The notes below the pieces were generated by a model, which did not search any database, was not told where the DNA came from, and was given only the letters and a program-made list of their open reading frames with translations. Position numbers and translations under genes: made by a program. A stretch of DNA of 46,339 bases from a virus: the IMG/VR virus record IMGVR_UViG_3300042389_000481, positions 1 to 46,339 of that record. The stretch is one strand, 5' to 3'. Shown here in pieces: positions 1 through 46,339 of this stretch; within the stretch, counting starts at the first letter, position 1; every line of letters starts with the position of its first letter.

Positions 1-136
1 GGTCCCGGGCGGCGAGGCGAAGGGCGAGGCGAAGGGCGAGGCGAAGGGCCAGAAGTCACCACCACCCTGTCCCCCCGGCCCGCGACCGGTGCGGTGCCGG
101 TGCGGTGCGGCCGGTGCGGTGCCGGGGCTCGCCGGT
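1..136. repeat. Left copy of the terminal overlap
   Basis: The first 136 bases recur at 46180-46339, the right end of the window. Both copies run from GGTCCCGGGCG through a tandem 12-bp unit (GCGAGGCGAAGG) to CTCGCCGGT. The left copy has three 12-bp units and the right copy has five, which accounts for the 24-bp length difference. The simplest reading is a circular or circularly permuted genome whose contig ends overlap. A true direct terminal repeat is also possible. The copy-number mismatch may be slippage in the virus population or an assembly error. Confidence 0.9.
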
Positions 137-430
137 CCCGGTGCCGGTGCGGTCCAGGTCCAGGCGCGGCGAGGGCGTGCCGGTGCTGGCCGGTCCCGGT
201 GCGGTCCAGGCCGGTGCGGTGCCGGTGCGGGCGTCCGGTGCGGTGCCGGTGCTGGCCGGGGCCGGTGCTGGCCGGGGCCGGTGCGGTGCGGCGTCCAGGC
301 CCGGGTCCAGGCGCGGTGCGGGGCGAGGGCGCGGTGCGGTCCCGGTGCGGTGCGGTGCGGTCCAGGTCCCGGTGCGGTGCGGTCCCGGTGCGGGGCGAGG
401 GCGGCGACGCGGTGCCGGTGCGGTGCGGTG
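82..430. repeat. GGTGC-type low-complexity tract
   Basis: This stretch is almost wholly variations on CCGGTGCGGTGC and GGTCCCGGTGC. All forward frames remain open through it only because stop codons are rare at such base composition, so it is judged non-coding. GG runs separated by TGC could form two-tier G-quadruplexes on the plus strand. The same motif recurs at about 43618-43712 and 46006-46081. Possible roles (packaging site, origin, recombination substrate) are inference. Copy numbers may be unreliable. Confidence 0.75.
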
Positions 431-432
431 CG

Positions 433-476
433 CCCCCCCCCCCTACCCCATGCGAAACCGGGGCGGGGCGGGGCGG
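433..476. other. C11 homopolymer followed by four G runs
   Basis: Eleven consecutive C bases (433-443) are followed by three GGGG runs and one GG run, each separated by a single C (460-476). This is a compact candidate G-quadruplex on the plus strand, upstream of the late block. The rest of 443-584 holds no recognisable gene. The homopolymer length is a likely sequencing weak point. Confidence 0.5.
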
Positions 477-550
477 ACACCCGGCTTGGGGTTTTCGGCT
501 TTCGGTTTGCCGCCGCGAAGGCTATGCCCCCACGCTCGCCACCAACCGAC

Positions 551-579
551 TTGTCGGCCAACCAGAAAAAAAATACTGT
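551..579 (+). promoter_or_regulatory. Candidate promoter before the terminase genes
   Basis: TTGTCG (551-556) and TACTGT (574-579) are separated by 17 bases that include an A-rich run. The -10 is a weak match. Transcription would begin at about the ATG at 585, giving a nearly leaderless message, so either the promoter or the assigned start could be wrong. No other good promoter was seen before the late block. Confidence 0.25.
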
Positions 580-584
580 GGGGT

Positions 585-1334
585 ATGCCCTATGCCCTGG
601 AGCCAAACATCCCTCCGCCGCCCGACGACACCTTTGTGGACTGGGGCGCGATCCGCACGCTTTGGGAGTCTGGAGCGTCGCTGGGGTACATTGCCAAGCG
701 CCACCCTGTGGCTCAAAGGACGGTGTCGAAGAGGTCCGCGAGTTGGGATGGGGAGAAGCGGCAGCAGGCCCTGGCTGTGCGGGGGAAGAATGCGTCGGCT
801 CCTCCTGGGAGGCCTGACTTGCCGGAGGTTGGCAGGGAGGGGAGGGGGAGTACGGTGCATGCGTGGGTGGAGACGGTCTGTTCGATCCGCGACCCTGGGT
901 GGGACGAGGAGACTTTCCCTCTGATGGACGTGGCGGAAACGCTGCACAACATCGCGAGCGGGATGCCTGTGGTCTTGGCAGCCGAGGCGGCGGGGCTGAC
1001 GGAGCGGCTGGTCCTGAAGTACCGGAGTCTTGAGCCTCGGCTGGACACGTTGTTCCGCAAGGCGCGTGCGGTGTCGGCGGCTCCGCTTGTGAAGCGGATC
1101 ATGGAGGACCGGGACTGGCGTGCGGCGGCCTGGTTGCTGGAGCGTGGGATCGCGAAGGCGGAGTTCCGGCAGGAAGCGGTCGGCAAGGACGACAAGCTGA
1201 CGATTGAGATCATGGTGAGCCGGGACGACAAGGACGCGCTTGCCAAGGTGATCGATGTGACGGAGAGCGCGCATGCCGCAATGGTCCCTGGGATACCAGC
1301 CGTCCGAGAAGCAGAGGATCTTTCACGCAGTTAA
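585..1334 (+). CDS. terS: Putative terminase small subunit
   Basis: This 249-aa protein would recognise phage DNA and hand it to the large terminase for packaging. Residues 18-45 look like a helix-turn-helix (WGAIRTLWESG, then YIAKRHPVAQRTVSKR). A second helical region near 105-145 is followed by a C-terminal part (DWRAAAWLLERG) of the kind seen in small terminase proteins. The frame is open far upstream, but that part is a translation of the GGTGC tract, so the ATG at 585 was chosen; the ribosome site is weak (GTGGGG). The gene overlaps the large terminase by 62 bases. The assignment rests on HTH content and position, since small terminases are poorly conserved. Confidence 0.72.
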   Translation: MPYALEPNIPPPPDDTFVDWGAIRTLWESGASLGYIAKRHPVAQRTVSKRSASWDGEKRQQALAVRGKNASAPPGRPDLPEVGREGRGSTVHAWVETVCSIRDPGWDEETFPLMDVAETLHNIASGMPVVLAAEAAGLTERLVLKYRSLEPRLDTLFRKARAVSAAPLVKRIMEDRDWRAAAWLLERGIAKAEFRQEAVGKDDKLTIEIMVSRDDKDALAKVIDVTESAHAAMVPGIPAVREAEDLSRS

Positions 1335-2769
1335 GGCGCGGCAGGTCCTGTATGGGGGCGCTGCGGGTGGGGGGAAGAGTCACGCGATCCGGATGGACGG
1401 GATCATCTCTTGCCTGGAGAACCCCGGCTTGCAGGCGTACCTGTTCCGGCGCACGTACCCGGAGTTGAAGGATAACCACCTGATCCCCATCCAGCAGATG
1501 GCGATCCCCCCTGAGGTGGCGATCTGGAAGGAGACAGACCGGAAGCTCACGTTCTACAACGGGGCGTTCCTCCAGTTCTGCTTTGCGGAGGATCTTGCGG
1601 ACATCTTCAAGTACCAGGGTGCGGAGATGCACTGGTTGGGGATCGATGAGGGGGCGTTGTTCCTCCCCGACCAGGTCAAGTTCCTCCGCACACGCGTTCG
1701 GTTGGGGAGGTACAGGGCGACTCAGGAGGACGTCTTCCCGCGCATCGTCATCGGCAGCAACCCTGGCGGCCCGGCGCACAACCTGCTTCGAGACATCTTC
1801 ATCGAGCAGGCCCCGCCGATGCACTTCTTCCACGACAAGACGACCAAGACGAAGACGTCCCCGGGATGGCGGAGCATCTACATCCCGGCCAAGATGGACG
1901 ACAACCCGCACCTGGATGTGGAGAGCTATGAGGGATCATTCACCGCGCTCAGTGCCGAGCGAGCCAAGGCCCTGCGGGATGGGGACTGGGATGTGGTTTC
2001 TGGAGCAGCCCTGTCCATGCTCGACAGGGGCAAGCATCTGGTCCGCAGCTTCACACCCCCACGGCACTGGACTCATTTCATGGCTATGGACTGGGGGACC
2101 GCCAAGCCATTCTCCGTTGGCTGGTACTGCATATCAGAGGGAGCAATTCTGAAGGCCCGGGACGGGTTCCCCGAGATGTACCTCCCGCCTGGCGCGAAGA
2201 TCCGGTTTGCGGAGTGGTACGGGTGGAGCGGTGAAGCAGACACCGGGGCGCGGATGTCGGCAGGTGCGGTGGCCCGAGAGGTCCTTCGCCTGGAGGCCGA
2301 GATGGGGTTGCCGCCGATGGACTTCCGAGTGGCGGACCCGCAGATGTGGGCGAGCCAAGATGGCCCCTCCCCGCAGGACAACATGCGGACCGCGACGTCG
2401 GGGCGGTTCATCCTTCGGCAGGGGCGGCGGGACCGCAAGGCCAACTACACCACAATCGTGCAGCACCTCATCGGGGAGGAAAACGCGGACGGCAAATGGG
2501 TCCCGACGTTCTTCGCGACGGCGGACTGTCGGCACTTCTGGCGCACCTGCCCCGGCCTGACCCTCGACGAGCTTGAACCAGACAAGGGACCGGCCACTCG
2601 GAGGCAAGAGGACCACGTCTACGACGAGGTCGGCTTTGCGCTGTCAGCCCATTCGCGCGTGACAACCGAGCAGGACCGGTATAAGGAGGAGATGGTCGAG
2701 CTTGCCCGGGAGATGTCGGGCGGCTCGATAGCAAGAGACCCATATGCTGTCCGCACAAGGAGGGGCTGA
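1273..2769 (+). CDS. terL: Terminase large subunit
   Basis: This is the 498-aa packaging motor ATPase and headful or end nuclease. The Walker A motif is GGAAGGGKS at residues 28-36 and the Walker B is LGIDE with D125/E126. The C-terminal RNase H-like nuclease has acidic residues in MAMDWG (D273), VADP (D355) and the DHVYDE segment (D447, D451). Length and domain order are normal for the family. A GGAGAG ribosome site lies five bases before the ATG, inside the end of the small subunit gene. Unusually, the portal gene does not follow directly: a 5.5-kb block containing sugar-transfer genes intervenes. Confidence 0.95.
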   Translation: MPQWSLGYQPSEKQRIFHAVKARQVLYGGAAGGGKSHAIRMDGIISCLENPGLQAYLFRRTYPELKDNHLIPIQQMAIPPEVAIWKETDRKLTFYNGAFLQFCFAEDLADIFKYQGAEMHWLGIDEGALFLPDQVKFLRTRVRLGRYRATQEDVFPRIVIGSNPGGPAHNLLRDIFIEQAPPMHFFHDKTTKTKTSPGWRSIYIPAKMDDNPHLDVESYEGSFTALSAERAKALRDGDWDVVSGAALSMLDRGKHLVRSFTPPRHWTHFMAMDWGTAKPFSVGWYCISEGAILKARDGFPEMYLPPGAKIRFAEWYGWSGEADTGARMSAGAVAREVLRLEAEMGLPPMDFRVADPQMWASQDGPSPQDNMRTATSGRFILRQGRRDRKANYTTIVQHLIGEENADGKWVPTFFATADCRHFWRTCPGLTLDELEPDKGPATRRQEDHVYDEVGFALSAHSRVTTEQDRYKEEMVELAREMSGGSIARDPYAVRTRRG

Positions 2770-3084
2770 GTGCGCGGCGAGGTATCTGCGAGGATCAGGG
2801 AACACATCCTGAGCCTGTCCGAGGAGTGGACCGTCGAGGATTTGATCGACGCTCTGCCCGGGACGGCGCGCGATGCCATCACGTCGGTCATCAACAACAT
2901 GCTCGTTCGGGACATGGTCAACCGGGTGGACACCCGGAAGTCCAGGTCTGGCGGCTTCGTCGCGGTCTACGAGGTCATCGACCTCGGCGAAAGCGCGACA
3001 ACAAGGCTCGACAACCCTGCGGTGTGGGCAGGCCTCATGCGTGGACAGCGATACGAGGACATCAAGCTCAAGAGGCGGCCATGA
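2770..3084 (+). CDS. Small winged-helix-like protein
   Basis: This 104-aa protein begins with GTG directly after the terminase stop codon. Residues 18-60 (TVEDLIDALPG, ITSVINNMLVRDMVNRV) followed by a short basic turn and a strand-rich GGFVAVYEV segment look like a winged helix-turn-helix. The C-terminus is basic (KLKRRP). It overlaps the next start as ATGA, so it is probably translated as part of the late operon. A regulatory or packaging-associated DNA-binding role is inference. I do not recognise a specific family. Confidence 0.65.
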   Translation: MRGEVSARIREHILSLSEEWTVEDLIDALPGTARDAITSVINNMLVRDMVNRVDTRKSRSGGFVAVYEVIDLGESATTRLDNPAVWAGLMRGQRYEDIKLKRRP

Positions 3085-3869
3085 GAAAGCTCAAGTTCTT
3101 TGCTCCCGCGAACCCGCCACACCCCTTGGGGGACAATTTGGCGCGCAACTGGATGCAGGGGGGCTTCTACGCTTCGCATGGGGAGCCCCTTGCGGACGTG
3201 AATCTGCACTACGGCATCCTCCACGGAGGGGCGGATCTGTACCGGCGGGCGAAAGACGAGGGGAAGGACTATGTCCATGTGGACCACGCCTTCTTCGGCC
3301 GCACCCAGGACCTTGCCAGCAACGACGGGTACTTCCGCTTTGCCCTCAACGGGCAGGCGAACGTGATCCGGCGGACGGTCGAACTGGATGCGCCGCGCCT
3401 GGAAGTGCTACAGGGGCGTGGATTGCTGCGCCTGGAGCCCAAGCGGGCGGTCAAGAGGAGCCGGTTGGTCATCTACCAGCCCCCAAGCGACTACATGGTC
3501 CAGCACTATGGGCTCTCGCCCGAGTTCGATGGCGAGTGGAGGGCAGCGCTGCGTCGCCTATACCCCGGCATGATGGTCGTGACCACCCAGAAGAGCCCCA
3601 AGGCAGAGGACTTCTGGGAGAACGTGTCGGTTGTCGCCAGCTTCAACTCGGGACTGGGGTTCGAGGCCCTTCGGAGGGGCTGCGAGGTGGTCATGACCGC
3701 CCCGACGACACTCTGGCCATGGCTCACCGGGGATTTGACCGAGGGGAAGTGGGCGGCCAAGCGATACGAAACCTTCTGCCTCATCGCAGGGCGCATGTGG
3801 AACTTCAAGGAGATGAAGAAGGGCGCAGCGCTCAACCACATGGCCCTCAATGGGGAGATTCCGCTGTGA
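3081..3869 (+). CDS. Capsule_synth/glycosyltransferase-like protein
   Basis: This 262-aa protein has a segment at residues 187-200 (SFNS, GFEAL, then G) resembling the donor-binding signature of capsule polysaccharide synthesis proteins (KpsC/KpsS, Capsule_synth type), followed by a strand ending in MTAPTTLW. A YVHVDHAFF segment lies at 64-72. KpsC/KpsS enzymes add Kdo to lipid acceptors; the substrate here is unknown. It opens the sugar cassette between terminase and portal and is linked by ATGA to the gene before and by GTGA to the gene after. It could instead be a different GT-B-fold protein. The family call is moderate. Confidence 0.5.
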   Translation: MRKLKFFAPANPPHPLGDNLARNWMQGGFYASHGEPLADVNLHYGILHGGADLYRRAKDEGKDYVHVDHAFFGRTQDLASNDGYFRFALNGQANVIRRTVELDAPRLEVLQGRGLLRLEPKRAVKRSRLVIYQPPSDYMVQHYGLSPEFDGEWRAALRRLYPGMMVVTTQKSPKAEDFWENVSVVASFNSGLGFEALRRGCEVVMTAPTTLWPWLTGDLTEGKWAAKRYETFCLIAGRMWNFKEMKKGAALNHMALNGEIPL

Positions 3870-4195
3870 TTAAGGCCAAATCCGCAAAGGCAAAGGGGCG
3901 TCGTCTTGAGCAATGGATTGTCAAGGAACTGGAGGCTCTTGGGCTGGCTGCTCATCGGCAACCTGGGTCTGGTGCTTTCGATGCGTTTCCTCACGATGTG
4001 TCTGCTCGACTGAAGGACGGGACGCAGATCCTGGTCGAGGCCAAGCAGCGCAAGAAGGACGCCTGGGCTACGGGCGAGCGGTGGCTGGGTCAGGCTGACG
4101 TCCTGGTGGTCCGGATCGACCCGGAGCCGTTCAAGCCCGAAAACGAGCCCCGCGTCTACATGAAGTGGTCCACGTTCCAGAGGCTAGTCAACTGA
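3866..4195 (+). CDS. Hjc-like Holliday junction resolvase/PD-(D/E)XK nuclease
   Basis: This 109-aa protein matches archaeal Hjc-type resolvases in size and motif order: KGRRLEQ with E15, RQPGSG at 31-36, an HDV strand with D44, and VEAK giving E58 and K60. A C-terminal YMKWSTFQRL segment is also usual for such enzymes. It would cut four-way or branched DNA, which is helpful before packaging of concatemers. The start is a GTG overlapping the previous stop codon. The next gene starts in its own TGATG. Its placement beside terminase rather than with the recombination genes fits a role in clearing branches for the packaging motor (inference). Confidence 0.8.
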   Translation: MIKAKSAKAKGRRLEQWIVKELEALGLAAHRQPGSGAFDAFPHDVSARLKDGTQILVEAKQRKKDAWATGERWLGQADVLVVRIDPEPFKPENEPRVYMKWSTFQRLVN

Positions 4196-4497
4196 TGCCT
4201 CGCGAGATGACCCCAGCCCGGCTCATGGGCTATCGCAAAATGGCGGACAGCAGGCGCGGAAGACGCTGCAAGAAGCTGTCCGTAGAGGGGAGCATGCACC
4301 CGCTTGTGCGGAGGCTCTTTGAACTGATCAACGAGGACCCGCTCATGACGTTCAAGGTCCTGAAGGAGCGGTCCGGGGTGCAGATCGACACGATGAGCCA
4401 GTGGCGGTACGCGCACTCCCCCGCCCTTGTGACGTTCGAGGCTGTCCTCAACGCCGCTGGCTACGAACTCTGCATTCGCAAGAGGAAGGACTCATGA
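4195..4497 (+). CDS. Small helix-turn-helix protein
   Basis: This is a 100-aa basic protein. Residues 47-92 resemble an XRE-type helix-turn-helix: DPLMTFKVLKERSG, then QIDTMSQWRYAHSPALVTFEAVLNAAGYEL. The N-terminal 35 residues are rich in Arg and Lys. The start at 4195 uses a TGATG junction with the resolvase gene, and the stop overlaps the following start as ATGA. In a late operon such a protein might tune transcription or bind DNA during packaging. It is not clearly a lysogeny repressor, since no partner or operator region is present. Confidence 0.65.
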   Translation: MPREMTPARLMGYRKMADSRRGRRCKKLSVEGSMHPLVRRLFELINEDPLMTFKVLKERSGVQIDTMSQWRYAHSPALVTFEAVLNAAGYELCIRKRKDS

Positions 4498-5012
4498 CGA
4501 CGCTCCCCCTTTACAAGCAGATGCACGCGGAGGGGAAGTTCCCCGGCCACAGCACGGAGAAGTGGTCCAGTGTCGTGCAGGAGGCGATCAAGGAGTTCGA
4601 CGCCAAGACGATCCTCGACTACGGCAGCGGAAAGGGGATGCAGTACGACTCCCTGAAGCTGCATGAGAAGTGGGGTGTGGAGCGCCCGACGCTCTACGAC
4701 CCCGCCGTCCCGGGTATCGACACCCCGCCAAGCCTCTTCCAGAAGTTCGATGGGGTGATCTGTCTCGACGTCTTGGAGCATCTCGAAGGCGACGAACTGC
4801 GACGCGCGGTCTTCGACGTGACCATGCGGGCGCGCAAGTTCGCGCTGTTCGGGATCGCGACTTTCCCCGCCAAGAAAACCCTGCCAGATGGCCGCAACGC
4901 CCACCTGACGCTCTGGGGCGAGGGCGTCTGGGCCGACTTCATCAACAGCCACCGTTTCCGCAGCAATGCGCTCGTCATGATGAACTTCGATGGAGGCCGC
5001 CGTGACCCCTGA
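4494..5012 (+). CDS. Class I SAM-dependent methyltransferase
   Basis: This 172-aa protein has the SAM-binding loop LDYGSGKG (residues 41-48) and a DGVICLDVLEHL segment (86-97) typical of Methyltransf_11/23-type small-molecule or sugar methyltransferases. No DNA-methylase catalytic motif is visible, so DNA is an unlikely substrate. It lies among glycosyltransferase-like genes, which suggests it methylates a sugar or surface glycan (inference). It overlaps the preceding gene by ATGA and the next gene by about 11 bases. Confidence 0.75.
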   Translation: MTTLPLYKQMHAEGKFPGHSTEKWSSVVQEAIKEFDAKTILDYGSGKGMQYDSLKLHEKWGVERPTLYDPAVPGIDTPPSLFQKFDGVICLDVLEHLEGDELRRAVFDVTMRARKFALFGIATFPAKKTLPDGRNAHLTLWGEGVWADFINSHRFRSNALVMMNFDGGRRDP

Positions 5013-5745
5013 CCCTCTCCCGTACTGGATCGGCTACGACGCGCGGGAGGCCGACGCATTCGACGTCTGCTCGTTCTCCGCGCAGCGCAAGAGCAGCATC
5101 GGCCTGTACGTCCGGGCGCTTCGCCACAAGGACCTGCGCGCGAGCGGGTTCTTCACGCGGCAATGGGGGATCAACCCGCAGACCGGCCAACTGTTCGACA
5201 TGCTGGACGGACTGCCGTTCTCGACCGAGTTCGCTTTCACCCGGTTCCTCGTCCCGGCGTTGCAGGGCTATAAGGGATGGGCGCTCTTCACGGACTGTGA
5301 TGTCCTGTGGCTAGACGACGTATCGAACCTAGTCGCGGAAGCGGACTCAAGGTTCGCTGTGATGGTCGTCAAACAGAACCACATACCGCAAAACCAGATC
5401 AAGATGGATGGGCAGATTCAGAAGCCGTATCCCCGAAAGAACTGGTCGTCGGTCATCCTCTTCAACTGCGAGCATCCGGCGAACCGAGCGCTCACCCCCG
5501 AGTTCGTGAACACGGCAACGGGCAGGGAGTTGCACACCTTCTCCTGGCTGGATGACGGAGAGATCGGGGATCTGTCCCCTGGCTGGAACTTCCTGGTCGG
5601 CCACACGAAGCACAACGTCAAGCCGCGCCTGATGCACTTCACCGATGGCGGTCCGTGGTTCGAGCATATGCGGGACGTCCCGTTCGGCGGGTGGTGGACA
5701 AACGAGTATGACCTGATGCTCAAGCAGAAGGGGAAGTTCGAGTGA
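5002..5745 (+). CDS. Glycosyltransferase with DxD motif
   Basis: This 247-aa protein begins YWIGYDAREADAF and contains a metal-binding DxD motif in FTDCDVLW (about residues 96-103), the hallmark of GT-A fold transferases such as GT8-like enzymes. Conserved-looking Trp, His and Gly segments follow (SPGWNFLVGH; LMHFTDGGPW). It would transfer a sugar from a nucleotide donor. The GTG at 5002 is preferred over the ATG at 4990 because a GGAGG lies five bases upstream of the GTG and nothing comparable precedes the ATG. Its stop overlaps the next GTG start. Confidence 0.78.
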   Translation: MTPDPLPYWIGYDAREADAFDVCSFSAQRKSSIGLYVRALRHKDLRASGFFTRQWGINPQTGQLFDMLDGLPFSTEFAFTRFLVPALQGYKGWALFTDCDVLWLDDVSNLVAEADSRFAVMVVKQNHIPQNQIKMDGQIQKPYPRKNWSSVILFNCEHPANRALTPEFVNTATGRELHTFSWLDDGEIGDLSPGWNFLVGHTKHNVKPRLMHFTDGGPWFEHMRDVPFGGWWTNEYDLMLKQKGKFE

Positions 5746-6332
5746 AGAAGATTGGGGACTGGTGGCTGCCGAGCGCCGACGAGCATTTCTTCGGTGACGT
5801 CACGAACTACCAGAGGGCGTCGTATGACGCGGCCGTGGAGTACGTCCGCACGTTCGGCACCGCAATCGACGTGGGCGCGCACATCGGCATCTTCACGCGC
5901 AGGATGTCACACGCCTTCTCCCTGGTCCACGCCTTCGAGCCTGACGCCAGGAACTACGCCTGCCTTGTCCGCAACGCGCAGGACTGGGATGTGAAGGCCA
6001 CCTTCGGGGCTGCTGGCGCGCAGCGGGGCATGGGGGATGTCCGGGTGGACGCCTTGGCGAACTCCGGAGCGCGTGGCTTCGAGGCCTCCGCCACCGGGTC
6101 GGTGCCAATGTACGCCATCGACGAGTTCAGCTACGCCAACCTGGGGCTCATCAAGATCGACACGGAGGGCTTCGAGCATCGGGTGATCGTCGGTGCGCTA
6201 CACACGATCAAGGCCCACAAGCCGGTCCTGATTGTGGAACGCCCAGGCCAGGATGCCGAAAGGGTTCTGGGCTTGTTTGGGTACAAAGTCGCCAGGGTCA
6301 TCGGCAAGGACAGCATTTTCGTGGAGGGATGA
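5742..6332 (+). CDS. FkbM-family methyltransferase
   Basis: This 196-aa protein shows the FkbM pattern: the SAM motif AIDVGAHIGIFT at about residues 41-52, an AFEPD segment that places an acidic residue on the cofactor ribose, and LIKIDTEGFEHRV near 134-146. FkbM proteins O-methylate sugars and polyketides. In a phage late operon a glycan substrate is the likely one (inference). It starts with GTG overlapping the glycosyltransferase stop and is followed one base later by the fusion gene. Confidence 0.85.
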   Translation: MKKIGDWWLPSADEHFFGDVTNYQRASYDAAVEYVRTFGTAIDVGAHIGIFTRRMSHAFSLVHAFEPDARNYACLVRNAQDWDVKATFGAAGAQRGMGDVRVDALANSGARGFEASATGSVPMYAIDEFSYANLGLIKIDTEGFEHRVIVGALHTIKAHKPVLIVERPGQDAERVLGLFGYKVARVIGKDSIFVEG

Positions 6333-6333
6333 A

Positions 6334-8298
6334 ATGAAGGTTATGGTTTGCTCGACGTGGTCGGATGCCGGGTTCGAGGCGTATGGTCGAAGGTGGCTGG
6401 AGACGGCCGAGGAGCATTGGGCCAAAGGCATCGACATCAACGTCATCACCGACGCCCGGCTGGCGATGGCCCCGGAGTTTCGCAGCTTCATGGAGCGGCA
6501 CGCGGCGTCGAGGCTCGATCAGGGCGAGCCCGGGTACGACTACCGGCAGGACTTGGTTCGGTTCTGCCACAAGGTCTTCGCAATCCGGGCCGCCCTCGAA
6601 GACGCCCTCGAAGACGACCACGATTGGCTGATCTGGCTCGACGGCGACGTGGAGACTCGCGCGCCCCTGACCATGGAGTTCCTGGCCAGCATCTTGCCGG
6701 AGGACAAGGACGGAGTCCTCCTCTCTCGCGCGCACACCGCACCACACCCGGAATGCGGGTTCATGGCCTTCAACCTCCGCCGGAAGGGGGCCGACTTCAT
6801 CCGCAAGTTTGCGGGCATGTACGTCAAGGACGACGTCCTGAAGCTCGCGGAACTGCACGACAGCTACGTGTTCATGGTCTGCGTGCTGGCGCATGTCGAG
6901 TCCGACCAGAGCGAGTGGCACGACCTTTGCCCAGTCGGCGGAGGCCCACATGGCCTGGACGCCTTCGAGGCAAGTCCCTTGGACAGCGTGTTCGTCCACA
7001 AGAAGGGCGGGCGCAAGGCCGGGATGACTAACGCGGAGATCATTGCCCGCCTGCTGGCGGGGAGGATCGGGAAGGTCATTCACCCGGGCGAAGGGTTCGA
7101 CCTCGCAGACAGTCACGTCCCCATCGTCGATTGTGTGATGCAGCCGGTCGAGGCAATCCGCGAGTCGCTCGCCAAGATTGGCGACAAGCCCATGATATTG
7201 TTGGGGTTTTACTCCTCCGACGAGGAGGGACGGCACGTTGACACAAGCCGCTTTGGCATCAACGCTGTGCGGACCGACGTCGTTGCGTTCGAGTCTGTGG
7301 AGCGCGCGACGGACGGGCTTGGGTTCGTCCATGTGGCGGCCACCCGGGACTTCGAGCCAATCCCCGACGCTCTCCCGGTGTTCCATCACCGGCAGATGTC
7401 GATGATCAAGAAGGAGCAGATCAAGGCGATCACGAACAACGCCTACCAGACGAACATGGTCGTCCAGACGCAGAACTGCGTCCCGAACGAGACGATCCAG
7501 GCGAACATCGTCGCAAACCTGGGCCAGATCCAGAACTGGGTGGTCTACGCCAAGCACCACATGCGCCGGGCGGTCGTCGCCTCGGCCGGTCCGTCGCTCG
7601 ACATGCCAGAGACCATCGAGGCCATCCGCCGGGAGGTCGAGCAAGGTGCGGTGCTGTTCTGCGTCAAGCACAGCCACCAGAAACTCATCGACGCCGGGCT
7701 GGTCCCTTGGGGGTGCGTCCTCCTCGACCCTCGCCCGCATGAGGGGATCTCCACACACGGACGCCCCCGGGCGGAACTGCTGCCCGCCGCGCATCCAGAG
7801 GTGCGGTACTTCTGCGCCTCGATGGTTGACCCGAGTGTGGTGAGGCGTCTTCTCGACAGCGGCGGCAAGGTCTACGGGTGGCACGCTGCCGTGGGGGCCG
7901 ATGAGAAGTCGGTCCTCCCGCCCGAACACCAGAAGTTTCTGATGGGGGGAGGATCTTCGTCGGCGGTTCGCGCTATGATCCTGGCGTGGCAATTCCTCGG
8001 CTTCCAGTCGATTGGGCTGTATGGCTTCGACTCCTGTCACCTCGACGAGAGCAAGCTCGACAAGTCCGCGCGGCACCAGGATGGCACCCCAAAATACGTC
8101 CCGATGGACGTCTCGGTGGGGGGCAGGAGTCGGCAGTTCTGGACGGACAGAGACATCCTCTGTCAGGCCCAAGACTTCACCCGGCTTCTTCAGGAGAGCC
8201 CGTGGATTCAGTGGGACGCGCACGGTCCCGGCATCGTTGCGTGGCTGTGGCAGAACACGCGCGGAGTGATGCCCACGCTTGAGGAGACGTATGTATGA
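6334..8298 (+). CDS. Glycosyltransferase fused to MptE/Maf-like (DUF115) domain
   Basis: This 654-aa protein appears to have two domains. The N-terminal 280 residues resemble a GT-A transferase with the DxD motif WLIWLDGDVE (D103, D105) and an ECGFMAFNLRRKG segment. The C-terminal part from about residue 410 resembles the MptE-like/DUF115 fold, with VASAGPSLD near 416-424, VKHSHQKLIDAGLVPW and MGGGSSSAVRAMILA near 536-550. In bacteria DUF115 proteins include the Maf flagellin glycosylation factors, which attach nonulosonic sugars to Ser/Thr. The start follows a GGAGGG site. It overlaps the portal start by ATGA. Substrate and target are unknown. Confidence 0.75.
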   Translation: MKVMVCSTWSDAGFEAYGRRWLETAEEHWAKGIDINVITDARLAMAPEFRSFMERHAASRLDQGEPGYDYRQDLVRFCHKVFAIRAALEDALEDDHDWLIWLDGDVETRAPLTMEFLASILPEDKDGVLLSRAHTAPHPECGFMAFNLRRKGADFIRKFAGMYVKDDVLKLAELHDSYVFMVCVLAHVESDQSEWHDLCPVGGGPHGLDAFEASPLDSVFVHKKGGRKAGMTNAEIIARLLAGRIGKVIHPGEGFDLADSHVPIVDCVMQPVEAIRESLAKIGDKPMILLGFYSSDEEGRHVDTSRFGINAVRTDVVAFESVERATDGLGFVHVAATRDFEPIPDALPVFHHRQMSMIKKEQIKAITNNAYQTNMVVQTQNCVPNETIQANIVANLGQIQNWVVYAKHHMRRAVVASAGPSLDMPETIEAIRREVEQGAVLFCVKHSHQKLIDAGLVPWGCVLLDPRPHEGISTHGRPRAELLPAAHPEVRYFCASMVDPSVVRRLLDSGGKVYGWHAAVGADEKSVLPPEHQKFLMGGGSSSAVRAMILAWQFLGFQSIGLYGFDSCHLDESKLDKSARHQDGTPKYVPMDVSVGGRSRQFWTDRDILCQAQDFTRLLQESPWIQWDAHGPGIVAWLWQNTRGVMPTLEETYV

Positions 8299-10577
8299 GC
8301 GCAGACCGCAAGTGGCGAGGGGACAACGAAAGGGTCAAGCGCACCAAGCGTCAGGCCCTGAACGCTCTCCTCGTCAACATTGCGGACAGCCTCGACGAAC
8401 AGGAGCGTGAGTCCATCGCCCAAGTCTGCATGGAGGACTTCCGTGCAGACCGGGACAGCCGCGCCGAGTGGGACGCGATGCACGCGGACTGGGTCGCGGT
8501 CTACAACCAGCAGGATGCCCCGTACAACCGGCCATGGCCCGGGTCATCGGACGAGTCGCTGGGCCTCCTGACGGAGGCGTGCAACTCCTTCCAGGCGCGG
8601 GCATACAAGGCGTTCTTCGCCTCGCGTATGCCCGTCGCCGCCGTCTCGACCAGGCCATCGGACCCGAATGCCTCGCAGCGGGCCAAGCGAGTCAGCCAGT
8701 TCCTCCAGTGGTCCCTGTTCTTCAAGGACCAGACCTACAAGGAAGACAAGGCCGCGATGCTGCTACGCGTGGCGGTCCACGGGTCTGACTTCAGCAAGAC
8801 CTACTTCGACCCGGTGATGAACCGGATCGTCACGCGCCCCGTGCGTGCGGAGGACCTGTTCGTCCCGTACCACATCGGCCCGATCAACATCGAGGATGTG
8901 CACCGGAAGAGCGAACTCATCCACCTGCAACTGAACGAGGGGCGGATTCGGGCTGCGGAGGGGTACTTCCTCTTCCCGCCGGAGGCCATGATGGTCGGGC
9001 AGATCGAGTCCCCGATCCAGCAGCAGAACGACAGGGACAACGGGTTCCGGCCAACCGCGACACAGAGCGAGGACATGGCCCAGATTATCGAGCAGCACCG
9101 GGATCTAGACCTGGACGGAGACGGCATTGGCGAGCCGTACAAGGTCTGGGTGGACGTGACGTCCGAGAAGTTGCTCCGCATCGAGGTGCGGTATGAGGTG
9201 GACGAGTCGGGGAGGCCCCTGAACGGCCGCCTGCCCATCGAGGAATATACCCACTACCGGTTCCTCGCGAACCCGGACGGCTTCTACGGCTACGGGCTGG
9301 GGTTCCTCCTCGGGAAGACCAACATTGCCATCAACAAGCTCCTGCGCCAGTTCATCGACGCCACGACGCTGTCGATCCACGGCAACATGAGCGGCTTCAT
9401 CTCGGAGGCCCTGAACATCAGCAAGGGGCCGGTCAAGATCGAACTCGGCACCCTGAAGACGGTCTCCGCAAGCACCGACGACATCCAGAAGGGGATCAAG
9501 ACCCTCTCATTCCCTGCCCCACCACCTACCCTGATGCAGGCTATCGCCCAGCTTGAGGGGCGAGCCCAGCGCATCGGCGCGACGACGGATGCCGCAGCGG
9601 GGGACATCAACAAGGTCTTCCAGCCGACGACCATGCAGACCATGGTCGAGCAGTCGCTGGTCATGTTCACCAGCGTGCAGGAGTTCCTGCTGCACTCCTG
9701 GTCCAAGGAACTGAACAAGATCTACCGGCTGCACGGCATCTACTTCCGGGGCGTCGAGGGCTTCATCTCGATTGGCCTCGAAGGCCCCGAGGAGATGGTC
9801 GTCACGGAGCAGGACTTCGCTGACGACATGCTCATCATGCCCGTTGCTGACCCGCGCATGATGACCCAGCAGTCTCGCCTCCAGAAGGCGCAGTTCCTGT
9901 TCGAGTTCGCCACCAAGAACCCCATTGTCGGGAACAACCCGGAGGTCCTCCTTGCGGTGTCAAGGAGGCTCCTTGAGGAGATGGAGATCGATGGCATTGA
10001 CAGCATTCTTCCGCGATCTGTGGACGAGCTTCCTCCGCCTGCGCCAGATCCGAAGGCGATGGCGGAGCAGGCAAAGGTTCAGGTCGAGCAACAGAAGCTT
10101 CAGCTAGAGGCCCAGAAGGTCCAGCAGACGGTCCAGCTTGAAGCCCAGAAGATGCAGGTTGACCAGCAGATGAAGCAGGCATCGATGGTTGGCGACCAGC
10201 AGCTTCAGCAGATGCGGATCGAGAACGAACGGGTGATCGCTCAGATGCGGATGGAGCATGAGCGGATGATCGCCCAGGAGAAGCTGGCCCTGGAGCAGAC
10301 CCTGGCGACCATGAAGCTGGAGGTCCAGGCCCAGATCGACCGCGAAAAGATCAGGCTCGACGCCGAGATCAAGCGTGAGGCGGAGCAGTCTCGGGCGCAG
10401 GCGACCCGTGAGCAGCAGCAGGCCGCAACGCAATCGACCGAGGCCGGGGCCAAGCAGGTGGCGGAGATCGTGAAGGCCATGACGACTGCCATGGCCGGGC
10501 CGAAGGAGGTCAAGATCGTGTCGCCGCCGCGCGAGGTCATCATCAATCACAAGGGCGACAACGGTTCGCCAACCTAA
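8295..10577 (+). CDS. Portal protein
   Basis: This 760-aa protein forms the dodecameric portal through which DNA is packaged and ejected. The N-terminal two thirds has podovirus-type portal features, with a conserved-looking RPWPGSSDESLGLLTEACN segment near residues 77-95 and a mixed alpha/beta core. Residues 590-740 form a long Gln/Lys/Glu-rich coiled coil, probably the barrel or a crown extension. A GAGGAG ribosome site precedes the ATG, which overlaps the previous stop codon. Being large and separated from the terminase by a sugar cassette is unusual. Identification rests on sequence pattern, size and position. Confidence 0.85.
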   Translation: MSADRKWRGDNERVKRTKRQALNALLVNIADSLDEQERESIAQVCMEDFRADRDSRAEWDAMHADWVAVYNQQDAPYNRPWPGSSDESLGLLTEACNSFQARAYKAFFASRMPVAAVSTRPSDPNASQRAKRVSQFLQWSLFFKDQTYKEDKAAMLLRVAVHGSDFSKTYFDPVMNRIVTRPVRAEDLFVPYHIGPINIEDVHRKSELIHLQLNEGRIRAAEGYFLFPPEAMMVGQIESPIQQQNDRDNGFRPTATQSEDMAQIIEQHRDLDLDGDGIGEPYKVWVDVTSEKLLRIEVRYEVDESGRPLNGRLPIEEYTHYRFLANPDGFYGYGLGFLLGKTNIAINKLLRQFIDATTLSIHGNMSGFISEALNISKGPVKIELGTLKTVSASTDDIQKGIKTLSFPAPPPTLMQAIAQLEGRAQRIGATTDAAAGDINKVFQPTTMQTMVEQSLVMFTSVQEFLLHSWSKELNKIYRLHGIYFRGVEGFISIGLEGPEEMVVTEQDFADDMLIMPVADPRMMTQQSRLQKAQFLFEFATKNPIVGNNPEVLLAVSRRLLEEMEIDGIDSILPRSVDELPPPAPDPKAMAEQAKVQVEQQKLQLEAQKVQQTVQLEAQKMQVDQQMKQASMVGDQQLQQMRIENERVIAQMRMEHERMIAQEKLALEQTLATMKLEVQAQIDREKIRLDAEIKREAEQSRAQATREQQQAATQSTEAGAKQVAEIVKAMTTAMAGPKEVKIVSPPREVIINHKGDNGSPT

Positions 10578-10595
10578 CGAACGAAAGGGCATGAC

Positions 10596-11027
10596 ATGGG
10601 CAAGAGCCGCGACTTCTCGAACGACTTCCTCAAGCTGTTCTTCAACGGCGGAGCCATCGCCAATCTGGCGCAGAACACCGGCACGTCGCCCCTGACGGAC
10701 CTGTGGTTCAGCCTCCACAGCGCAGACCCCGGCGCGACGGGCAACCAGACGACCAGCGAGGTCGGCTACACCTCCTATGTCCGTGCTGCGGTGGCGCGCA
10801 CGTCGGCCGCGTTTGTGGTGTCGGCCAACACGGTGCGCTTGGCCGCGAACCTGGACTTCGCCGCTTCGACCGGTGGCGCGGCGGTCTCCGCAACCTTCTT
10901 CAGCGTGGGGAAGGGGAGTAGCGGGGCCACGCAGATCCTGTATTCTGGCACCCTGACGCCTGGGATCTCGATCTCCAGCGGCACGACCCCTCGCATCAAC
11001 TCGGGCCAGATCATCACGGAGGACTGA
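10596..11027 (+). CDS. Virion protein of the short phage tail-fibre type
   Basis: This 143-aa protein contains the pattern LHSADPG, then TSEVGYTSYVRAAV, then a series of small-residue beta strands ending IITED. Such proteins are often annotated as phage tail fibre proteins in siphoviruses and podoviruses. It lies directly after the portal and starts a run of surface proteins. An AAAGGG ribosome site lies nine bases upstream of its ATG. The precise location in the particle cannot be told. Confidence 0.6.
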   Translation: MGKSRDFSNDFLKLFFNGGAIANLAQNTGTSPLTDLWFSLHSADPGATGNQTTSEVGYTSYVRAAVARTSAAFVVSANTVRLAANLDFAASTGGAAVSATFFSVGKGSSGATQILYSGTLTPGISISSGTTPRINSGQIITED

Positions 11028-11028
11028 C

Positions 11029-12327
11029 GTGGCAGACAACGTCGGCATCACCCCAGGCTCTGGGGACAAAGCCGCAAGCCGGTCCGTCACCTATTCGGGA
11101 GAGACGGCACAGGTCCAGATCGTTGGCCTGTCCGTTGTCTCCGGTCCGGACGACGCCAAGACGGTTGAGGATGTCAGCGCAGTCGCCCCTCTTCCCGTTC
11201 GCATGGACCAGGGGCCGGGCGCTCTGGTCACCGAGAATGGTGCGCTGCGGGTTGACCCGACTCAGGTCAACGAACAGGCGCAGGAAGTCCTCAACGCCAC
11301 CGGCTTGCATAGCCTTGGCGATGGGCCGCTCCAGATGGTCGGATTGCACCCAAGCTTCCCCCTGCCCATCGACACCGCGACGCCGATGCCGATTGCGGGG
11401 CGGGACTCGACGGGCGCGCAGCGGCAAGCGCTTACAGACAGCGATGGGGCGCTTCGCACGCTTGGCAAAGACGCCGGTCCTTTCTTGTATGGGCCAGACC
11501 AGGGAATATCAGGGAACCGGAACGGAGCAGTTTTCTCTGTTGAGGGATACAGCGCGATTGTGGTGTGGGCGATCACGGCAGGCTCAAACCTAGGAGTTCA
11601 GCAGTCGGTTGATGGCATCCGATTTGGGAGTGCTTCGGCTGGCGTAACGACGCTGGCGGGGGGCTTCAGCCTTGCGGCTAACGGTGGCATGTCAACAACG
11701 GAGTACACCGTATTCCCTGTCGTCGGGAAATTCGCGCGCATCAATTTCGGCGGGACGATCACAGGCCAGCCGCTGGTCCTGGTTTACCTCAAGGCCGGTC
11801 CACTAGGCTTCAACCTGTCTTTGACAACGACCAATTTGGCCCAGATCGGTGGCTTCGCCGTCACTGCAAACACTCCCCAACTTGCGGTGAATGCGTTTGG
11901 TCCGACCGCCCCAAACGCGGCCCACAGCACCAACGCGCCAGTGCAGATTTCCGGCTCAGATGGCACGACCGTGAGGCGCATCCTGACCGATGTTGCAGGA
12001 AACACCCAAGTCGTCGGCGGGCTGGTTGCGGGCGCGTCCGCTCTTCTCAGCACCACTGGCGTGCGCCCCGTTCAGCAGGGGGTGCTGGACGGAGAGGGCC
12101 GAGTTCGCCATGTGGTGGGGACGACCAGGGGGCAAGTTGGCGTTCGCCTGGACGACGCCACCACCACATCGGAAGCTGGCGTGCTTGATGCCCTCAACGA
12201 TGTGGTACGCGAACTGAAACTCCTCAACGCGCGTATCGCAGATCTTCCCTATTGGCTAGGCGTCGGTGCGGCGATGCCTGATGACGCCTCGACCTTCCGC
12301 GACGACCCATATCTCTTCAATCAGTAA
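11029..12327 (+). CDS. Virion structural protein, probably surface or fibre
   Basis: This 432-aa protein begins at a GTG one base after the previous stop, with a GGAGG site upstream. The N-terminus (VTYSGETAQVQIVGL) resembles the start of phage surface proteins that carry a small beta domain. The middle is Gly/Ser/Thr-rich beta sequence, and the end has a short helical stretch (DALNDVVRELKLLNARIADL, residues about 386-405). No enzymatic motif was seen. Position between portal and Gly-rich fibre supports a structural role. Confidence 0.55.
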   Translation: MADNVGITPGSGDKAASRSVTYSGETAQVQIVGLSVVSGPDDAKTVEDVSAVAPLPVRMDQGPGALVTENGALRVDPTQVNEQAQEVLNATGLHSLGDGPLQMVGLHPSFPLPIDTATPMPIAGRDSTGAQRQALTDSDGALRTLGKDAGPFLYGPDQGISGNRNGAVFSVEGYSAIVVWAITAGSNLGVQQSVDGIRFGSASAGVTTLAGGFSLAANGGMSTTEYTVFPVVGKFARINFGGTITGQPLVLVYLKAGPLGFNLSLTTTNLAQIGGFAVTANTPQLAVNAFGPTAPNAAHSTNAPVQISGSDGTTVRRILTDVAGNTQVVGGLVAGASALLSTTGVRPVQQGVLDGEGRVRHVVGTTRGQVGVRLDDATTTSEAGVLDALNDVVRELKLLNARIADLPYWLGVGAAMPDDASTFRDDPYLFNQ

Positions 12328-12338
12328 GGAGACTACCA

Positions 12339-13010
12339 ATGCTTGTTCAAGGCACGACCGGCCCGGTCAACTTCGGCGATGGCGTCAACCCGCCGCTGCG
12401 CCAGGGTCGCCAGGGCGACGTGATCATGTCGGCTCTGCATGGCGAAATGTACGAGCAGAATTATCGCGGCAACATGTTCTTCACCGGTCACACCGGTCTC
12501 ACGGCGCTGTCGGCTAACACGATCACACTGACGGCGACGACGACCCCCATCCTGGGCGTCTACAATCCGGCCTCGTCGCCCGTCAACTTGGTCATTATGC
12601 GCGCGATGCTTCAAGTCGTCGCGAACAACCTGACCAGCGGCGCAGCTCCGGGTGCCTTTATGTGGGCGGTCTCCACAGGCAACAACGCGATCTCCACTGG
12701 CCTGACCCCGTACAACGCCAAAAGCCTCGTCGCCGCCGGATCGCAGGGTCGCGGTTTTGCGGGTGCGACCGCTTTGACCGGCTTGACGAACAACCTCGTC
12801 ATCGCTGCCGGAAGCCTCTTCAGCAGCCCCACGGGCCTGACGTACACGACCCTCGGCAGCACCTCCCTGCTGAACGGCTACGGTGGTTTCGAGAACTTCG
12901 ACGGCTCGATCATCGTCCCGCCGGGTGGCGTGCTGGCGCTGCTGAATACGACCTCCTCGACGACGTTCAGTGCTTTCGGCCGTATACACTGGGAAGAAGT
13001 CCCGATCTGA
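12339..13010 (+). CDS. Virion structural protein
   Basis: This 223-aa protein is low in charge and rich in Gly, Ser, Thr, Leu and Asn, consistent with a beta-sandwich surface or decoration protein. It opens MLVQGTTGPVNFGDG and contains MSALHGEMYEQN near residue 30, then alternating beta strands to the C-terminal FGRIHWEEVPI. An AAGGAG ribosome site is correctly spaced before the ATG. I do not recognise the family with confidence. A capsid or tail decoration role is inferred from composition and neighbours. Confidence 0.55.
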   Translation: MLVQGTTGPVNFGDGVNPPLRQGRQGDVIMSALHGEMYEQNYRGNMFFTGHTGLTALSANTITLTATTTPILGVYNPASSPVNLVIMRAMLQVVANNLTSGAAPGAFMWAVSTGNNAISTGLTPYNAKSLVAAGSQGRGFAGATALTGLTNNLVIAAGSLFSSPTGLTYTTLGSTSLLNGYGGFENFDGSIIVPPGGVLALLNTTSSTTFSAFGRIHWEEVPI

Positions 13011-13018
13011 GGCGCGGG

Positions 13019-13204
13019 ATGATGACCATCGAGTACATGCTTTCGATGGCCGAGAGGCGCTTGGCGCAATTGGAACTTGCCAAGCGCAACTCGGAGCAGA
13101 CCGGCGACCTTAGCGCCGTTCTGGACATCAACGACCAGATCATCCAGACGCAGGACACCATCGCAGGTCTCAAGACGACAATCGCGAGGCGAGCGGCGGA
13201 ATAG
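13019..13204 (+). CDS. Small coiled-coil protein
   Basis: This 61-aa protein starts at the first of two adjacent ATG codons. It is predicted to be almost all helix: MLSMAERRLAQLELAKR followed by VLDINDQIIQTQDTIAGLK, with heptad-like spacing of hydrophobic residues. It could be a small chaperone, trimeriser or virion cement for the flanking fibre genes. No family is recognised. Confidence 0.55.
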   Translation: MMTIEYMLSMAERRLAQLELAKRNSEQTGDLSAVLDINDQIIQTQDTIAGLKTTIARRAAE

Positions 13205-13234
13205 CCTGCGGTTTCGCCAGGACAGGGGCGCAAC

Positions 13235-14380
13235 ATGCTGAAATTGGCGAACCGCGCGAAGATGACGACCTCCACGGTCGGGACCGGCACGATCACCCTC
13301 GGCTCCGCAGCGACTGGCTACCAATCGTTTGCGGATGCTGGGGTGGTCGATGGGGACGTTGTCCGCTATGTGGTGGAAGACGTCACCGCATGGGAAATCG
13401 GGCAGGGGACGTATGCCGCAAGCGGCACGACGCTCTCTCGCACCGTCCTTGAAAGCAGCAACGCCGACAGCCCGATCAGCCTGTCGGGCAGCGCCAGCGT
13501 GTTCATCTCGGCTGCGGCCGAGGATGTCGCACAGGTCAAGGTGGACACCTACACCACGGTCGGCAGCACCACCTGGACAAAGCCGACGTGGGCCAAGATG
13601 CTCAAGATCATCTTGATCGGTGGCGGCGGCGGGGGTGGCAGCGGGATGCGCGACTCGACAGCCTTTTCGCGTGGCGGCGGCGGGGGTGGCGGGTCAAGTG
13701 GGTTGACGATGGTCACATGCCCCGCTTCGTATGTCGGCGCGACCGAAACGGTCGTGGTCGGATCTGGCGGCGCGGGTGGTGCATCTCAAACAGCGGACTC
13801 AACTACCGGTCTCAATGGCTCATCGGGGACTGTTTCCAGCTTCGGAAGCATTGCGTCGTCGGGGCGAGGCTTGAACGGGCTGTCGGGAAGCAACAGTTTG
13901 GCTGGCGGAGGTTCGACCATCTCTGTCACGTCGATGGACAGTTTGGCGGGCGTGCAAGGGGGCAGCGGTCAAATTAGCGCAGGAAGCACAGGCACCGCTC
14001 ATCCGCTGGTCTCGAATACGGGAGGCGGAGGCGGCGCAGGCAGCGGCGCAGGAAGCACCACATCTGCAAATGGTGGCGCAGGCGGCCTTATCCGCGCACC
14101 GGCGTCAAGCAGCGGAATCGTGTACGCGGATCGCGCAGGCGGCAGCGGCGGCACCGCAGGCGGAAGCGGCAGCGCGGGGATCTCTTACGATTTCTTCGAC
14201 CGGGTCATGGCGACCGGCGGCGGGGGTGGCTCGTATGCGACAGGGCAGGCCACTGGTGCAGGCGGAAACGGCATTTATGGTTCGGGCGGCGGCGGCGGCG
14301 CAGCGTCTGACAACGGGTTCTCCAGCGGGGCTGGCGGCAACGGCGGCGATGGATGGGTGAGGGTAATTTCATGGGCGTGA
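13235..14380 (+). CDS. Glycine-rich tail fibre/adhesin
   Basis: This 381-aa protein has an N-terminal beta domain (about 1-100, MLKLANRAKMTTSTVGTG), then a WTKPTWAKMLKIILIGGGGGGG segment near residues 114-135. That is the hallmark of the glycine-rich domain found at the ends of phage tail fibres and adhesins. The rest, to the C-terminus DGWVRVISWA, is a Gly-rich sheet with repeated GGGGG and AGG runs, which in other phages forms polyglycine II helix bundles that contact host receptors. It is probably a receptor-binding or surface fibre. Confidence 0.78.
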   Translation: MLKLANRAKMTTSTVGTGTITLGSAATGYQSFADAGVVDGDVVRYVVEDVTAWEIGQGTYAASGTTLSRTVLESSNADSPISLSGSASVFISAAAEDVAQVKVDTYTTVGSTTWTKPTWAKMLKIILIGGGGGGGSGMRDSTAFSRGGGGGGGSSGLTMVTCPASYVGATETVVVGSGGAGGASQTADSTTGLNGSSGTVSSFGSIASSGRGLNGLSGSNSLAGGGSTISVTSMDSLAGVQGGSGQISAGSTGTAHPLVSNTGGGGGAGSGAGSTTSANGGAGGLIRAPASSSGIVYADRAGGSGGTAGGSGSAGISYDFFDRVMATGGGGGSYATGQATGAGGNGIYGSGGGGGAASDNGFSSGAGGNGGDGWVRVISWA

Positions 14381-14604
14381 GGCAATTTCTTCTCGACCCC
14401 GACGGAACCATCCCCGACGGCGTCAACGTCGAGGCGCTAAAGCGCGCGGGCATCCCGCTTGTGCTGCCGACGCCTCGCTGGCGTCCTGCGCCGGGAATGA
14501 TCCTTGTTGAGGCAGAGCCGGAGATGAGAGACGGCGCGTTGCGGCAGGTCTGGCGCGAAGCCCCGGAGCCTCCTCCCGCACCTGACGAACTAGCGACCGA
14601 GTGA
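14371..14604 (+). CDS. Small protein after Gly-rich fibre, possible fibre chaperone
   Basis: This 77-aa protein overlaps the end of the Gly-rich fibre gene. It begins VRQFLLDPDGTIPDGVN after the initiator and has an ILVEAEPEMRDGALRQVWRE segment reminiscent of the C-terminal W-containing motif of XkdW-like or fibre-assembly proteins. An upstream in-frame ATG at 14353 is possible. Location next to fibres suggests an assembly helper, but similarity is weak. Confidence 0.5.
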   Translation: MGVRQFLLDPDGTIPDGVNVEALKRAGIPLVLPTPRWRPAPGMILVEAEPEMRDGALRQVWREAPEPPPAPDELATE

Positions 14605-16199
14605 TGTTGGGGTCTGCGCCGCTCGGCTCTGCGCCCCTCGGAGCGTCAGGCGGAGCGGCTCCGGCAGCCCAAGGCATCCAGGGGCTGCTGTTCCTCTTTG
14701 CGGGGCTGCTTGGGACAGGTGGCGGTGGAGTTGCGGCAGCTAACGCCTCCGCAACCGGCACCAGTACGGTTGATGCGACGACATCTGCTACCGCAAGTGC
14801 AGATGCGTCGGCAGTCGGCACAAGCACAGTTGCAGCAGTCGGGTCCACTGGTGGGGCGGTAGCCGCTGCTGATGCTGCGGCAACGGGCGCAAGCACTGTT
14901 GCGGCAAGCGCCACGGCAGTTCTCGGAACTGACGCCTCCGCAACCGGCACAAGCACAGTCGCCGCCACCGCATCCCGCACGCAGGCTGCCGATGCACTGG
15001 CATCCGGCACCAGCACCGTCGATGCCGTAGGGGCCAAGACCCAAGCGGCTGACGCGGCCGCTTCGGGCGCGAGTGTGGTTAGCGCCACCGCATCTCAAAC
15101 AGCCGCATCCACCGGGTCTGCCGCAGGCACCAGCACCGTCTCCGCAACGACATCGCAGGACAGGGCGACGACTGCAAGCGCAGTCGGCACCAGCACTGTT
15201 GCGGCTGTCGGCTCGACCGGCGGCGCGGTTGTGGCTGCCGACGGCTCCGCGACTGGAGTCAGCACGGTCGCAGCGGTCGGGGCCAAAACGCAGGCTGCGG
15301 ACGCGAGCGCCGCTGGCTCAAGCGTGGTGGCCGCGCAAGCAGCCCAGACGGCATCGGCTGCGGCATCGGCGACCGGGACCAGCACGGTTTCCGCAACCGG
15401 GGCGCGCACGCAGTCTGCAACCGCAACGGCTGTTGGCATCAGCACCGTCGCAGCAGACGCAAGCGAAATCTCGGCCACGAACGCAACGGCTGTGGGCGCG
15501 TCCACGGTGTCGGCCACGTCGGCGCGGGTTGCGGAGACATCGGCTTCGGCGTCGGGGGCAAGTACCGTTGCCGCGACCGCATCGGAGACTGGCGCGGCAA
15601 ACGCAGACGCAGTCGGGTCCAGCACCGTTGACGCCTCCAGCGCTCGCGTCCAGGCGGCAGACGCCAACGCAGTCGGCAGCAGCACGGTCGATGCCGTCAC
15701 CCCAAGCGTTGCGGCGACCTCCGCGTCAGCAATCGGCCAGAGCATTGTCTCGGCAGAGGCGCGGATCGTTGGCGGCGCGGCGTCGGTCCCGCAGAAGTTC
15801 GCTCGGTGGGCGTCGTACCAGCGCAGGCCGAATGCGTACCTGCGCCAGGTCAGCCCCGGCGTCTACCTCCGCGCCAGCACCACCGAAAGGCCGGTCGTCA
15901 TCGTTAACGACCAGGAGATCGGGCCTGCCGAGGACTTGCGCGGCGAGCGCTTGGCCCGGATGCTCGCCCAAGGGCTGGACCGTAGGGATGTGCGGAAGAT
16001 CCGCAAGATCCTCCGCCGCCTTGACGAGCCACCCGAAGCCGTCGAGCCCGCTCCGCAACCGAAACCAGAGCCCCCGAAGTCCGCAGAGGCGCAGAAGCTG
16101 ATCGAGGAGATCAACGCCTCGACCGGTCGCCGCGTCACGATGACAACCAATTCCATCGAGGAAGAGGTTGCGGTCCTTGTGGCGCTCGGGATCATATAG
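14601..16199 (+). CDS. Repeat fibre protein with 17 Ser/Thr/Ala-rich units
   Basis: This 532-aa protein has a Gly/Ala-rich leader. It then shows about seventeen tandem units, mostly 20 residues, with consensus AxAxGxSTVxA followed by a variable stretch often ending in D (residues about 51-390). Two units are 23 residues and contain GSTGGAV. The regular spacing suggests a solenoid or fibrous trimer. The C-terminal 140 residues differ: FARWASYQRRPNAYLRQV, a basic helical region, and a Pro-rich linker (EPAPQPKPEPP). The GTG at 14601 and the ATG at 14604 are both possible starts, overlapping the previous stop. Abundant Ser/Thr makes it a candidate glycosylation target (inference). Confidence 0.7.
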   Translation: MMLGSAPLGSAPLGASGGAAPAAQGIQGLLFLFAGLLGTGGGGVAAANASATGTSTVDATTSATASADASAVGTSTVAAVGSTGGAVAAADAAATGASTVAASATAVLGTDASATGTSTVAATASRTQAADALASGTSTVDAVGAKTQAADAAASGASVVSATASQTAASTGSAAGTSTVSATTSQDRATTASAVGTSTVAAVGSTGGAVVAADGSATGVSTVAAVGAKTQAADASAAGSSVVAAQAAQTASAAASATGTSTVSATGARTQSATATAVGISTVAADASEISATNATAVGASTVSATSARVAETSASASGASTVAATASETGAANADAVGSSTVDASSARVQAADANAVGSSTVDAVTPSVAATSASAIGQSIVSAEARIVGGAASVPQKFARWASYQRRPNAYLRQVSPGVYLRASTTERPVVIVNDQEIGPAEDLRGERLARMLAQGLDRRDVRKIRKILRRLDEPPEAVEPAPQPKPEPPKSAEAQKLIEEINASTGRRVTMTTNSIEEEVAVLVALGII

Positions 16200-16227
16200 C
16201 CCCCGCAACCCGCCAGAAGGACATCGC

Positions 16228-16476
16228 ATGCCCAAGACACCCGCATGGCAGCGCAAGGAAGGCCAAAGCCCGAAAGGGGGTCTCAACGCCAAGGGACGCG
16301 CGAGCTACAAGGCCGCGACCGGCGGCACCCTCAAGCCCCCGCAGCCAGAGGGCGGCCCTCGCAAGCGGTCGTTCTGCGCCCGCATGGAAGGCATGAAGAA
16401 GAAGCTGACCTCGGCCAAGACCGCGAGCGATCCCAATAGCCGGATCAACAAGTCCCTCCGCGCATGGAAGTGCTGA
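16228..16476 (+). CDS. DUF6321-type small phage protein
   Basis: This 82-aa basic protein has the pattern AWQRKEGQSPKGGLNAKGRASY, then GPRKRSFCARMEGM and a C-terminal NSRINKSLRAWKC. This matches the small family annotated as DUF6321 in podoviruses. The function is unknown, and the high Lys/Arg content suggests nucleic-acid or virion association. The ATG at 16228 is chosen because the conserved sequence begins there. Confidence 0.72.
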   Translation: MPKTPAWQRKEGQSPKGGLNAKGRASYKAATGGTLKPPQPEGGPRKRSFCARMEGMKKKLTSAKTASDPNSRINKSLRAWKC

Positions 16477-16477
16477 C

Positions 16478-16636
16478 ATGAAGAAGCCCGTCTGGGACCG
16501 AAAGCGTCCCGCATCTCTTGGAGCGCCCAAGAGGCTCTCCCCCGCGCAGAAGGCGTCTGCGAAAGCGGCTGCGGCGAAGGCTGGGCGTCCCTACCCCAAC
16601 CTCGTTGACAACATGCGCGCGGCGAGGCGCAAGTGA
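16478..16636 (+). CDS. Small basic conserved protein (52 aa)
   Basis: This short gene starts one base after the DUF6321-type gene. It encodes a 52-aa peptide with an Ala/Lys-rich helix (SPAQKASAKAAAAKAGRPYP) and the ending NLVDNMRAARRK. The RPYPNLVDNMRAA motif recurs in small phage proteins in the same neighbourhood of other podoviruses, as far as I recall. Its stop overlaps the GTG of the next gene. The function is unknown, but the basic charge suggests DNA or capsid-interior binding. Confidence 0.65.
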   Translation: MKKPVWDRKRPASLGAPKRLSPAQKASAKAAAAKAGRPYPNLVDNMRAARRK

Positions 16637-16839
16637 TCCACGGTGTTGACCCCGATGAGGTCGAGAACTGGCGTCGGCACCCGGTCACGCAGTTCCTGTT
16701 CCAGGAGATCCGCAGGCAGAACGTGAACCACCGTTACCGGGTTGCCTCCGACCTTCTAACGCTCGGCCGCGCGCAGGGCTTCGACGAAGCTCTTGCGCTG
16801 GTGGGTAGGTTGCTCAATTCGCCCGAATCGATAGGCTGA
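16633..16839 (+). CDS. Small hypothetical protein
   Basis: This 68-aa protein starts with GTG overlapping the preceding stop codon. It contains NWRRHPVTQFLFQEIRRQNV and a predicted helix (FDEALALVGRLLNS). It is mostly helical and weakly basic. The overlap pattern supports translation; the function is not recognised. Confidence 0.55.
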   Translation: MIHGVDPDEVENWRRHPVTQFLFQEIRRQNVNHRYRVASDLLTLGRAQGFDEALALVGRLLNSPESIG

Positions 16840-16857
16840 TCCAGAACGGAGGCCCGC

Positions 16858-17730
16858 ATGATCCGCAGAGCCAAGCGCATGAAGACAAGCCAGATCGACG
16901 CAGCGATGGAGGTCCTCCGCAGCAAGGGGCGCTATGGCGACACGGAGCTTGCCCATGTGAACCCGCGCGAGAAGGCGATCCTGAAGGCAATGGGCGGGAG
17001 CGGAACGAGGAACCCACGCACGGGTTTGCGGGAGTATTACGACGAAGGCGGATCGCCTGCGGGGGACACCGGCGGGATGATGGGCGACACGACCGGGCAG
17101 TCCCCGGTCTCGGGCATCGTCAGCGGCGAAGCGTTCGGCCCTGCGGAGCCGACGTTCATGGAAACCGCCAAGGGTTACATGACGCAAGCCCTTGAAGACC
17201 CGAACAATATCCCGGGGCTTGGATTCACTGGCATGGCCCTCGGACAGGTCATGTCTGCTGCCAACCGCTCCGCCCGCGAAGCGGGGTATTCGGTTCAGGA
17301 CCCGATCAGGGAGCGCGAGGCATACGAGGCCGGGTTCCAGGGCAACCGCTCCATGGGGGATAACATCGCGGCGGCACTCGGGTCCGTTCCTGTCTCCGCC
17401 CCGACTCCTGCCTACTTGCGGGGTGGGTCCATGTCCCCCCCGCAGGAGATCTCGTCCTTCATCGGCCCGGGGATGACCGACCTTCAGCAGCGAGCCCTGA
17501 TCTCCACATACGGCACGCAGGGGGTAAACAGCGCCTTCCGCACCGACCCCGTGCGCCGCTACTACGCGAATCTCCTGTCTCGCGGGCTGATTTCCGACCA
17601 GGGCTCGCCCGTGCAGCAGCCCTACATCTTGCCCATCGAGCAGCAATATGCCTCCATGGTGCTGGGCCGCCCGATGACCAACCCCTCGGATGCGGCGGCG
17701 GCCTATGAGTCGATCCGGGGCCTCCTGTGA
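16858..17730 (+). CDS. Putative internal virion or head-associated protein
   Basis: This 290-aa protein begins MIRRAKRMKTSQIDAAMEVL and has a Gly-rich segment with HVNPREKAILKAMGG near residues 38-52 and LREYYDEGG near 62-70. The rest is Ala/Gly/Pro-rich with no transmembrane segment or catalytic motif. Composition resembles phage internal or capsid-associated proteins. It ends a subset of small genes before the co-chaperonin. The role is inferred from position only. Confidence 0.5.
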   Translation: MIRRAKRMKTSQIDAAMEVLRSKGRYGDTELAHVNPREKAILKAMGGSGTRNPRTGLREYYDEGGSPAGDTGGMMGDTTGQSPVSGIVSGEAFGPAEPTFMETAKGYMTQALEDPNNIPGLGFTGMALGQVMSAANRSAREAGYSVQDPIREREAYEAGFQGNRSMGDNIAAALGSVPVSAPTPAYLRGGSMSPPQEISSFIGPGMTDLQQRALISTYGTQGVNSAFRTDPVRRYYANLLSRGLISDQGSPVQQPYILPIEQQYASMVLGRPMTNPSDAAAAYESIRGLL

Positions 17731-17740
17731 GGAGAGTGCC

Positions 17741-17782
17741 GTGAAGAAGAAGCCGATGAAGAAAGGTGGCCGGGGCTGTTAA
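17741..17782 (+). CDS. 13-residue lysine-rich peptide gene
   Basis: A GTG start with an excellent GGAGAG ribosome site (17731-17736) opens a 14-codon frame encoding MKKKPMKKGGRGC. It follows directly after the 290-aa protein. Lys/Gly-rich micro-ORFs are known near structural genes of other phages. It could instead be a leader for the hairpin that overlaps its stop codon. Confidence is limited by size. Confidence 0.4.
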   Translation: MKKKPMKKGGRGC

Positions 17783-17790
17783 CAGCCCGG
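17770..17790 (+). promoter_or_regulatory. Hairpin upstream of the co-chaperonin gene
   Basis: An eight-base perfect inverted repeat (GGGCTGTT/AACAGCCC) with flanking CC/GG pairs and one bulged G overlaps the stop of the 13-aa peptide gene. A second GGGG/CCCC stem follows near 17807-17822. There is no T tract, so an intrinsic terminator is unlikely. An attenuator or mRNA-processing site is possible. Confidence 0.4.
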
Positions 17791-17897
17791 ACCACCAGGA
17801 AGGGTGGGGCCTGATTCCCCCTCCTGTCAGACCCCCCCTTCCGCACCTTCCTCAAATCGCTACGTTGCGAACTGGGCATCCCGCCCAAGAGGAAGGT

Positions 17898-18215
17898 ATG
17901 AGCAAGAAACTGAAGCCCTTGTTCGCAAGGGTTGTGGTTCGTGCTGAGACGCTTCAGGCGTCCATCGCGAGCAAGTTCTCCGGCCTGTCGAAGATGGGCT
18001 TTGAGATCCCCAAGACCGTCGAAGACAAGATGATCCCGGACGAGGGCGTCGTCATTGCTGTGGGCGAGGCCTGCGAGGTGATGAAGCCCGGCGACCGGGT
18101 GCTGTTCGGCAAGTGGGCGGCCAAGCCCATTGCGTTCGAGCCCGGCCTCTACGTGATGCAGGAGGAGGACATCATCGGCATCATCGAAGACGACGGGAAG
18201 GGAGGCTCCGCATGA
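17898..18215 (+). CDS. GroES-like co-chaperonin
   Basis: This 105-aa protein has the GroES/Cpn10 layout. An N-terminal KPLFARVVVRAE strand corresponds to the family's R-L-DRVxVK, a long Ser/Gly/Met-rich loop at 19-45 is in the place of the mobile loop that binds GroEL, and DEGVVIAVGE, KPGDRVLFGKWA and a C-terminal YVMQEEDIIGIIED follow. It lies directly before scaffold and capsid genes and is linked to the scaffold by ATGA. T4 gp31 is a precedent for a phage co-chaperonin that replaces GroES to fold the capsid protein. No GroEL gene is present, so it would act with host GroEL (inference). Confidence 0.82.
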   Translation: MSKKLKPLFARVVVRAETLQASIASKFSGLSKMGFEIPKTVEDKMIPDEGVVIAVGEACEVMKPGDRVLFGKWAAKPIAFEPGLYVMQEEDIIGIIEDDGKGGSA

Positions 18216-19153
18216 GTGCAGAGCGCATCGGGAACCGGGTCGAGGTGTCGGATGACGAAACGGTCTCCCCGCAAAAGCCCGCTGAGACCCAACCGGCCGC
18301 AGCCCCCGCCAGACCAGTCCCAGCCCTCAAAGCCCAAGCAAAGCCCGAAGAGGGCGAGGAGAAGGGGACGGACTGGGTAGAAATCGACGACCCCAAGCTC
18401 AAGGCCCGGTTCAATCGCCTGTATCGGCACACCAAGGAGGCCAACGAGCGGGCGGAGAAGACCGAACGCCAGATTGCGCTCCTTGCGGAGCAGAACAACA
18501 AGCTCCAGAAGGCCCTCGAAACCATCGCTGGCGGGCTCAAGGACAAGGAGACCCAGGCGGAACTGGCTGACCTCAAGCGAAGCGCCAAGGAAGCCCTGGC
18601 AACGGGCGACACCGAGGCCTTCATGGAGGTCAACGAGCGTCTCCTGGAGATCAAGCAGGAAACCAAGAAGCCTGCCCCTGCGCCTGCTGACGCCGCGCCG
18701 CAGCCGATCAGCCAAACGGAGGAGAGGGTCCTCCATACGTGGCAGCAGGCTACCGGCGACGACGGGGAGGTGTTGCGTCCTTGGGCGCAGCCGAACCACC
18801 CCGAGTTCGCCGCGACGCTGGACATGATCGAGAAGCTCTCCAAGGAGCCGGAGATGGCCAATGCGTCCATCCGCGAACTCCTCAAGGAGGTCGATAGGCG
18901 CATGGCCAAAGTCCTCGACATCGACGACGAGGACGAGCCGCGCAACCCTGTCCGCAGGGCTTTCGCGGCTCCGCGCGGCCGGGCCGCCCCTGCCGAACGG
19001 CAATCCACCGCACTGACGAATCAGGAGCGTGTGATCGCTGAAGCGATGTTCATGGGGAGTCGTGGGTCTCTTGCCAAGACGGCGAAGGAAGCTCACGAAT
19101 TGTATCTCAAGCAGAAGCGACTGACCGGTAGGTCGGTTGCGGTGGAGGACTGA
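18212..19153 (+). CDS. Head scaffolding protein
   Basis: This 313-aa protein is acidic and lacks globular motifs. It has a Pro/Ala-rich N-terminus, a long coiled coil (about residues 60-155, KEANERAEKTERQIALLAEQ and onwards), a Pro/Ala linker and a helical C-terminus (NQERVIAEAMFMG, LYLKQKRLTG). This is the typical layout of a podovirus scaffold that directs capsid assembly and then leaves. It lies between the co-chaperonin and the capsid gene group. Confidence 0.75.
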   Translation: MSAERIGNRVEVSDDETVSPQKPAETQPAAAPARPVPALKAQAKPEEGEEKGTDWVEIDDPKLKARFNRLYRHTKEANERAEKTERQIALLAEQNNKLQKALETIAGGLKDKETQAELADLKRSAKEALATGDTEAFMEVNERLLEIKQETKKPAPAPADAAPQPISQTEERVLHTWQQATGDDGEVLRPWAQPNHPEFAATLDMIEKLSKEPEMANASIRELLKEVDRRMAKVLDIDDEDEPRNPVRRAFAAPRGRAAPAERQSTALTNQERVIAEAMFMGSRGSLAKTAKEAHELYLKQKRLTGRSVAVED

Positions 19154-19155
19154 AT

Positions 19156-19608
19156 ATGTCAGACAGCAACGAAATCGAATCCGCAGCCGGTGCGCTTGCG
19201 GATGCGGTGAAGGGCCGCAGGAAGGTCGCGAAGAAAGGGAACCGTAGCTGGGCTCCCGCCGCGCCACTCGGCATCAAGAGCAAGGACCCGTCGAGCAGAC
19301 TCCGGTGGGTCCACGCCGAACCGGCCAACATGCTGCGAAAGCGAGCGGAAGGCTGGGAGCAGGCACGCATGGGCGACGCTATCCACGACCGTCCGAACGG
19401 TGTGGACAGCGGAGCGGGAACACCAGCCGGTGTGCTGGAATACCGGGACATGGTCCTGATGAAGATGCCCGAAGAGATGGCTCGCGAGCGTGAGGAGTAC
19501 TACCGCAACGCATCGCAAGAGCAGGTTTCGGGACTCAAGACCAGGACCAAACGAGACATTCGCGCCAGGACGGGCGTCACCGTCGAAGGCGACATCACCA
19601 TCGATTAA
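19156..19608 (+). CDS. Small capsid-region protein
   Basis: This 150-aa protein has a basic N-terminal third (GRRKVAKKGNRSW), a middle segment RLRWVHAEPANMLRKRAEGWEQAR and a C-terminal helix (EEMAREREEYYRNASQEQVSGL). It follows the scaffold by two bases. A GGAGGA ribosome site is present. Proteins like this lie just ahead of capsid genes in related phages and are of unknown function. Confidence 0.6.
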   Translation: MSDSNEIESAAGALADAVKGRRKVAKKGNRSWAPAAPLGIKSKDPSSRLRWVHAEPANMLRKRAEGWEQARMGDAIHDRPNGVDSGAGTPAGVLEYRDMVLMKMPEEMAREREEYYRNASQEQVSGLKTRTKRDIRARTGVTVEGDITID

Positions 19609-19632
19609 CCCCTCCATGAGGAGACACAACCA

Positions 19633-20226
19633 ATGACCGACGCTCCCTATGGCCTTCAGGCCATTCGGAACAAGGCCGCTGGGAACACGCTCCGCACGAA
19701 GCTCTATCGAGTGACTGCGTCGGGCAACACCCAGGGGATCTTCATCAATGACCCGGTTCGCTTCAATTCGGCGGGCTTGGGCGTCATCCGGCTCTCGTCC
19801 AACGCGGCGGCGAACACCCGCTGCCTGGGCGTCGTGTCGGAACTGTTTGACGAAAACGGCAAGCCGCTGACCTTCAGCCTCCCCACCCGTGGCCCGTTCC
19901 TTCCGGCGGCGACGGCTGGCTGGGCTGCGGTCTACGACAGTCAGCAGGTCACGTTCATGTGCCAGGTGGACGCCTCCGCTGCGGAGACGCTCGTCGGGCA
20001 GTACGTGTCCCTGACCGCCGCAACGAACGGCAACACCGCTGCTGGCACCTCGGTGATGCAGATCCGTGCGGCGTCGGCAGACACCTCGGTCAAGACCTTC
20101 CAGGTCCTTGGTCTTGCGCCGACCGAGGCTCGCGGCCTTGGCTCGGTGGCGAACAATGCGGCCTGGGGCAATGCCTTCATCGACATCGAGGTCCGCATCG
20201 CTCTCCACTCCTACACCTCGACCTGA
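19633..20226 (+). CDS. Capsid decoration or head structural protein
   Basis: This 197-aa protein begins MTDAPYGLQAIRNKAAGNTL and is mostly beta sequence: NTQGIFINDPVRF, a TRGPFLPAATAG segment and a C-terminal IDIEVRIALHSYTST. It is directly upstream of the major capsid gene with a good GAGGAG site. Placement and beta content suggest a head decoration or stabilising protein. A minor capsid role is also possible. Confidence 0.6.
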   Translation: MTDAPYGLQAIRNKAAGNTLRTKLYRVTASGNTQGIFINDPVRFNSAGLGVIRLSSNAAANTRCLGVVSELFDENGKPLTFSLPTRGPFLPAATAGWAAVYDSQQVTFMCQVDASAAETLVGQYVSLTAATNGNTAAGTSVMQIRAASADTSVKTFQVLGLAPTEARGLGSVANNAAWGNAFIDIEVRIALHSYTST

Positions 20227-20241
20227 TAGGGAGGCGAGAAC

Positions 20242-21132
20242 ATGACAACCGGAACTGGCAATCTTCCCGAACTCCTGTGGCCCGGCATCTCGACGATCTG
20301 GGCCGACACCTACCGGCGATACCCGCCGCTGTGGAACCGCTTCATGATCCTGCGCCGCAGCACCAAGGCGTTCGAGAAGGAGCAGGGCGTCACCGGCTTC
20401 GGCCTTGTGGGGCAGAAAGACGATGGGGATTCCGTCCCCTACGTGGACATGCTCCAGGGCTATCAGCGTGAGTACGTCAACCTGACCTACGGGCTGGGGA
20501 CGACGATCACCCGCGAACTGATGGAGGACGAGCAGTACAACGTCATCAACAACGTGCCGAAGATGCTGGCGGAGTCGATGCGTCAGACCGAAGAAACGGT
20601 CGCCGCCTCGGTCTTCAACCTGGGCTTCAGCACGATGCTTGGTGCCGATGGGCTCCCGTTCTTCAGCGCGACGCACGCCAACGTCCGAGGTGGCACGCAG
20701 CGCAACATCCCCGGTGTCGCCTCGGATCTCACGCAGGCGTCGCTGGAGCAGTCGTACATCGACATCCACGACTGGCGCGACGATTCGGACCTGAAGATCA
20801 ACCTCATGCCGGAGAAGCTGCTGGTGGCCCCCACCAACCGCTTCGTGGGTGAGAAGATCCTCGGGACGAAGTTCGCGGTGGGCTCTGCTGACAACGACAT
20901 CAATCCGATGGCGGGCCAGCTTGAGCTGATCGTGAATCCGTTCCTGACGGACCCGGATGCGTGGTTCATCATCACGAACGCCAAGGCGGGCGCGACCTTC
21001 TACCGTCGCCGCAACGCCGAGATCACCCGTGACAACGAGTTCGACACGGAGATCCTCAAGACGAAGACGACGGCGCGCTTTTCCGTGGGTGCCACGGACT
21101 GGCGTTACGCCTACGCTTCGGCTGGCGCGTAA
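20242..21132 (+). CDS. Major capsid protein (Mu gpT-like HK97 fold)
   Basis: This 296-aa protein resembles the Mu gpT-like major head subunit family. An N-terminal helical segment (LWPGISTIWADTYRRYPPLW) and TTITRELMEDEQYNV near residues 92-106 are followed by FSATHANVRGG, LMPEKLLVAPTNRFVGEKIL near 188-207, and a C-terminal RFSVGATDWRYAYASAGA, all usual for that fold. It has a GGGAGG site before the ATG and is followed by a strong intrinsic terminator, as expected for the most abundant late product. Confidence 0.87.
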   Translation: MTTGTGNLPELLWPGISTIWADTYRRYPPLWNRFMILRRSTKAFEKEQGVTGFGLVGQKDDGDSVPYVDMLQGYQREYVNLTYGLGTTITRELMEDEQYNVINNVPKMLAESMRQTEETVAASVFNLGFSTMLGADGLPFFSATHANVRGGTQRNIPGVASDLTQASLEQSYIDIHDWRDDSDLKINLMPEKLLVAPTNRFVGEKILGTKFAVGSADNDINPMAGQLELIVNPFLTDPDAWFIITNAKAGATFYRRRNAEITRDNEFDTEILKTKTTARFSVGATDWRYAYASAGA

Positions 21133-21158
21133 GCCCAGGCAACATCCTGGCTGGGTGA

Positions 21159-21179
21159 GGGGGGCTTCGGCCCCCCTTT
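21159..21179 (+). terminator. Intrinsic terminator after the capsid gene
   Basis: GGGGGGC, a TTCG tetraloop and GCCCCCC are followed by TTT, about 27 bases after the capsid stop. The seven-base GC stem with a UUCG loop is a strong terminator form, although the U tract is short. It is the clearest rightward terminator in the late block. Confidence 0.85.
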
Positions 21180-21191
21180 CTCATGGGGTAC

Positions 21192-21219
21192 TTGTGAACG
21201 AAGCCGTGGGCAGTAGAGT
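21192..21219 (+). promoter_or_regulatory. Candidate promoter after the capsid terminator
   Basis: TTGTGA (21192-21197) and TAGAGT (21214-21219) are 16 bases apart. They lie between the terminator and the next gene, where a new promoter would be needed. The match is only moderate on each box. Confidence 0.35.
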
Positions 21220-21246
21220 GCCGGAAGATCAACAAAGGATCTCCCC

Positions 21247-22677
21247 ATGACAGGCAAGACCCAGTTCATCGGCCCCGTCGCTTCTGGCGTGGACAGCGGC
21301 GCGACTGCGCTCACCACGAAGGCTTATGGCCGGTTCACCGTCTGGACGCAGGTGACCCCCGTTCCGGTCACGTCCCTGCCTGTTGCGGTCCTGCCGTTCG
21401 ATGCCGTTCTCCGCGAGATCAACGTCTGGAAGTCCGGGGCGTTCAGCGGGGAAGCGCTTGTGAAGTTCGGCACGGTTGCCGGTGGCTCCGACAACCTCGG
21501 CAGCGTCTCGGTTTCCGGGACTGCGATCTATCGGGTCAACGCCGCGACGGCGCAGACGACACTCCCGTTCAGCCATGCGGGCGTCTCTGCCGCCGGGACG
21601 CCAATCTACCTCTCCACGGGAGCGATCTCCGGCGCGTCTTCTGCGCTTGCGTCGGCCGCCTTTGTGGAGGTGGTCTACACCCGCATCAGCCTTGCGGATC
21701 GCCCGGATCTCGTCGCGGCCATGAAGGGCAACGACACGACCTACCAGGGTCCGGTGCGGTCTGGCGCGCAGGATGTCGGCATCCCGGCTCGTCTGGTGTG
21801 CGGCACCCTCAAGACCTCGCAGCAGGCAACGGCAGCGTCGTCGCCGGTCTCGGGCCAGGTCATCGGGGTTCTCCCCTATGGCTCCTACCTCAACGAGATC
21901 AACTTCTATTGCCGCTCGGCCCCCGCAGGCGAGGCGACCGTGCGGTTTGCGGTGGATGGGGAGTCGGACAACCTCGGCAGCGTTTCCGTGTCGGCGGCCG
22001 GGACGTATTCCCTTGCGCTGACGACTGCGGTTCGCGCGACACTCCCCCGGGGCATCAACGCGGGCTCGTCCCGCCCGGTCCGCATGTCGGTCCTCGCTGC
22101 TTCCGGCAGCGTGGCGGCGCTCCAGGGCGTTGGGGAGATCGTCTTCACGCGCCTGGGCCAAGGTGACGGATACCCCGGCATCGGCCAAAAGGAGACCACG
22201 TTCCAGGGGCCGATTGCGACTGGCCAGCACCTGGGGACGTGGGGCGAGAAGAAGCCCGAACTCGGATGGGGCCGGTTCTCCAAGCTGACGACCAACATCG
22301 CCTCCACCAACGGGGTGGTCTCGGGCCAGCTTGTGGGGTTCCTCCCCATCGGAGCGGCTCTGGTCGGCATCAACTACATCGCCGGTACGGCTGCCGGTGG
22401 CGAGGCCACGGTTCGTGCGGGTACGTCCCCCACGGTCTTCACTTCGGACACCCTCGGCAGCGTGTCGGTCTCTGCGGCTGGCATCTACTCGGTCATTGGT
22501 GCGACGGCTGTCGGCGCGTTCGACAACTCGGGCATCAACCGGGCCAAGTCCGGTGCGACGGCTCAGGCCATCTACATCAACGTCGCCGCTGCATCCGGCA
22601 GCATCGCGTCGCTTTCGGCCAACTCGGCCATCGAGATCGTCTATACCCGTCTCGACCCTTCGATCTACGGAGTCTGA
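21247..22677 (+). CDS. Virion surface protein with three internal repeats
   Basis: This 476-aa protein is built of three copies of one beta domain of about 155 residues, at about 1-162, 163-315 and 316-476. Each copy begins with a (T)xFxGPVxSG-type strand, contains LGSVSVSxxGxY in the middle, and ends with EIVYTRL or a close variant. Such proteins are probably capsid or tail surface decorations whose domains came from gene duplication. It follows the capsid gene and terminator. No enzymatic motif is seen. Confidence 0.7.
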   Translation: MTGKTQFIGPVASGVDSGATALTTKAYGRFTVWTQVTPVPVTSLPVAVLPFDAVLREINVWKSGAFSGEALVKFGTVAGGSDNLGSVSVSGTAIYRVNAATAQTTLPFSHAGVSAAGTPIYLSTGAISGASSALASAAFVEVVYTRISLADRPDLVAAMKGNDTTYQGPVRSGAQDVGIPARLVCGTLKTSQQATAASSPVSGQVIGVLPYGSYLNEINFYCRSAPAGEATVRFAVDGESDNLGSVSVSAAGTYSLALTTAVRATLPRGINAGSSRPVRMSVLAASGSVAALQGVGEIVFTRLGQGDGYPGIGQKETTFQGPIATGQHLGTWGEKKPELGWGRFSKLTTNIASTNGVVSGQLVGFLPIGAALVGINYIAGTAAGGEATVRAGTSPTVFTSDTLGSVSVSAAGIYSVIGATAVGAFDNSGINRAKSGATAQAIYINVAAASGSIASLSANSAIEIVYTRLDPSIYGV

Positions 22678-22680
22678 TCC

Positions 22681-23025
22681 ATGGCGCGGCCCAAGCTCTG
22701 GTCCTTCTCGATGACAAGCGGGGAGACCACCACCGTCTATTGGCCCACGGACACCTGGGTCAGCACGCAGGAATACGCCATCGTGTTTCGCCATCCGGGC
22801 GGGACTGGCGGGTTCATGTCTGGATGTTCGGCAGCGTGGAGCATCGACCGTGTCCTCGCGACGGGCGTCGCTTCGGCGCACTTCGTGCAGATCACGGCTT
22901 TCTCCACAAACTCGCAGATCGTCCACGAAGACCCTGCGTCCTGCTTCCGGTTCGTCCTTCGGGCGAGCGGTGCGGCCACGCTCGAAATCATGGCTATGCA
23001 GAGCGGACCTGAGCGGGCGTTCTGA
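22681..23025 (+). CDS. Small beta-rich virion-region protein
   Basis: This 114-aa protein reads ARPKLWSFSMTSGETTTVYWP after its initiator, with beta-strand alternation and a C-terminal RFVLRASGAATLEIMAMQ segment. It could be a small decoration or head-completion protein. Its stop overlaps the next start as TGATG. No family is recognised. Confidence 0.55.
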   Translation: MARPKLWSFSMTSGETTTVYWPTDTWVSTQEYAIVFRHPGGTGGFMSGCSAAWSIDRVLATGVASAHFVQITAFSTNSQIVHEDPASCFRFVLRASGAATLEIMAMQSGPERAF

Positions 23026-23399
23026 TGGGGCAGTGGACGGAGCGCAATCGCTGGAGGCGAGGCAGGTGGCTCGTCCAGGACGACGAGAGCGGCTTCGTTC
23101 ACTATTCGGATCAGGTCGTCCGTCGCTGGGATGGGCTCTACGTCCGCAAGGACCAGGACGAGCCCATCGACCCGCAATGGTTCATTACTTCCGAAAACGA
23201 CCCGGCCCCGCTCCCGTTCGTCCGACCTGAAGCTGCCGCAGGCCCCGCCTGCAAGACCGGTCGCGCCTACGATGCCAACAACAAGCCAATCCGGAACTTC
23301 CCCGGGTACGACCTCTACATCGGGAGCAGCGTGGGGAGCATGGAGATTGGCTGCTCCTTCATCGTGTTCCCCGACACAGGCCCCTATCCCCCTCGGTGA
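23025..23399 (+). CDS. Hypothetical virion-region protein
   Basis: This 124-aa protein has a strongly basic, Trp-rich start (WTERNRWRRGRWLVQDDESG) and a middle YDLYIGSSVGSMEIG strand region. It lies among head and tail genes and overlaps the previous stop by one base. Its function is not recognised. Confidence 0.5.
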   Translation: MGQWTERNRWRRGRWLVQDDESGFVHYSDQVVRRWDGLYVRKDQDEPIDPQWFITSENDPAPLPFVRPEAAAGPACKTGRAYDANNKPIRNFPGYDLYIGSSVGSMEIGCSFIVFPDTGPYPPR

Positions 23400-23402
23400 C
23401 CC

Positions 23403-24092
23403 ATGGCGCAGCAGGACAAGGCAACGCTCAAGCAGGCTTTCGAGACGGGTGACGCGCCAACGGGCAGCGACTTCGAGAACCTGATCGACAGCCAGTTGAA
23501 CCTTGCGGAGACGACGGCGCAGACCGTCAACGGTCCGGTCAACTTCGCCGGAGGCGTTACCTTCGCCTCGATTTCCGCTGCGGTGGTTGGCGGCAACGCC
23601 GCTACGTTCAACACGGTCAGCACGTCGGCCCTGGCCGCCGCGACGGTGTCCGCCGCAGGGATCTTCGGGCTCGCGCGAGGCGAGTGTTACGCCACCAGCA
23701 ATGGGGTCATCTCGACGACGGCAATCAACAGCTATGTCGTGACGAACGTGGGAACGAGCGCCGACTCCTTGGCGCAGTTCACCCACAACGGCTCCGGAAG
23801 GCTGACCTACACCGGGGTTCAGACCAAGAACTTCATGTTCGACGTGGACTTCACGGTCAGCGGCGTCACCGCAAGCCAGAACGTCGCGGTTCGCCTCGGC
23901 AAGGATGGGACGTCACAGCCAAAGACGACCATCGAACTGCGCCTTACGGCTACGTCGGCCCCGTTCTGTGGCCACGCAGGGGGAATCCTCTCGATGGCCC
24001 CGAACTCGTATGTGGAGGTCCTGGCGACCGCTACGCTGAACGTGAGCAACATTGTCTTCGAGAAGCTGAACCTTCGCGCCCGCGAGGTCTGA
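23403..24092 (+). CDS. Short fibre or surface protein
   Basis: This 229-aa protein has an N-terminal segment KATLKQAFETGDAPTGSDFENLIDS (residues 6-30; key residues PTGSDF and NLIDS) that closely resembles the start of the fibre protein at 33823-34713. The remainder is Gly/Ala/Thr-rich beta sequence ending VFEKLNLRAREV. The shared N-terminus is probably a virion attachment module, so the two proteins may dock at equivalent sites. A spike or head-fibre role is likely. Confidence 0.6.
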   Translation: MAQQDKATLKQAFETGDAPTGSDFENLIDSQLNLAETTAQTVNGPVNFAGGVTFASISAAVVGGNAATFNTVSTSALAAATVSAAGIFGLARGECYATSNGVISTTAINSYVVTNVGTSADSLAQFTHNGSGRLTYTGVQTKNFMFDVDFTVSGVTASQNVAVRLGKDGTSQPKTTIELRLTATSAPFCGHAGGILSMAPNSYVEVLATATLNVSNIVFEKLNLRAREV

Positions 24093-24093
24093 C

Positions 24094-24807
24094 ATGGCGT
24101 CGCCCTATCTCACGGTTCTGGAGATCATCAACGAGGTCTGCGACCGGATGAACATCCGGCGCGTGACCGCCACAACCCAGAACATGTTCACGAAGAACAG
24201 CATCAACCTCCTGAACGACATCATGGAGGAGCTTGCGGACCTCGGAACGTGGAACGAGCTTCAGGCTTCGGCTGCGGTGACGATGGTTTGCGGGCAGTCG
24301 ATCTACAGCATCGACACGACGGCTCTGGTCACCGCAAAGCGGTTCATCCACTCGATCCAGGAGGTCTCGGTGTCCGGACGCGTCCCGCCCCTGGAGCCGA
24401 TCTCCGACAAGAACGAGTTCCGGATGCTCAACCGGGTCAACAGCATCGGCCAACCATCCCGATACATCATCGAGGGGGTGGACTCCCTTGGCAACCCACG
24501 GGTCGGCGTATTCCCGCGCCCCGGGGCGAACTACGCGGGGAACTCGGCCTTCGTGAAGTTTCAGGTGCTGCCGCCCAAGTACGTCGCAGGCACCGATGAC
24601 AACGTGGTCGTCCCGTTCCCTGGTCGGGTGGTCATCCTGGGCCTTGTGGCGGCATCGCTGCTGGACGAGAGCGGCGGGGCTGAGACGCGGCAGTATCAGG
24701 CGGCCCAGATGAAGTACCTCGCGTCCCGCAACTCGTCCCTTGGTCGGCAGACGGCCAAGACCGGCGAGTATGTCCGGGTCCAGCCAGGGATCACGTCGAG
24801 GTCCTGA
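24094..24807 (+). CDS. Head-tail adaptor/tail tubular protein A-like
   Basis: This 237-aa protein resembles podovirus gatekeeper or tubular A-type proteins (T7 gp11, P22 gp4-like group). The helical N-terminus (LEIINEVCDRMNIRRV; INLLNDIMEELADLGTWNEL) is followed by a beta-rich region (GQSIYSIDT; PSRYIIEGVD; VGVFPRPG), and the C-terminus again is helical (AAQMKYLASRNSSLG). Its partner, the 691-aa tubular or stabilisation protein, follows with a one-base TGATG overlap, as in podovirus connector operons. Confidence 0.75.
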   Translation: MASPYLTVLEIINEVCDRMNIRRVTATTQNMFTKNSINLLNDIMEELADLGTWNELQASAAVTMVCGQSIYSIDTTALVTAKRFIHSIQEVSVSGRVPPLEPISDKNEFRMLNRVNSIGQPSRYIIEGVDSLGNPRVGVFPRPGANYAGNSAFVKFQVLPPKYVAGTDDNVVVPFPGRVVILGLVAASLLDESGGAETRQYQAAQMKYLASRNSSLGRQTAKTGEYVRVQPGITSRS

Positions 24808-26882
24808 TGCCGGAGCGGTATTACCAGATCGCCCGTCGCGGGCTGGCGACGAACTTCACCGAGACAGAGATCCCGCTGGATTACGCCCAGCGATTCCGCA
24901 ACCGGTTCATCAACGCTGCCGGTGGTGCCGAGAAGCGCCCCGGCTACGTGGCTCTGACCGGTGCGCTGCCCACGAAGGGCATCGTCACGGGGCTGCACGA
25001 ATACATCGACAAGGACGGGGTGGCGACGCTCTTCGCGTCTTCGGACGGCATCGTCTTCCGCTACAACGGGTCTTCGGCTTGGACCCAGGTGTGGCAGGCG
25101 ACGACGGCAGCCCGTATTCGTGCGGTGCAGTTCGACGACAAGCTGGTGTTCTGGAACGGGTCGGATCGGCAGGTTTACATCGACAACGCCACCGCAAGCT
25201 TCGAGCGGCTCCAGCCCCTCATGGAGCAGGGGACGTGTGGTGCTGCCACATCCGCTGCCGCTCTGACCGACGCCGCTGTCACCGACTGGACGGCGCAGAC
25301 GTTCGTCGGCCCTGGCGACATCGTGTTCAACGCCAAGCGTGGGGCGTATGGGCTGGTCACGGCCGTGACGTCGTCGCGCGTGACGCACACCCCGATCAGT
25401 GCGGCTGCGCGTGGGTTCGGAAGCACGTTGGCCCCTATCTCGGGCGCGCCCGTTGGCGGCGAGCCGACGCCCGGAGACGCCTACCGGATCTTCGACAGCA
25501 TCGAACTGAACGTGGTCTCGAACGACGGGATCATGGACAACGTCGTGACCATCGTTGCGACCAGCACGACCCCGACTCAGACCTACATCTCCGTCTCCGC
25601 AGACCGCGTCCCCGACTGGACGACCACCTCCATGCGTGCGGGCGACATCGTCCACAACACGACGAAGAACGCGGCATCCTTCGTGTCGCAGATCCTGTCA
25701 TCCGGGATCTACGTCTCCCCATCGATTGCGACCACATCGGCAGGCGACTCCGTCGTCCTCTATCAATCGGCCATGCCCATCGCTTCGTGGATTCACGTCC
25801 ACTTCGGCCGCGCCTGGATGATCGACTCCCGAGATCCCCGCAATGTCGTGGCGTCCGGTGCCAACGACATCCAGGACTTCACGGTGGACAGCCAGAGCTT
25901 GGAGACGCGGACGGTTGCGGTGGGCTCCCAGCAGCCCGGGGCGGACCCAGCCCGCAGCATCGCATCGTTCCAGACCTACCTCATCATCGGAACGGAGCGG
26001 GCGGTCTACGCCTATCGAGGCACCGCTCCCGCCGACCTGGAGCCTGCGGGCCTGTTCCCCCAAGGCGTGGTCGCCGCAGACGGCTTCGTGAACACCGGCA
26101 ACGACCTGTCGTTTGTCGGGTATGACGGGCTGCTTTCGATCAGCCTCCTCATCAACACGAACAACCTGCAACGCTCGAACATCTCGGAGCCCATCAAGAA
26201 CACGCTGCGAGCCATCATCAGGGATGTTGTGGAGAGCCCGAACCCACAAATCCAGGTGGTTAACTATCAGCGTCGTTCATGGATCGTGATGAAGATCGCG
26301 AGCAAGCTTTACGTGTATAACTATGCCAACTTCGTCATGGACGACGGCAAGATCGTCGCTGGCGCAAGCTGGTCGGACTTCGACGGGCAGATCGGCCTCC
26401 AGAGCGCCCTCTATGTCCGGGCCAACTCGGATCTGCTGCTGGGCGGCGCAGACGGCAAGGTCTACGTTTTCGACCAGGGGACATTCACTGATGACGGTGC
26501 GGTGTTCCCCACCGAATACATGCCCGGGTGGCTGAACCTTGAGGAGCCGCGTCAGTCGATGCGGATCAAGACCGGGTCCTATATCGTGCCGAACTTCCAG
26601 GTCGGGGGCGCGGTGGTCTACACCATCGAGGCTACCGGGGACTTTAACCTCCAGTCCTACGACCTGATTACGGTGACCGCCCAGGAAGAGTTCGGCGGCA
26701 GGCCGGTTGGCACGTTCACCATTGGCAGCGACTTCGTCGGCATGGCCCGCACCGTTGAGGGGAAGAACCCGCTACGATGGCGCGGCGCGCATTTCCGGCT
26801 TTCGTTCCGCACGAATGATCCATACGGTCCTGACGTACTCGCCGGGTTTTCGGTATACGGGGACATTCACGGGAGACGTTGA
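24807..26882 (+). CDS. Tail tubular/stabilisation protein (gp12 or Gp10-like)
   Basis: This 691-aa protein has features of podovirus nozzle or tail-stabilisation proteins. The start (GLATNFTETEIPLDYAQRFRN) leads to a GGAEKRPGY motif near residues 39-47 typical of this group. Long beta-propeller-like segments follow (FRYNGSSAWTQVWQ; KVYVFDQGTF), then a C-terminal LSFRTNDPYGPDVLAGFSVY. It would form the distal nozzle below the adaptor. Length and order agree with a short-tailed phage. Confidence 0.82.
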   Translation: MPERYYQIARRGLATNFTETEIPLDYAQRFRNRFINAAGGAEKRPGYVALTGALPTKGIVTGLHEYIDKDGVATLFASSDGIVFRYNGSSAWTQVWQATTAARIRAVQFDDKLVFWNGSDRQVYIDNATASFERLQPLMEQGTCGAATSAAALTDAAVTDWTAQTFVGPGDIVFNAKRGAYGLVTAVTSSRVTHTPISAAARGFGSTLAPISGAPVGGEPTPGDAYRIFDSIELNVVSNDGIMDNVVTIVATSTTPTQTYISVSADRVPDWTTTSMRAGDIVHNTTKNAASFVSQILSSGIYVSPSIATTSAGDSVVLYQSAMPIASWIHVHFGRAWMIDSRDPRNVVASGANDIQDFTVDSQSLETRTVAVGSQQPGADPARSIASFQTYLIIGTERAVYAYRGTAPADLEPAGLFPQGVVAADGFVNTGNDLSFVGYDGLLSISLLINTNNLQRSNISEPIKNTLRAIIRDVVESPNPQIQVVNYQRRSWIVMKIASKLYVYNYANFVMDDGKIVAGASWSDFDGQIGLQSALYVRANSDLLLGGADGKVYVFDQGTFTDDGAVFPTEYMPGWLNLEEPRQSMRIKTGSYIVPNFQVGGAVVYTIEATGDFNLQSYDLITVTAQEEFGGRPVGTFTIGSDFVGMARTVEGKNPLRWRGAHFRLSFRTNDPYGPDVLAGFSVYGDIHGRR

Positions 26883-27538
26883 TGGCAGGTCTGTTTGATT
26901 TCCTCGGCCCCGCTCAGACGGCCCTGAACCTTGCCGGTGCGGGAAGTGCTGTCGCCAGCTTGTTCGGTATGGGCCGGGATCGCCGCACGGAAAAGGCCAT
27001 GCGGGCGCAGGCGGATCGGGCCGCACAGCTTTCCGAGGCACTGGCGAACCCGAATAGCCCACTCTTCCAGAGCATGGCGTCGGATGCCCTTCAGCAGCAG
27101 CGGACCGCGCGCCTCCAGGGCATCTCGGACTATGTGCGCGAGCAGGAGAGGCAGGCTCGTCGGTTTGCGGGTGCGGGCGGCAACGCCTCGTTCTACGCCC
27201 GCAACCCGAGGCGCGATGAGGCAATCGCAAGAGCCCTGATGATGGCTGGCCAGAACGAGCAGGCCCAGGCCAACCAGCAGGCGCGGCAGACGCTCATGGG
27301 CGGGCTCCAGGGCATCCAGGGGGCCATGGGCGCGACCTCGTCTGCCGCGAACGTGGCAGCCCAGAACGCTCTGATGCGCCAGCAGGGCTTGCCGTCCGCC
27401 CTGTTTGGGGTGTCCAGGTTCCTCAAGGAGATCCCAATGGGCGGGTTTGAGTCTCCGGTCGGTCGATACGACGAGACTGTCAGCAAGAGCCCGATGACTC
27501 CAGAGCGGTTTAGCGGACTGCTTGGCGGAGGCGTCTGA
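26882..27538 (+). CDS. Internal virion/ejection protein (small)
   Basis: This 218-aa protein is Ala/Gln/Gly-rich and helical, with a Gly/Ala-rich hydrophobic N-terminus (FLGPAQTALNLAGAGSAVASLFG) and long amphipathic helices (QADRAAQLSEALANPN; ARALMMAGQNEQAQANQQAR). This composition matches T7 gp14-type proteins that leave the head first to build an ejection channel. It is followed by two larger ejection-type genes. Starts overlap as ATG in TGATG. Confidence 0.7.
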   Translation: MAGLFDFLGPAQTALNLAGAGSAVASLFGMGRDRRTEKAMRAQADRAAQLSEALANPNSPLFQSMASDALQQQRTARLQGISDYVREQERQARRFAGAGGNASFYARNPRRDEAIARALMMAGQNEQAQANQQARQTLMGGLQGIQGAMGATSSAANVAAQNALMRQQGLPSALFGVSRFLKEIPMGGFESPVGRYDETVSKSPMTPERFSGLLGGGV

Positions 27539-30009
27539 TGGCTCTGGACGAAGAAGACGACATCACGCTTGAGGGCGGCGAAGGGGTAACGAGCCCGCTT
27601 GCTCCGTCAGGCATGGAACAGCGGCTCTCGGGGACGGGCGCGAACTCGGATGCCATCATCCAGGCGTTGCTCTCCCAAGCGTTGCGGACCGGGTCCCAGC
27701 GAGACGCGCGCCCATCGTATGCGGCAGATGCTGCAAACGCCCAGACGCGGGTGGCGAAGATCCTGTCCAAATCCCTTGGGGAGCTTGAGGGATCTGGGGG
27801 CCTTGAGCGGCTTGGTTCGGCCGCCATGCAGACCCTTGCGGGGCAGGGGAGGGTCTCTCTCCCGCAGGTGATGGCAGCGCAGGAGCAGCAAGACGTAAGC
27901 AGGGCTTACAACATCGCGAACGCCCTGTCTGGGATGGCCAAAGCGGCGCGTGGCGGGGCGGCGGACATCAACCCCGTGCAGTTGATGGGTCTGATCGCCC
28001 GCAACCAAGAGAACGCACGTCGCGAACTGGAGGGTTTCCAAGGTAACGTCGAGGCGCAAATACGCACCCTTTCGTCGCAGTATGACGACCCGGCGGCGGC
28101 GAGTCAGGTCTTGCGGCAGTATCTTGTCGAGAACGGCAAGAACGTGAAGGACTACGCCTCCGCAAACAAGGTGATGGCAGGCGCGGCGCAGGCCCTTTCG
28201 GCGTCTGGACTGCCACGCAAACGAGGCGCAGGATCAGAGCGAATGACCCCCGCGCAGACTGCGAACTTAGCTGCCCGCACCGAAGAGAACGAGCGGCGCG
28301 GACAAGCGGGCCTCCAGGGGGGTATCGAGGCGCAGATCCGGACCCTTTCGTCGCAATACGACGACCCGGCGGCGGCGAGCCAAGTCCTGCGGGATTATTT
28401 TGCCGAGAACGGCAAGGACGTGGAGGACTACGCCTCCGCAAACAGGGTGATGGCAGGCGCGGCGCAGGCCCTTTCGGAGTCGGGGCTGCCGCGCAAGCGA
28501 GGCGCGACAGCAGGGCGAGCGGCGGCTCCTGAGCAGCAGCCCGCAGCCGCCCCTGAGCCGGGCGGCATGTATACGGACGACGACGGGACCGTGAAGTGGC
28601 GCAACTTCACGCGCGACGGCAAAACCCCGCTCTCCGAGTGGGAGAAGCAGGCGAACTACATCGCCAGCGTCAGTGGGCCAGAAGCCGCGAATGCGTTCGT
28701 GCTGGAGCGGTCGGGGCGGACTTCCGGGGCGCAGGCCAGGGAAATGCAGGCGCGGAAGTTCGAGTTCCAGGCCGGTCAGGCCGCGAGTGCGGCGACGCAG
28801 CGGTTCAACACCGAAGAGAGCCGCATGATCTCGACCCTTGCGAAGCAGTACGGCACGAACGCCACGGTCGTGGAGCAGACCATGCGGGATTTCATCCAGC
28901 GTGGCATCACCGAACAGGGTGTGGACCCGAACAACCTCGATGCGCGTCGGGCGCTCCTCAATGGGGCGGTCACGAACCTCAATCAGTTGAACATCAAGAT
29001 GGAGCCGAGGCCGCAGGTCCAAAAGCTGATTGGGGACTCGAACATCCCCATGCTCCCGGATGGGCGTCCGAACTACGTCGCAAGCATTCCGAACCCCAAA
29101 GACGCTTTCGGCCGGTTGTGGAACGCAGCGCCCCCCGAAAGGCGGGCCGAGATGCTCGCGCGCAAGATCGACGAGACGATTGCTGGCAAGGAAGGGATGC
29201 AAATTTCGGTCGCGACATCGCCGGATGGGTCGTCTTCCGTTGTGGTCGGCGGCAAGGCGGGGGCCGCCGCGAACATGCAGGCTGTCCGGGAGTACGAGGC
29301 CGCCATGACCGGGTACGACTCGGCCAGACCCGTCCTGGATCGCATGAGCCAGCTTGTCGCGGAGGGCGGGCAGACGATCATCGGTCCACTTGGGACCGTC
29401 ACGAACTTCCTTGGGTTCGTGAAAGGGGCGGCCAACGAAATCTTCGGCGGCGCTTTGCCGGAGGACCTGCGCGGCACGGACGCAGAGGTTGCGGAGCGCT
29501 TCGATAGCGTCATGGCGAAGGCCGGACTGCGTGACAGCGGGCTTGCGAAGTTCGTCAGCACGGTCAATGACGAGCGAGCGCAGGCCCTCAAGACCAACAT
29601 CGTGTTCGCGACGTACTACATCGCGAAAACGCTTGATGGCACCGGCAACTTGTCGAACAAAGACACGCAGAGCGTCCTCAGTGCGTTTGGTATGGGGTGG
29701 AACTCCGCCAACTCTGCCAAAGCGGCAATCAAGGAGACCGAGAAAGCTCTTCAGGCCCGCGTCGAGGCTCGTTGGCGCGCAGTCGAGCGCACGGCTCCAC
29801 AAGGCGCAACCATGCCTCGCTCCCCAAGCTTCGGGCAGCAACCGGCCGCCGCCGGGCCTGGGCAGAAGGCCTATCCAGCCCCCAGCAGGGCAGCCATTGA
29901 CGCCTTGAGGGCTGGACGAAAGAACGACGGGACACCGGTCACTCGCGAGGAGTTCGAGAAGTACTTCGGGCCGGGCTCTGCTGAACGCGTGCTTCGTGGT
30001 GGAGGCTGA
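27538..30009 (+). CDS. Internal virion/ejection protein (medium), with internal repeats
   Basis: This 823-aa protein is a likely gp15-type DNA-ejection protein. Two near-identical 92-residue units start at about residues 172 and 264 (core EAQIRTLSSQYDDPAAASQVLR through GLPRKRGA). A diverged third unit, with a helix like EESRMISTLAKQYG, starts near 426. Between and after are Ala/Gln-rich helices and a C-terminal region (FATYYIAKTLDGTGNL). It overlaps the small ejection gene by one base and precedes the 1147-aa gene by two bases. Confidence 0.7.
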   Translation: MALDEEDDITLEGGEGVTSPLAPSGMEQRLSGTGANSDAIIQALLSQALRTGSQRDARPSYAADAANAQTRVAKILSKSLGELEGSGGLERLGSAAMQTLAGQGRVSLPQVMAAQEQQDVSRAYNIANALSGMAKAARGGAADINPVQLMGLIARNQENARRELEGFQGNVEAQIRTLSSQYDDPAAASQVLRQYLVENGKNVKDYASANKVMAGAAQALSASGLPRKRGAGSERMTPAQTANLAARTEENERRGQAGLQGGIEAQIRTLSSQYDDPAAASQVLRDYFAENGKDVEDYASANRVMAGAAQALSESGLPRKRGATAGRAAAPEQQPAAAPEPGGMYTDDDGTVKWRNFTRDGKTPLSEWEKQANYIASVSGPEAANAFVLERSGRTSGAQAREMQARKFEFQAGQAASAATQRFNTEESRMISTLAKQYGTNATVVEQTMRDFIQRGITEQGVDPNNLDARRALLNGAVTNLNQLNIKMEPRPQVQKLIGDSNIPMLPDGRPNYVASIPNPKDAFGRLWNAAPPERRAEMLARKIDETIAGKEGMQISVATSPDGSSSVVVGGKAGAAANMQAVREYEAAMTGYDSARPVLDRMSQLVAEGGQTIIGPLGTVTNFLGFVKGAANEIFGGALPEDLRGTDAEVAERFDSVMAKAGLRDSGLAKFVSTVNDERAQALKTNIVFATYYIAKTLDGTGNLSNKDTQSVLSAFGMGWNSANSAKAAIKETEKALQARVEARWRAVERTAPQGATMPRSPSFGQQPAAAGPGQKAYPAPSRAAIDALRAGRKNDGTPVTREEFEKYFGPGSAERVLRGGG

Positions 30010-30011
30010 TC

Positions 30012-33000
30012 GTGGCTGGCCCGAATCCGTTTGAGGGGATGGAAGAGAGAGAAAATCCGTTCGCCGGAATGGAGGAGGATGGCCCGGCTGCTGCCTCCCC
30101 GCCCGAGCGCAAACAGGTCATGGGCGCTTCGGGTGTTGGCGGGACCATCATGGAACTCCGCAGACTTGAGGCGGAAGCTGCTGCCAGGCCCCCGGTTGGG
30201 GAGGCTACAGCCCAGGTCATTCCCGGAGACGCCGCAAGGGGGCCAAGGCTCTCTCCGTTCCAGCCCTCTCCCGCTGGCATGGCGCAGGCCCTTGGGATTC
30301 GGGTTGGGGAGTTCCCAAGCAGGGCGGGTCCTGGCTTCTTCCAGGACGAGCTTGCGGGCTATCGGCAACTCTACCCGGAGTACGAGTTCGAGGAGGTCGG
30401 CTCGCGCCTGTTCCCCGTCACGGAAGAGATGCGTTCGGCTGGCGTGCCTCGGGGGCTCGCTTCGACTGGCCCCCTCGCGGGCAAGGTCGTCTTCCGCAAA
30501 CGCCCTGAAGTCGGCGGGATTGCGGAGCCATGGACGACGCTCTCACAGCCCGGGACGGTCACCATGGGCGACATTCGGTCCATGGCCGGGAGCGTGCCGC
30601 AAACGGCCGGGGCCATTGCCGGGACGCTGATCGGTGCGCGCTTCGGCGGGGCTCCAGGTGCGGTGGTCGGTGCGGGGCTTGGTGGGGCTGCTGGTGAACT
30701 TGGCCGCCAGGAGATCGGGCAACAGGTCTTCGGCGCGCCAAACTTGGCCGCCTCCGCTCGCGTGTGGGAGGCCACAAAGTCTGGCGTGACCGAGGCCGCC
30801 ATGGCCCAGCTTGGGAACTACGCCGACAAGGCGTACCGGTTCTTCCGGTCCGCTGGCGTCCCGATCCAGTCCATCCCCACCGCTGATTTCAAGCGGCTCC
30901 AGGCGGAGCTTGCCGACATCATCGGTGAGGACGCGGCGAAGCTGCTCACGGCCGGAGATGTCATGGCGAGCGAGACGCCAGGGGCATTCCTCGCCGCCAT
31001 CGAGAAGAAGATCGCGGAGCGTGGCTCTGCCGGTGGCCTGGACATCGCCTCGATGTTCCTCAAGCGGCAGCGGGAGAAAGAAGATCTCCTGATGCGTCGC
31101 CTTGAGGCCATCACAGGAGCGCAGTTGCCATCGGCAACGGACGCAGAGACCGCGATGCGGGCGGTCGATGAGCGTCTGGCTCTCATGGGGATGCCGAAGA
31201 CCGACGAGATCGCAAACCTTCAGCGGCAGTTGGCCCAGCTTCAGCAGGACGTCCCGGCACTCAAGGACAGGGCTGCCATTGCGAAGCTGGACGAGATCAT
31301 CCGGGCGTCCGGAGGCGTCCCGCGTTCGGAGGCCGCCACCGCAGAGGAGGTTGGGCGGGCTCTGTCGAACGTTGTTGGCCCGGTTGCGCGCCAGGAAGTC
31401 GAGCAGGTCGGCAAGATCATCCACCCAGACCTTGCGGTGGGTGCGGAGGCCAAGTCGGCGGCGGACAAGGCGTTCAAAAGGTCCGTGGAGCGGGCTCAGG
31501 ACATCATGGAGGAGGCCAAGCTCTATGGCGGCATGGCCGGAGAGATGGTCCCCGAGGCGACCATCGCGGCTCTCGGTCGCTGGGCGACCCAGATCGAGCG
31601 GGACATCATCCCGGCTCTCTCCGCAACGGACCGCAAGGTGGTCGAAAGCGCCCTCGCCGTCCTCGTCGATGAGAAGGGCAAGCCGAAGCGGTCGGTCTCC
31701 TATGACGACCTGATCGCAACGTCGAGCAACCTCAAGGCGGCGATCCGCAGCGGCTTCACCAAGGAGTGGAACGTCAACCTTGAGATGATGTCCGACCTTG
31801 AGGAGGCCATCTTCCAGGACACCATCAAGCTCCTGCCGCGCAATCTGGCCGAGCAGCTTGTGGACGCGAACACGATCTACCGCAGCCAGAAGCAGGCGTA
31901 TCGGCAGGCTGGCCTCGACAAGTTCCTCCAGCGGGCTTCTGGGGGTGCCGACTACCTCACCAACTCGGCCGCCGCAGGCCGCATCTTCAACAACGTGGAC
32001 ACCTCGACGGCTCTGTCACGGCTCCTCACCAAGCCGGAAGACCAGGGGACGCGCGACATCATCAAGGGCGGCCTGTTGTGGGACCTCGACCAGAGGTTCA
32101 TCGACACCAAGGGCAACGTGAACACAAACGGGCTGTCGAGGTGGATCGCTGACAATGAGGTGATCCTGCGGTCTTGGTTCACCCCGGAAGAACTCACGAA
32201 GATCCGGAACCTCGAAACGTTCACGGAACGGCGCGTCGGACTGGGACTGAAGCCGGGCGACACTTACGACGCATGGTTCGGCCGGTTCTGGGACATGCCT
32301 GCCGAGCGGGCGCAAGAGGCTGTTGCTGCGATCCGCCGCCGACTCCCCAAAGAAGACGCCGAGAAGCTTGTGGGGCAGGTCAAGTCCCTGGCCAATGCGC
32401 GCCTGCGCCGGGACTACGTGACGTTCAACGACGAGGGAGAGCAGACCTTCAGGCACGCAAAGTTCTTCACCGATCTCGGGAATGGGCGCGCCGACTGGAT
32501 CGCGCGTGCAATCGACCCCGGGTTCGGGACTCGGTTGAGGGACATGGCGACGTTCTTGCGGCAGGAGAACACCAGGTTCGCGTCCGACATCCAGCGGCTC
32601 CAGCAAGAGATCATCTCGGCGGAGAAGCGTCTCGCGAACGACAAGGCTGCCGCAGAGGCGTTCAATGAAGTCGCCAAGCAGCAAAGGGCGGCCTTCAGCT
32701 TCTCTGCCGGGTCCAAGCCCAGCGACTACGCTCGCCTTGCCGACAAGATCCTTGCGGAGGCGAACAACACCTCCGCAAAGACCATCGTGTCGTATCTTGA
32801 GCAGCAGGCCCCCGAGCTTCTCCCAGACTTCCGCAGGTCGATGCTGGCCGCGTTCTATCGGTCGGTGACCAAGCCAAGTGAAGCTGGCGTCGGCGCGGCG
32901 ACTGGTGGCCGCGACGCAGCCCTCAACGTCGAGAAGCTCTTCGATTTCGCCAACGACCCCGCCTCCATGGAGTTCATGCAGACGATCTTGGGGCGCGGGA

Positions 33001-33455
33001 TCGACGCAAAGAAGGCAATCGGCGACCTCGCCAAGACTGGGGCAATCCTGAACCCGAGGGCGCAGAAGGCAGTCATCACGGACCAGCAGAACCCCGCAAC
33101 AATTGCCCTGAAGGCGTTCGAGGCCAGCAAGCGTGTGGTGTTTGGGGTTCTCTCCACTGAGGCGCGCCTCGCCAACTCGCTCATCCGGTGGCAGAACGGG
33201 GTGCTTCAAGACCGCGCAGCCAGGGCGCTTCTCGACCCGGAGGAGTTCGGCCGACTGGTCCGCATCGGCCATCGCACGAATGCTGACATCGGTGCCGCAA
33301 CCGCCGCAGGTGTGGGGCTGTTCTCGGAAGCGATGCAGGACATCTTCGCTGACTTCGAGCCGGGCAAGGGGCGTGGGCGCGAGGATATCGCTCGCGGCGC
33401 GGGCTCTATGGCTCGCAACACGGGCTCATGGCTCTACAACCAAGTCACCAAATGA
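30012..33455 (+). CDS. Large internal virion/ejection protein
   Basis: This 1147-aa protein is the largest in the genome and occupies the position of a T7 gp16-like ejection protein. The N-terminus repeats NPFEGMEE and NPFAGMEE (residues about 4-22). Residues about 187-235 are Gly/Ala-rich and could insert in a membrane (AGTLIGARFGGAPGAVVGAG). The rest is a long helical protein (for example EKEDLLMRRLEAITG; NLQRQLAQLQQDV). No lytic transglycosylase motif is obvious. It begins with GTG two bases after the preceding stop. Confidence 0.72.
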   Translation: MAGPNPFEGMEERENPFAGMEEDGPAAASPPERKQVMGASGVGGTIMELRRLEAEAAARPPVGEATAQVIPGDAARGPRLSPFQPSPAGMAQALGIRVGEFPSRAGPGFFQDELAGYRQLYPEYEFEEVGSRLFPVTEEMRSAGVPRGLASTGPLAGKVVFRKRPEVGGIAEPWTTLSQPGTVTMGDIRSMAGSVPQTAGAIAGTLIGARFGGAPGAVVGAGLGGAAGELGRQEIGQQVFGAPNLAASARVWEATKSGVTEAAMAQLGNYADKAYRFFRSAGVPIQSIPTADFKRLQAELADIIGEDAAKLLTAGDVMASETPGAFLAAIEKKIAERGSAGGLDIASMFLKRQREKEDLLMRRLEAITGAQLPSATDAETAMRAVDERLALMGMPKTDEIANLQRQLAQLQQDVPALKDRAAIAKLDEIIRASGGVPRSEAATAEEVGRALSNVVGPVARQEVEQVGKIIHPDLAVGAEAKSAADKAFKRSVERAQDIMEEAKLYGGMAGEMVPEATIAALGRWATQIERDIIPALSATDRKVVESALAVLVDEKGKPKRSVSYDDLIATSSNLKAAIRSGFTKEWNVNLEMMSDLEEAIFQDTIKLLPRNLAEQLVDANTIYRSQKQAYRQAGLDKFLQRASGGADYLTNSAAAGRIFNNVDTSTALSRLLTKPEDQGTRDIIKGGLLWDLDQRFIDTKGNVNTNGLSRWIADNEVILRSWFTPEELTKIRNLETFTERRVGLGLKPGDTYDAWFGRFWDMPAERAQEAVAAIRRRLPKEDAEKLVGQVKSLANARLRRDYVTFNDEGEQTFRHAKFFTDLGNGRADWIARAIDPGFGTRLRDMATFLRQENTRFASDIQRLQQEIISAEKRLANDKAAAEAFNEVAKQQRAAFSFSAGSKPSDYARLADKILAEANNTSAKTIVSYLEQQAPELLPDFRRSMLAAFYRSVTKPSEAGVGAATGGRDAALNVEKLFDFANDPASMEFMQTILGRGIDAKKAIGDLAKTGAILNPRAQKAVITDQQNPATIALKAFEASKRVVFGVLSTEARLANSLIRWQNGVLQDRAARALLDPEEFGRLVRIGHRTNADIGAATAAGVGLFSEAMQDIFADFEPGKGRGREDIARGAGSMARNTGSWLYNQVTK

Positions 33456-33465
33456 GGAGAATGCG

Positions 33466-33630
33466 ATGAAGAAAATGTCAAAAGGCGAGAAGAAGGTCGA
33501 GAAGGTGATGGGGGAGTACAAGCGAGGCAGCTTGCACAGCGGCAAGGGCGGCTCAGCCGTCAAGAAGCGTGGGCAGGCCATCGCCATCGCCCTCTCGGAG
33601 GCCGGGATGGCCAAGAAGCGGAGGGCGTGA
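33466..33630 (+). CDS. DUF6496-type small protein
   Basis: This 54-aa basic protein shows KMSKGEKKVEKVMGEYKRGSLHSG and an ending AIAIALSEAGMAKK, matching the small DUF6496 family found in phages and bacteria. The function is unknown. A GAGGAG site lies upstream. Its stop overlaps the following start codon. Confidence 0.75.
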   Translation: MKKMSKGEKKVEKVMGEYKRGSLHSGKGGSAVKKRGQAIAIALSEAGMAKKRRA

Positions 33631-33815
33631 TGAGCGAGGGATACCGTCACGAACAGACCGAGTCGAAGGCCGAGAAGGCCCGCGAGTACGGGAGCAAGAA
33701 GTCGATGGGGGCCTGCAAGGTCAACTGTCAGTACCCGACTGGCACGATCCCCACGGCCAAGGTAAGCATGGGGGCGCAGAAGACGAACCCGGCGCGCCGG
33801 AACCGCAGCTACTGA
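33630..33815 (+). CDS. Small hypothetical protein
   Basis: This 61-aa protein begins at an ATG overlapping the previous stop (TGATGA). It contains TESKAEKAREYGSKKSM and a CKVNC pair of cysteines. It is basic and probably helical in its first half. No known family is recognised. The conserved-looking end NPARRNRSY recalls other small phage basic proteins. Confidence 0.55.
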   Translation: MSEGYRHEQTESKAEKAREYGSKKSMGACKVNCQYPTGTIPTAKVSMGAQKTNPARRNRSY

Positions 33816-33822
33816 GGGTGCA

Positions 33823-34713
33823 ATGACGGCACTGTCGAAGACGGCCCTGAAGACGCTCTGGAAGGCTTACTTCCAGCCAACCAGCGCAGACTTCAGCAAC
33901 CTCATCGACTCCTGGACCGACTACAAGGTTGGTCTTGAGACGCTTGGTCAGGCTGTCTCGGCAGGGTCCGTTGGCGTCCCGCAGTTCATCTCCACGACAA
34001 CCGTCCAGTTCCTTGCGGTTGGGGCGACTGGCTCAAGCCTGCTCGCCACAAACACGGCAGCCTCGGCTCAATCGGTCATAGGTTTGTCTGGATTTTCCCT
34101 CCCGGTCTCCGTCGCGAACGGGGGGACAGGGAGGGCCTCCCTTAGCGCGAACCATGTGGTGCTGGGGAACGGCACTGGGGCAGTCCAGCTAGTTGCGCCC
34201 GGCACGACCGGCAACGTGCTGACAAGCAACGGGACCACATGGTCGTCGAGCGCCCTCCCCACTCAGCGTGTCCTCCAGGTCGTCAACTCCCAATCGAACG
34301 CCCAGACCACAAGCGTCTCGGCAATCCCGTGGGACAATACGGTCCCGCAGAGTTCGGAGGGGACAGAGTTCCTCTCCATTTCGATCACCCCCGCAAACGT
34401 CAACAACAAGTTGCGGATCGACGTAACGGTCTACGGGTCCACAAGCTCCGGGAACATGACGGCAGCCCTGTTCCAAGACTCGGGAGCGAGCGCCATTGCA
34501 GCAGTTGGCCGGAATGCGATCAACACAGCGGGCGGCTTGTTCCCACTTTGCCTGACCTACTACATGACAGCCGGGACGATATCCTCAACGACCTTCCGTG
34601 TGCGCGCGGGGGTGGCATCGGGGACGTTCTACTTCAACCATGAGGTCAGCTTCGCCACCCTTTTCGGCGGCGCGCTTTACTCGTCAATCACCGTTACGGA
34701 GATTTCGGCATGA
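33823..34713 (+). CDS. Tail fibre/tail spike-type protein
   Basis: This 296-aa protein shares its N-terminal anchor (PTSADFSNLIDSW, residues 18-30) with the protein at 23403-24092. A typical fibre motif follows at about 95-145: VANGGTG, then LSANHVVLGNGTGAVQ and GNVLTSNGTTW, seen in many tail fibres. The C-terminal 140 residues form a beta domain ending in SSITVTEISA, a probable receptor-binding tip. It lies between small basic proteins and the lysis genes. Confidence 0.78.
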   Translation: MTALSKTALKTLWKAYFQPTSADFSNLIDSWTDYKVGLETLGQAVSAGSVGVPQFISTTTVQFLAVGATGSSLLATNTAASAQSVIGLSGFSLPVSVANGGTGRASLSANHVVLGNGTGAVQLVAPGTTGNVLTSNGTTWSSSALPTQRVLQVVNSQSNAQTTSVSAIPWDNTVPQSSEGTEFLSISITPANVNNKLRIDVTVYGSTSSGNMTAALFQDSGASAIAAVGRNAINTAGGLFPLCLTYYMTAGTISSTTFRVRAGVASGTFYFNHEVSFATLFGGALYSSITVTEISA

Positions 34714-34922
34714 CCGAGATTGACCCCCGCGAGTTCGGCCGCCTTGAGGCGGAGGTCAAATCCTTGTCGAAGAGCGTCGAGGAGATGTCTGGCGACCTCA
34801 AGGCTGTACGCAGCGCAATGGACGCTGCCGGTGGGGGCTGGAGGGTTCTTGTGGCGGTTGGTGGGCTCTCGGGGGCGATCACGGCACTGATCGTCAAGTG
34901 GCTGCCCATGATCCCCAAATAG
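34710..34922 (+). CDS. Small membrane protein, possible holin/haemolysin XhlA-type
   Basis: This 70-aa protein has an N-terminal coiled coil (FGRLEAEVKSLSKSVEEM) and one transmembrane segment (about 44-66, WRVLVAVGGLSGAITALIV). This layout matches XhlA-like or small accessory holins. It directly precedes the 3TM-type holin and GH108 lysin, so a role in lysis (holin, pinholin or regulator) is likely. Confidence 0.6.
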   Translation: MTEIDPREFGRLEAEVKSLSKSVEEMSGDLKAVRSAMDAAGGGWRVLVAVGGLSGAITALIVKWLPMIPK

Positions 34923-34930
34923 GAGGAACG

Positions 34931-35323
34931 ATGCCGTTCGGAGTTGGCGACGCAGTCGCTGCGGGGATCAAGGTCCTCGACAAGTTCATCCCTGACCCAT
35001 CGGAGCGGGCGAAGGCCGAAGCAGCCTTGCGCGCCGACCTCATGTCCATCGACAAAGCTCAGATCGATGTGAACAGGGCGGAGGCAGAGACGGGGTCCCT
35101 CTTCATCGGAGGATGGCGTCCGGGAATCGGCTGGGTCTGCGCCGCTGCCGTCGCCTACACCTACCTTGTGGTCCCGATTGCGGTGTGGATCGGGTTCCTG
35201 GTCGGCAAGCCCATCCCCAAGCCGCCAACGCTCGATGCAAACCTGTGGGAGTTGATGTTCGCGATGCTTGGCCTGGGCGGTCTCCGCACCATCGAGAAGC
35301 TCAAGGGCGTCGCGTCCAAGTGA
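34931..35323 (+). CDS. Holin of 3TM superfamily (GTA-type)
   Basis: This 130-aa protein resembles the GTA_holin_3TM family: an N-terminal region with amphipathic helices, GGWRPGIGWVCAAAVAYTY leading into a second membrane helix (LVVPIAVWIGFLVG), then ELMFAMLGLGGLRTIEKLKG at the C-terminus. The family is associated with release of gene transfer agents in Rhodobacter-type alphaproteobacteria. It would permeabilise the inner membrane so that the endolysin downstream can reach the wall. An AGGAGG site precedes the ATG. Confidence 0.85.
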   Translation: MPFGVGDAVAAGIKVLDKFIPDPSERAKAEAALRADLMSIDKAQIDVNRAEAETGSLFIGGWRPGIGWVCAAAVAYTYLVVPIAVWIGFLVGKPIPKPPTLDANLWELMFAMLGLGGLRTIEKLKGVASK

Positions 35324-35829
35324 TCTCGAACTGGCCTGCCGCGTTCTCCGCAGTCATCAAGCATGAGGGCGGATGGGTCCACCACAAGGACGATCCCGGC
35401 GGCATCACCAACCTCGGGGTTACGAGGCGGGTGTGGGAAGAGTGGACTGGGATGCCTGCAAGCGACCACAACATGCGGGGTCTGACCGTCGAGAAGGTCC
35501 TCCCGCTCTACCGGGCCAGGTACTGGTCTCCGATTGGGGGAGACGAGCTTCCGGGCGGTGTGGACTATGCGGTGTTCGACCTCGCCGTGAACTCTGGCGT
35601 CAGGCGGGCGTCCCTGATCCTGCAAGAGGTCTTGGGCGTCACAGCAGACGGCAGCATCGGCCCCAAAACGCTTCAGGCCACCAAGGGCGTTCCCCCTGGC
35701 AGCCTGATTGACTCGATCTGCGATAGGCGCATGGAGTTCCTGCGCTCCCTGCCTCACTTCGCGACCTTCGGGTACGGATGGACCCGTCGTGTCAGCGATG
35801 TGAGGCGGGAAGCCAAGAGGATGGCCTAG
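35320..35829 (+). CDS. Endolysin: GH108 N-acetylmuramidase
   Basis: This 169-aa protein shows the GH108 motif: HEGGW at residues 15-19 with the catalytic E16, DPGG at 25-28, and TNLGVT at 30-35. A C-terminal peptidoglycan-binding-type part contains LGVTADGSIGPKTLQ. It cuts the glycan backbone of peptidoglycan. The start is GTG overlapping the holin stop as GTGA. Its own stop (TAG at 35827-35829) shares bases with the stop of the opposite-strand gene. Confidence 0.9.
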   Translation: MISNWPAAFSAVIKHEGGWVHHKDDPGGITNLGVTRRVWEEWTGMPASDHNMRGLTVEKVLPLYRARYWSPIGGDELPGGVDYAVFDLAVNSGVRRASLILQEVLGVTADGSIGPKTLQATKGVPPGSLIDSICDRRMEFLRSLPHFATFGYGWTRRVSDVRREAKRMA

Positions 35830-36056
35830 GCGACCCTCCACACGCGGACCTGCGTCCCGGTCCTGTTGCGCCGCGTGAGGTACTTATGCCCATGCTTCTT
35901 CTGATAGTGATGGGCGCAGTTCCGCATCGATGCCGCCTTGGAGACAGGGACTGCGAACGAGTCCCCGATCTGCATGGAGTTGAAGGGGTAGGTCAGCCGG
36001 GACTTGCCGACCGTGGGGATGGGGACGTCGGTTTCGATCTTCGGGATTCCGGTCAT
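35826..36056 (-). CDS. DUF7303-type small protein
   Basis: This 76-aa protein, the last in the leftward block, contains VGKSRLTYPFNSMQIGDSFAV and ends in GTQVRVWRVA. The pattern KYPFdxmxxGDSF followed by a C-terminal RVWRV is seen in a family of small phage proteins (DUF7303). Its function is unknown. It overlaps its upstream neighbour as ATGA. The longer in-frame start upstream is rejected because homology begins at this ATG. Confidence 0.7.
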   Translation of the reverse strand: MTGIPKIETDVPIPTVGKSRLTYPFNSMQIGDSFAVPVSKAASMRNCAHHYQKKHGHKYLTRRNRTGTQVRVWRVA

Positions 36057-36373
36057 ATCTTGCCTCTCGCGTTTGCGGAGAGGGTCTGCCATGCGTCGAT
36101 GACCCTCTCTCTCCATGCCCTTTCGTGGCGGAGCTTTTCGGCCACGATGAAGGCTCTCTTCTTCTCGTTCAGGGCCGCGACGTAGGGTGGCGACGCAAGC
36201 GCAGCCGCCTCCTTGTCTGCGGTCCTCTGGTAGTCGGACTTGAGGTACTCGGAGGCGTACACTGTCTTGAGCATGTCGGCCGCGAACTCGTAATCAGCAC
36301 GCGCCTCGGCAGCGGCAGCCCCCAGCACCTCAAGCCGTTCGAGGTGCCGCTCGATGTCCGCATCGCGGATCAA
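36053..36373 (-). CDS. Small helical protein of the recombination block
   Basis: This 106-aa protein is almost all helix, with RADYEFAADMLKTVYASEYL and a C-terminal EKLRHERAWRERVIDAWQT. Its start lies in an ATGA overlap with the SSB-tail protein. It is transcribed with the exonuclease/ERF set, so it may be an accessory of recombination or replication. No catalytic motif is visible. Confidence 0.6.
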   Translation of the reverse strand: MIRDADIERHLERLEVLGAAAAEARADYEFAADMLKTVYASEYLKSDYQRTADKEAAALASPPYVAALNEKKRAFIVAEKLRHERAWRERVIDAWQTLSANARGKI

Positions 36374-36642
36374 AACGGCATCTCGTCATCGAGGTCGTCC
36401 CTGGCTCTCCCTTGCTGGGTCTTGCCCTGCGGGCGACCGCCGCCCTCCTGTTTCGGGCTCGGCTCCACAAGGCTTATCATCACCTTGCCGTCATCCGACC
36501 GATGGAGCGGCACGAAGTCGAGGAACAGGGTCCAGCCGTTGCCCGTCTTCGACTCGAATGCCGTCCCGACCTTCGTCCAGTAGGTCTTGCTCTTGTCCTT
36601 GTTCGGGATGCCGACGATGGCATCCAGGCGCTTTGCCGTCAT
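36370..36642 (-). CDS. Small protein with SSB-type C-terminal acidic tail
   Basis: This 90-aa protein has a beta-rich N-terminal part (DAIVGIPNKDKSKTYWTKVG; GNGWTLFLDFVPL) compatible with an OB-type or small beta fold, a Gly/Gln linker (about 66-80) and a C-terminus DDLDDEMPF. Bacterial SSB ends in DDDIPF, a tail that recruits replication and repair proteins. A phage ssDNA-binding function is therefore likely. It lies two genes after the ERF annealing protein. The length is half that of SSB. Confidence 0.6.
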   Translation of the reverse strand: MTAKRLDAIVGIPNKDKSKTYWTKVGTAFESKTGNGWTLFLDFVPLHRSDDGKVMISLVEPSPKQEGGGRPQGKTQQGRARDDLDDEMPF

Positions 36643-36989
36643 TTGCTGCCTCCTTTCTTCTTGCGGACCACCTCATCGACAACGTCCGTGTCGATGACAT
36701 CGATGGTCTTGTCCACCCAGTCGAGTTGCACCCCGACCTGCTTGTTGGGGTCCAGCCTCACCCCATGCGTCTTGAGGACGAAACCGAAGATCATGCCCCG
36801 CACATCCTCTTCGATGCTTTTCCGGCGCTCGGTGAGGCTCCTGATGATGACATGCAACTCATCGGATGCACTCTGCGCCGCGCGGATTGCGAGGAGGGAC
36901 GTCTCCGGCATCTCGGACATATCGAAGCGGCGACCCAGTTGGATCGCCGCCTCCGCCACCGCTTGGTGGATTTCGTCCTCATGCCTCAT
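36639..36989 (-). CDS. Hypothetical protein between ERF and SSB-tail genes
   Basis: This 116-aa protein is helical at first (DEIHQAVAEAAIQLGRRF; LHVIIRSLTERRKSIEEDVR) and beta-rich later (GVRLDPNKQVGVQLDWVDKT), with a basic tail (RKKKGGSK). It overlaps the ERF gene by 11 bases. No family is recognised. Its context suggests a recombination or replication accessory protein. Confidence 0.55.
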   Translation of the reverse strand: MRHEDEIHQAVAEAAIQLGRRFDMSEMPETSLLAIRAAQSASDELHVIIRSLTERRKSIEEDVRGMIFGFVLKTHGVRLDPNKQVGVQLDWVDKTIDVIDTDVVDEVVRKKKGGSK

Positions 36990-37623
36990 TGGCGAAGCTC
37001 CCCACAAGCCGGTCCTTGATCGCCATGATCTCCAGGTATCCGGCCTCGCTCGTCTTCTTGACGAGCAGGATCAGGTCCTTGCGCTTGAGCATGACCTCCG
37101 CAAGCTCTGTTGCGTCCTTCGCCGCTTGCATCTCTTCGCGCACCAGCTTGAATGCGGCGCGCGGGTCGCTTGAGGGGTCAGCCTTCGACGGCTTGTCCCG
37201 CATGGTCTGAAGGGTGTTGCCATCCGCCCCATTCGCGTCGTCGTCCTCCTCGGCCGCGAGCCCGAAGAACGACGCCACCTGATACCGGCGGGCGAACGTC
37301 ATCAGGCTCCCGAGTTCCTGCATCTTCCCCACCCGTCCAGAGTCAATGGGCATGCATGTGGAGATGTGCGCCCCAGACGCATGGAACAGGCGGAGGCACA
37401 TGACCATGCCGTCCTCGCGCCGCTCCAAAGTCTGGGTCATGGCGAGCCCGTTCTTCGCGAGCGGGACGCGCACGATGTCGAGGATGCTGTCGAGCGTCGC
37501 GTAGGCGAACTTGTAGCTGCCCTTGTCCGACTTGACCGTCACTTCGCGGTTCTTGATCGGGTTCGACATCTCGCCCTGCGCCTTGGCGAGCGCCCCGTAC
37601 AGGGCTCCCTGCTGGTCTTCCAT
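36979..37623 (-). CDS. erf: ERF-family single-strand annealing protein
   Basis: This 214-aa protein resembles the ERF superfamily: YKFAYATLDSILDIVR, LAKNGLAMTQT and MQELGSLMTFARRYQVASFFGL followed by an acidic AAEEDDDAN. ERF proteins anneal complementary single strands for phage recombination and circularisation. The second of two nearby ATG codons is chosen because a GGAGG lies seven bases upstream; the first is adjacent to the GGAGG and overlaps the exonuclease stop. It is paired with the exonuclease gene upstream. Confidence 0.85.
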   Translation of the reverse strand: MEDQQGALYGALAKAQGEMSNPIKNREVTVKSDKGSYKFAYATLDSILDIVRVPLAKNGLAMTQTLERREDGMVMCLRLFHASGAHISTCMPIDSGRVGKMQELGSLMTFARRYQVASFFGLAAEEDDDANGADGNTLQTMRDKPSKADPSSDPRAAFKLVREEMQAAKDATELAEVMLKRKDLILLVKKTSEAGYLEIMAIKDRLVGSFANEA

Positions 37624-37625
37624 GG

Positions 37626-38429
37626 TCATCCCTCCTGCGTGATGCGGAGCGCCCGACGCTTGTCGCGCGCGATCTTGATGCCGTGACCGGACGCGGATCG
37701 CACGTCGGACGCCACCATCTTCTTCAGCCTATCCGCCGCCTTGTCGAACAGCCCAGCGGCATTCTTGCATGCGATCCATTCGGCAGCCGCATCGGCCCAT
37801 TCGTTGCTGCCGGTCATGTCCAGCACCTTGCTGGCCTCCGGCGGCGCGACAATCTGCGGCTCTTCGGACGGGGGCAGGGTGAAGCACACGCACTCCCAGA
37901 AATCAGCCTCGGCCTTCACCAAGGCGGCGGCGTAATCGGCATTGAACTCGACTTCCTCATAGTCCCAGTCGTTGCCAATGATGACCGACAGGAACGCCTT
38001 GCGCGCACCCGTCACGATCATGTTGTGGTGGAGTTGTGGCTGGTACTTGGCCAGGGCCTCCTTCATCGAGGACCTTCCGTTGATGTGCTTGGCCTCCCAG
38101 ATCGCGGTCGAGCCATCCGGCATTGGGACCTCGCCATCGAGTGTGGCCCTCATCCATGACCGCTCCCGCGACACCCGCTTTTCGCCGCGAGCGATGACCG
38201 GAAGACCCGTCTTGTGGAAGAACCAGTCAGCGTTGAACGGTTCGGTGAAGAGGCCAAGCTGGACTCGGAACTCACCCGAGAGGTCCTCGGGCTCGGTCTG
38301 GCCGGTCTTCTCTTTCCAGAGCGCGAGAATCCGCCCGGGGTCCCCCGCCATGATGATGTTCGCGTCGCTGCCGCCGATGCCGTTCCGGCGCTCCGCGTGC
38401 CACTCCTTGCTCTTTGGTTCGGGCAACAT
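37626..38429 (-). CDS. YqaJ/lambda-type recombination exonuclease
   Basis: This 267-aa protein is a PD-(D/E)XK exonuclease. GIGGSDA at residues 17-23 and LGLFTEPFNADW near 59-69 lead to the core acid D98 in ATLDGE, E112 and K114 in IWEAKHI, and Q130 in YQPQLHH. It would resect 5-prime ends to make substrate for the ERF protein in the next gene. A GGAGGG site precedes the start. A promoter-like TTGACA lies upstream, at the stop of the previous gene. Confidence 0.9.
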   Translation of the reverse strand: MLPEPKSKEWHAERRNGIGGSDANIIMAGDPGRILALWKEKTGQTEPEDLSGEFRVQLGLFTEPFNADWFFHKTGLPVIARGEKRVSRERSWMRATLDGEVPMPDGSTAIWEAKHINGRSSMKEALAKYQPQLHHNMIVTGARKAFLSVIIGNDWDYEEVEFNADYAAALVKAEADFWECVCFTLPPSEEPQIVAPPEASKVLDMTGSNEWADAAAEWIACKNAAGLFDKAADRLKKMVASDVRSASGHGIKIARDKRRALRITQEG

Positions 38430-38449
38430 TGGTTCCCTCCTTTGGTTGC

Positions 38450-38485
38450 CGGTTTGATATTTAGTGATTGTGTGACTTATGTCAA
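38450..38485 (-). promoter_or_regulatory. Candidate promoter before the exonuclease gene
   Basis: On the minus strand a consensus TTGACA (38480-38485) is followed by an A/T-rich TAAATAT stretch 16 bases later. It lies in the only real gap (52 bp) of the leftward cluster below 41.7 kb. The -10 is a weak match. It would drive the recombination genes independently. Confidence 0.45.
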
Positions 38486-39105
38486 CGGAGAAATGACTGT
38501 CCTTGCTGGCGCATGACCGGAACGGTCCGCGCGCGGGTCTCCAGACGTTCCTTACCGTCGATCCAATGCTCCCGCCCGATGTTCAGGACCTCGGGCGCGG
38601 GAGGCCCGCCATTGACCTCGGCGCACGCGGCCTTCCACGCCCGCGCATCGAACCCCATGGAGCCAGCCGACATGCACCCCCAGAACTCAGACTCGGTGAC
38701 GTTCAGTCTGCGCGCGGCATCCGACAGGGACGCCTGATGGTGCGCCCGCGTCGCCACAAGTACGCGCCTCTTGATCTCCTGCGCCCTCATTGTCGCGGCG
38801 ATCACCCCGATGGCCTTCTCGTCTCGAACGTGCGGGCTCTCCGCTTCGTATGTGGACTTCGCCTCGACGTCCTCGTCAGCCCATCGCTGCTGGTTGATCC
38901 AGGTGGCCGCGTGCGCGATGTACTGCTGCTCGGTCCCGCGCTTGGCGGCGGCATACCGCTTGGCCCCCGCCACGATGTCGGCAGGGTCGATCTTGATCTT
39001 GGTGACCGCCTTGTCCCACGACCGCTTTGCGTCTGCCTTCGCGATCTTGCGTGGGTAGGCCAGCCAGAAGTCATCGAACGTCGGCTGTCCTGTCAGATCC
39101 GTCAT
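38482..39105 (-). CDS. Replisome-organiser/DnaT-like replication protein
   Basis: This 207-aa protein has the N-terminal pattern common to phage replication initiators and DnaT-like proteins: FDDFWLAYPRKIAKADAKRSW near residues 10-30, then a helical region and YIAHAATWINQQRW near 62-75. The C-terminal half contains a probable HTH (SLSDAARRLNVTESEFW). It would load the host replication machinery on the phage origin. A GGAGGG site precedes the ATG. It overlaps the winged-helix gene upstream by 35 bases. Confidence 0.68.
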   Translation of the reverse strand: MTDLTGQPTFDDFWLAYPRKIAKADAKRSWDKAVTKIKIDPADIVAGAKRYAAAKRGTEQQYIAHAATWINQQRWADEDVEAKSTYEAESPHVRDEKAIGVIAATMRAQEIKRRVLVATRAHHQASLSDAARRLNVTESEFWGCMSAGSMGFDARAWKAACAEVNGGPPAPEVLNIGREHWIDGKERLETRARTVPVMRQQGQSFLR

Positions 39106-39451
39106 TGGCTCCCTCCTTCATGTACTTCGTGAGGCACCACACGATGTGCCTCCGACCGCCATCGTAGACGCGCCTTTTGGTTGAGTCAACAATCTTACCG
39201 GCGTCAACAAGTTCGGATCTTCGTGTTCTGTATGTGGAGCCAGTGTGGTGGAAGTGCCGGTTCATCTCGACGTCGGTAAACCCATCGGGACCGGCGCTCT
39301 CCGCAAACGCCAGAACCTGGCGCTGTAGCTCGCTGGCACGGTCTGCCACGGATATCGCCGCTTCGTGCGACGTCTCGGGGTCAGTTTTGCGGGTGCGGGT
39401 CGCGGCCCACTCAAGAAGGTCACCGTTGCTGGTTTCTAGACCGGACTTCAC
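39071..39451 (-). CDS. Winged-helix protein
   Basis: This 126-aa protein begins at GTG, with GGGAGGTGG just upstream. It includes KTDPETSHEAAISVADR, then a winged-helix segment (GFTDVEMNRHFHHTGSTYRTRRSELVDAGKIVDS; key residues R and L of the recognition helix) and a wing-like RRHIVWCL. This layout is widespread in phage replication regions and may be DNA-binding. It overlaps genes on both sides. Confidence 0.68.
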   Translation of the reverse strand: MKSGLETSNGDLLEWAATRTRKTDPETSHEAAISVADRASELQRQVLAFAESAGPDGFTDVEMNRHFHHTGSTYRTRRSELVDAGKIVDSTKRRVYDGGRRHIVWCLTKYMKEGANDGSDRTADVR

Positions 39452-39710
39452 GTTCCACCTCCCTCGCCTCGATCTCCATGGGGTGCGCCCAGTAGCCGTG
39501 GCGGACGAGCCCTGCGGCGTACCGCCAAAGGAACCCGACCGCCCCATACCTCTTGATCTGCTCGATATGAACCTGCTCATGGGCAATGAGCCAATCTGGG
39601 GCTGGCCAATGGAGGTAATAGGCTGCGCGCCAGGGCATGGTGATCGCCTCGAAGCCGCTGGCGCGCAACCACCAGCGGATGACGAGTGGGGCCGGGCGGT
39701 GGCGGGTCAT
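39420..39710 (-). CDS. Small HExxH protein (zinc metallopeptidase-like)
   Basis: This 96-aa protein contains HEQVH at residues 44-48 within WLIAHEQVHIEQIKRYG, and a downstream acidic region (HPMEIEAREVE) that could supply the third zinc ligand. Its small size resembles short phage proteins with HExxH. Actual protease activity is unknown. The gene is in an ATGA-coupled series. Confidence 0.55.
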   Translation of the reverse strand: MTRHRPAPLVIRWWLRASGFEAITMPWRAAYYLHWPAPDWLIAHEQVHIEQIKRYGAVGFLWRYAAGLVRHGYWAHPMEIEAREVEREVRSRNQQR

Positions 39711-39931
39711 GCTTCCTCCACCGGATGCGTCCCCGGCTCGCGGAAATACTCGTCGATTTGGGCGCGCAGGCGGGCGTTTTCGGCGCGCAGCCGCTCGACC
39801 TCGGCCTGCAACAACTTAATCTCCCGCACGGAGTTTCGCATCGCCAACCCCACGCGCCAGACAGTTTCGAGCCTATCGTCGTATACCGCATCATGGCTCG
39901 TGCGGATCTCTGCGATCTTGTCCTCACTCAT
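39707..39931 (-). CDS. Small coiled-coil protein
   Basis: This 74-aa protein begins MSEDKIAEIRTSHD and includes a leucine-zipper-like coiled coil (IKLLQAEVERLRAENARLRAQI). It shares EDKIAEIR and AENARLRA with the 107-aa protein encoded at 40797-41120, so the two are paralogues. It overlaps upstream and downstream genes as ATGA. Confidence 0.65.
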   Translation of the reverse strand: MSEDKIAEIRTSHDAVYDDRLETVWRVGLAMRNSVREIKLLQAEVERLRAENARLRAQIDEYFREPGTHPVEEA

Positions 39932-40278
39932 CGTCCGCCCTCCAGCGCCAGACCCGAATTGAGGGCGGCCAACGTGTCCGCGTGGGCCATCAGCCTGTTG
40001 TTGATCTCGCACCACGGATGGTCTGGGTGGCGAGACGGGTCCGGATAATGGCGGTTGAACCAGCGCACAAACTCTCGCGCATCGAGCAGTAGCGTGTCGC
40101 GCTCTGCCCGCAACCGCTCGACCTCGGCCCGCGCCTCATTGCGCTCGCGGGTCAGCTTTTCGATCTCATCTGCGGCCTCCTTCATCAGCGATGATCGAAT
40201 GCGACATGGGCAGGATATTTCTATGCCTTTGAAGTCCGGCATGGTGACCCGCAGCTTTTGGGTGATGTCGTCGCTCAT
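39928..40278 (-). CDS. Coiled-coil protein
   Basis: This 116-aa protein has a central coiled coil (LTRERNEARAEVERLRAERD, residues about 42-61) and ends LALEGGR. Segments similar to LTRERxEARAEV and xALEGG recur in neighbouring small genes, which suggests duplication. Two Cys residues (CPCR) lie near residue 24. No enzymatic function is recognised. Confidence 0.62.
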   Translation of the reverse strand: MSDDITQKLRVTMPDFKGIEISCPCRIRSSLMKEAADEIEKLTRERNEARAEVERLRAERDTLLLDAREFVRWFNRHYPDPSRHPDHPWCEINNRLMAHADTLAALNSGLALEGGR

Positions 40279-40433
40279 AGGATGAACATCCAGATCGCGG
40301 AGAGTAAGGCATATCCAACGGCGCAGAGCAGGGCAAAGTATTCGTCTCTGTCTCTCAGCCAGCAGTATGCGCTGGCCAGGAACAAAGCAAAGAAAAGGCC
40401 AGCGAAATACTGGTTGATCGGATCGATGCTCAT
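40275..40433 (-). CDS. Small two-helix membrane protein
   Basis: This 52-aa protein contains two hydrophobic segments (FAGLFFALFLASAYCWL and YFALLCAVGYALLSAIWMF) with a short charged loop (RDRDE). AGGAGG lies upstream of the ATG. It overlaps the coiled-coil gene by ATGA. A membrane role in early takeover, exclusion or regulation is possible. Confidence 0.6.
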   Translation of the reverse strand: MSIDPINQYFAGLFFALFLASAYCWLRDRDEYFALLCAVGYALLSAIWMFIL

Positions 40434-40546
40434 GTCTTGGCCTCCTGTGCCTTGCACCAGCGGCAGATGAACCCGGTGCGCGTCGCGAATGCGAGCGCGC
40501 TGTACTCGTTGTTGCATTTCTTGCACACGCGTCTGGCCTTGGTCAT
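40430..40546 (-). CDS. Zinc-ribbon micro-protein
   Basis: This 38-aa protein has two CxxC pairs (CKKC and CRWC), separated by about 17 residues, in a basic context. This is a minimal zinc ribbon. Its start and stop overlap neighbours by ATGA, so it is probably translated. It might bind nucleic acid or a host enzyme. Confidence 0.6.
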   Translation of the reverse strand: MTKARRVCKKCNNEYSALAFATRTGFICRWCKAQEAKT

Positions 40547-40800
40547 GGCTTGCCCTCCAGCGTCTCGCGCGCGATCCGACCGCACTCCTCTCGGCTCGAC
40601 ATGCTGTGTTGGCTGGCGAGGGAGATGCGGTGCAGACCTGTCCGCAGCCGCTCGATCTCCGCGCGCAGCTTCTCGCTTTCCTCGCGCTGCCTCGCGATCT
40701 CCCTGTGCGCCCACCATTCCGCTTCGGATTTCGGGATGCACGGGTCAGCGATGCGCCGCTTCAACGTCTCCGCTGGTGTTGCTTTTCGTGTGTCACTCAT
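40543..40800 (-). CDS. Coiled-coil protein
   Basis: This 85-aa helical protein has EWWAHREIARQREESEKLRAEIERL and ends ARETLEGKP. It is one of several related small coiled-coil proteins in this cluster. It overlaps both neighbours as ATGA. The function is not recognised. Confidence 0.6.
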   Translation of the reverse strand: MSDTRKATPAETLKRRIADPCIPKSEAEWWAHREIARQREESEKLRAEIERLRTGLHRISLASQHSMSSREECGRIARETLEGKP

Positions 40801-41120
40801 AGCCCTCCCTCCAGTGCAACTGCGCGATCTAACGCAGACTCGACCTCCTTGTCTGCGGCATTACAGGGGACCGGCAAGTAAAGCACGATCTTCCAGTTCT
40901 GATACTCGTCTCCATCTACTGGATGGATTTTCTTGTCCCACCACTCCGCGTCCGCACTGAGGATGATCTCCCTCAACGCACCGCGCTCCGCGCGCAGCCG
41001 GGCATTTTCGGCCAACAGGAAGGCACGGGCTTCGATTGACCGGCCCAATGCCTCCATGGGGAGCATCCCGCCGGGCGACTCATGCCGCGCGCGGATCTCT
41101 GCGATTTTGTCCTCATTCAT
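40797..41120 (-). CDS. Coiled-coil protein, paralogue of the 74-aa gene
   Basis: This 107-aa protein begins MNEDKIAEIRARHE, matching MSEDKIAEIRTSHD of the 74-aa protein at 39707-39931. A coiled coil (LLAENARLRAERGALREI) follows, then an NWKIVLYLPVP strand and the ending VALEGGL. The shared start, coiled coil and ALEGG-type end point to duplication. It is ATGA-linked with both neighbours. Confidence 0.62.
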   Translation of the reverse strand: MNEDKIAEIRARHESPGGMLPMEALGRSIEARAFLLAENARLRAERGALREIILSADAEWWDKKIHPVDGDEYQNWKIVLYLPVPCNAADKEVESALDRAVALEGGL

Positions 41121-41563
41121 GACACGACCTCGATTTCGGGCAGCGGCGCGCGCACGACGTTGATGGTGTCCCCGGCGTAGAGCCACGCGCCGCCGCTGTG
41201 CCACTCGCGCTCCAGCGAGCCTTGATGGCTGGCGAGAACCTCCGACCCTAAGAGCAGCCGTGCGACCTCGGCCCGCGCCTCGTCACGCTCGCGGGTCAGC
41301 CGGTCGAGCAGCCGCGTGAACGCCGCCCGCAGCAATTCATCGCCTCCGCACGCGGCCTTGTGGGCTTTCCGCAGCCGCTCAATCTCGGCCGCTTCCACAA
41401 CTTCAAACCCAGCGTCGCGAATGGCTTGAAGCCGACGCTCCCACCGCAAAACGTACTGCCTGCGCCGCTCTGCGGACATGCAGGCCCAGCGCTTCATGCG
41501 GGGGTCTTGGTCATTGAATGCGGACGCCACTCGCGCCGCAACGTTCCCCTTCACCTCTTGCAT
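41117..41563 (-). CDS. Helical coiled-coil protein
   Basis: This 148-aa protein has an Arg-rich helical start (RMKRWACMSAERRRQYVLRW) and a coiled coil (LTRERDEARAEVARLLLG) that resembles the 116-aa protein at 39928-40278. The C-terminal part (WLYAGDTINVVRAPLPEIEV) is beta-like. It overlaps the next upstream gene by 13 bases. The function is unknown. Confidence 0.58.
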   Translation of the reverse strand: MQEVKGNVAARVASAFNDQDPRMKRWACMSAERRRQYVLRWERRLQAIRDAGFEVVEAAEIERLRKAHKAACGGDELLRAAFTRLLDRLTRERDEARAEVARLLLGSEVLASHQGSLEREWHSGGAWLYAGDTINVVRAPLPEIEVVS

Positions 41564-41736
41564 CGTCCGCTCTCCTCCGTTGCGAGTTGCCGCTCAAGGT
41601 CGGCAATGGTTTGATTCAGTCGCCACCACACCCAGGTGTCCGGGTGGGCCTTGGCAAGCGCAGCCTCTCGAATGCCGATCCTGGCCCGAAGCGTTGCCGG
41701 GGTCTGTGGGATCTGGTTCTGGTATGTCGGCTTCAT
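41551..41736 (-). CDS. Small helical protein
   Basis: This 61-aa protein contains TPATLRARIGIREAALAKAHPD and WVWWRLNQTIADLERQLATEE. An excellent GGAGGG site lies a few bases upstream of the ATG. It is the first clear gene downstream of the 438-bp gap. No family is recognised. Confidence 0.58.
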   Translation of the reverse strand: MKPTYQNQIPQTPATLRARIGIREAALAKAHPDTWVWWRLNQTIADLERQLATEESGRCKR

Positions 41737-42174
41737 CGTCCCTCCATAATCCGCTTTTCGCTATATCCCCGTGGAGGATATGCGTTCGGTGTTCATCAGC
41801 ACCTCGACCTCTATACCCACCCTGCCCTGTATCGGGGGCCAGCCGCCGCGCCCTGGTCTATGTCCCCGACCGGGAGGGTACTGGTGTACGGTTCAAAAGG
41901 GGTGGCTTGCGCTGGTCGAAAACCCGTTCCCGGTAAAATGCCCCGGATCGAGGTGCTGGTAGGCTATGACTGCCCCCTCGATGCTTCTGCTGCGTCCGCG
42001 TCAAGGCGTTCAGCTTCGTCGCGTCGAGTGCCTTGCCAAGTCGGGGATCGTGTGCCATTGATGTCGGCACATGACCCGCCTGTTGTTGAGGCTGGGTCCG
42101 CGACACCGGGGTTTGCGAGACCCGCGATGTCAGGGAGCCGGGGGCGCTAACCCCCGGCACCCAACACAACACCA
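41737..42174 (-). other. 438-bp gap with a doubtful 105-codon frame
   Basis: The gap lies inside an otherwise tightly packed leftward cluster. A minus-strand frame (41858-42175) starts in a TGATG overlap with the DnaA-like gene and encodes a Pro/Ser/Arg/Gln-rich 105-aa sequence unlike its neighbours, with a strong hairpin in its first codons. It may be a non-coding leader or RNA rather than a gene. No tRNA-like structure or other clear gene was seen here. Confidence 0.35.
42137..42158 (-). terminator. GC-rich hairpin after the DnaA-like gene
   Basis: A perfect eight-base stem (GCCGGGGG/CCCCCGGC) with a six-base loop lies 17 bases past the stop of the DnaA-like gene. No U tract follows on the minus strand, so it could be an attenuator or processing site rather than a classical terminator. 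Confidence 0.5.
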
Positions 42175-42510
42175 TCAGTTCGCAGCCCTGTCAAGCGGCT
42201 TCCAATCGGCCGGGTCTCCGGTGTCCTCGATCAGTGCCGCGCGCAGTTGGTCGAACAGTTCCTTCTGCTTCTCGTCGGCAGCGACACACCGGATGCCGTA
42301 GCTGGCGCTCCCGTGTGCCGTCATCCCCACCGCAAACGCAACCTGCTGGAGCGTCCACTCGGGGATGAGGTCGAAGGCCAAGGCGGCGGTCATGTGGCGC
42401 GCCCGCGTCACGGGCTTCGTGCGCCGCCGCCCCATCAGGGCCTCGGGCCGCACGCCATACAGACGCGCGGCCCTGTCCCGGATGAGTTCGATTTTCTGTT
42501 CGGGCGTCAT
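42175..42510 (-). CDS. DnaA domain IV-like DNA-binding protein
   Basis: This 111-aa protein contains an HTH region similar to the C-terminal DNA-binding domain of DnaA: MGRRRTKPVTRARHMTAALAF, then EWTLQQVAFAVGMTAHGSASYGIR, in the place of the DnaA signature (RxxHTTVxxA-type). It lacks the AAA+ domain. Stand-alone versions occur in phages and are thought to regulate or mimic DnaA. It may recruit or block host DnaA at an origin (inference). Confidence 0.68.
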   Translation of the reverse strand: MTPEQKIELIRDRAARLYGVRPEALMGRRRTKPVTRARHMTAALAFDLIPEWTLQQVAFAVGMTAHGSASYGIRCVAADEKQKELFDQLRAALIEDTGDPADWKPLDRAAN

Positions 42511-42893
42511 CGGAGTGCTTCGTGGAAGGCTTCGACGGCGAGTGCCTCGCGAGCGACGCGCTGCGCCGACTCCTCATCGACCTCGGGCTTGCGGGAAATG
42601 TCCTCAAGAGTGGATTTCAGCCGCGCGACCTTGGCGTTGAGATAAGTGATCTCTGCCGCCGCAAGCTGGAGAGCCACGTCACCCTTGGTGGCGGCAGAGT
42701 TCACCGCAAACAACGGGTATTTGAGCAGCTTGCGGTGGAGTTCCGCCGCCTCTTCGGAGGACATGCGGATCGACAGGCGTTCGTGCGCCGGGCCGACCTC
42801 GATCTCAATCATGTTGGGGTGAACGCCGACGAAGACCTCGTCGAGGCTGAAGGCCCGGCGATAGGTTCGGGCGGCGGTGGAATAGACGATCAT
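42507..42893 (-). CDS. Hypothetical protein
   Basis: This 128-aa protein starts with a beta-rich half (YRRAFSLDEVFVGVHPNMIEIEV; ERLSIRMSSEEAAELHRKLL) followed by a helical half (LQLAAAEITYLNAKVARLKSTLEDI). It overlaps the DnaA-like gene by ATGA and its upstream neighbour by one base. No family is recognised. Confidence 0.58.
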   Translation of the reverse strand: MIVYSTAARTYRRAFSLDEVFVGVHPNMIEIEVGPAHERLSIRMSSEEAAELHRKLLKYPLFAVNSAATKGDVALQLAAAEITYLNAKVARLKSTLEDISRKPEVDEESAQRVAREALAVEAFHEALR

Positions 42894-43237
42894 CAGTGGT
42901 TCCTCCTTCGTGGAGGGGCCGCCCGCGTGGAGAGGCGGCCCCGTTCGGTTGAGTGCATGGCCTCGGCGCGGCCCTCAAGGGCCCACGCCATCGTCTCGGA
43001 GAGGGTCTCTCCGCTGATCGGCTCTTCCGCGTCGATGAAGAGGAACAGGGCGGAGACGTCCTTGCCGACGATCCGGACGGTCCAGCCCATGACCTCGACC
43101 GATTGCACTCGGACGCCGTCGTCCGCCTTGGCGAACGCATCCGCCATCTTGGCGGCGTCGAAGGGCGGGGCCGGGAGGGCCATAACCGCAATGGTGTCGT
43201 CGTCGGACTTGCCGATCATGAACGCAGAGGTGTGCAT
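42893..43237 (-). CDS. Hypothetical early protein
   Basis: This 114-aa protein is the first gene of the leftward block. It alternates strands and helices (DDTIAVMALPAPPFDAAKMADAFAKADDG; VEVMGWTVRIVGKDVSALFLFI). A GGAGAC site precedes the ATG and a good promoter lies 70-100 bp upstream. Its C-terminal tail is basic (RAAPPRRRN). The function is unknown. Confidence 0.6.
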   Translation of the reverse strand: MHTSAFMIGKSDDDTIAVMALPAPPFDAAKMADAFAKADDGVRVQSVEVMGWTVRIVGKDVSALFLFIDAEEPISGETLSETMAWALEGRAEAMHSTERGRLSTRAAPPRRRNH

Positions 43238-43306
43238 CTTCTGTCTCCTTGGTTGAGGTTGGTCGCGTGCTGGTGTTTGGCATCACCCCCTTTCAGGGAC
43301 AAACGG

Positions 43307-43335
43307 AACATAACGAACAATGCGATGAATGTGAA
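43307..43335 (-). promoter_or_regulatory. Early leftward promoter
   Basis: On the minus strand TTCACA (43330-43335) and TATGTT (43307-43312) are 17 bases apart. These match sigma-70 consensus at five and four of six positions. It lies upstream of the first gene of the leftward block and is AT-richer than its surroundings. It is the best candidate for host-RNAP early transcription. Confidence 0.6.
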
Positions 43336-43435
43336 AGGAGAAGATTGCATAGCTGCCATGCAAGAAAAGAGACTCCCCCTTTTGGCGGCAGTCTTCACGC
43401 AGACACAGGCGAGCCCCTGATCCCAAGCCCATGCC

Positions 43436-43450
43436 CGCGAGACTCTCGCG
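43436..43450. other. Perfect 7-bp inverted repeat
   Basis: CGCGAGA and TCTCGCG flank a single C. It lies in the non-coding region upstream of the leftward promoter. It could be an operator or a protein-binding palindrome. Confidence 0.4.
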
Positions 43451-43569
43451 CGCGCGTGGACGCTATTTTGGATACGCTAGCTGGCAAGTGCGGCGCTCGC
43501 GCCACGGGAGAGCCTGGTTAGGTCAGATACGGGGCGGGTCGGGAGCGGTGTGGGGCGTCGTCGGCCTCC

Positions 43570-43613
43570 TTCGAAGGTTCGTATCTTCGATGTTTCGCAT
43601 ATTCGATTCCTCG
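43570..43613. repeat. Octamer array TTCGNNNN
   Basis: TTCG begins at 43570, 43578, 43586, 43594 and 43602, exactly eight bases apart, followed by CTCG at 43610. The intervening four bases are not conserved. The array is AT-richer than its GC-rich surroundings and lies between the module A terminator and the leftward early promoter. It may be a multi-site binding element. Confidence 0.65.
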
Positions 43614-43617
43614 AGTT

Positions 43618-43712
43618 TGCGGTGCGGTGCGGTGCGGTGCGGGACGCCCCGGAAACGCAAAGGGCGGGACCTTGCGGCCCCGCCCCGTGCGGTTCGGTGC
43701 GGTGCGGTGGCT
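43618..43712. repeat. GGTGC tracts flanking the AAA+ module (left side)
   Basis: GCGGTGCGGTGCGGTGCGGTGCGG (43620-43642) and a second tract CGGTTCGGTGCGGTGCGGTGG (43690-43710) lie on either side of the terminator hairpin. They match the motif in the terminal low-complexity region. See also 46006-46081. Confidence 0.7.
43662..43685 (-). terminator. Terminator of the AAA+ module
   Basis: On the minus strand GGGCGGGGCC, a four-base loop and GGTCCCGCCC (one mismatch) are followed by TTTGCGTTT. It lies just past the 23-aa gene and would end the leftward module. Confidence 0.7.
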
Positions 43713-43782
43713 AGGCGCACCTACCCAACAGCAGAGCCGCGCACCCGGCCAACAGGGCGAGGCGCGCGGCGAGGGCGATCAT
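43711..43782 (-). CDS. 23-residue hydrophobic peptide
   Basis: This is a very short gene that starts in an ATGA overlap with the stop of the 274-aa gene, with AGGT a few bases upstream. The peptide is almost wholly Ala/Leu with LLAGC in the middle and ends GRCA. It would span a membrane or act as a signal peptide; LAGC resembles a lipobox, although it is too short for a mature lipoprotein. The overlap supports real translation. Confidence 0.5.
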   Translation of the reverse strand: MIALAARLALLAGCAALLLGRCA

Positions 43783-44603
43783 GACAGTACCTCTGGACGA
43801 GCGGCGGAGATTGCTTTCCGCGCGCTGGCCAAGGCGGCTTCGACCGTCTTCCATGGGCTACCATCCTTAACTGCCGGGAAGTAGACCGCCGCGCCGTCGG
43901 CCGCGAGGTCAGTTGGGACCCCGTAGTTGCCAGACATGGACCGCAAGTCCGGGCATCCTTCAAGCACCGCAAACCCGACTCGCCGCATGAAGTCCGGACA
44001 GACAAGCGCAAACGATAGGCGGTCAACGTCAAAGCGCTCGCCAGCGGGTTTGACTTCGACGCGCCACGTCAAGGACGCGTGGCCCCCGCTTTCGACCGCG
44101 TACCAAACCGTATCAATGGCCGTTGTCCATCCGGACGCTTCGAGACTGTCGGCATAGGCTAGGATGGCCGCGCCGCGCCGCGCGAGGTCGTCTGCCGGTA
44201 CCCACCACATAGCGCCCACATTAACGACGATACGGACGACCGGCCGGGACCGTGGCGCTTCGCGGCGACGGCGGAACATGCAGCGCGGATCACCAGCCAC
44301 CGCAAGCGGAACGCTAGGGCGTTCTCCCGCTACGTCCATGCGGTAGTCCTGGACCCGTTCCGCGCGCACGCCAGCGACGGACGCGCCCAAGAACTGTCCG
44401 ATACGTTCCCGGCCGGGTTGCCAGCCGTCCCGCATAGCCTCTAGCGCTTGGGGCATACCGGCGAGGGCATGGAATCCGCCGCCGTCGGGCTTGCGGTGCG
44501 AAGACCGCCCCGCGCCCCTTCCCCAAGCGTCAACCGGTGCGGCGGCGTAGGCCAGCGCCTCGCCCCAAGTGTGGTTCGCTTCGACTCTACGTCCATGGAA
44601 CAT
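43779..44603 (-). CDS. Partner of the AAA+ ATPase (DUF7192-like)
   Basis: This 274-aa protein starts one base after the AAA+ stop. Its parts include WGEALAYAAAP, MDVAGERPSVPLAVAGDP near residues 89-106, WYAVESGGHASLTWRVEVKP and DRLSFALVCPDFMRRVGFAVLE. These resemble a phage family annotated as DUF7192, which commonly co-occurs with CobS/MoxR-like ATPases, as I recall; the name is tentative. MoxR-type ATPases often act with a substrate-bearing partner, so this protein may form a chaperone-like complex with the ATPase (inference). Confidence 0.58.
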   Translation of the reverse strand: MFHGRRVEANHTWGEALAYAAAPVDAWGRGAGRSSHRKPDGGGFHALAGMPQALEAMRDGWQPGRERIGQFLGASVAGVRAERVQDYRMDVAGERPSVPLAVAGDPRCMFRRRREAPRSRPVVRIVVNVGAMWWVPADDLARRGAAILAYADSLEASGWTTAIDTVWYAVESGGHASLTWRVEVKPAGERFDVDRLSFALVCPDFMRRVGFAVLEGCPDLRSMSGNYGVPTDLAADGAAVYFPAVKDGSPWKTVEAALASARKAISAARPEVLS

Positions 44604-44604
44604 G

Positions 44605-45855
44605 TCACGCCCCCGCCTTGGCGCGGATCTTGGTGATGCTCGCCTCATCCAAGCCTTTCCACAGAGCCGCCTCTTCGACCTCTGGCCGCGCAACGCCAGC
44701 CCGCAGCAAGGCCGCGCCCATAAGCGAGGCGCGCGGCGAGGCGATCAGGTCGATTTTGAGTTCAGCGGCGGCGCGGCGGATACTCTGGACGTAAAGGGTC
44801 CAATCGAGCTGGTCCTCGCCCGCAATAAGCCGTTCAAGTTTCTCATCATATCCCCAAGCGAGGAAGGCGAAGCGATCTTGAACCGAAGCGTCCTGCGCGA
44901 TCGCGCCGACATATTGGCGATCAGCGCCAGCAAGGCGGGTATTGCCCCCGCCAATGATCAGCGTCGTCGGGTGTTTCGATATGGTCCCGTCCGGAAAATC
45001 CAGCGCCCCGGTGGCCAGCCCGTTGTTGAGGGCGAGGACGGCAGACGGGTCACTTCTGTCGAGTTCGTCCAGAAGGAACACGCCCCCGTGTTCCCAAACC
45101 TCACGAAAGGGCGTCCTGACGACACGCCCATGGGCGTCGCGAAACCCGATCAGGTCATACTTGGAATCGACCTTGCCCGATGACGCGAACGCGAGGCCAA
45201 GCGCCTTTGCGGCGGCGGCGGCGGCAGACGACTTGCCGCTACCGGCCGGGCCATGCAGGTAGACGTGTAACCCGGCGGACAGGTAGCGGAGCAAGGCCGG
45301 AAACCGTTCGTGATGAAGTCCCGGCACCGGCTGAGGCGCTTCACCGGGGCGCTGTATCTCTACCCGGGTCACCTGAGCCGCCTCGCGTGCGATGCGGGCG
45401 ACCTCGTCCCGGTCGATGGCGGGACGCGCCGCGAACGCGGCATCGACCGCCGCCGCAACTTGCGCGGAGACGATCCCGCCGAGTAGGGCGTCCAGCCCGG
45501 TTGCCGGTGCGGGGGCGACAGGGCGCGGGGCGGCCGGTGCGGGGGCGTCGTCGGCGTCGTCGTCGGCGTCGGCGTCCGGCGTGCCGTCTGCGCGCCAAGC
45601 GTCGCGGGCCATGGCGGCGGCGAGGGCCTCGTCGGCAACCCAGAAGCCGCGCATCGCTTCAACGGTCGCGTTCGAAGCTTCATCGCGGCTGCGCCCCAAG
45701 CACCGCATGGCGTAACGCACGGCGGTGCGGGGCGTGATCGTCGCCCCCGTGGCCAGCGCCATAACGTCGGCCGGGAGACTAAGCCCGGGTTGCAGCCCGG
45801 CGATGGCGGCGAGGGTGCGGGGTTTCGTCCCGCGCGGTATCGATAGCTTTGGCAT
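44605..45855 (-). CDS. CobS/MoxR-like AAA+ ATPase
   Basis: This 416-aa protein has an N-terminal HTH-like part (residues 1-70), an acidic Ala/Pro-rich linker (about 90-118) and a C-terminal AAA_5-type ATPase. Walker A is GPAGSGKSS (202-210). Walker B is VFLLDELDR (259-267). NN and GGGNT at 303-306 and RF at 328-329 are sensor and arginine-finger candidates. Such ATPases in phages and bacteria act with VWA or other partners to remodel proteins or insert metals. A GGAAGGG site lies upstream of the ATG chosen here; a longer reading to 45945 is unlikely. Confidence 0.85.
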   Translation of the reverse strand: MPKLSIPRGTKPRTLAAIAGLQPGLSLPADVMALATGATITPRTAVRYAMRCLGRSRDEASNATVEAMRGFWVADEALAAAMARDAWRADGTPDADADDDADDAPAPAAPRPVAPAPATGLDALLGGIVSAQVAAAVDAAFAARPAIDRDEVARIAREAAQVTRVEIQRPGEAPQPVPGLHHERFPALLRYLSAGLHVYLHGPAGSGKSSAAAAAAKALGLAFASSGKVDSKYDLIGFRDAHGRVVRTPFREVWEHGGVFLLDELDRSDPSAVLALNNGLATGALDFPDGTISKHPTTLIIGGGNTRLAGADRQYVGAIAQDASVQDRFAFLAWGYDEKLERLIAGEDQLDWTLYVQSIRRAAAELKIDLIASPRASLMGAALLRAGVARPEVEEAALWKGLDEASITKIRAKAGA

Positions 45856-45915
45856 GTCGTCTGTCCCTTCCTGTTGTCCGCGGCTTCCGCCGCCCCGGCG
45901 ACTGCCGGGAGTCAA

Positions 45916-45945
45916 GTTATATGCGGTGCGCGGGACTGTTTGCAA
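45916..45945 (-). promoter_or_regulatory. Promoter of the AAA+ module
   Basis: On the minus strand TTGCAA (45940-45945) and TATAAC (45916-45921) are 18 bases apart. The -10 matches consensus at five positions. It lies about 60 bases upstream of the AAA+ gene. Confidence 0.6.
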
Positions 45946-46179
45946 GCGTGTTATTTATCCTGTTGATCGGATTGTGCTTTTGGGCGCGTCTCAGACGCTA
46001 TCCGGGGCCGGTGCGGTGCGGCGGCGCGGCAGGGCGCGGACCGGGACGGCGCGGCGCGGCGAGGGGCGGGAGGCGGTGCGGTAGAGGAAGGGGCCCCCTG
46101 ATCGCTCTAGCCCTTACCCCAGTGGGAAAGACAGAAGGGAAGGAAGGAAGGGCGAGGGGCAGAGTGTCCGGTCCCGGGC
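45946..46179. other. Non-coding GC-rich leader with repeats and a polypurine tract
   Basis: This stretch holds no credible gene. GGTGC motifs occur at 46006-46020 and 46071-46081. A nearly pure purine run (about 46124-46165, repeating GGAA) precedes the terminal 12-bp array. It separates the leftward AAA+ module from the rightward late block across the contig join. An origin, packaging signal or structured DNA is possible. Confidence 0.5.
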
Positions 46180-46339
46180 GGTCCCGGGCGGCGAGGCGAA
46201 GGGCGAGGCGAAGGGCGAGGCGAAGGGCGAGGCGAAGGGCGAGGCGAAGGGCCAGAAGTCACCACCACCCTGTCCCCCCGGCCCGCGACCGGTGCGGTGC
46301 CGGTGCGGTGCGGCCGGTGCGGTGCCGGGGCTCGCCGGT
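46180..46339. repeat. Right copy of the terminal overlap with 12-bp array
   Basis: This copy matches bases 1-136 but contains five, not three, units of GCGAGGCGAAGG. It is preceded by a duplicated GGTCCCGGGCG. It supports circular closure or terminal redundancy. Confidence 0.9.

Follow-up and report, generated by a model that had tools for sequence, protein, structure and literature searches.

The window (the whole stretch of DNA analysed) comprises 46,339 nt, positions 1 to 46,339 of IMGVR_UViG_3300042389_000481, and represents an uncultivated lineage of short-tailed-type phages. Eight coupled genes lie between the terminase large subunit gene, terL (1273-2769), and the portal gene (8295-10577). 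Five of them encode sugar-type enzymes: a KpsC-like GT-B protein, a class I methyltransferase, a DxD glycosyltransferase, an FkbM methyltransferase, and a GT6-like/PF01973 fusion. The features are as follows.

1273..2769, + strand: terminase large subunit, left border (phrog_979, E 1.6e-33)
2770..3084, + strand: small protein, possibly winged-helix, varies among relatives (weak matches only)
3081..3869, + strand: KpsC/Kdo-transferase-like GT-B protein, CapS (predicted fold, AlphaFold pLDDT 90.6)
3866..4195, + strand: Hjc/RusA-like Holliday junction resolvase-type nuclease (phrog_244, E 1e-7; PF01870 slightly below cut-off)
4195..4497, + strand: small protein, possibly helix-turn-helix, often swapped out in relatives (no family match at E<0.05)
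4494..5012, + strand: class I SAM methyltransferase, MT1 (phrog_24759, E 2.5e-19; PF13489, E 7e-6)
5002..5745, + strand: GT-A-type glycosyltransferase with a DCD (DxD) motif, GTA (phrog_28018, E 1.7e-60)
5742..6332, + strand: FkbM-family methyltransferase (PF05050, E 4e-11; TIGR01444, E 5e-19)
6334..7065, + strand: fusion protein, N-terminal GT6-like glycosyltransferase domain, residues 1-244 (Foldseek matches)
7471..8298, + strand: fusion protein, C-terminal Maf/MptE-like domain (PF01973, E 6.8e-13, over cut-off)
8295..10577, + strand: portal protein, right border (phrog_1216, E 5e-18)
10596..11027, + strand: fibre I-like protein (Gp80), a candidate virion surface protein next to the cassette, mosaic (PF23140, E 4.5e-12)

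The genes overlap or abut, with junctions of -11 to +1 bases at ATGA, GTGA, or TGATG, as expected from the original prediction that start and stop codons link them. The interval it gave, 3081-8298, is correct: it begins where the KpsC-like gene starts and ends at the stop codon of the fusion gene, which the portal start overlaps at 8295. Its account of the content holds for the five sugar-type enzymes and the resolvase-like nuclease; it is corrected in that there are two small proteins, which together with the nuclease are non-carbohydrate. Because the cassette genes overlap terL and portal, they are presumably made in the late phase. No sigma-70-type promoter-like site was found in 1-12500 and terminators there occur at chance level. 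The start of GTA was placed at GTG 5002, with ATG 4990 as an alternative. An antisense ORF (6298-8223, 641 aa) overlaps a conserved gene on the other strand, at 64% GC, and was not counted as a gene.

CapS (262 residues) had been called Capsule_synth-like. Pfam, PHROG, and NCBIfam gave no match for it, and Capsule_synth (PF05159) matched none of 15 CapS members and nothing in the window. The fold matches of its AlphaFold model in the PDB are KpsC (GT107), KrkA (GT140), and WbbB (GT99). The search gave 26 matches with E<=0.001, of which the best 23 are all Kdo transferases (best E 1e-7). Against KpsC the TM score is about 0.5 with an rmsd of 8.7, so the similarity holds mainly domain by domain. 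CapS is predicted to have the overall fold of the retaining beta-Kdo transferases (GT99/107/140). These enzymes use a QXXXD motif with a nucleophilic Asp (PMC10148158, PMC12887879). With the register inferred from strand position and not from superposition, the Gln at the equivalent strand end of CapS (Gln133) is kept in 13/15 homologues. Unlike in KpsC, WbbB, and KrkA, the Asp is not conserved, position 137 being D, T, A, V, H, G, S, P, or Q in the same register. The (K/R)XHP CMP-binding motif is not conserved either; there is no His at the expected place, which mostly reads K-S/G-P. Because these defining catalytic motifs are missing, the Capsule_synth label is limited to the level of fold and Kdo use by CapS is not established. 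Kdo was considered as the donor, and their absence weakens it.

The fusion of a glycosyltransferase to an MptE/Maf-like domain is as originally proposed, the N-terminal part by fold and the C-terminal part by both profile and fold. Foldseek matched the N domain to BoGT6a and the ABO/alpha-1,3-Gal transferases (E from 3e-6), and its DGD motif (D103/D105) is invariant among homologues; a profile search gave no GT6 match. The PF01973 domain scored 49.2 bits against a cut-off of 34.6. In the fusion model, which is poor overall (pLDDT 67.5, about 90 in the first 50 residues), the best PDB match of this domain is the Maf flagellin glycosyltransferase 5mu5 (E 1.3e-7). Maf proteins have a Rossmann-like N domain, a central PF01973 domain, and a helical C domain (PMC11339370). 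The phage protein shares the central domain but lacks this three-domain architecture: its N part resembles GT6 enzymes, and it extends just about 85 residues beyond the central domain. The GT6-like domain is a separate ORF in relative L073. In relative L063 the PF01973 domain is instead fused to a methyltransferase, and there the MptE-like domain has a weak PDB sequence match to 5mu5 (E 0.29).

The PF01973 family also includes archaeal 6-hydroxymethylpterin diphosphokinase, and M. jannaschii HPPK (8sd5) is among the fold matches of the fusion model. Such a relationship would suit enzymes acting on a small molecule of the host (a metabolite, a nucleotide, or a signalling compound), as in counter-defence, and not on a polymer. 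We give this reading scarcely any credence: three to four glycosyltransferase-type domains and two methyltransferases, with an epimerase and GT9 added in relatives, fit a glycan chain better.

GTA belongs to phrog_28018, a family without a named function. Its DxD motif, predicted at the outset, is DCD in the window, and D98 and D100 are invariant across 16 homologues. Weak GT8 similarity was seen in 12/16 members, below the cut-off of Pfam Glyco_transf_8 (best member E 0.0012; window protein 12.7 bits against 24.3). The FkbM methyltransferase passes the curated cut-offs of both PF05050 (43.8 bits against 22.7) and TIGR01444 (69.1 against 37.7), and its SAM motif residues are invariant across 12 homologues. 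MT1 is likewise the class I methyltransferase that had been proposed, with its SAM-binding motif invariant among homologues. The profile searches suggested as a check therefore placed FkbM and PF01973 over cut-off but not Capsule_synth, GT6, or GT8, while structure prediction led from the KpsC-like model to Kdo transferases and from the fusion model to GT6 enzymes and Maf. Searching PDB sequences with the fusion protein, the DxD enzyme, and the KpsC-like protein, or with their profiles, returned nothing useful, and catalase matches among them were noise.

The cassette is inherited vertically with terL and portal and is under purifying selection. It sits in the same terL-portal position in about 30 related contigs, with dN/dS medians of 0.18-0.36. 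CapS, GTA, and the PF01973 domain occur in every relative whose contig spans the interval (TerL identity at least 49%), and pairwise distances of the sugar-enzyme genes follow those of portal (r 0.80-0.95). The kept position, low dN/dS, and invariant SAM-binding and DxD motifs show that the cassette is not there by chance. The core clade is monophyletic in the GTA tree (support 0.999), but deeper terL/portal-linked carriers (L063, L065, L073, L106, L108, L136) do not group with it in a single clade, so the tree does not demonstrate one acquisition event. The premise that terL and portal are normally adjacent holds among relatives as the usual state but not universally: they adjoin in two distant cultured or assembled relatives, and in the relative HTVC027P two large genes separate them. 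L073 lies within a Myxococcales MAG; such a host was rejected, as the 50 kb L073 contig has the appearance of a complete phage, with a terminal repeat of 84 bases.

The Hjc-like nuclease is 70-95% identical across the clade, far more conserved than the sugar genes, and follows portal less well (r 0.62). The small protein at 2770..3084 has 29-60% identity in relatives that have it, and the presence of that at 4195..4497 varies. The behaviour of the nuclease could mean that the slot houses a late DNA-processing function alongside an unrelated glycan cargo without a role in the particle. This is improbable, given that the core sugar genes are kept in every interval-spanning relative and that the sugar genes track portal so closely, unlike dispensable cargo.

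Variable slots in the relatives hold further genes of glycan type: a sugar-nucleotide epimerase (PF01370, E 7e-47), GT9, extra methyltransferases, and a methyltransferase with rhamnosyl O-methyltransferase/CmcI similarity. Three relatives (L039/L007/L062) carry in the same slot a DpdA-like and YhhQ/Vut_1 pair of the 7-deazaguanine DNA modification type. DNA glycosyltransferases are known from phages, and the transferases could glycosylate modified phage bases against restriction. We consider this very improbable: no base-hypermodification gene was seen among the early genes scanned, and we know of no action on DNA by Maf, FkbM, or KpsC-type enzymes.

The enzyme set also recurs outside the clade. 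Among 68 loci with the DxD enzyme, mostly in unrelated phages, 57 hold a KpsC-like protein and 46 a GT6-like domain. Cultured carriers are Caulobacter phage CcrColossus and its relatives and Pelagibacter phage Mosig. Comparable sets occur among the late genes of CcrColossus and of ctDrO704, where an annotated FkbM gene and GTA adjoin a head-adaptor gene. In marine T4-like phages the KpsC-like/DxD/GT6-like trio, its genes recognised by eye, lies among replication/recombination genes and not structural ones, so a late-gene position is not universal. In Synechococcus phage S-SCSM2R, GTA has both KdsA and KdsB encoded nearby, and four marine loci have KdsA near it; because CapS is not recognised in S-SCSM2R, the pair there is no proof of a Kdo donor.

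These Kds genes could instead point to the host surface, with the LPS or capsule of the infected cell altered so as to block superinfection or re-adsorption of progeny to debris. The KpsC-like fold is known from capsule/LPS enzymes, and GT9 heptosyltransferase-type genes occur in L063 and, by annotation, in CcrColossus. We regard this as rather unlikely. The core genes are fixed, without the swapping of a serotype locus. No cassette protein has a membrane segment (no 19-residue window with mean hydropathy >1.4), so there is no sign of lipid-linked assembly or flipping, and the hydropathy scan and family profile searches revealed no flippase, polymerase, or lipid-phosphate transferase among them. 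The Gtr serotype-conversion cassettes of P22 and SfV, which also bring phage-borne glycosyltransferases, need a membrane flippase and a polytopic transferase, both absent here. Their usual carriers are temperate phages; no integrase was seen in the window, so lysogenic conversion is not expected. From the Maf-like domain, the lack of membrane segments, and the fact that neither an integrase nor Gtr genes were seen, we infer that cytoplasmic glycosylation of virion proteins is favoured over Gtr-type conversion of the host surface.

Profile matches, folds, conserved motifs, gene order, and joint occurrence in other phages give good support to the glycan-building cassette of the late operon that was originally predicted, and to methyl capping of its product. 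We give slightly better than even weight to a soluble pathway, expressed late, in which a short methylated sugar chain is built on the phage's own virion protein(s) in the host cytoplasm. Drawing on host nucleotide sugars, the Maf-like domain or a GT-A domain would start the chain by linking a sugar to Ser/Thr of a virion protein. Further sugars would come from the GT6-like domain and from the DxD and KpsC-like enzymes, and MT1 and FkbM would O-methylate and cap the chain. Maf enzymes are soluble and O-glycosylate proteins in the cytoplasm. They modify flagellin Ser/Thr, and some accept CMP-Neu5Ac or CMP-Kdo (PMC11339370). This reportedly precedes flagellin export (PMC4065374). Points against the pathway are the lack of Maf's own N and C domains, the different gene setting in marine T4-like phages, and a search that found no flagellin-type acceptor; no flagellin or nonulosonic-acid gene was recognised among the window genes scanned. 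Of the targets first proposed, virion proteins are thus the one we lean to, host-surface change is less favoured, and a fibre acceptor is disfavoured because the cassette does not co-vary with fibre genes: those just downstream are mosaic, with distances against portal at r 0.43 (Gp80) and -0.44 in small samples.

Glycosylation of a phage's own particle is known in few cases, and the enzymes and rules behind it are mostly uncharted. Freeman et al. reportedly described virion glycosylation in mycobacteriophages Che8 and Rita in 2023. As in the cassette, phage-encoded glycosyltransferases of a tailed phage are involved. One source reports the Che8 and Rita glycans on capsid proteins and, in the related Maravista, the genes near the genome 3' end (PMC11256854); the present set lies between terminase and portal. 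Relative to those systems it appears to add Maf-like, KpsC-like, and GT6-like domains. Literature searches found no published account of such a cassette between terminase and portal. We judge it a variant of known phage glycan modification.

Within one uncultivated lineage the cassette forms a fixed core, and its main components are found jointly in dozens of unrelated phage loci. These may represent a portable protein-glycosylation system of many unrelated phages, with a KpsC-like/DxD/GT6-like core joined in this clade by a Maf-like domain. Its product would be virion proteins bearing a methylated glycan with an ulosonic acid, supplied as a CMP-sugar and perhaps the host's Kdo or a similar one; we advance this tentatively, as possible but doubtful. 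Phages now offer a divergent fold of the Kdo-transferase kind and a Maf-like domain for assays of donor and acceptor, and cultured carriers make phage self-glycosylation and its sugars a direct mass-spectrometry question. In CcrColossus, gp126-gp131 comprise an MptE-like protein, two CapS-like proteins, a DxD glycosyltransferase (36% identity), and an MT1-like protein, plus GT9. Unlike in the window, in CcrColossus and related Caulobacter jumbo phages these are separate genes at another site of a much larger phage, set in CcrColossus between a tail-protein gene and the lysis genes.

The original prediction of a sugar-transfer and methyltransferase cassette between the terminase and portal genes was correct in its coordinates and gene list, and gene calls in this interval confirm that the cassette exists. 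Its borders are:

1273-2769, + strand: terL, left border of the cassette
8295-10577, + strand: portal gene, right border of the cassette

Eight genes fill the interval, every one on the + strand, with junctions of -11 to +1 bases (overlap or gap). In order, they encode a small protein that may be of the winged-helix type, CapS (KpsC-like), a nuclease resembling resolvases, another small protein, the class I methyltransferase MT1, the DxD glycosyltransferase GTA, an FkbM methyltransferase and, last, a fusion protein of 654 residues. A 641-codon open frame antisense to the fusion gene (6298-8223, - strand) is probably a by-product of high GC. Since positions 11-136 of the 46,339-base virus record exactly copy its last 126 bases, the window is probably a complete, circularised genome. 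Very GC-rich tandem repeats, of 12-base GGCGAGGCGAAG and CCGGTG-type units, lie at 1-480 and 46190-46339.

A profile search of the window scored the FkbM methyltransferase and the MptE-like domain of the fusion protein above curated cut-offs. Phage protein families were hit by MT1 (a methyltransferase family, E 2.5e-19) and by GTA (phrog_28018, without known function, E 2e-60), and the nuclease matched RusA-like resolvases (E 1e-7). Across homologues, neither the DxD-type motifs of the two GT-A domains nor the SAM motifs of the methyltransferases vary. CapS matched no profile in these searches. The best 23 PDB fold matches of its AlphaFold model (pLDDT 90.6) are all Kdo transferases (KpsC, KrkA, WbbB), from E 1e-7. 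Two motifs are common to retaining Kdo transferases: QXXXD, which bears the nucleophilic Asp, and (K/R)XHP, which serves CMP; strong divergence within this superfamily has been stressed (PMC10148158, PMC12887879). CapS is like them in fold and in the Gln, retained in 13 of 15 homologues, but unlike them in the freely variable Asp position and in HP, mostly replaced by S/G-P, with the motif register read from where the second domain's first strand ends rather than from superposition. Because the Asp and HP are not conserved, CapS is, on its model, a Kdo transferase fold that we do not file as a Kdo transferase.

Prediction was less confident for the fusion protein (pLDDT 67.5). Among fold matches of its model, 5mu5, a Maf glycosyltransferase, ranks first (E 1.3e-7), ahead of GT6 enzymes (BoGT6a, ABO, alpha-1,3-Gal transferase) and HPPK of M. 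jannaschii. From the position of PF01973 (residues 392-570) and the match lengths, we infer that the N-terminal domain accounts for the GT6 matches and the C-terminal one for those to Maf and HPPK. The same block in L073, a phage contig from a Myxococcales MAG, has the GT6-like and PF01973 parts on separate genes, and a related locus, L063, joins the PF01973 part to a methyltransferase domain. The window's protein is thus probably a later fusion.

With the fusion protein and terL as queries, 67 related loci were retrieved. Where TerL identity was at least 49% and the interval was covered, the terL-portal interval contains CapS, GTA and the PF01973 domain. Some of these loci lack FkbM, and MT1 and FkbM are both missing in one branch. 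The variable slots contain, in L059, a sugar-nucleotide epimerase (PF01370, E 7e-47), a Methyltransf_24 protein similar to rhamnosyl O-methyltransferase/CmcI and, by a weak match, a possible 2OG oxygenase; in L063, a GT9; and in L047 and, judged by sequence, L054, an extra methyltransferase. terL and portal are adjacent in QDWS535 and ct2os315 (portal identity 27-29%), and HTVC027P has two large genes between them.

Several relatives carry further genes. In L039 (5634-6817), L007 and L062, the slot that separates FkbM from the fusion gene encodes a DpdA-like queuine transglycosylase (phrog_887, E 2.5e-53) together with a transporter of Vut_1/YhhQ type, which suggests a 7-deazaguanine DNA modification insert. 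L073 (contig QZKR01000020.1) is an apparent whole phage of this kind with an 84-base terminal repeat, and its cassette has an internal radical SAM-like gene (phrog_21308, E 0.001). In L045 (4608-6938), L046 and L057, TerL is interrupted in frame after residue 450 by about 280 extra residues, which start CFVAGTLV, end VHN before C and most likely represent an intein.

The GTA search returned at least 571 confirmed relatives. Among the best 68 GTA loci outside the clade, which are best matches and not a random sample, fetched flanks of up to 8 kb held a CapS-like gene in 57, a GT6-like domain in 46, FkbM in 25, MT1 in 16 and a PF01973 domain in 6. None of the four loci picked for comparison by their terL or portal had these co-occurring genes, and terL or portal was also present in only 5 of the 68. 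CcrColossus has enzyme types in common with the window (MptE-like, two CapS-like, GTA and MT1-like genes), along with a GT9 gene, but at a different site, between a tail-protein gene and lysis genes rather than between terL and portal. Pelagibacter phage Mosig has FkbM, GT6-like, GTA and CapS-like genes, and some marine loci, L131 and L155 among them, carry a trio of such genes amid apparent T4-type replication genes; KdsA lies farther along in L131, in L155 and in two other marine loci. In Synechococcus phage S-SCSM2R (L178, 8992-12517), a GTA relative is close to KdsB and KdsA, by annotation phage-borne CMP-Kdo synthesis genes. By gene content, the cassette enzymes look like a portable phage glycan toolkit. 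Phage-encoded glycan modification is already known as a kind, to which the window cassette adds a new variant; the module is of interest as conserved, widespread and testable in cultured phage.

Median dN/dS was 0.36 for CapS, 0.25 for MT1, 0.18 for GTA, 0.22 for FkbM and 0.21 for the fusion gene, versus 0.22 (portal) and 0.12 (terL); for distant pairs, dS is close to saturation. In protein distance, the sugar enzymes follow portal (r 0.80-0.95; terL 0.89, Hjc-like nuclease 0.62), whereas fibre I (PF23140; r 0.43, n=7) and the gene after it (r -0.44, n=4) do not. In these few genomes, the sequences thus indicate that cassette and packaging genes are inherited together and that fibres are exchanged, which speaks against a fibre-specific role. 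In the window's 10596-12327 region, the fibre I protein is 98% identical to that of L054, versus 74% for portal and 61% for the fusion protein, pointing to fibre-module exchange.

The predicted glycan-building function is strongly supported as a carbohydrate role; for its target, we infer a virion protein. Some Maf enzymes accept CMP-Kdo (PMC11339370), and their glycosylation of flagellin on Ser/Thr precedes export (PMC11339370; PMC4065374). The best reading is that soluble cassette enzymes would glycosylate a virion protein using host nucleotide sugars, with methyl capping after sugar transfer. The main rival is modification of the host surface. Its lipid-linked, Gtr-like form is less likely, since no cassette protein has a membrane segment and the scanned window genes showed no integrase. 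DNA glycosylation or a small-molecule target is less likely.

Elsewhere in the window, an ERF annealing protein and YqaJ-type exonuclease pair (36979-38429, - strand) adjoins a replication initiation-like protein, and a 111-residue protein (42175-42510, - strand) carries the C-terminal DNA-binding domain of DnaA as a stand-alone unit (PF08299, E 1.7e-8).
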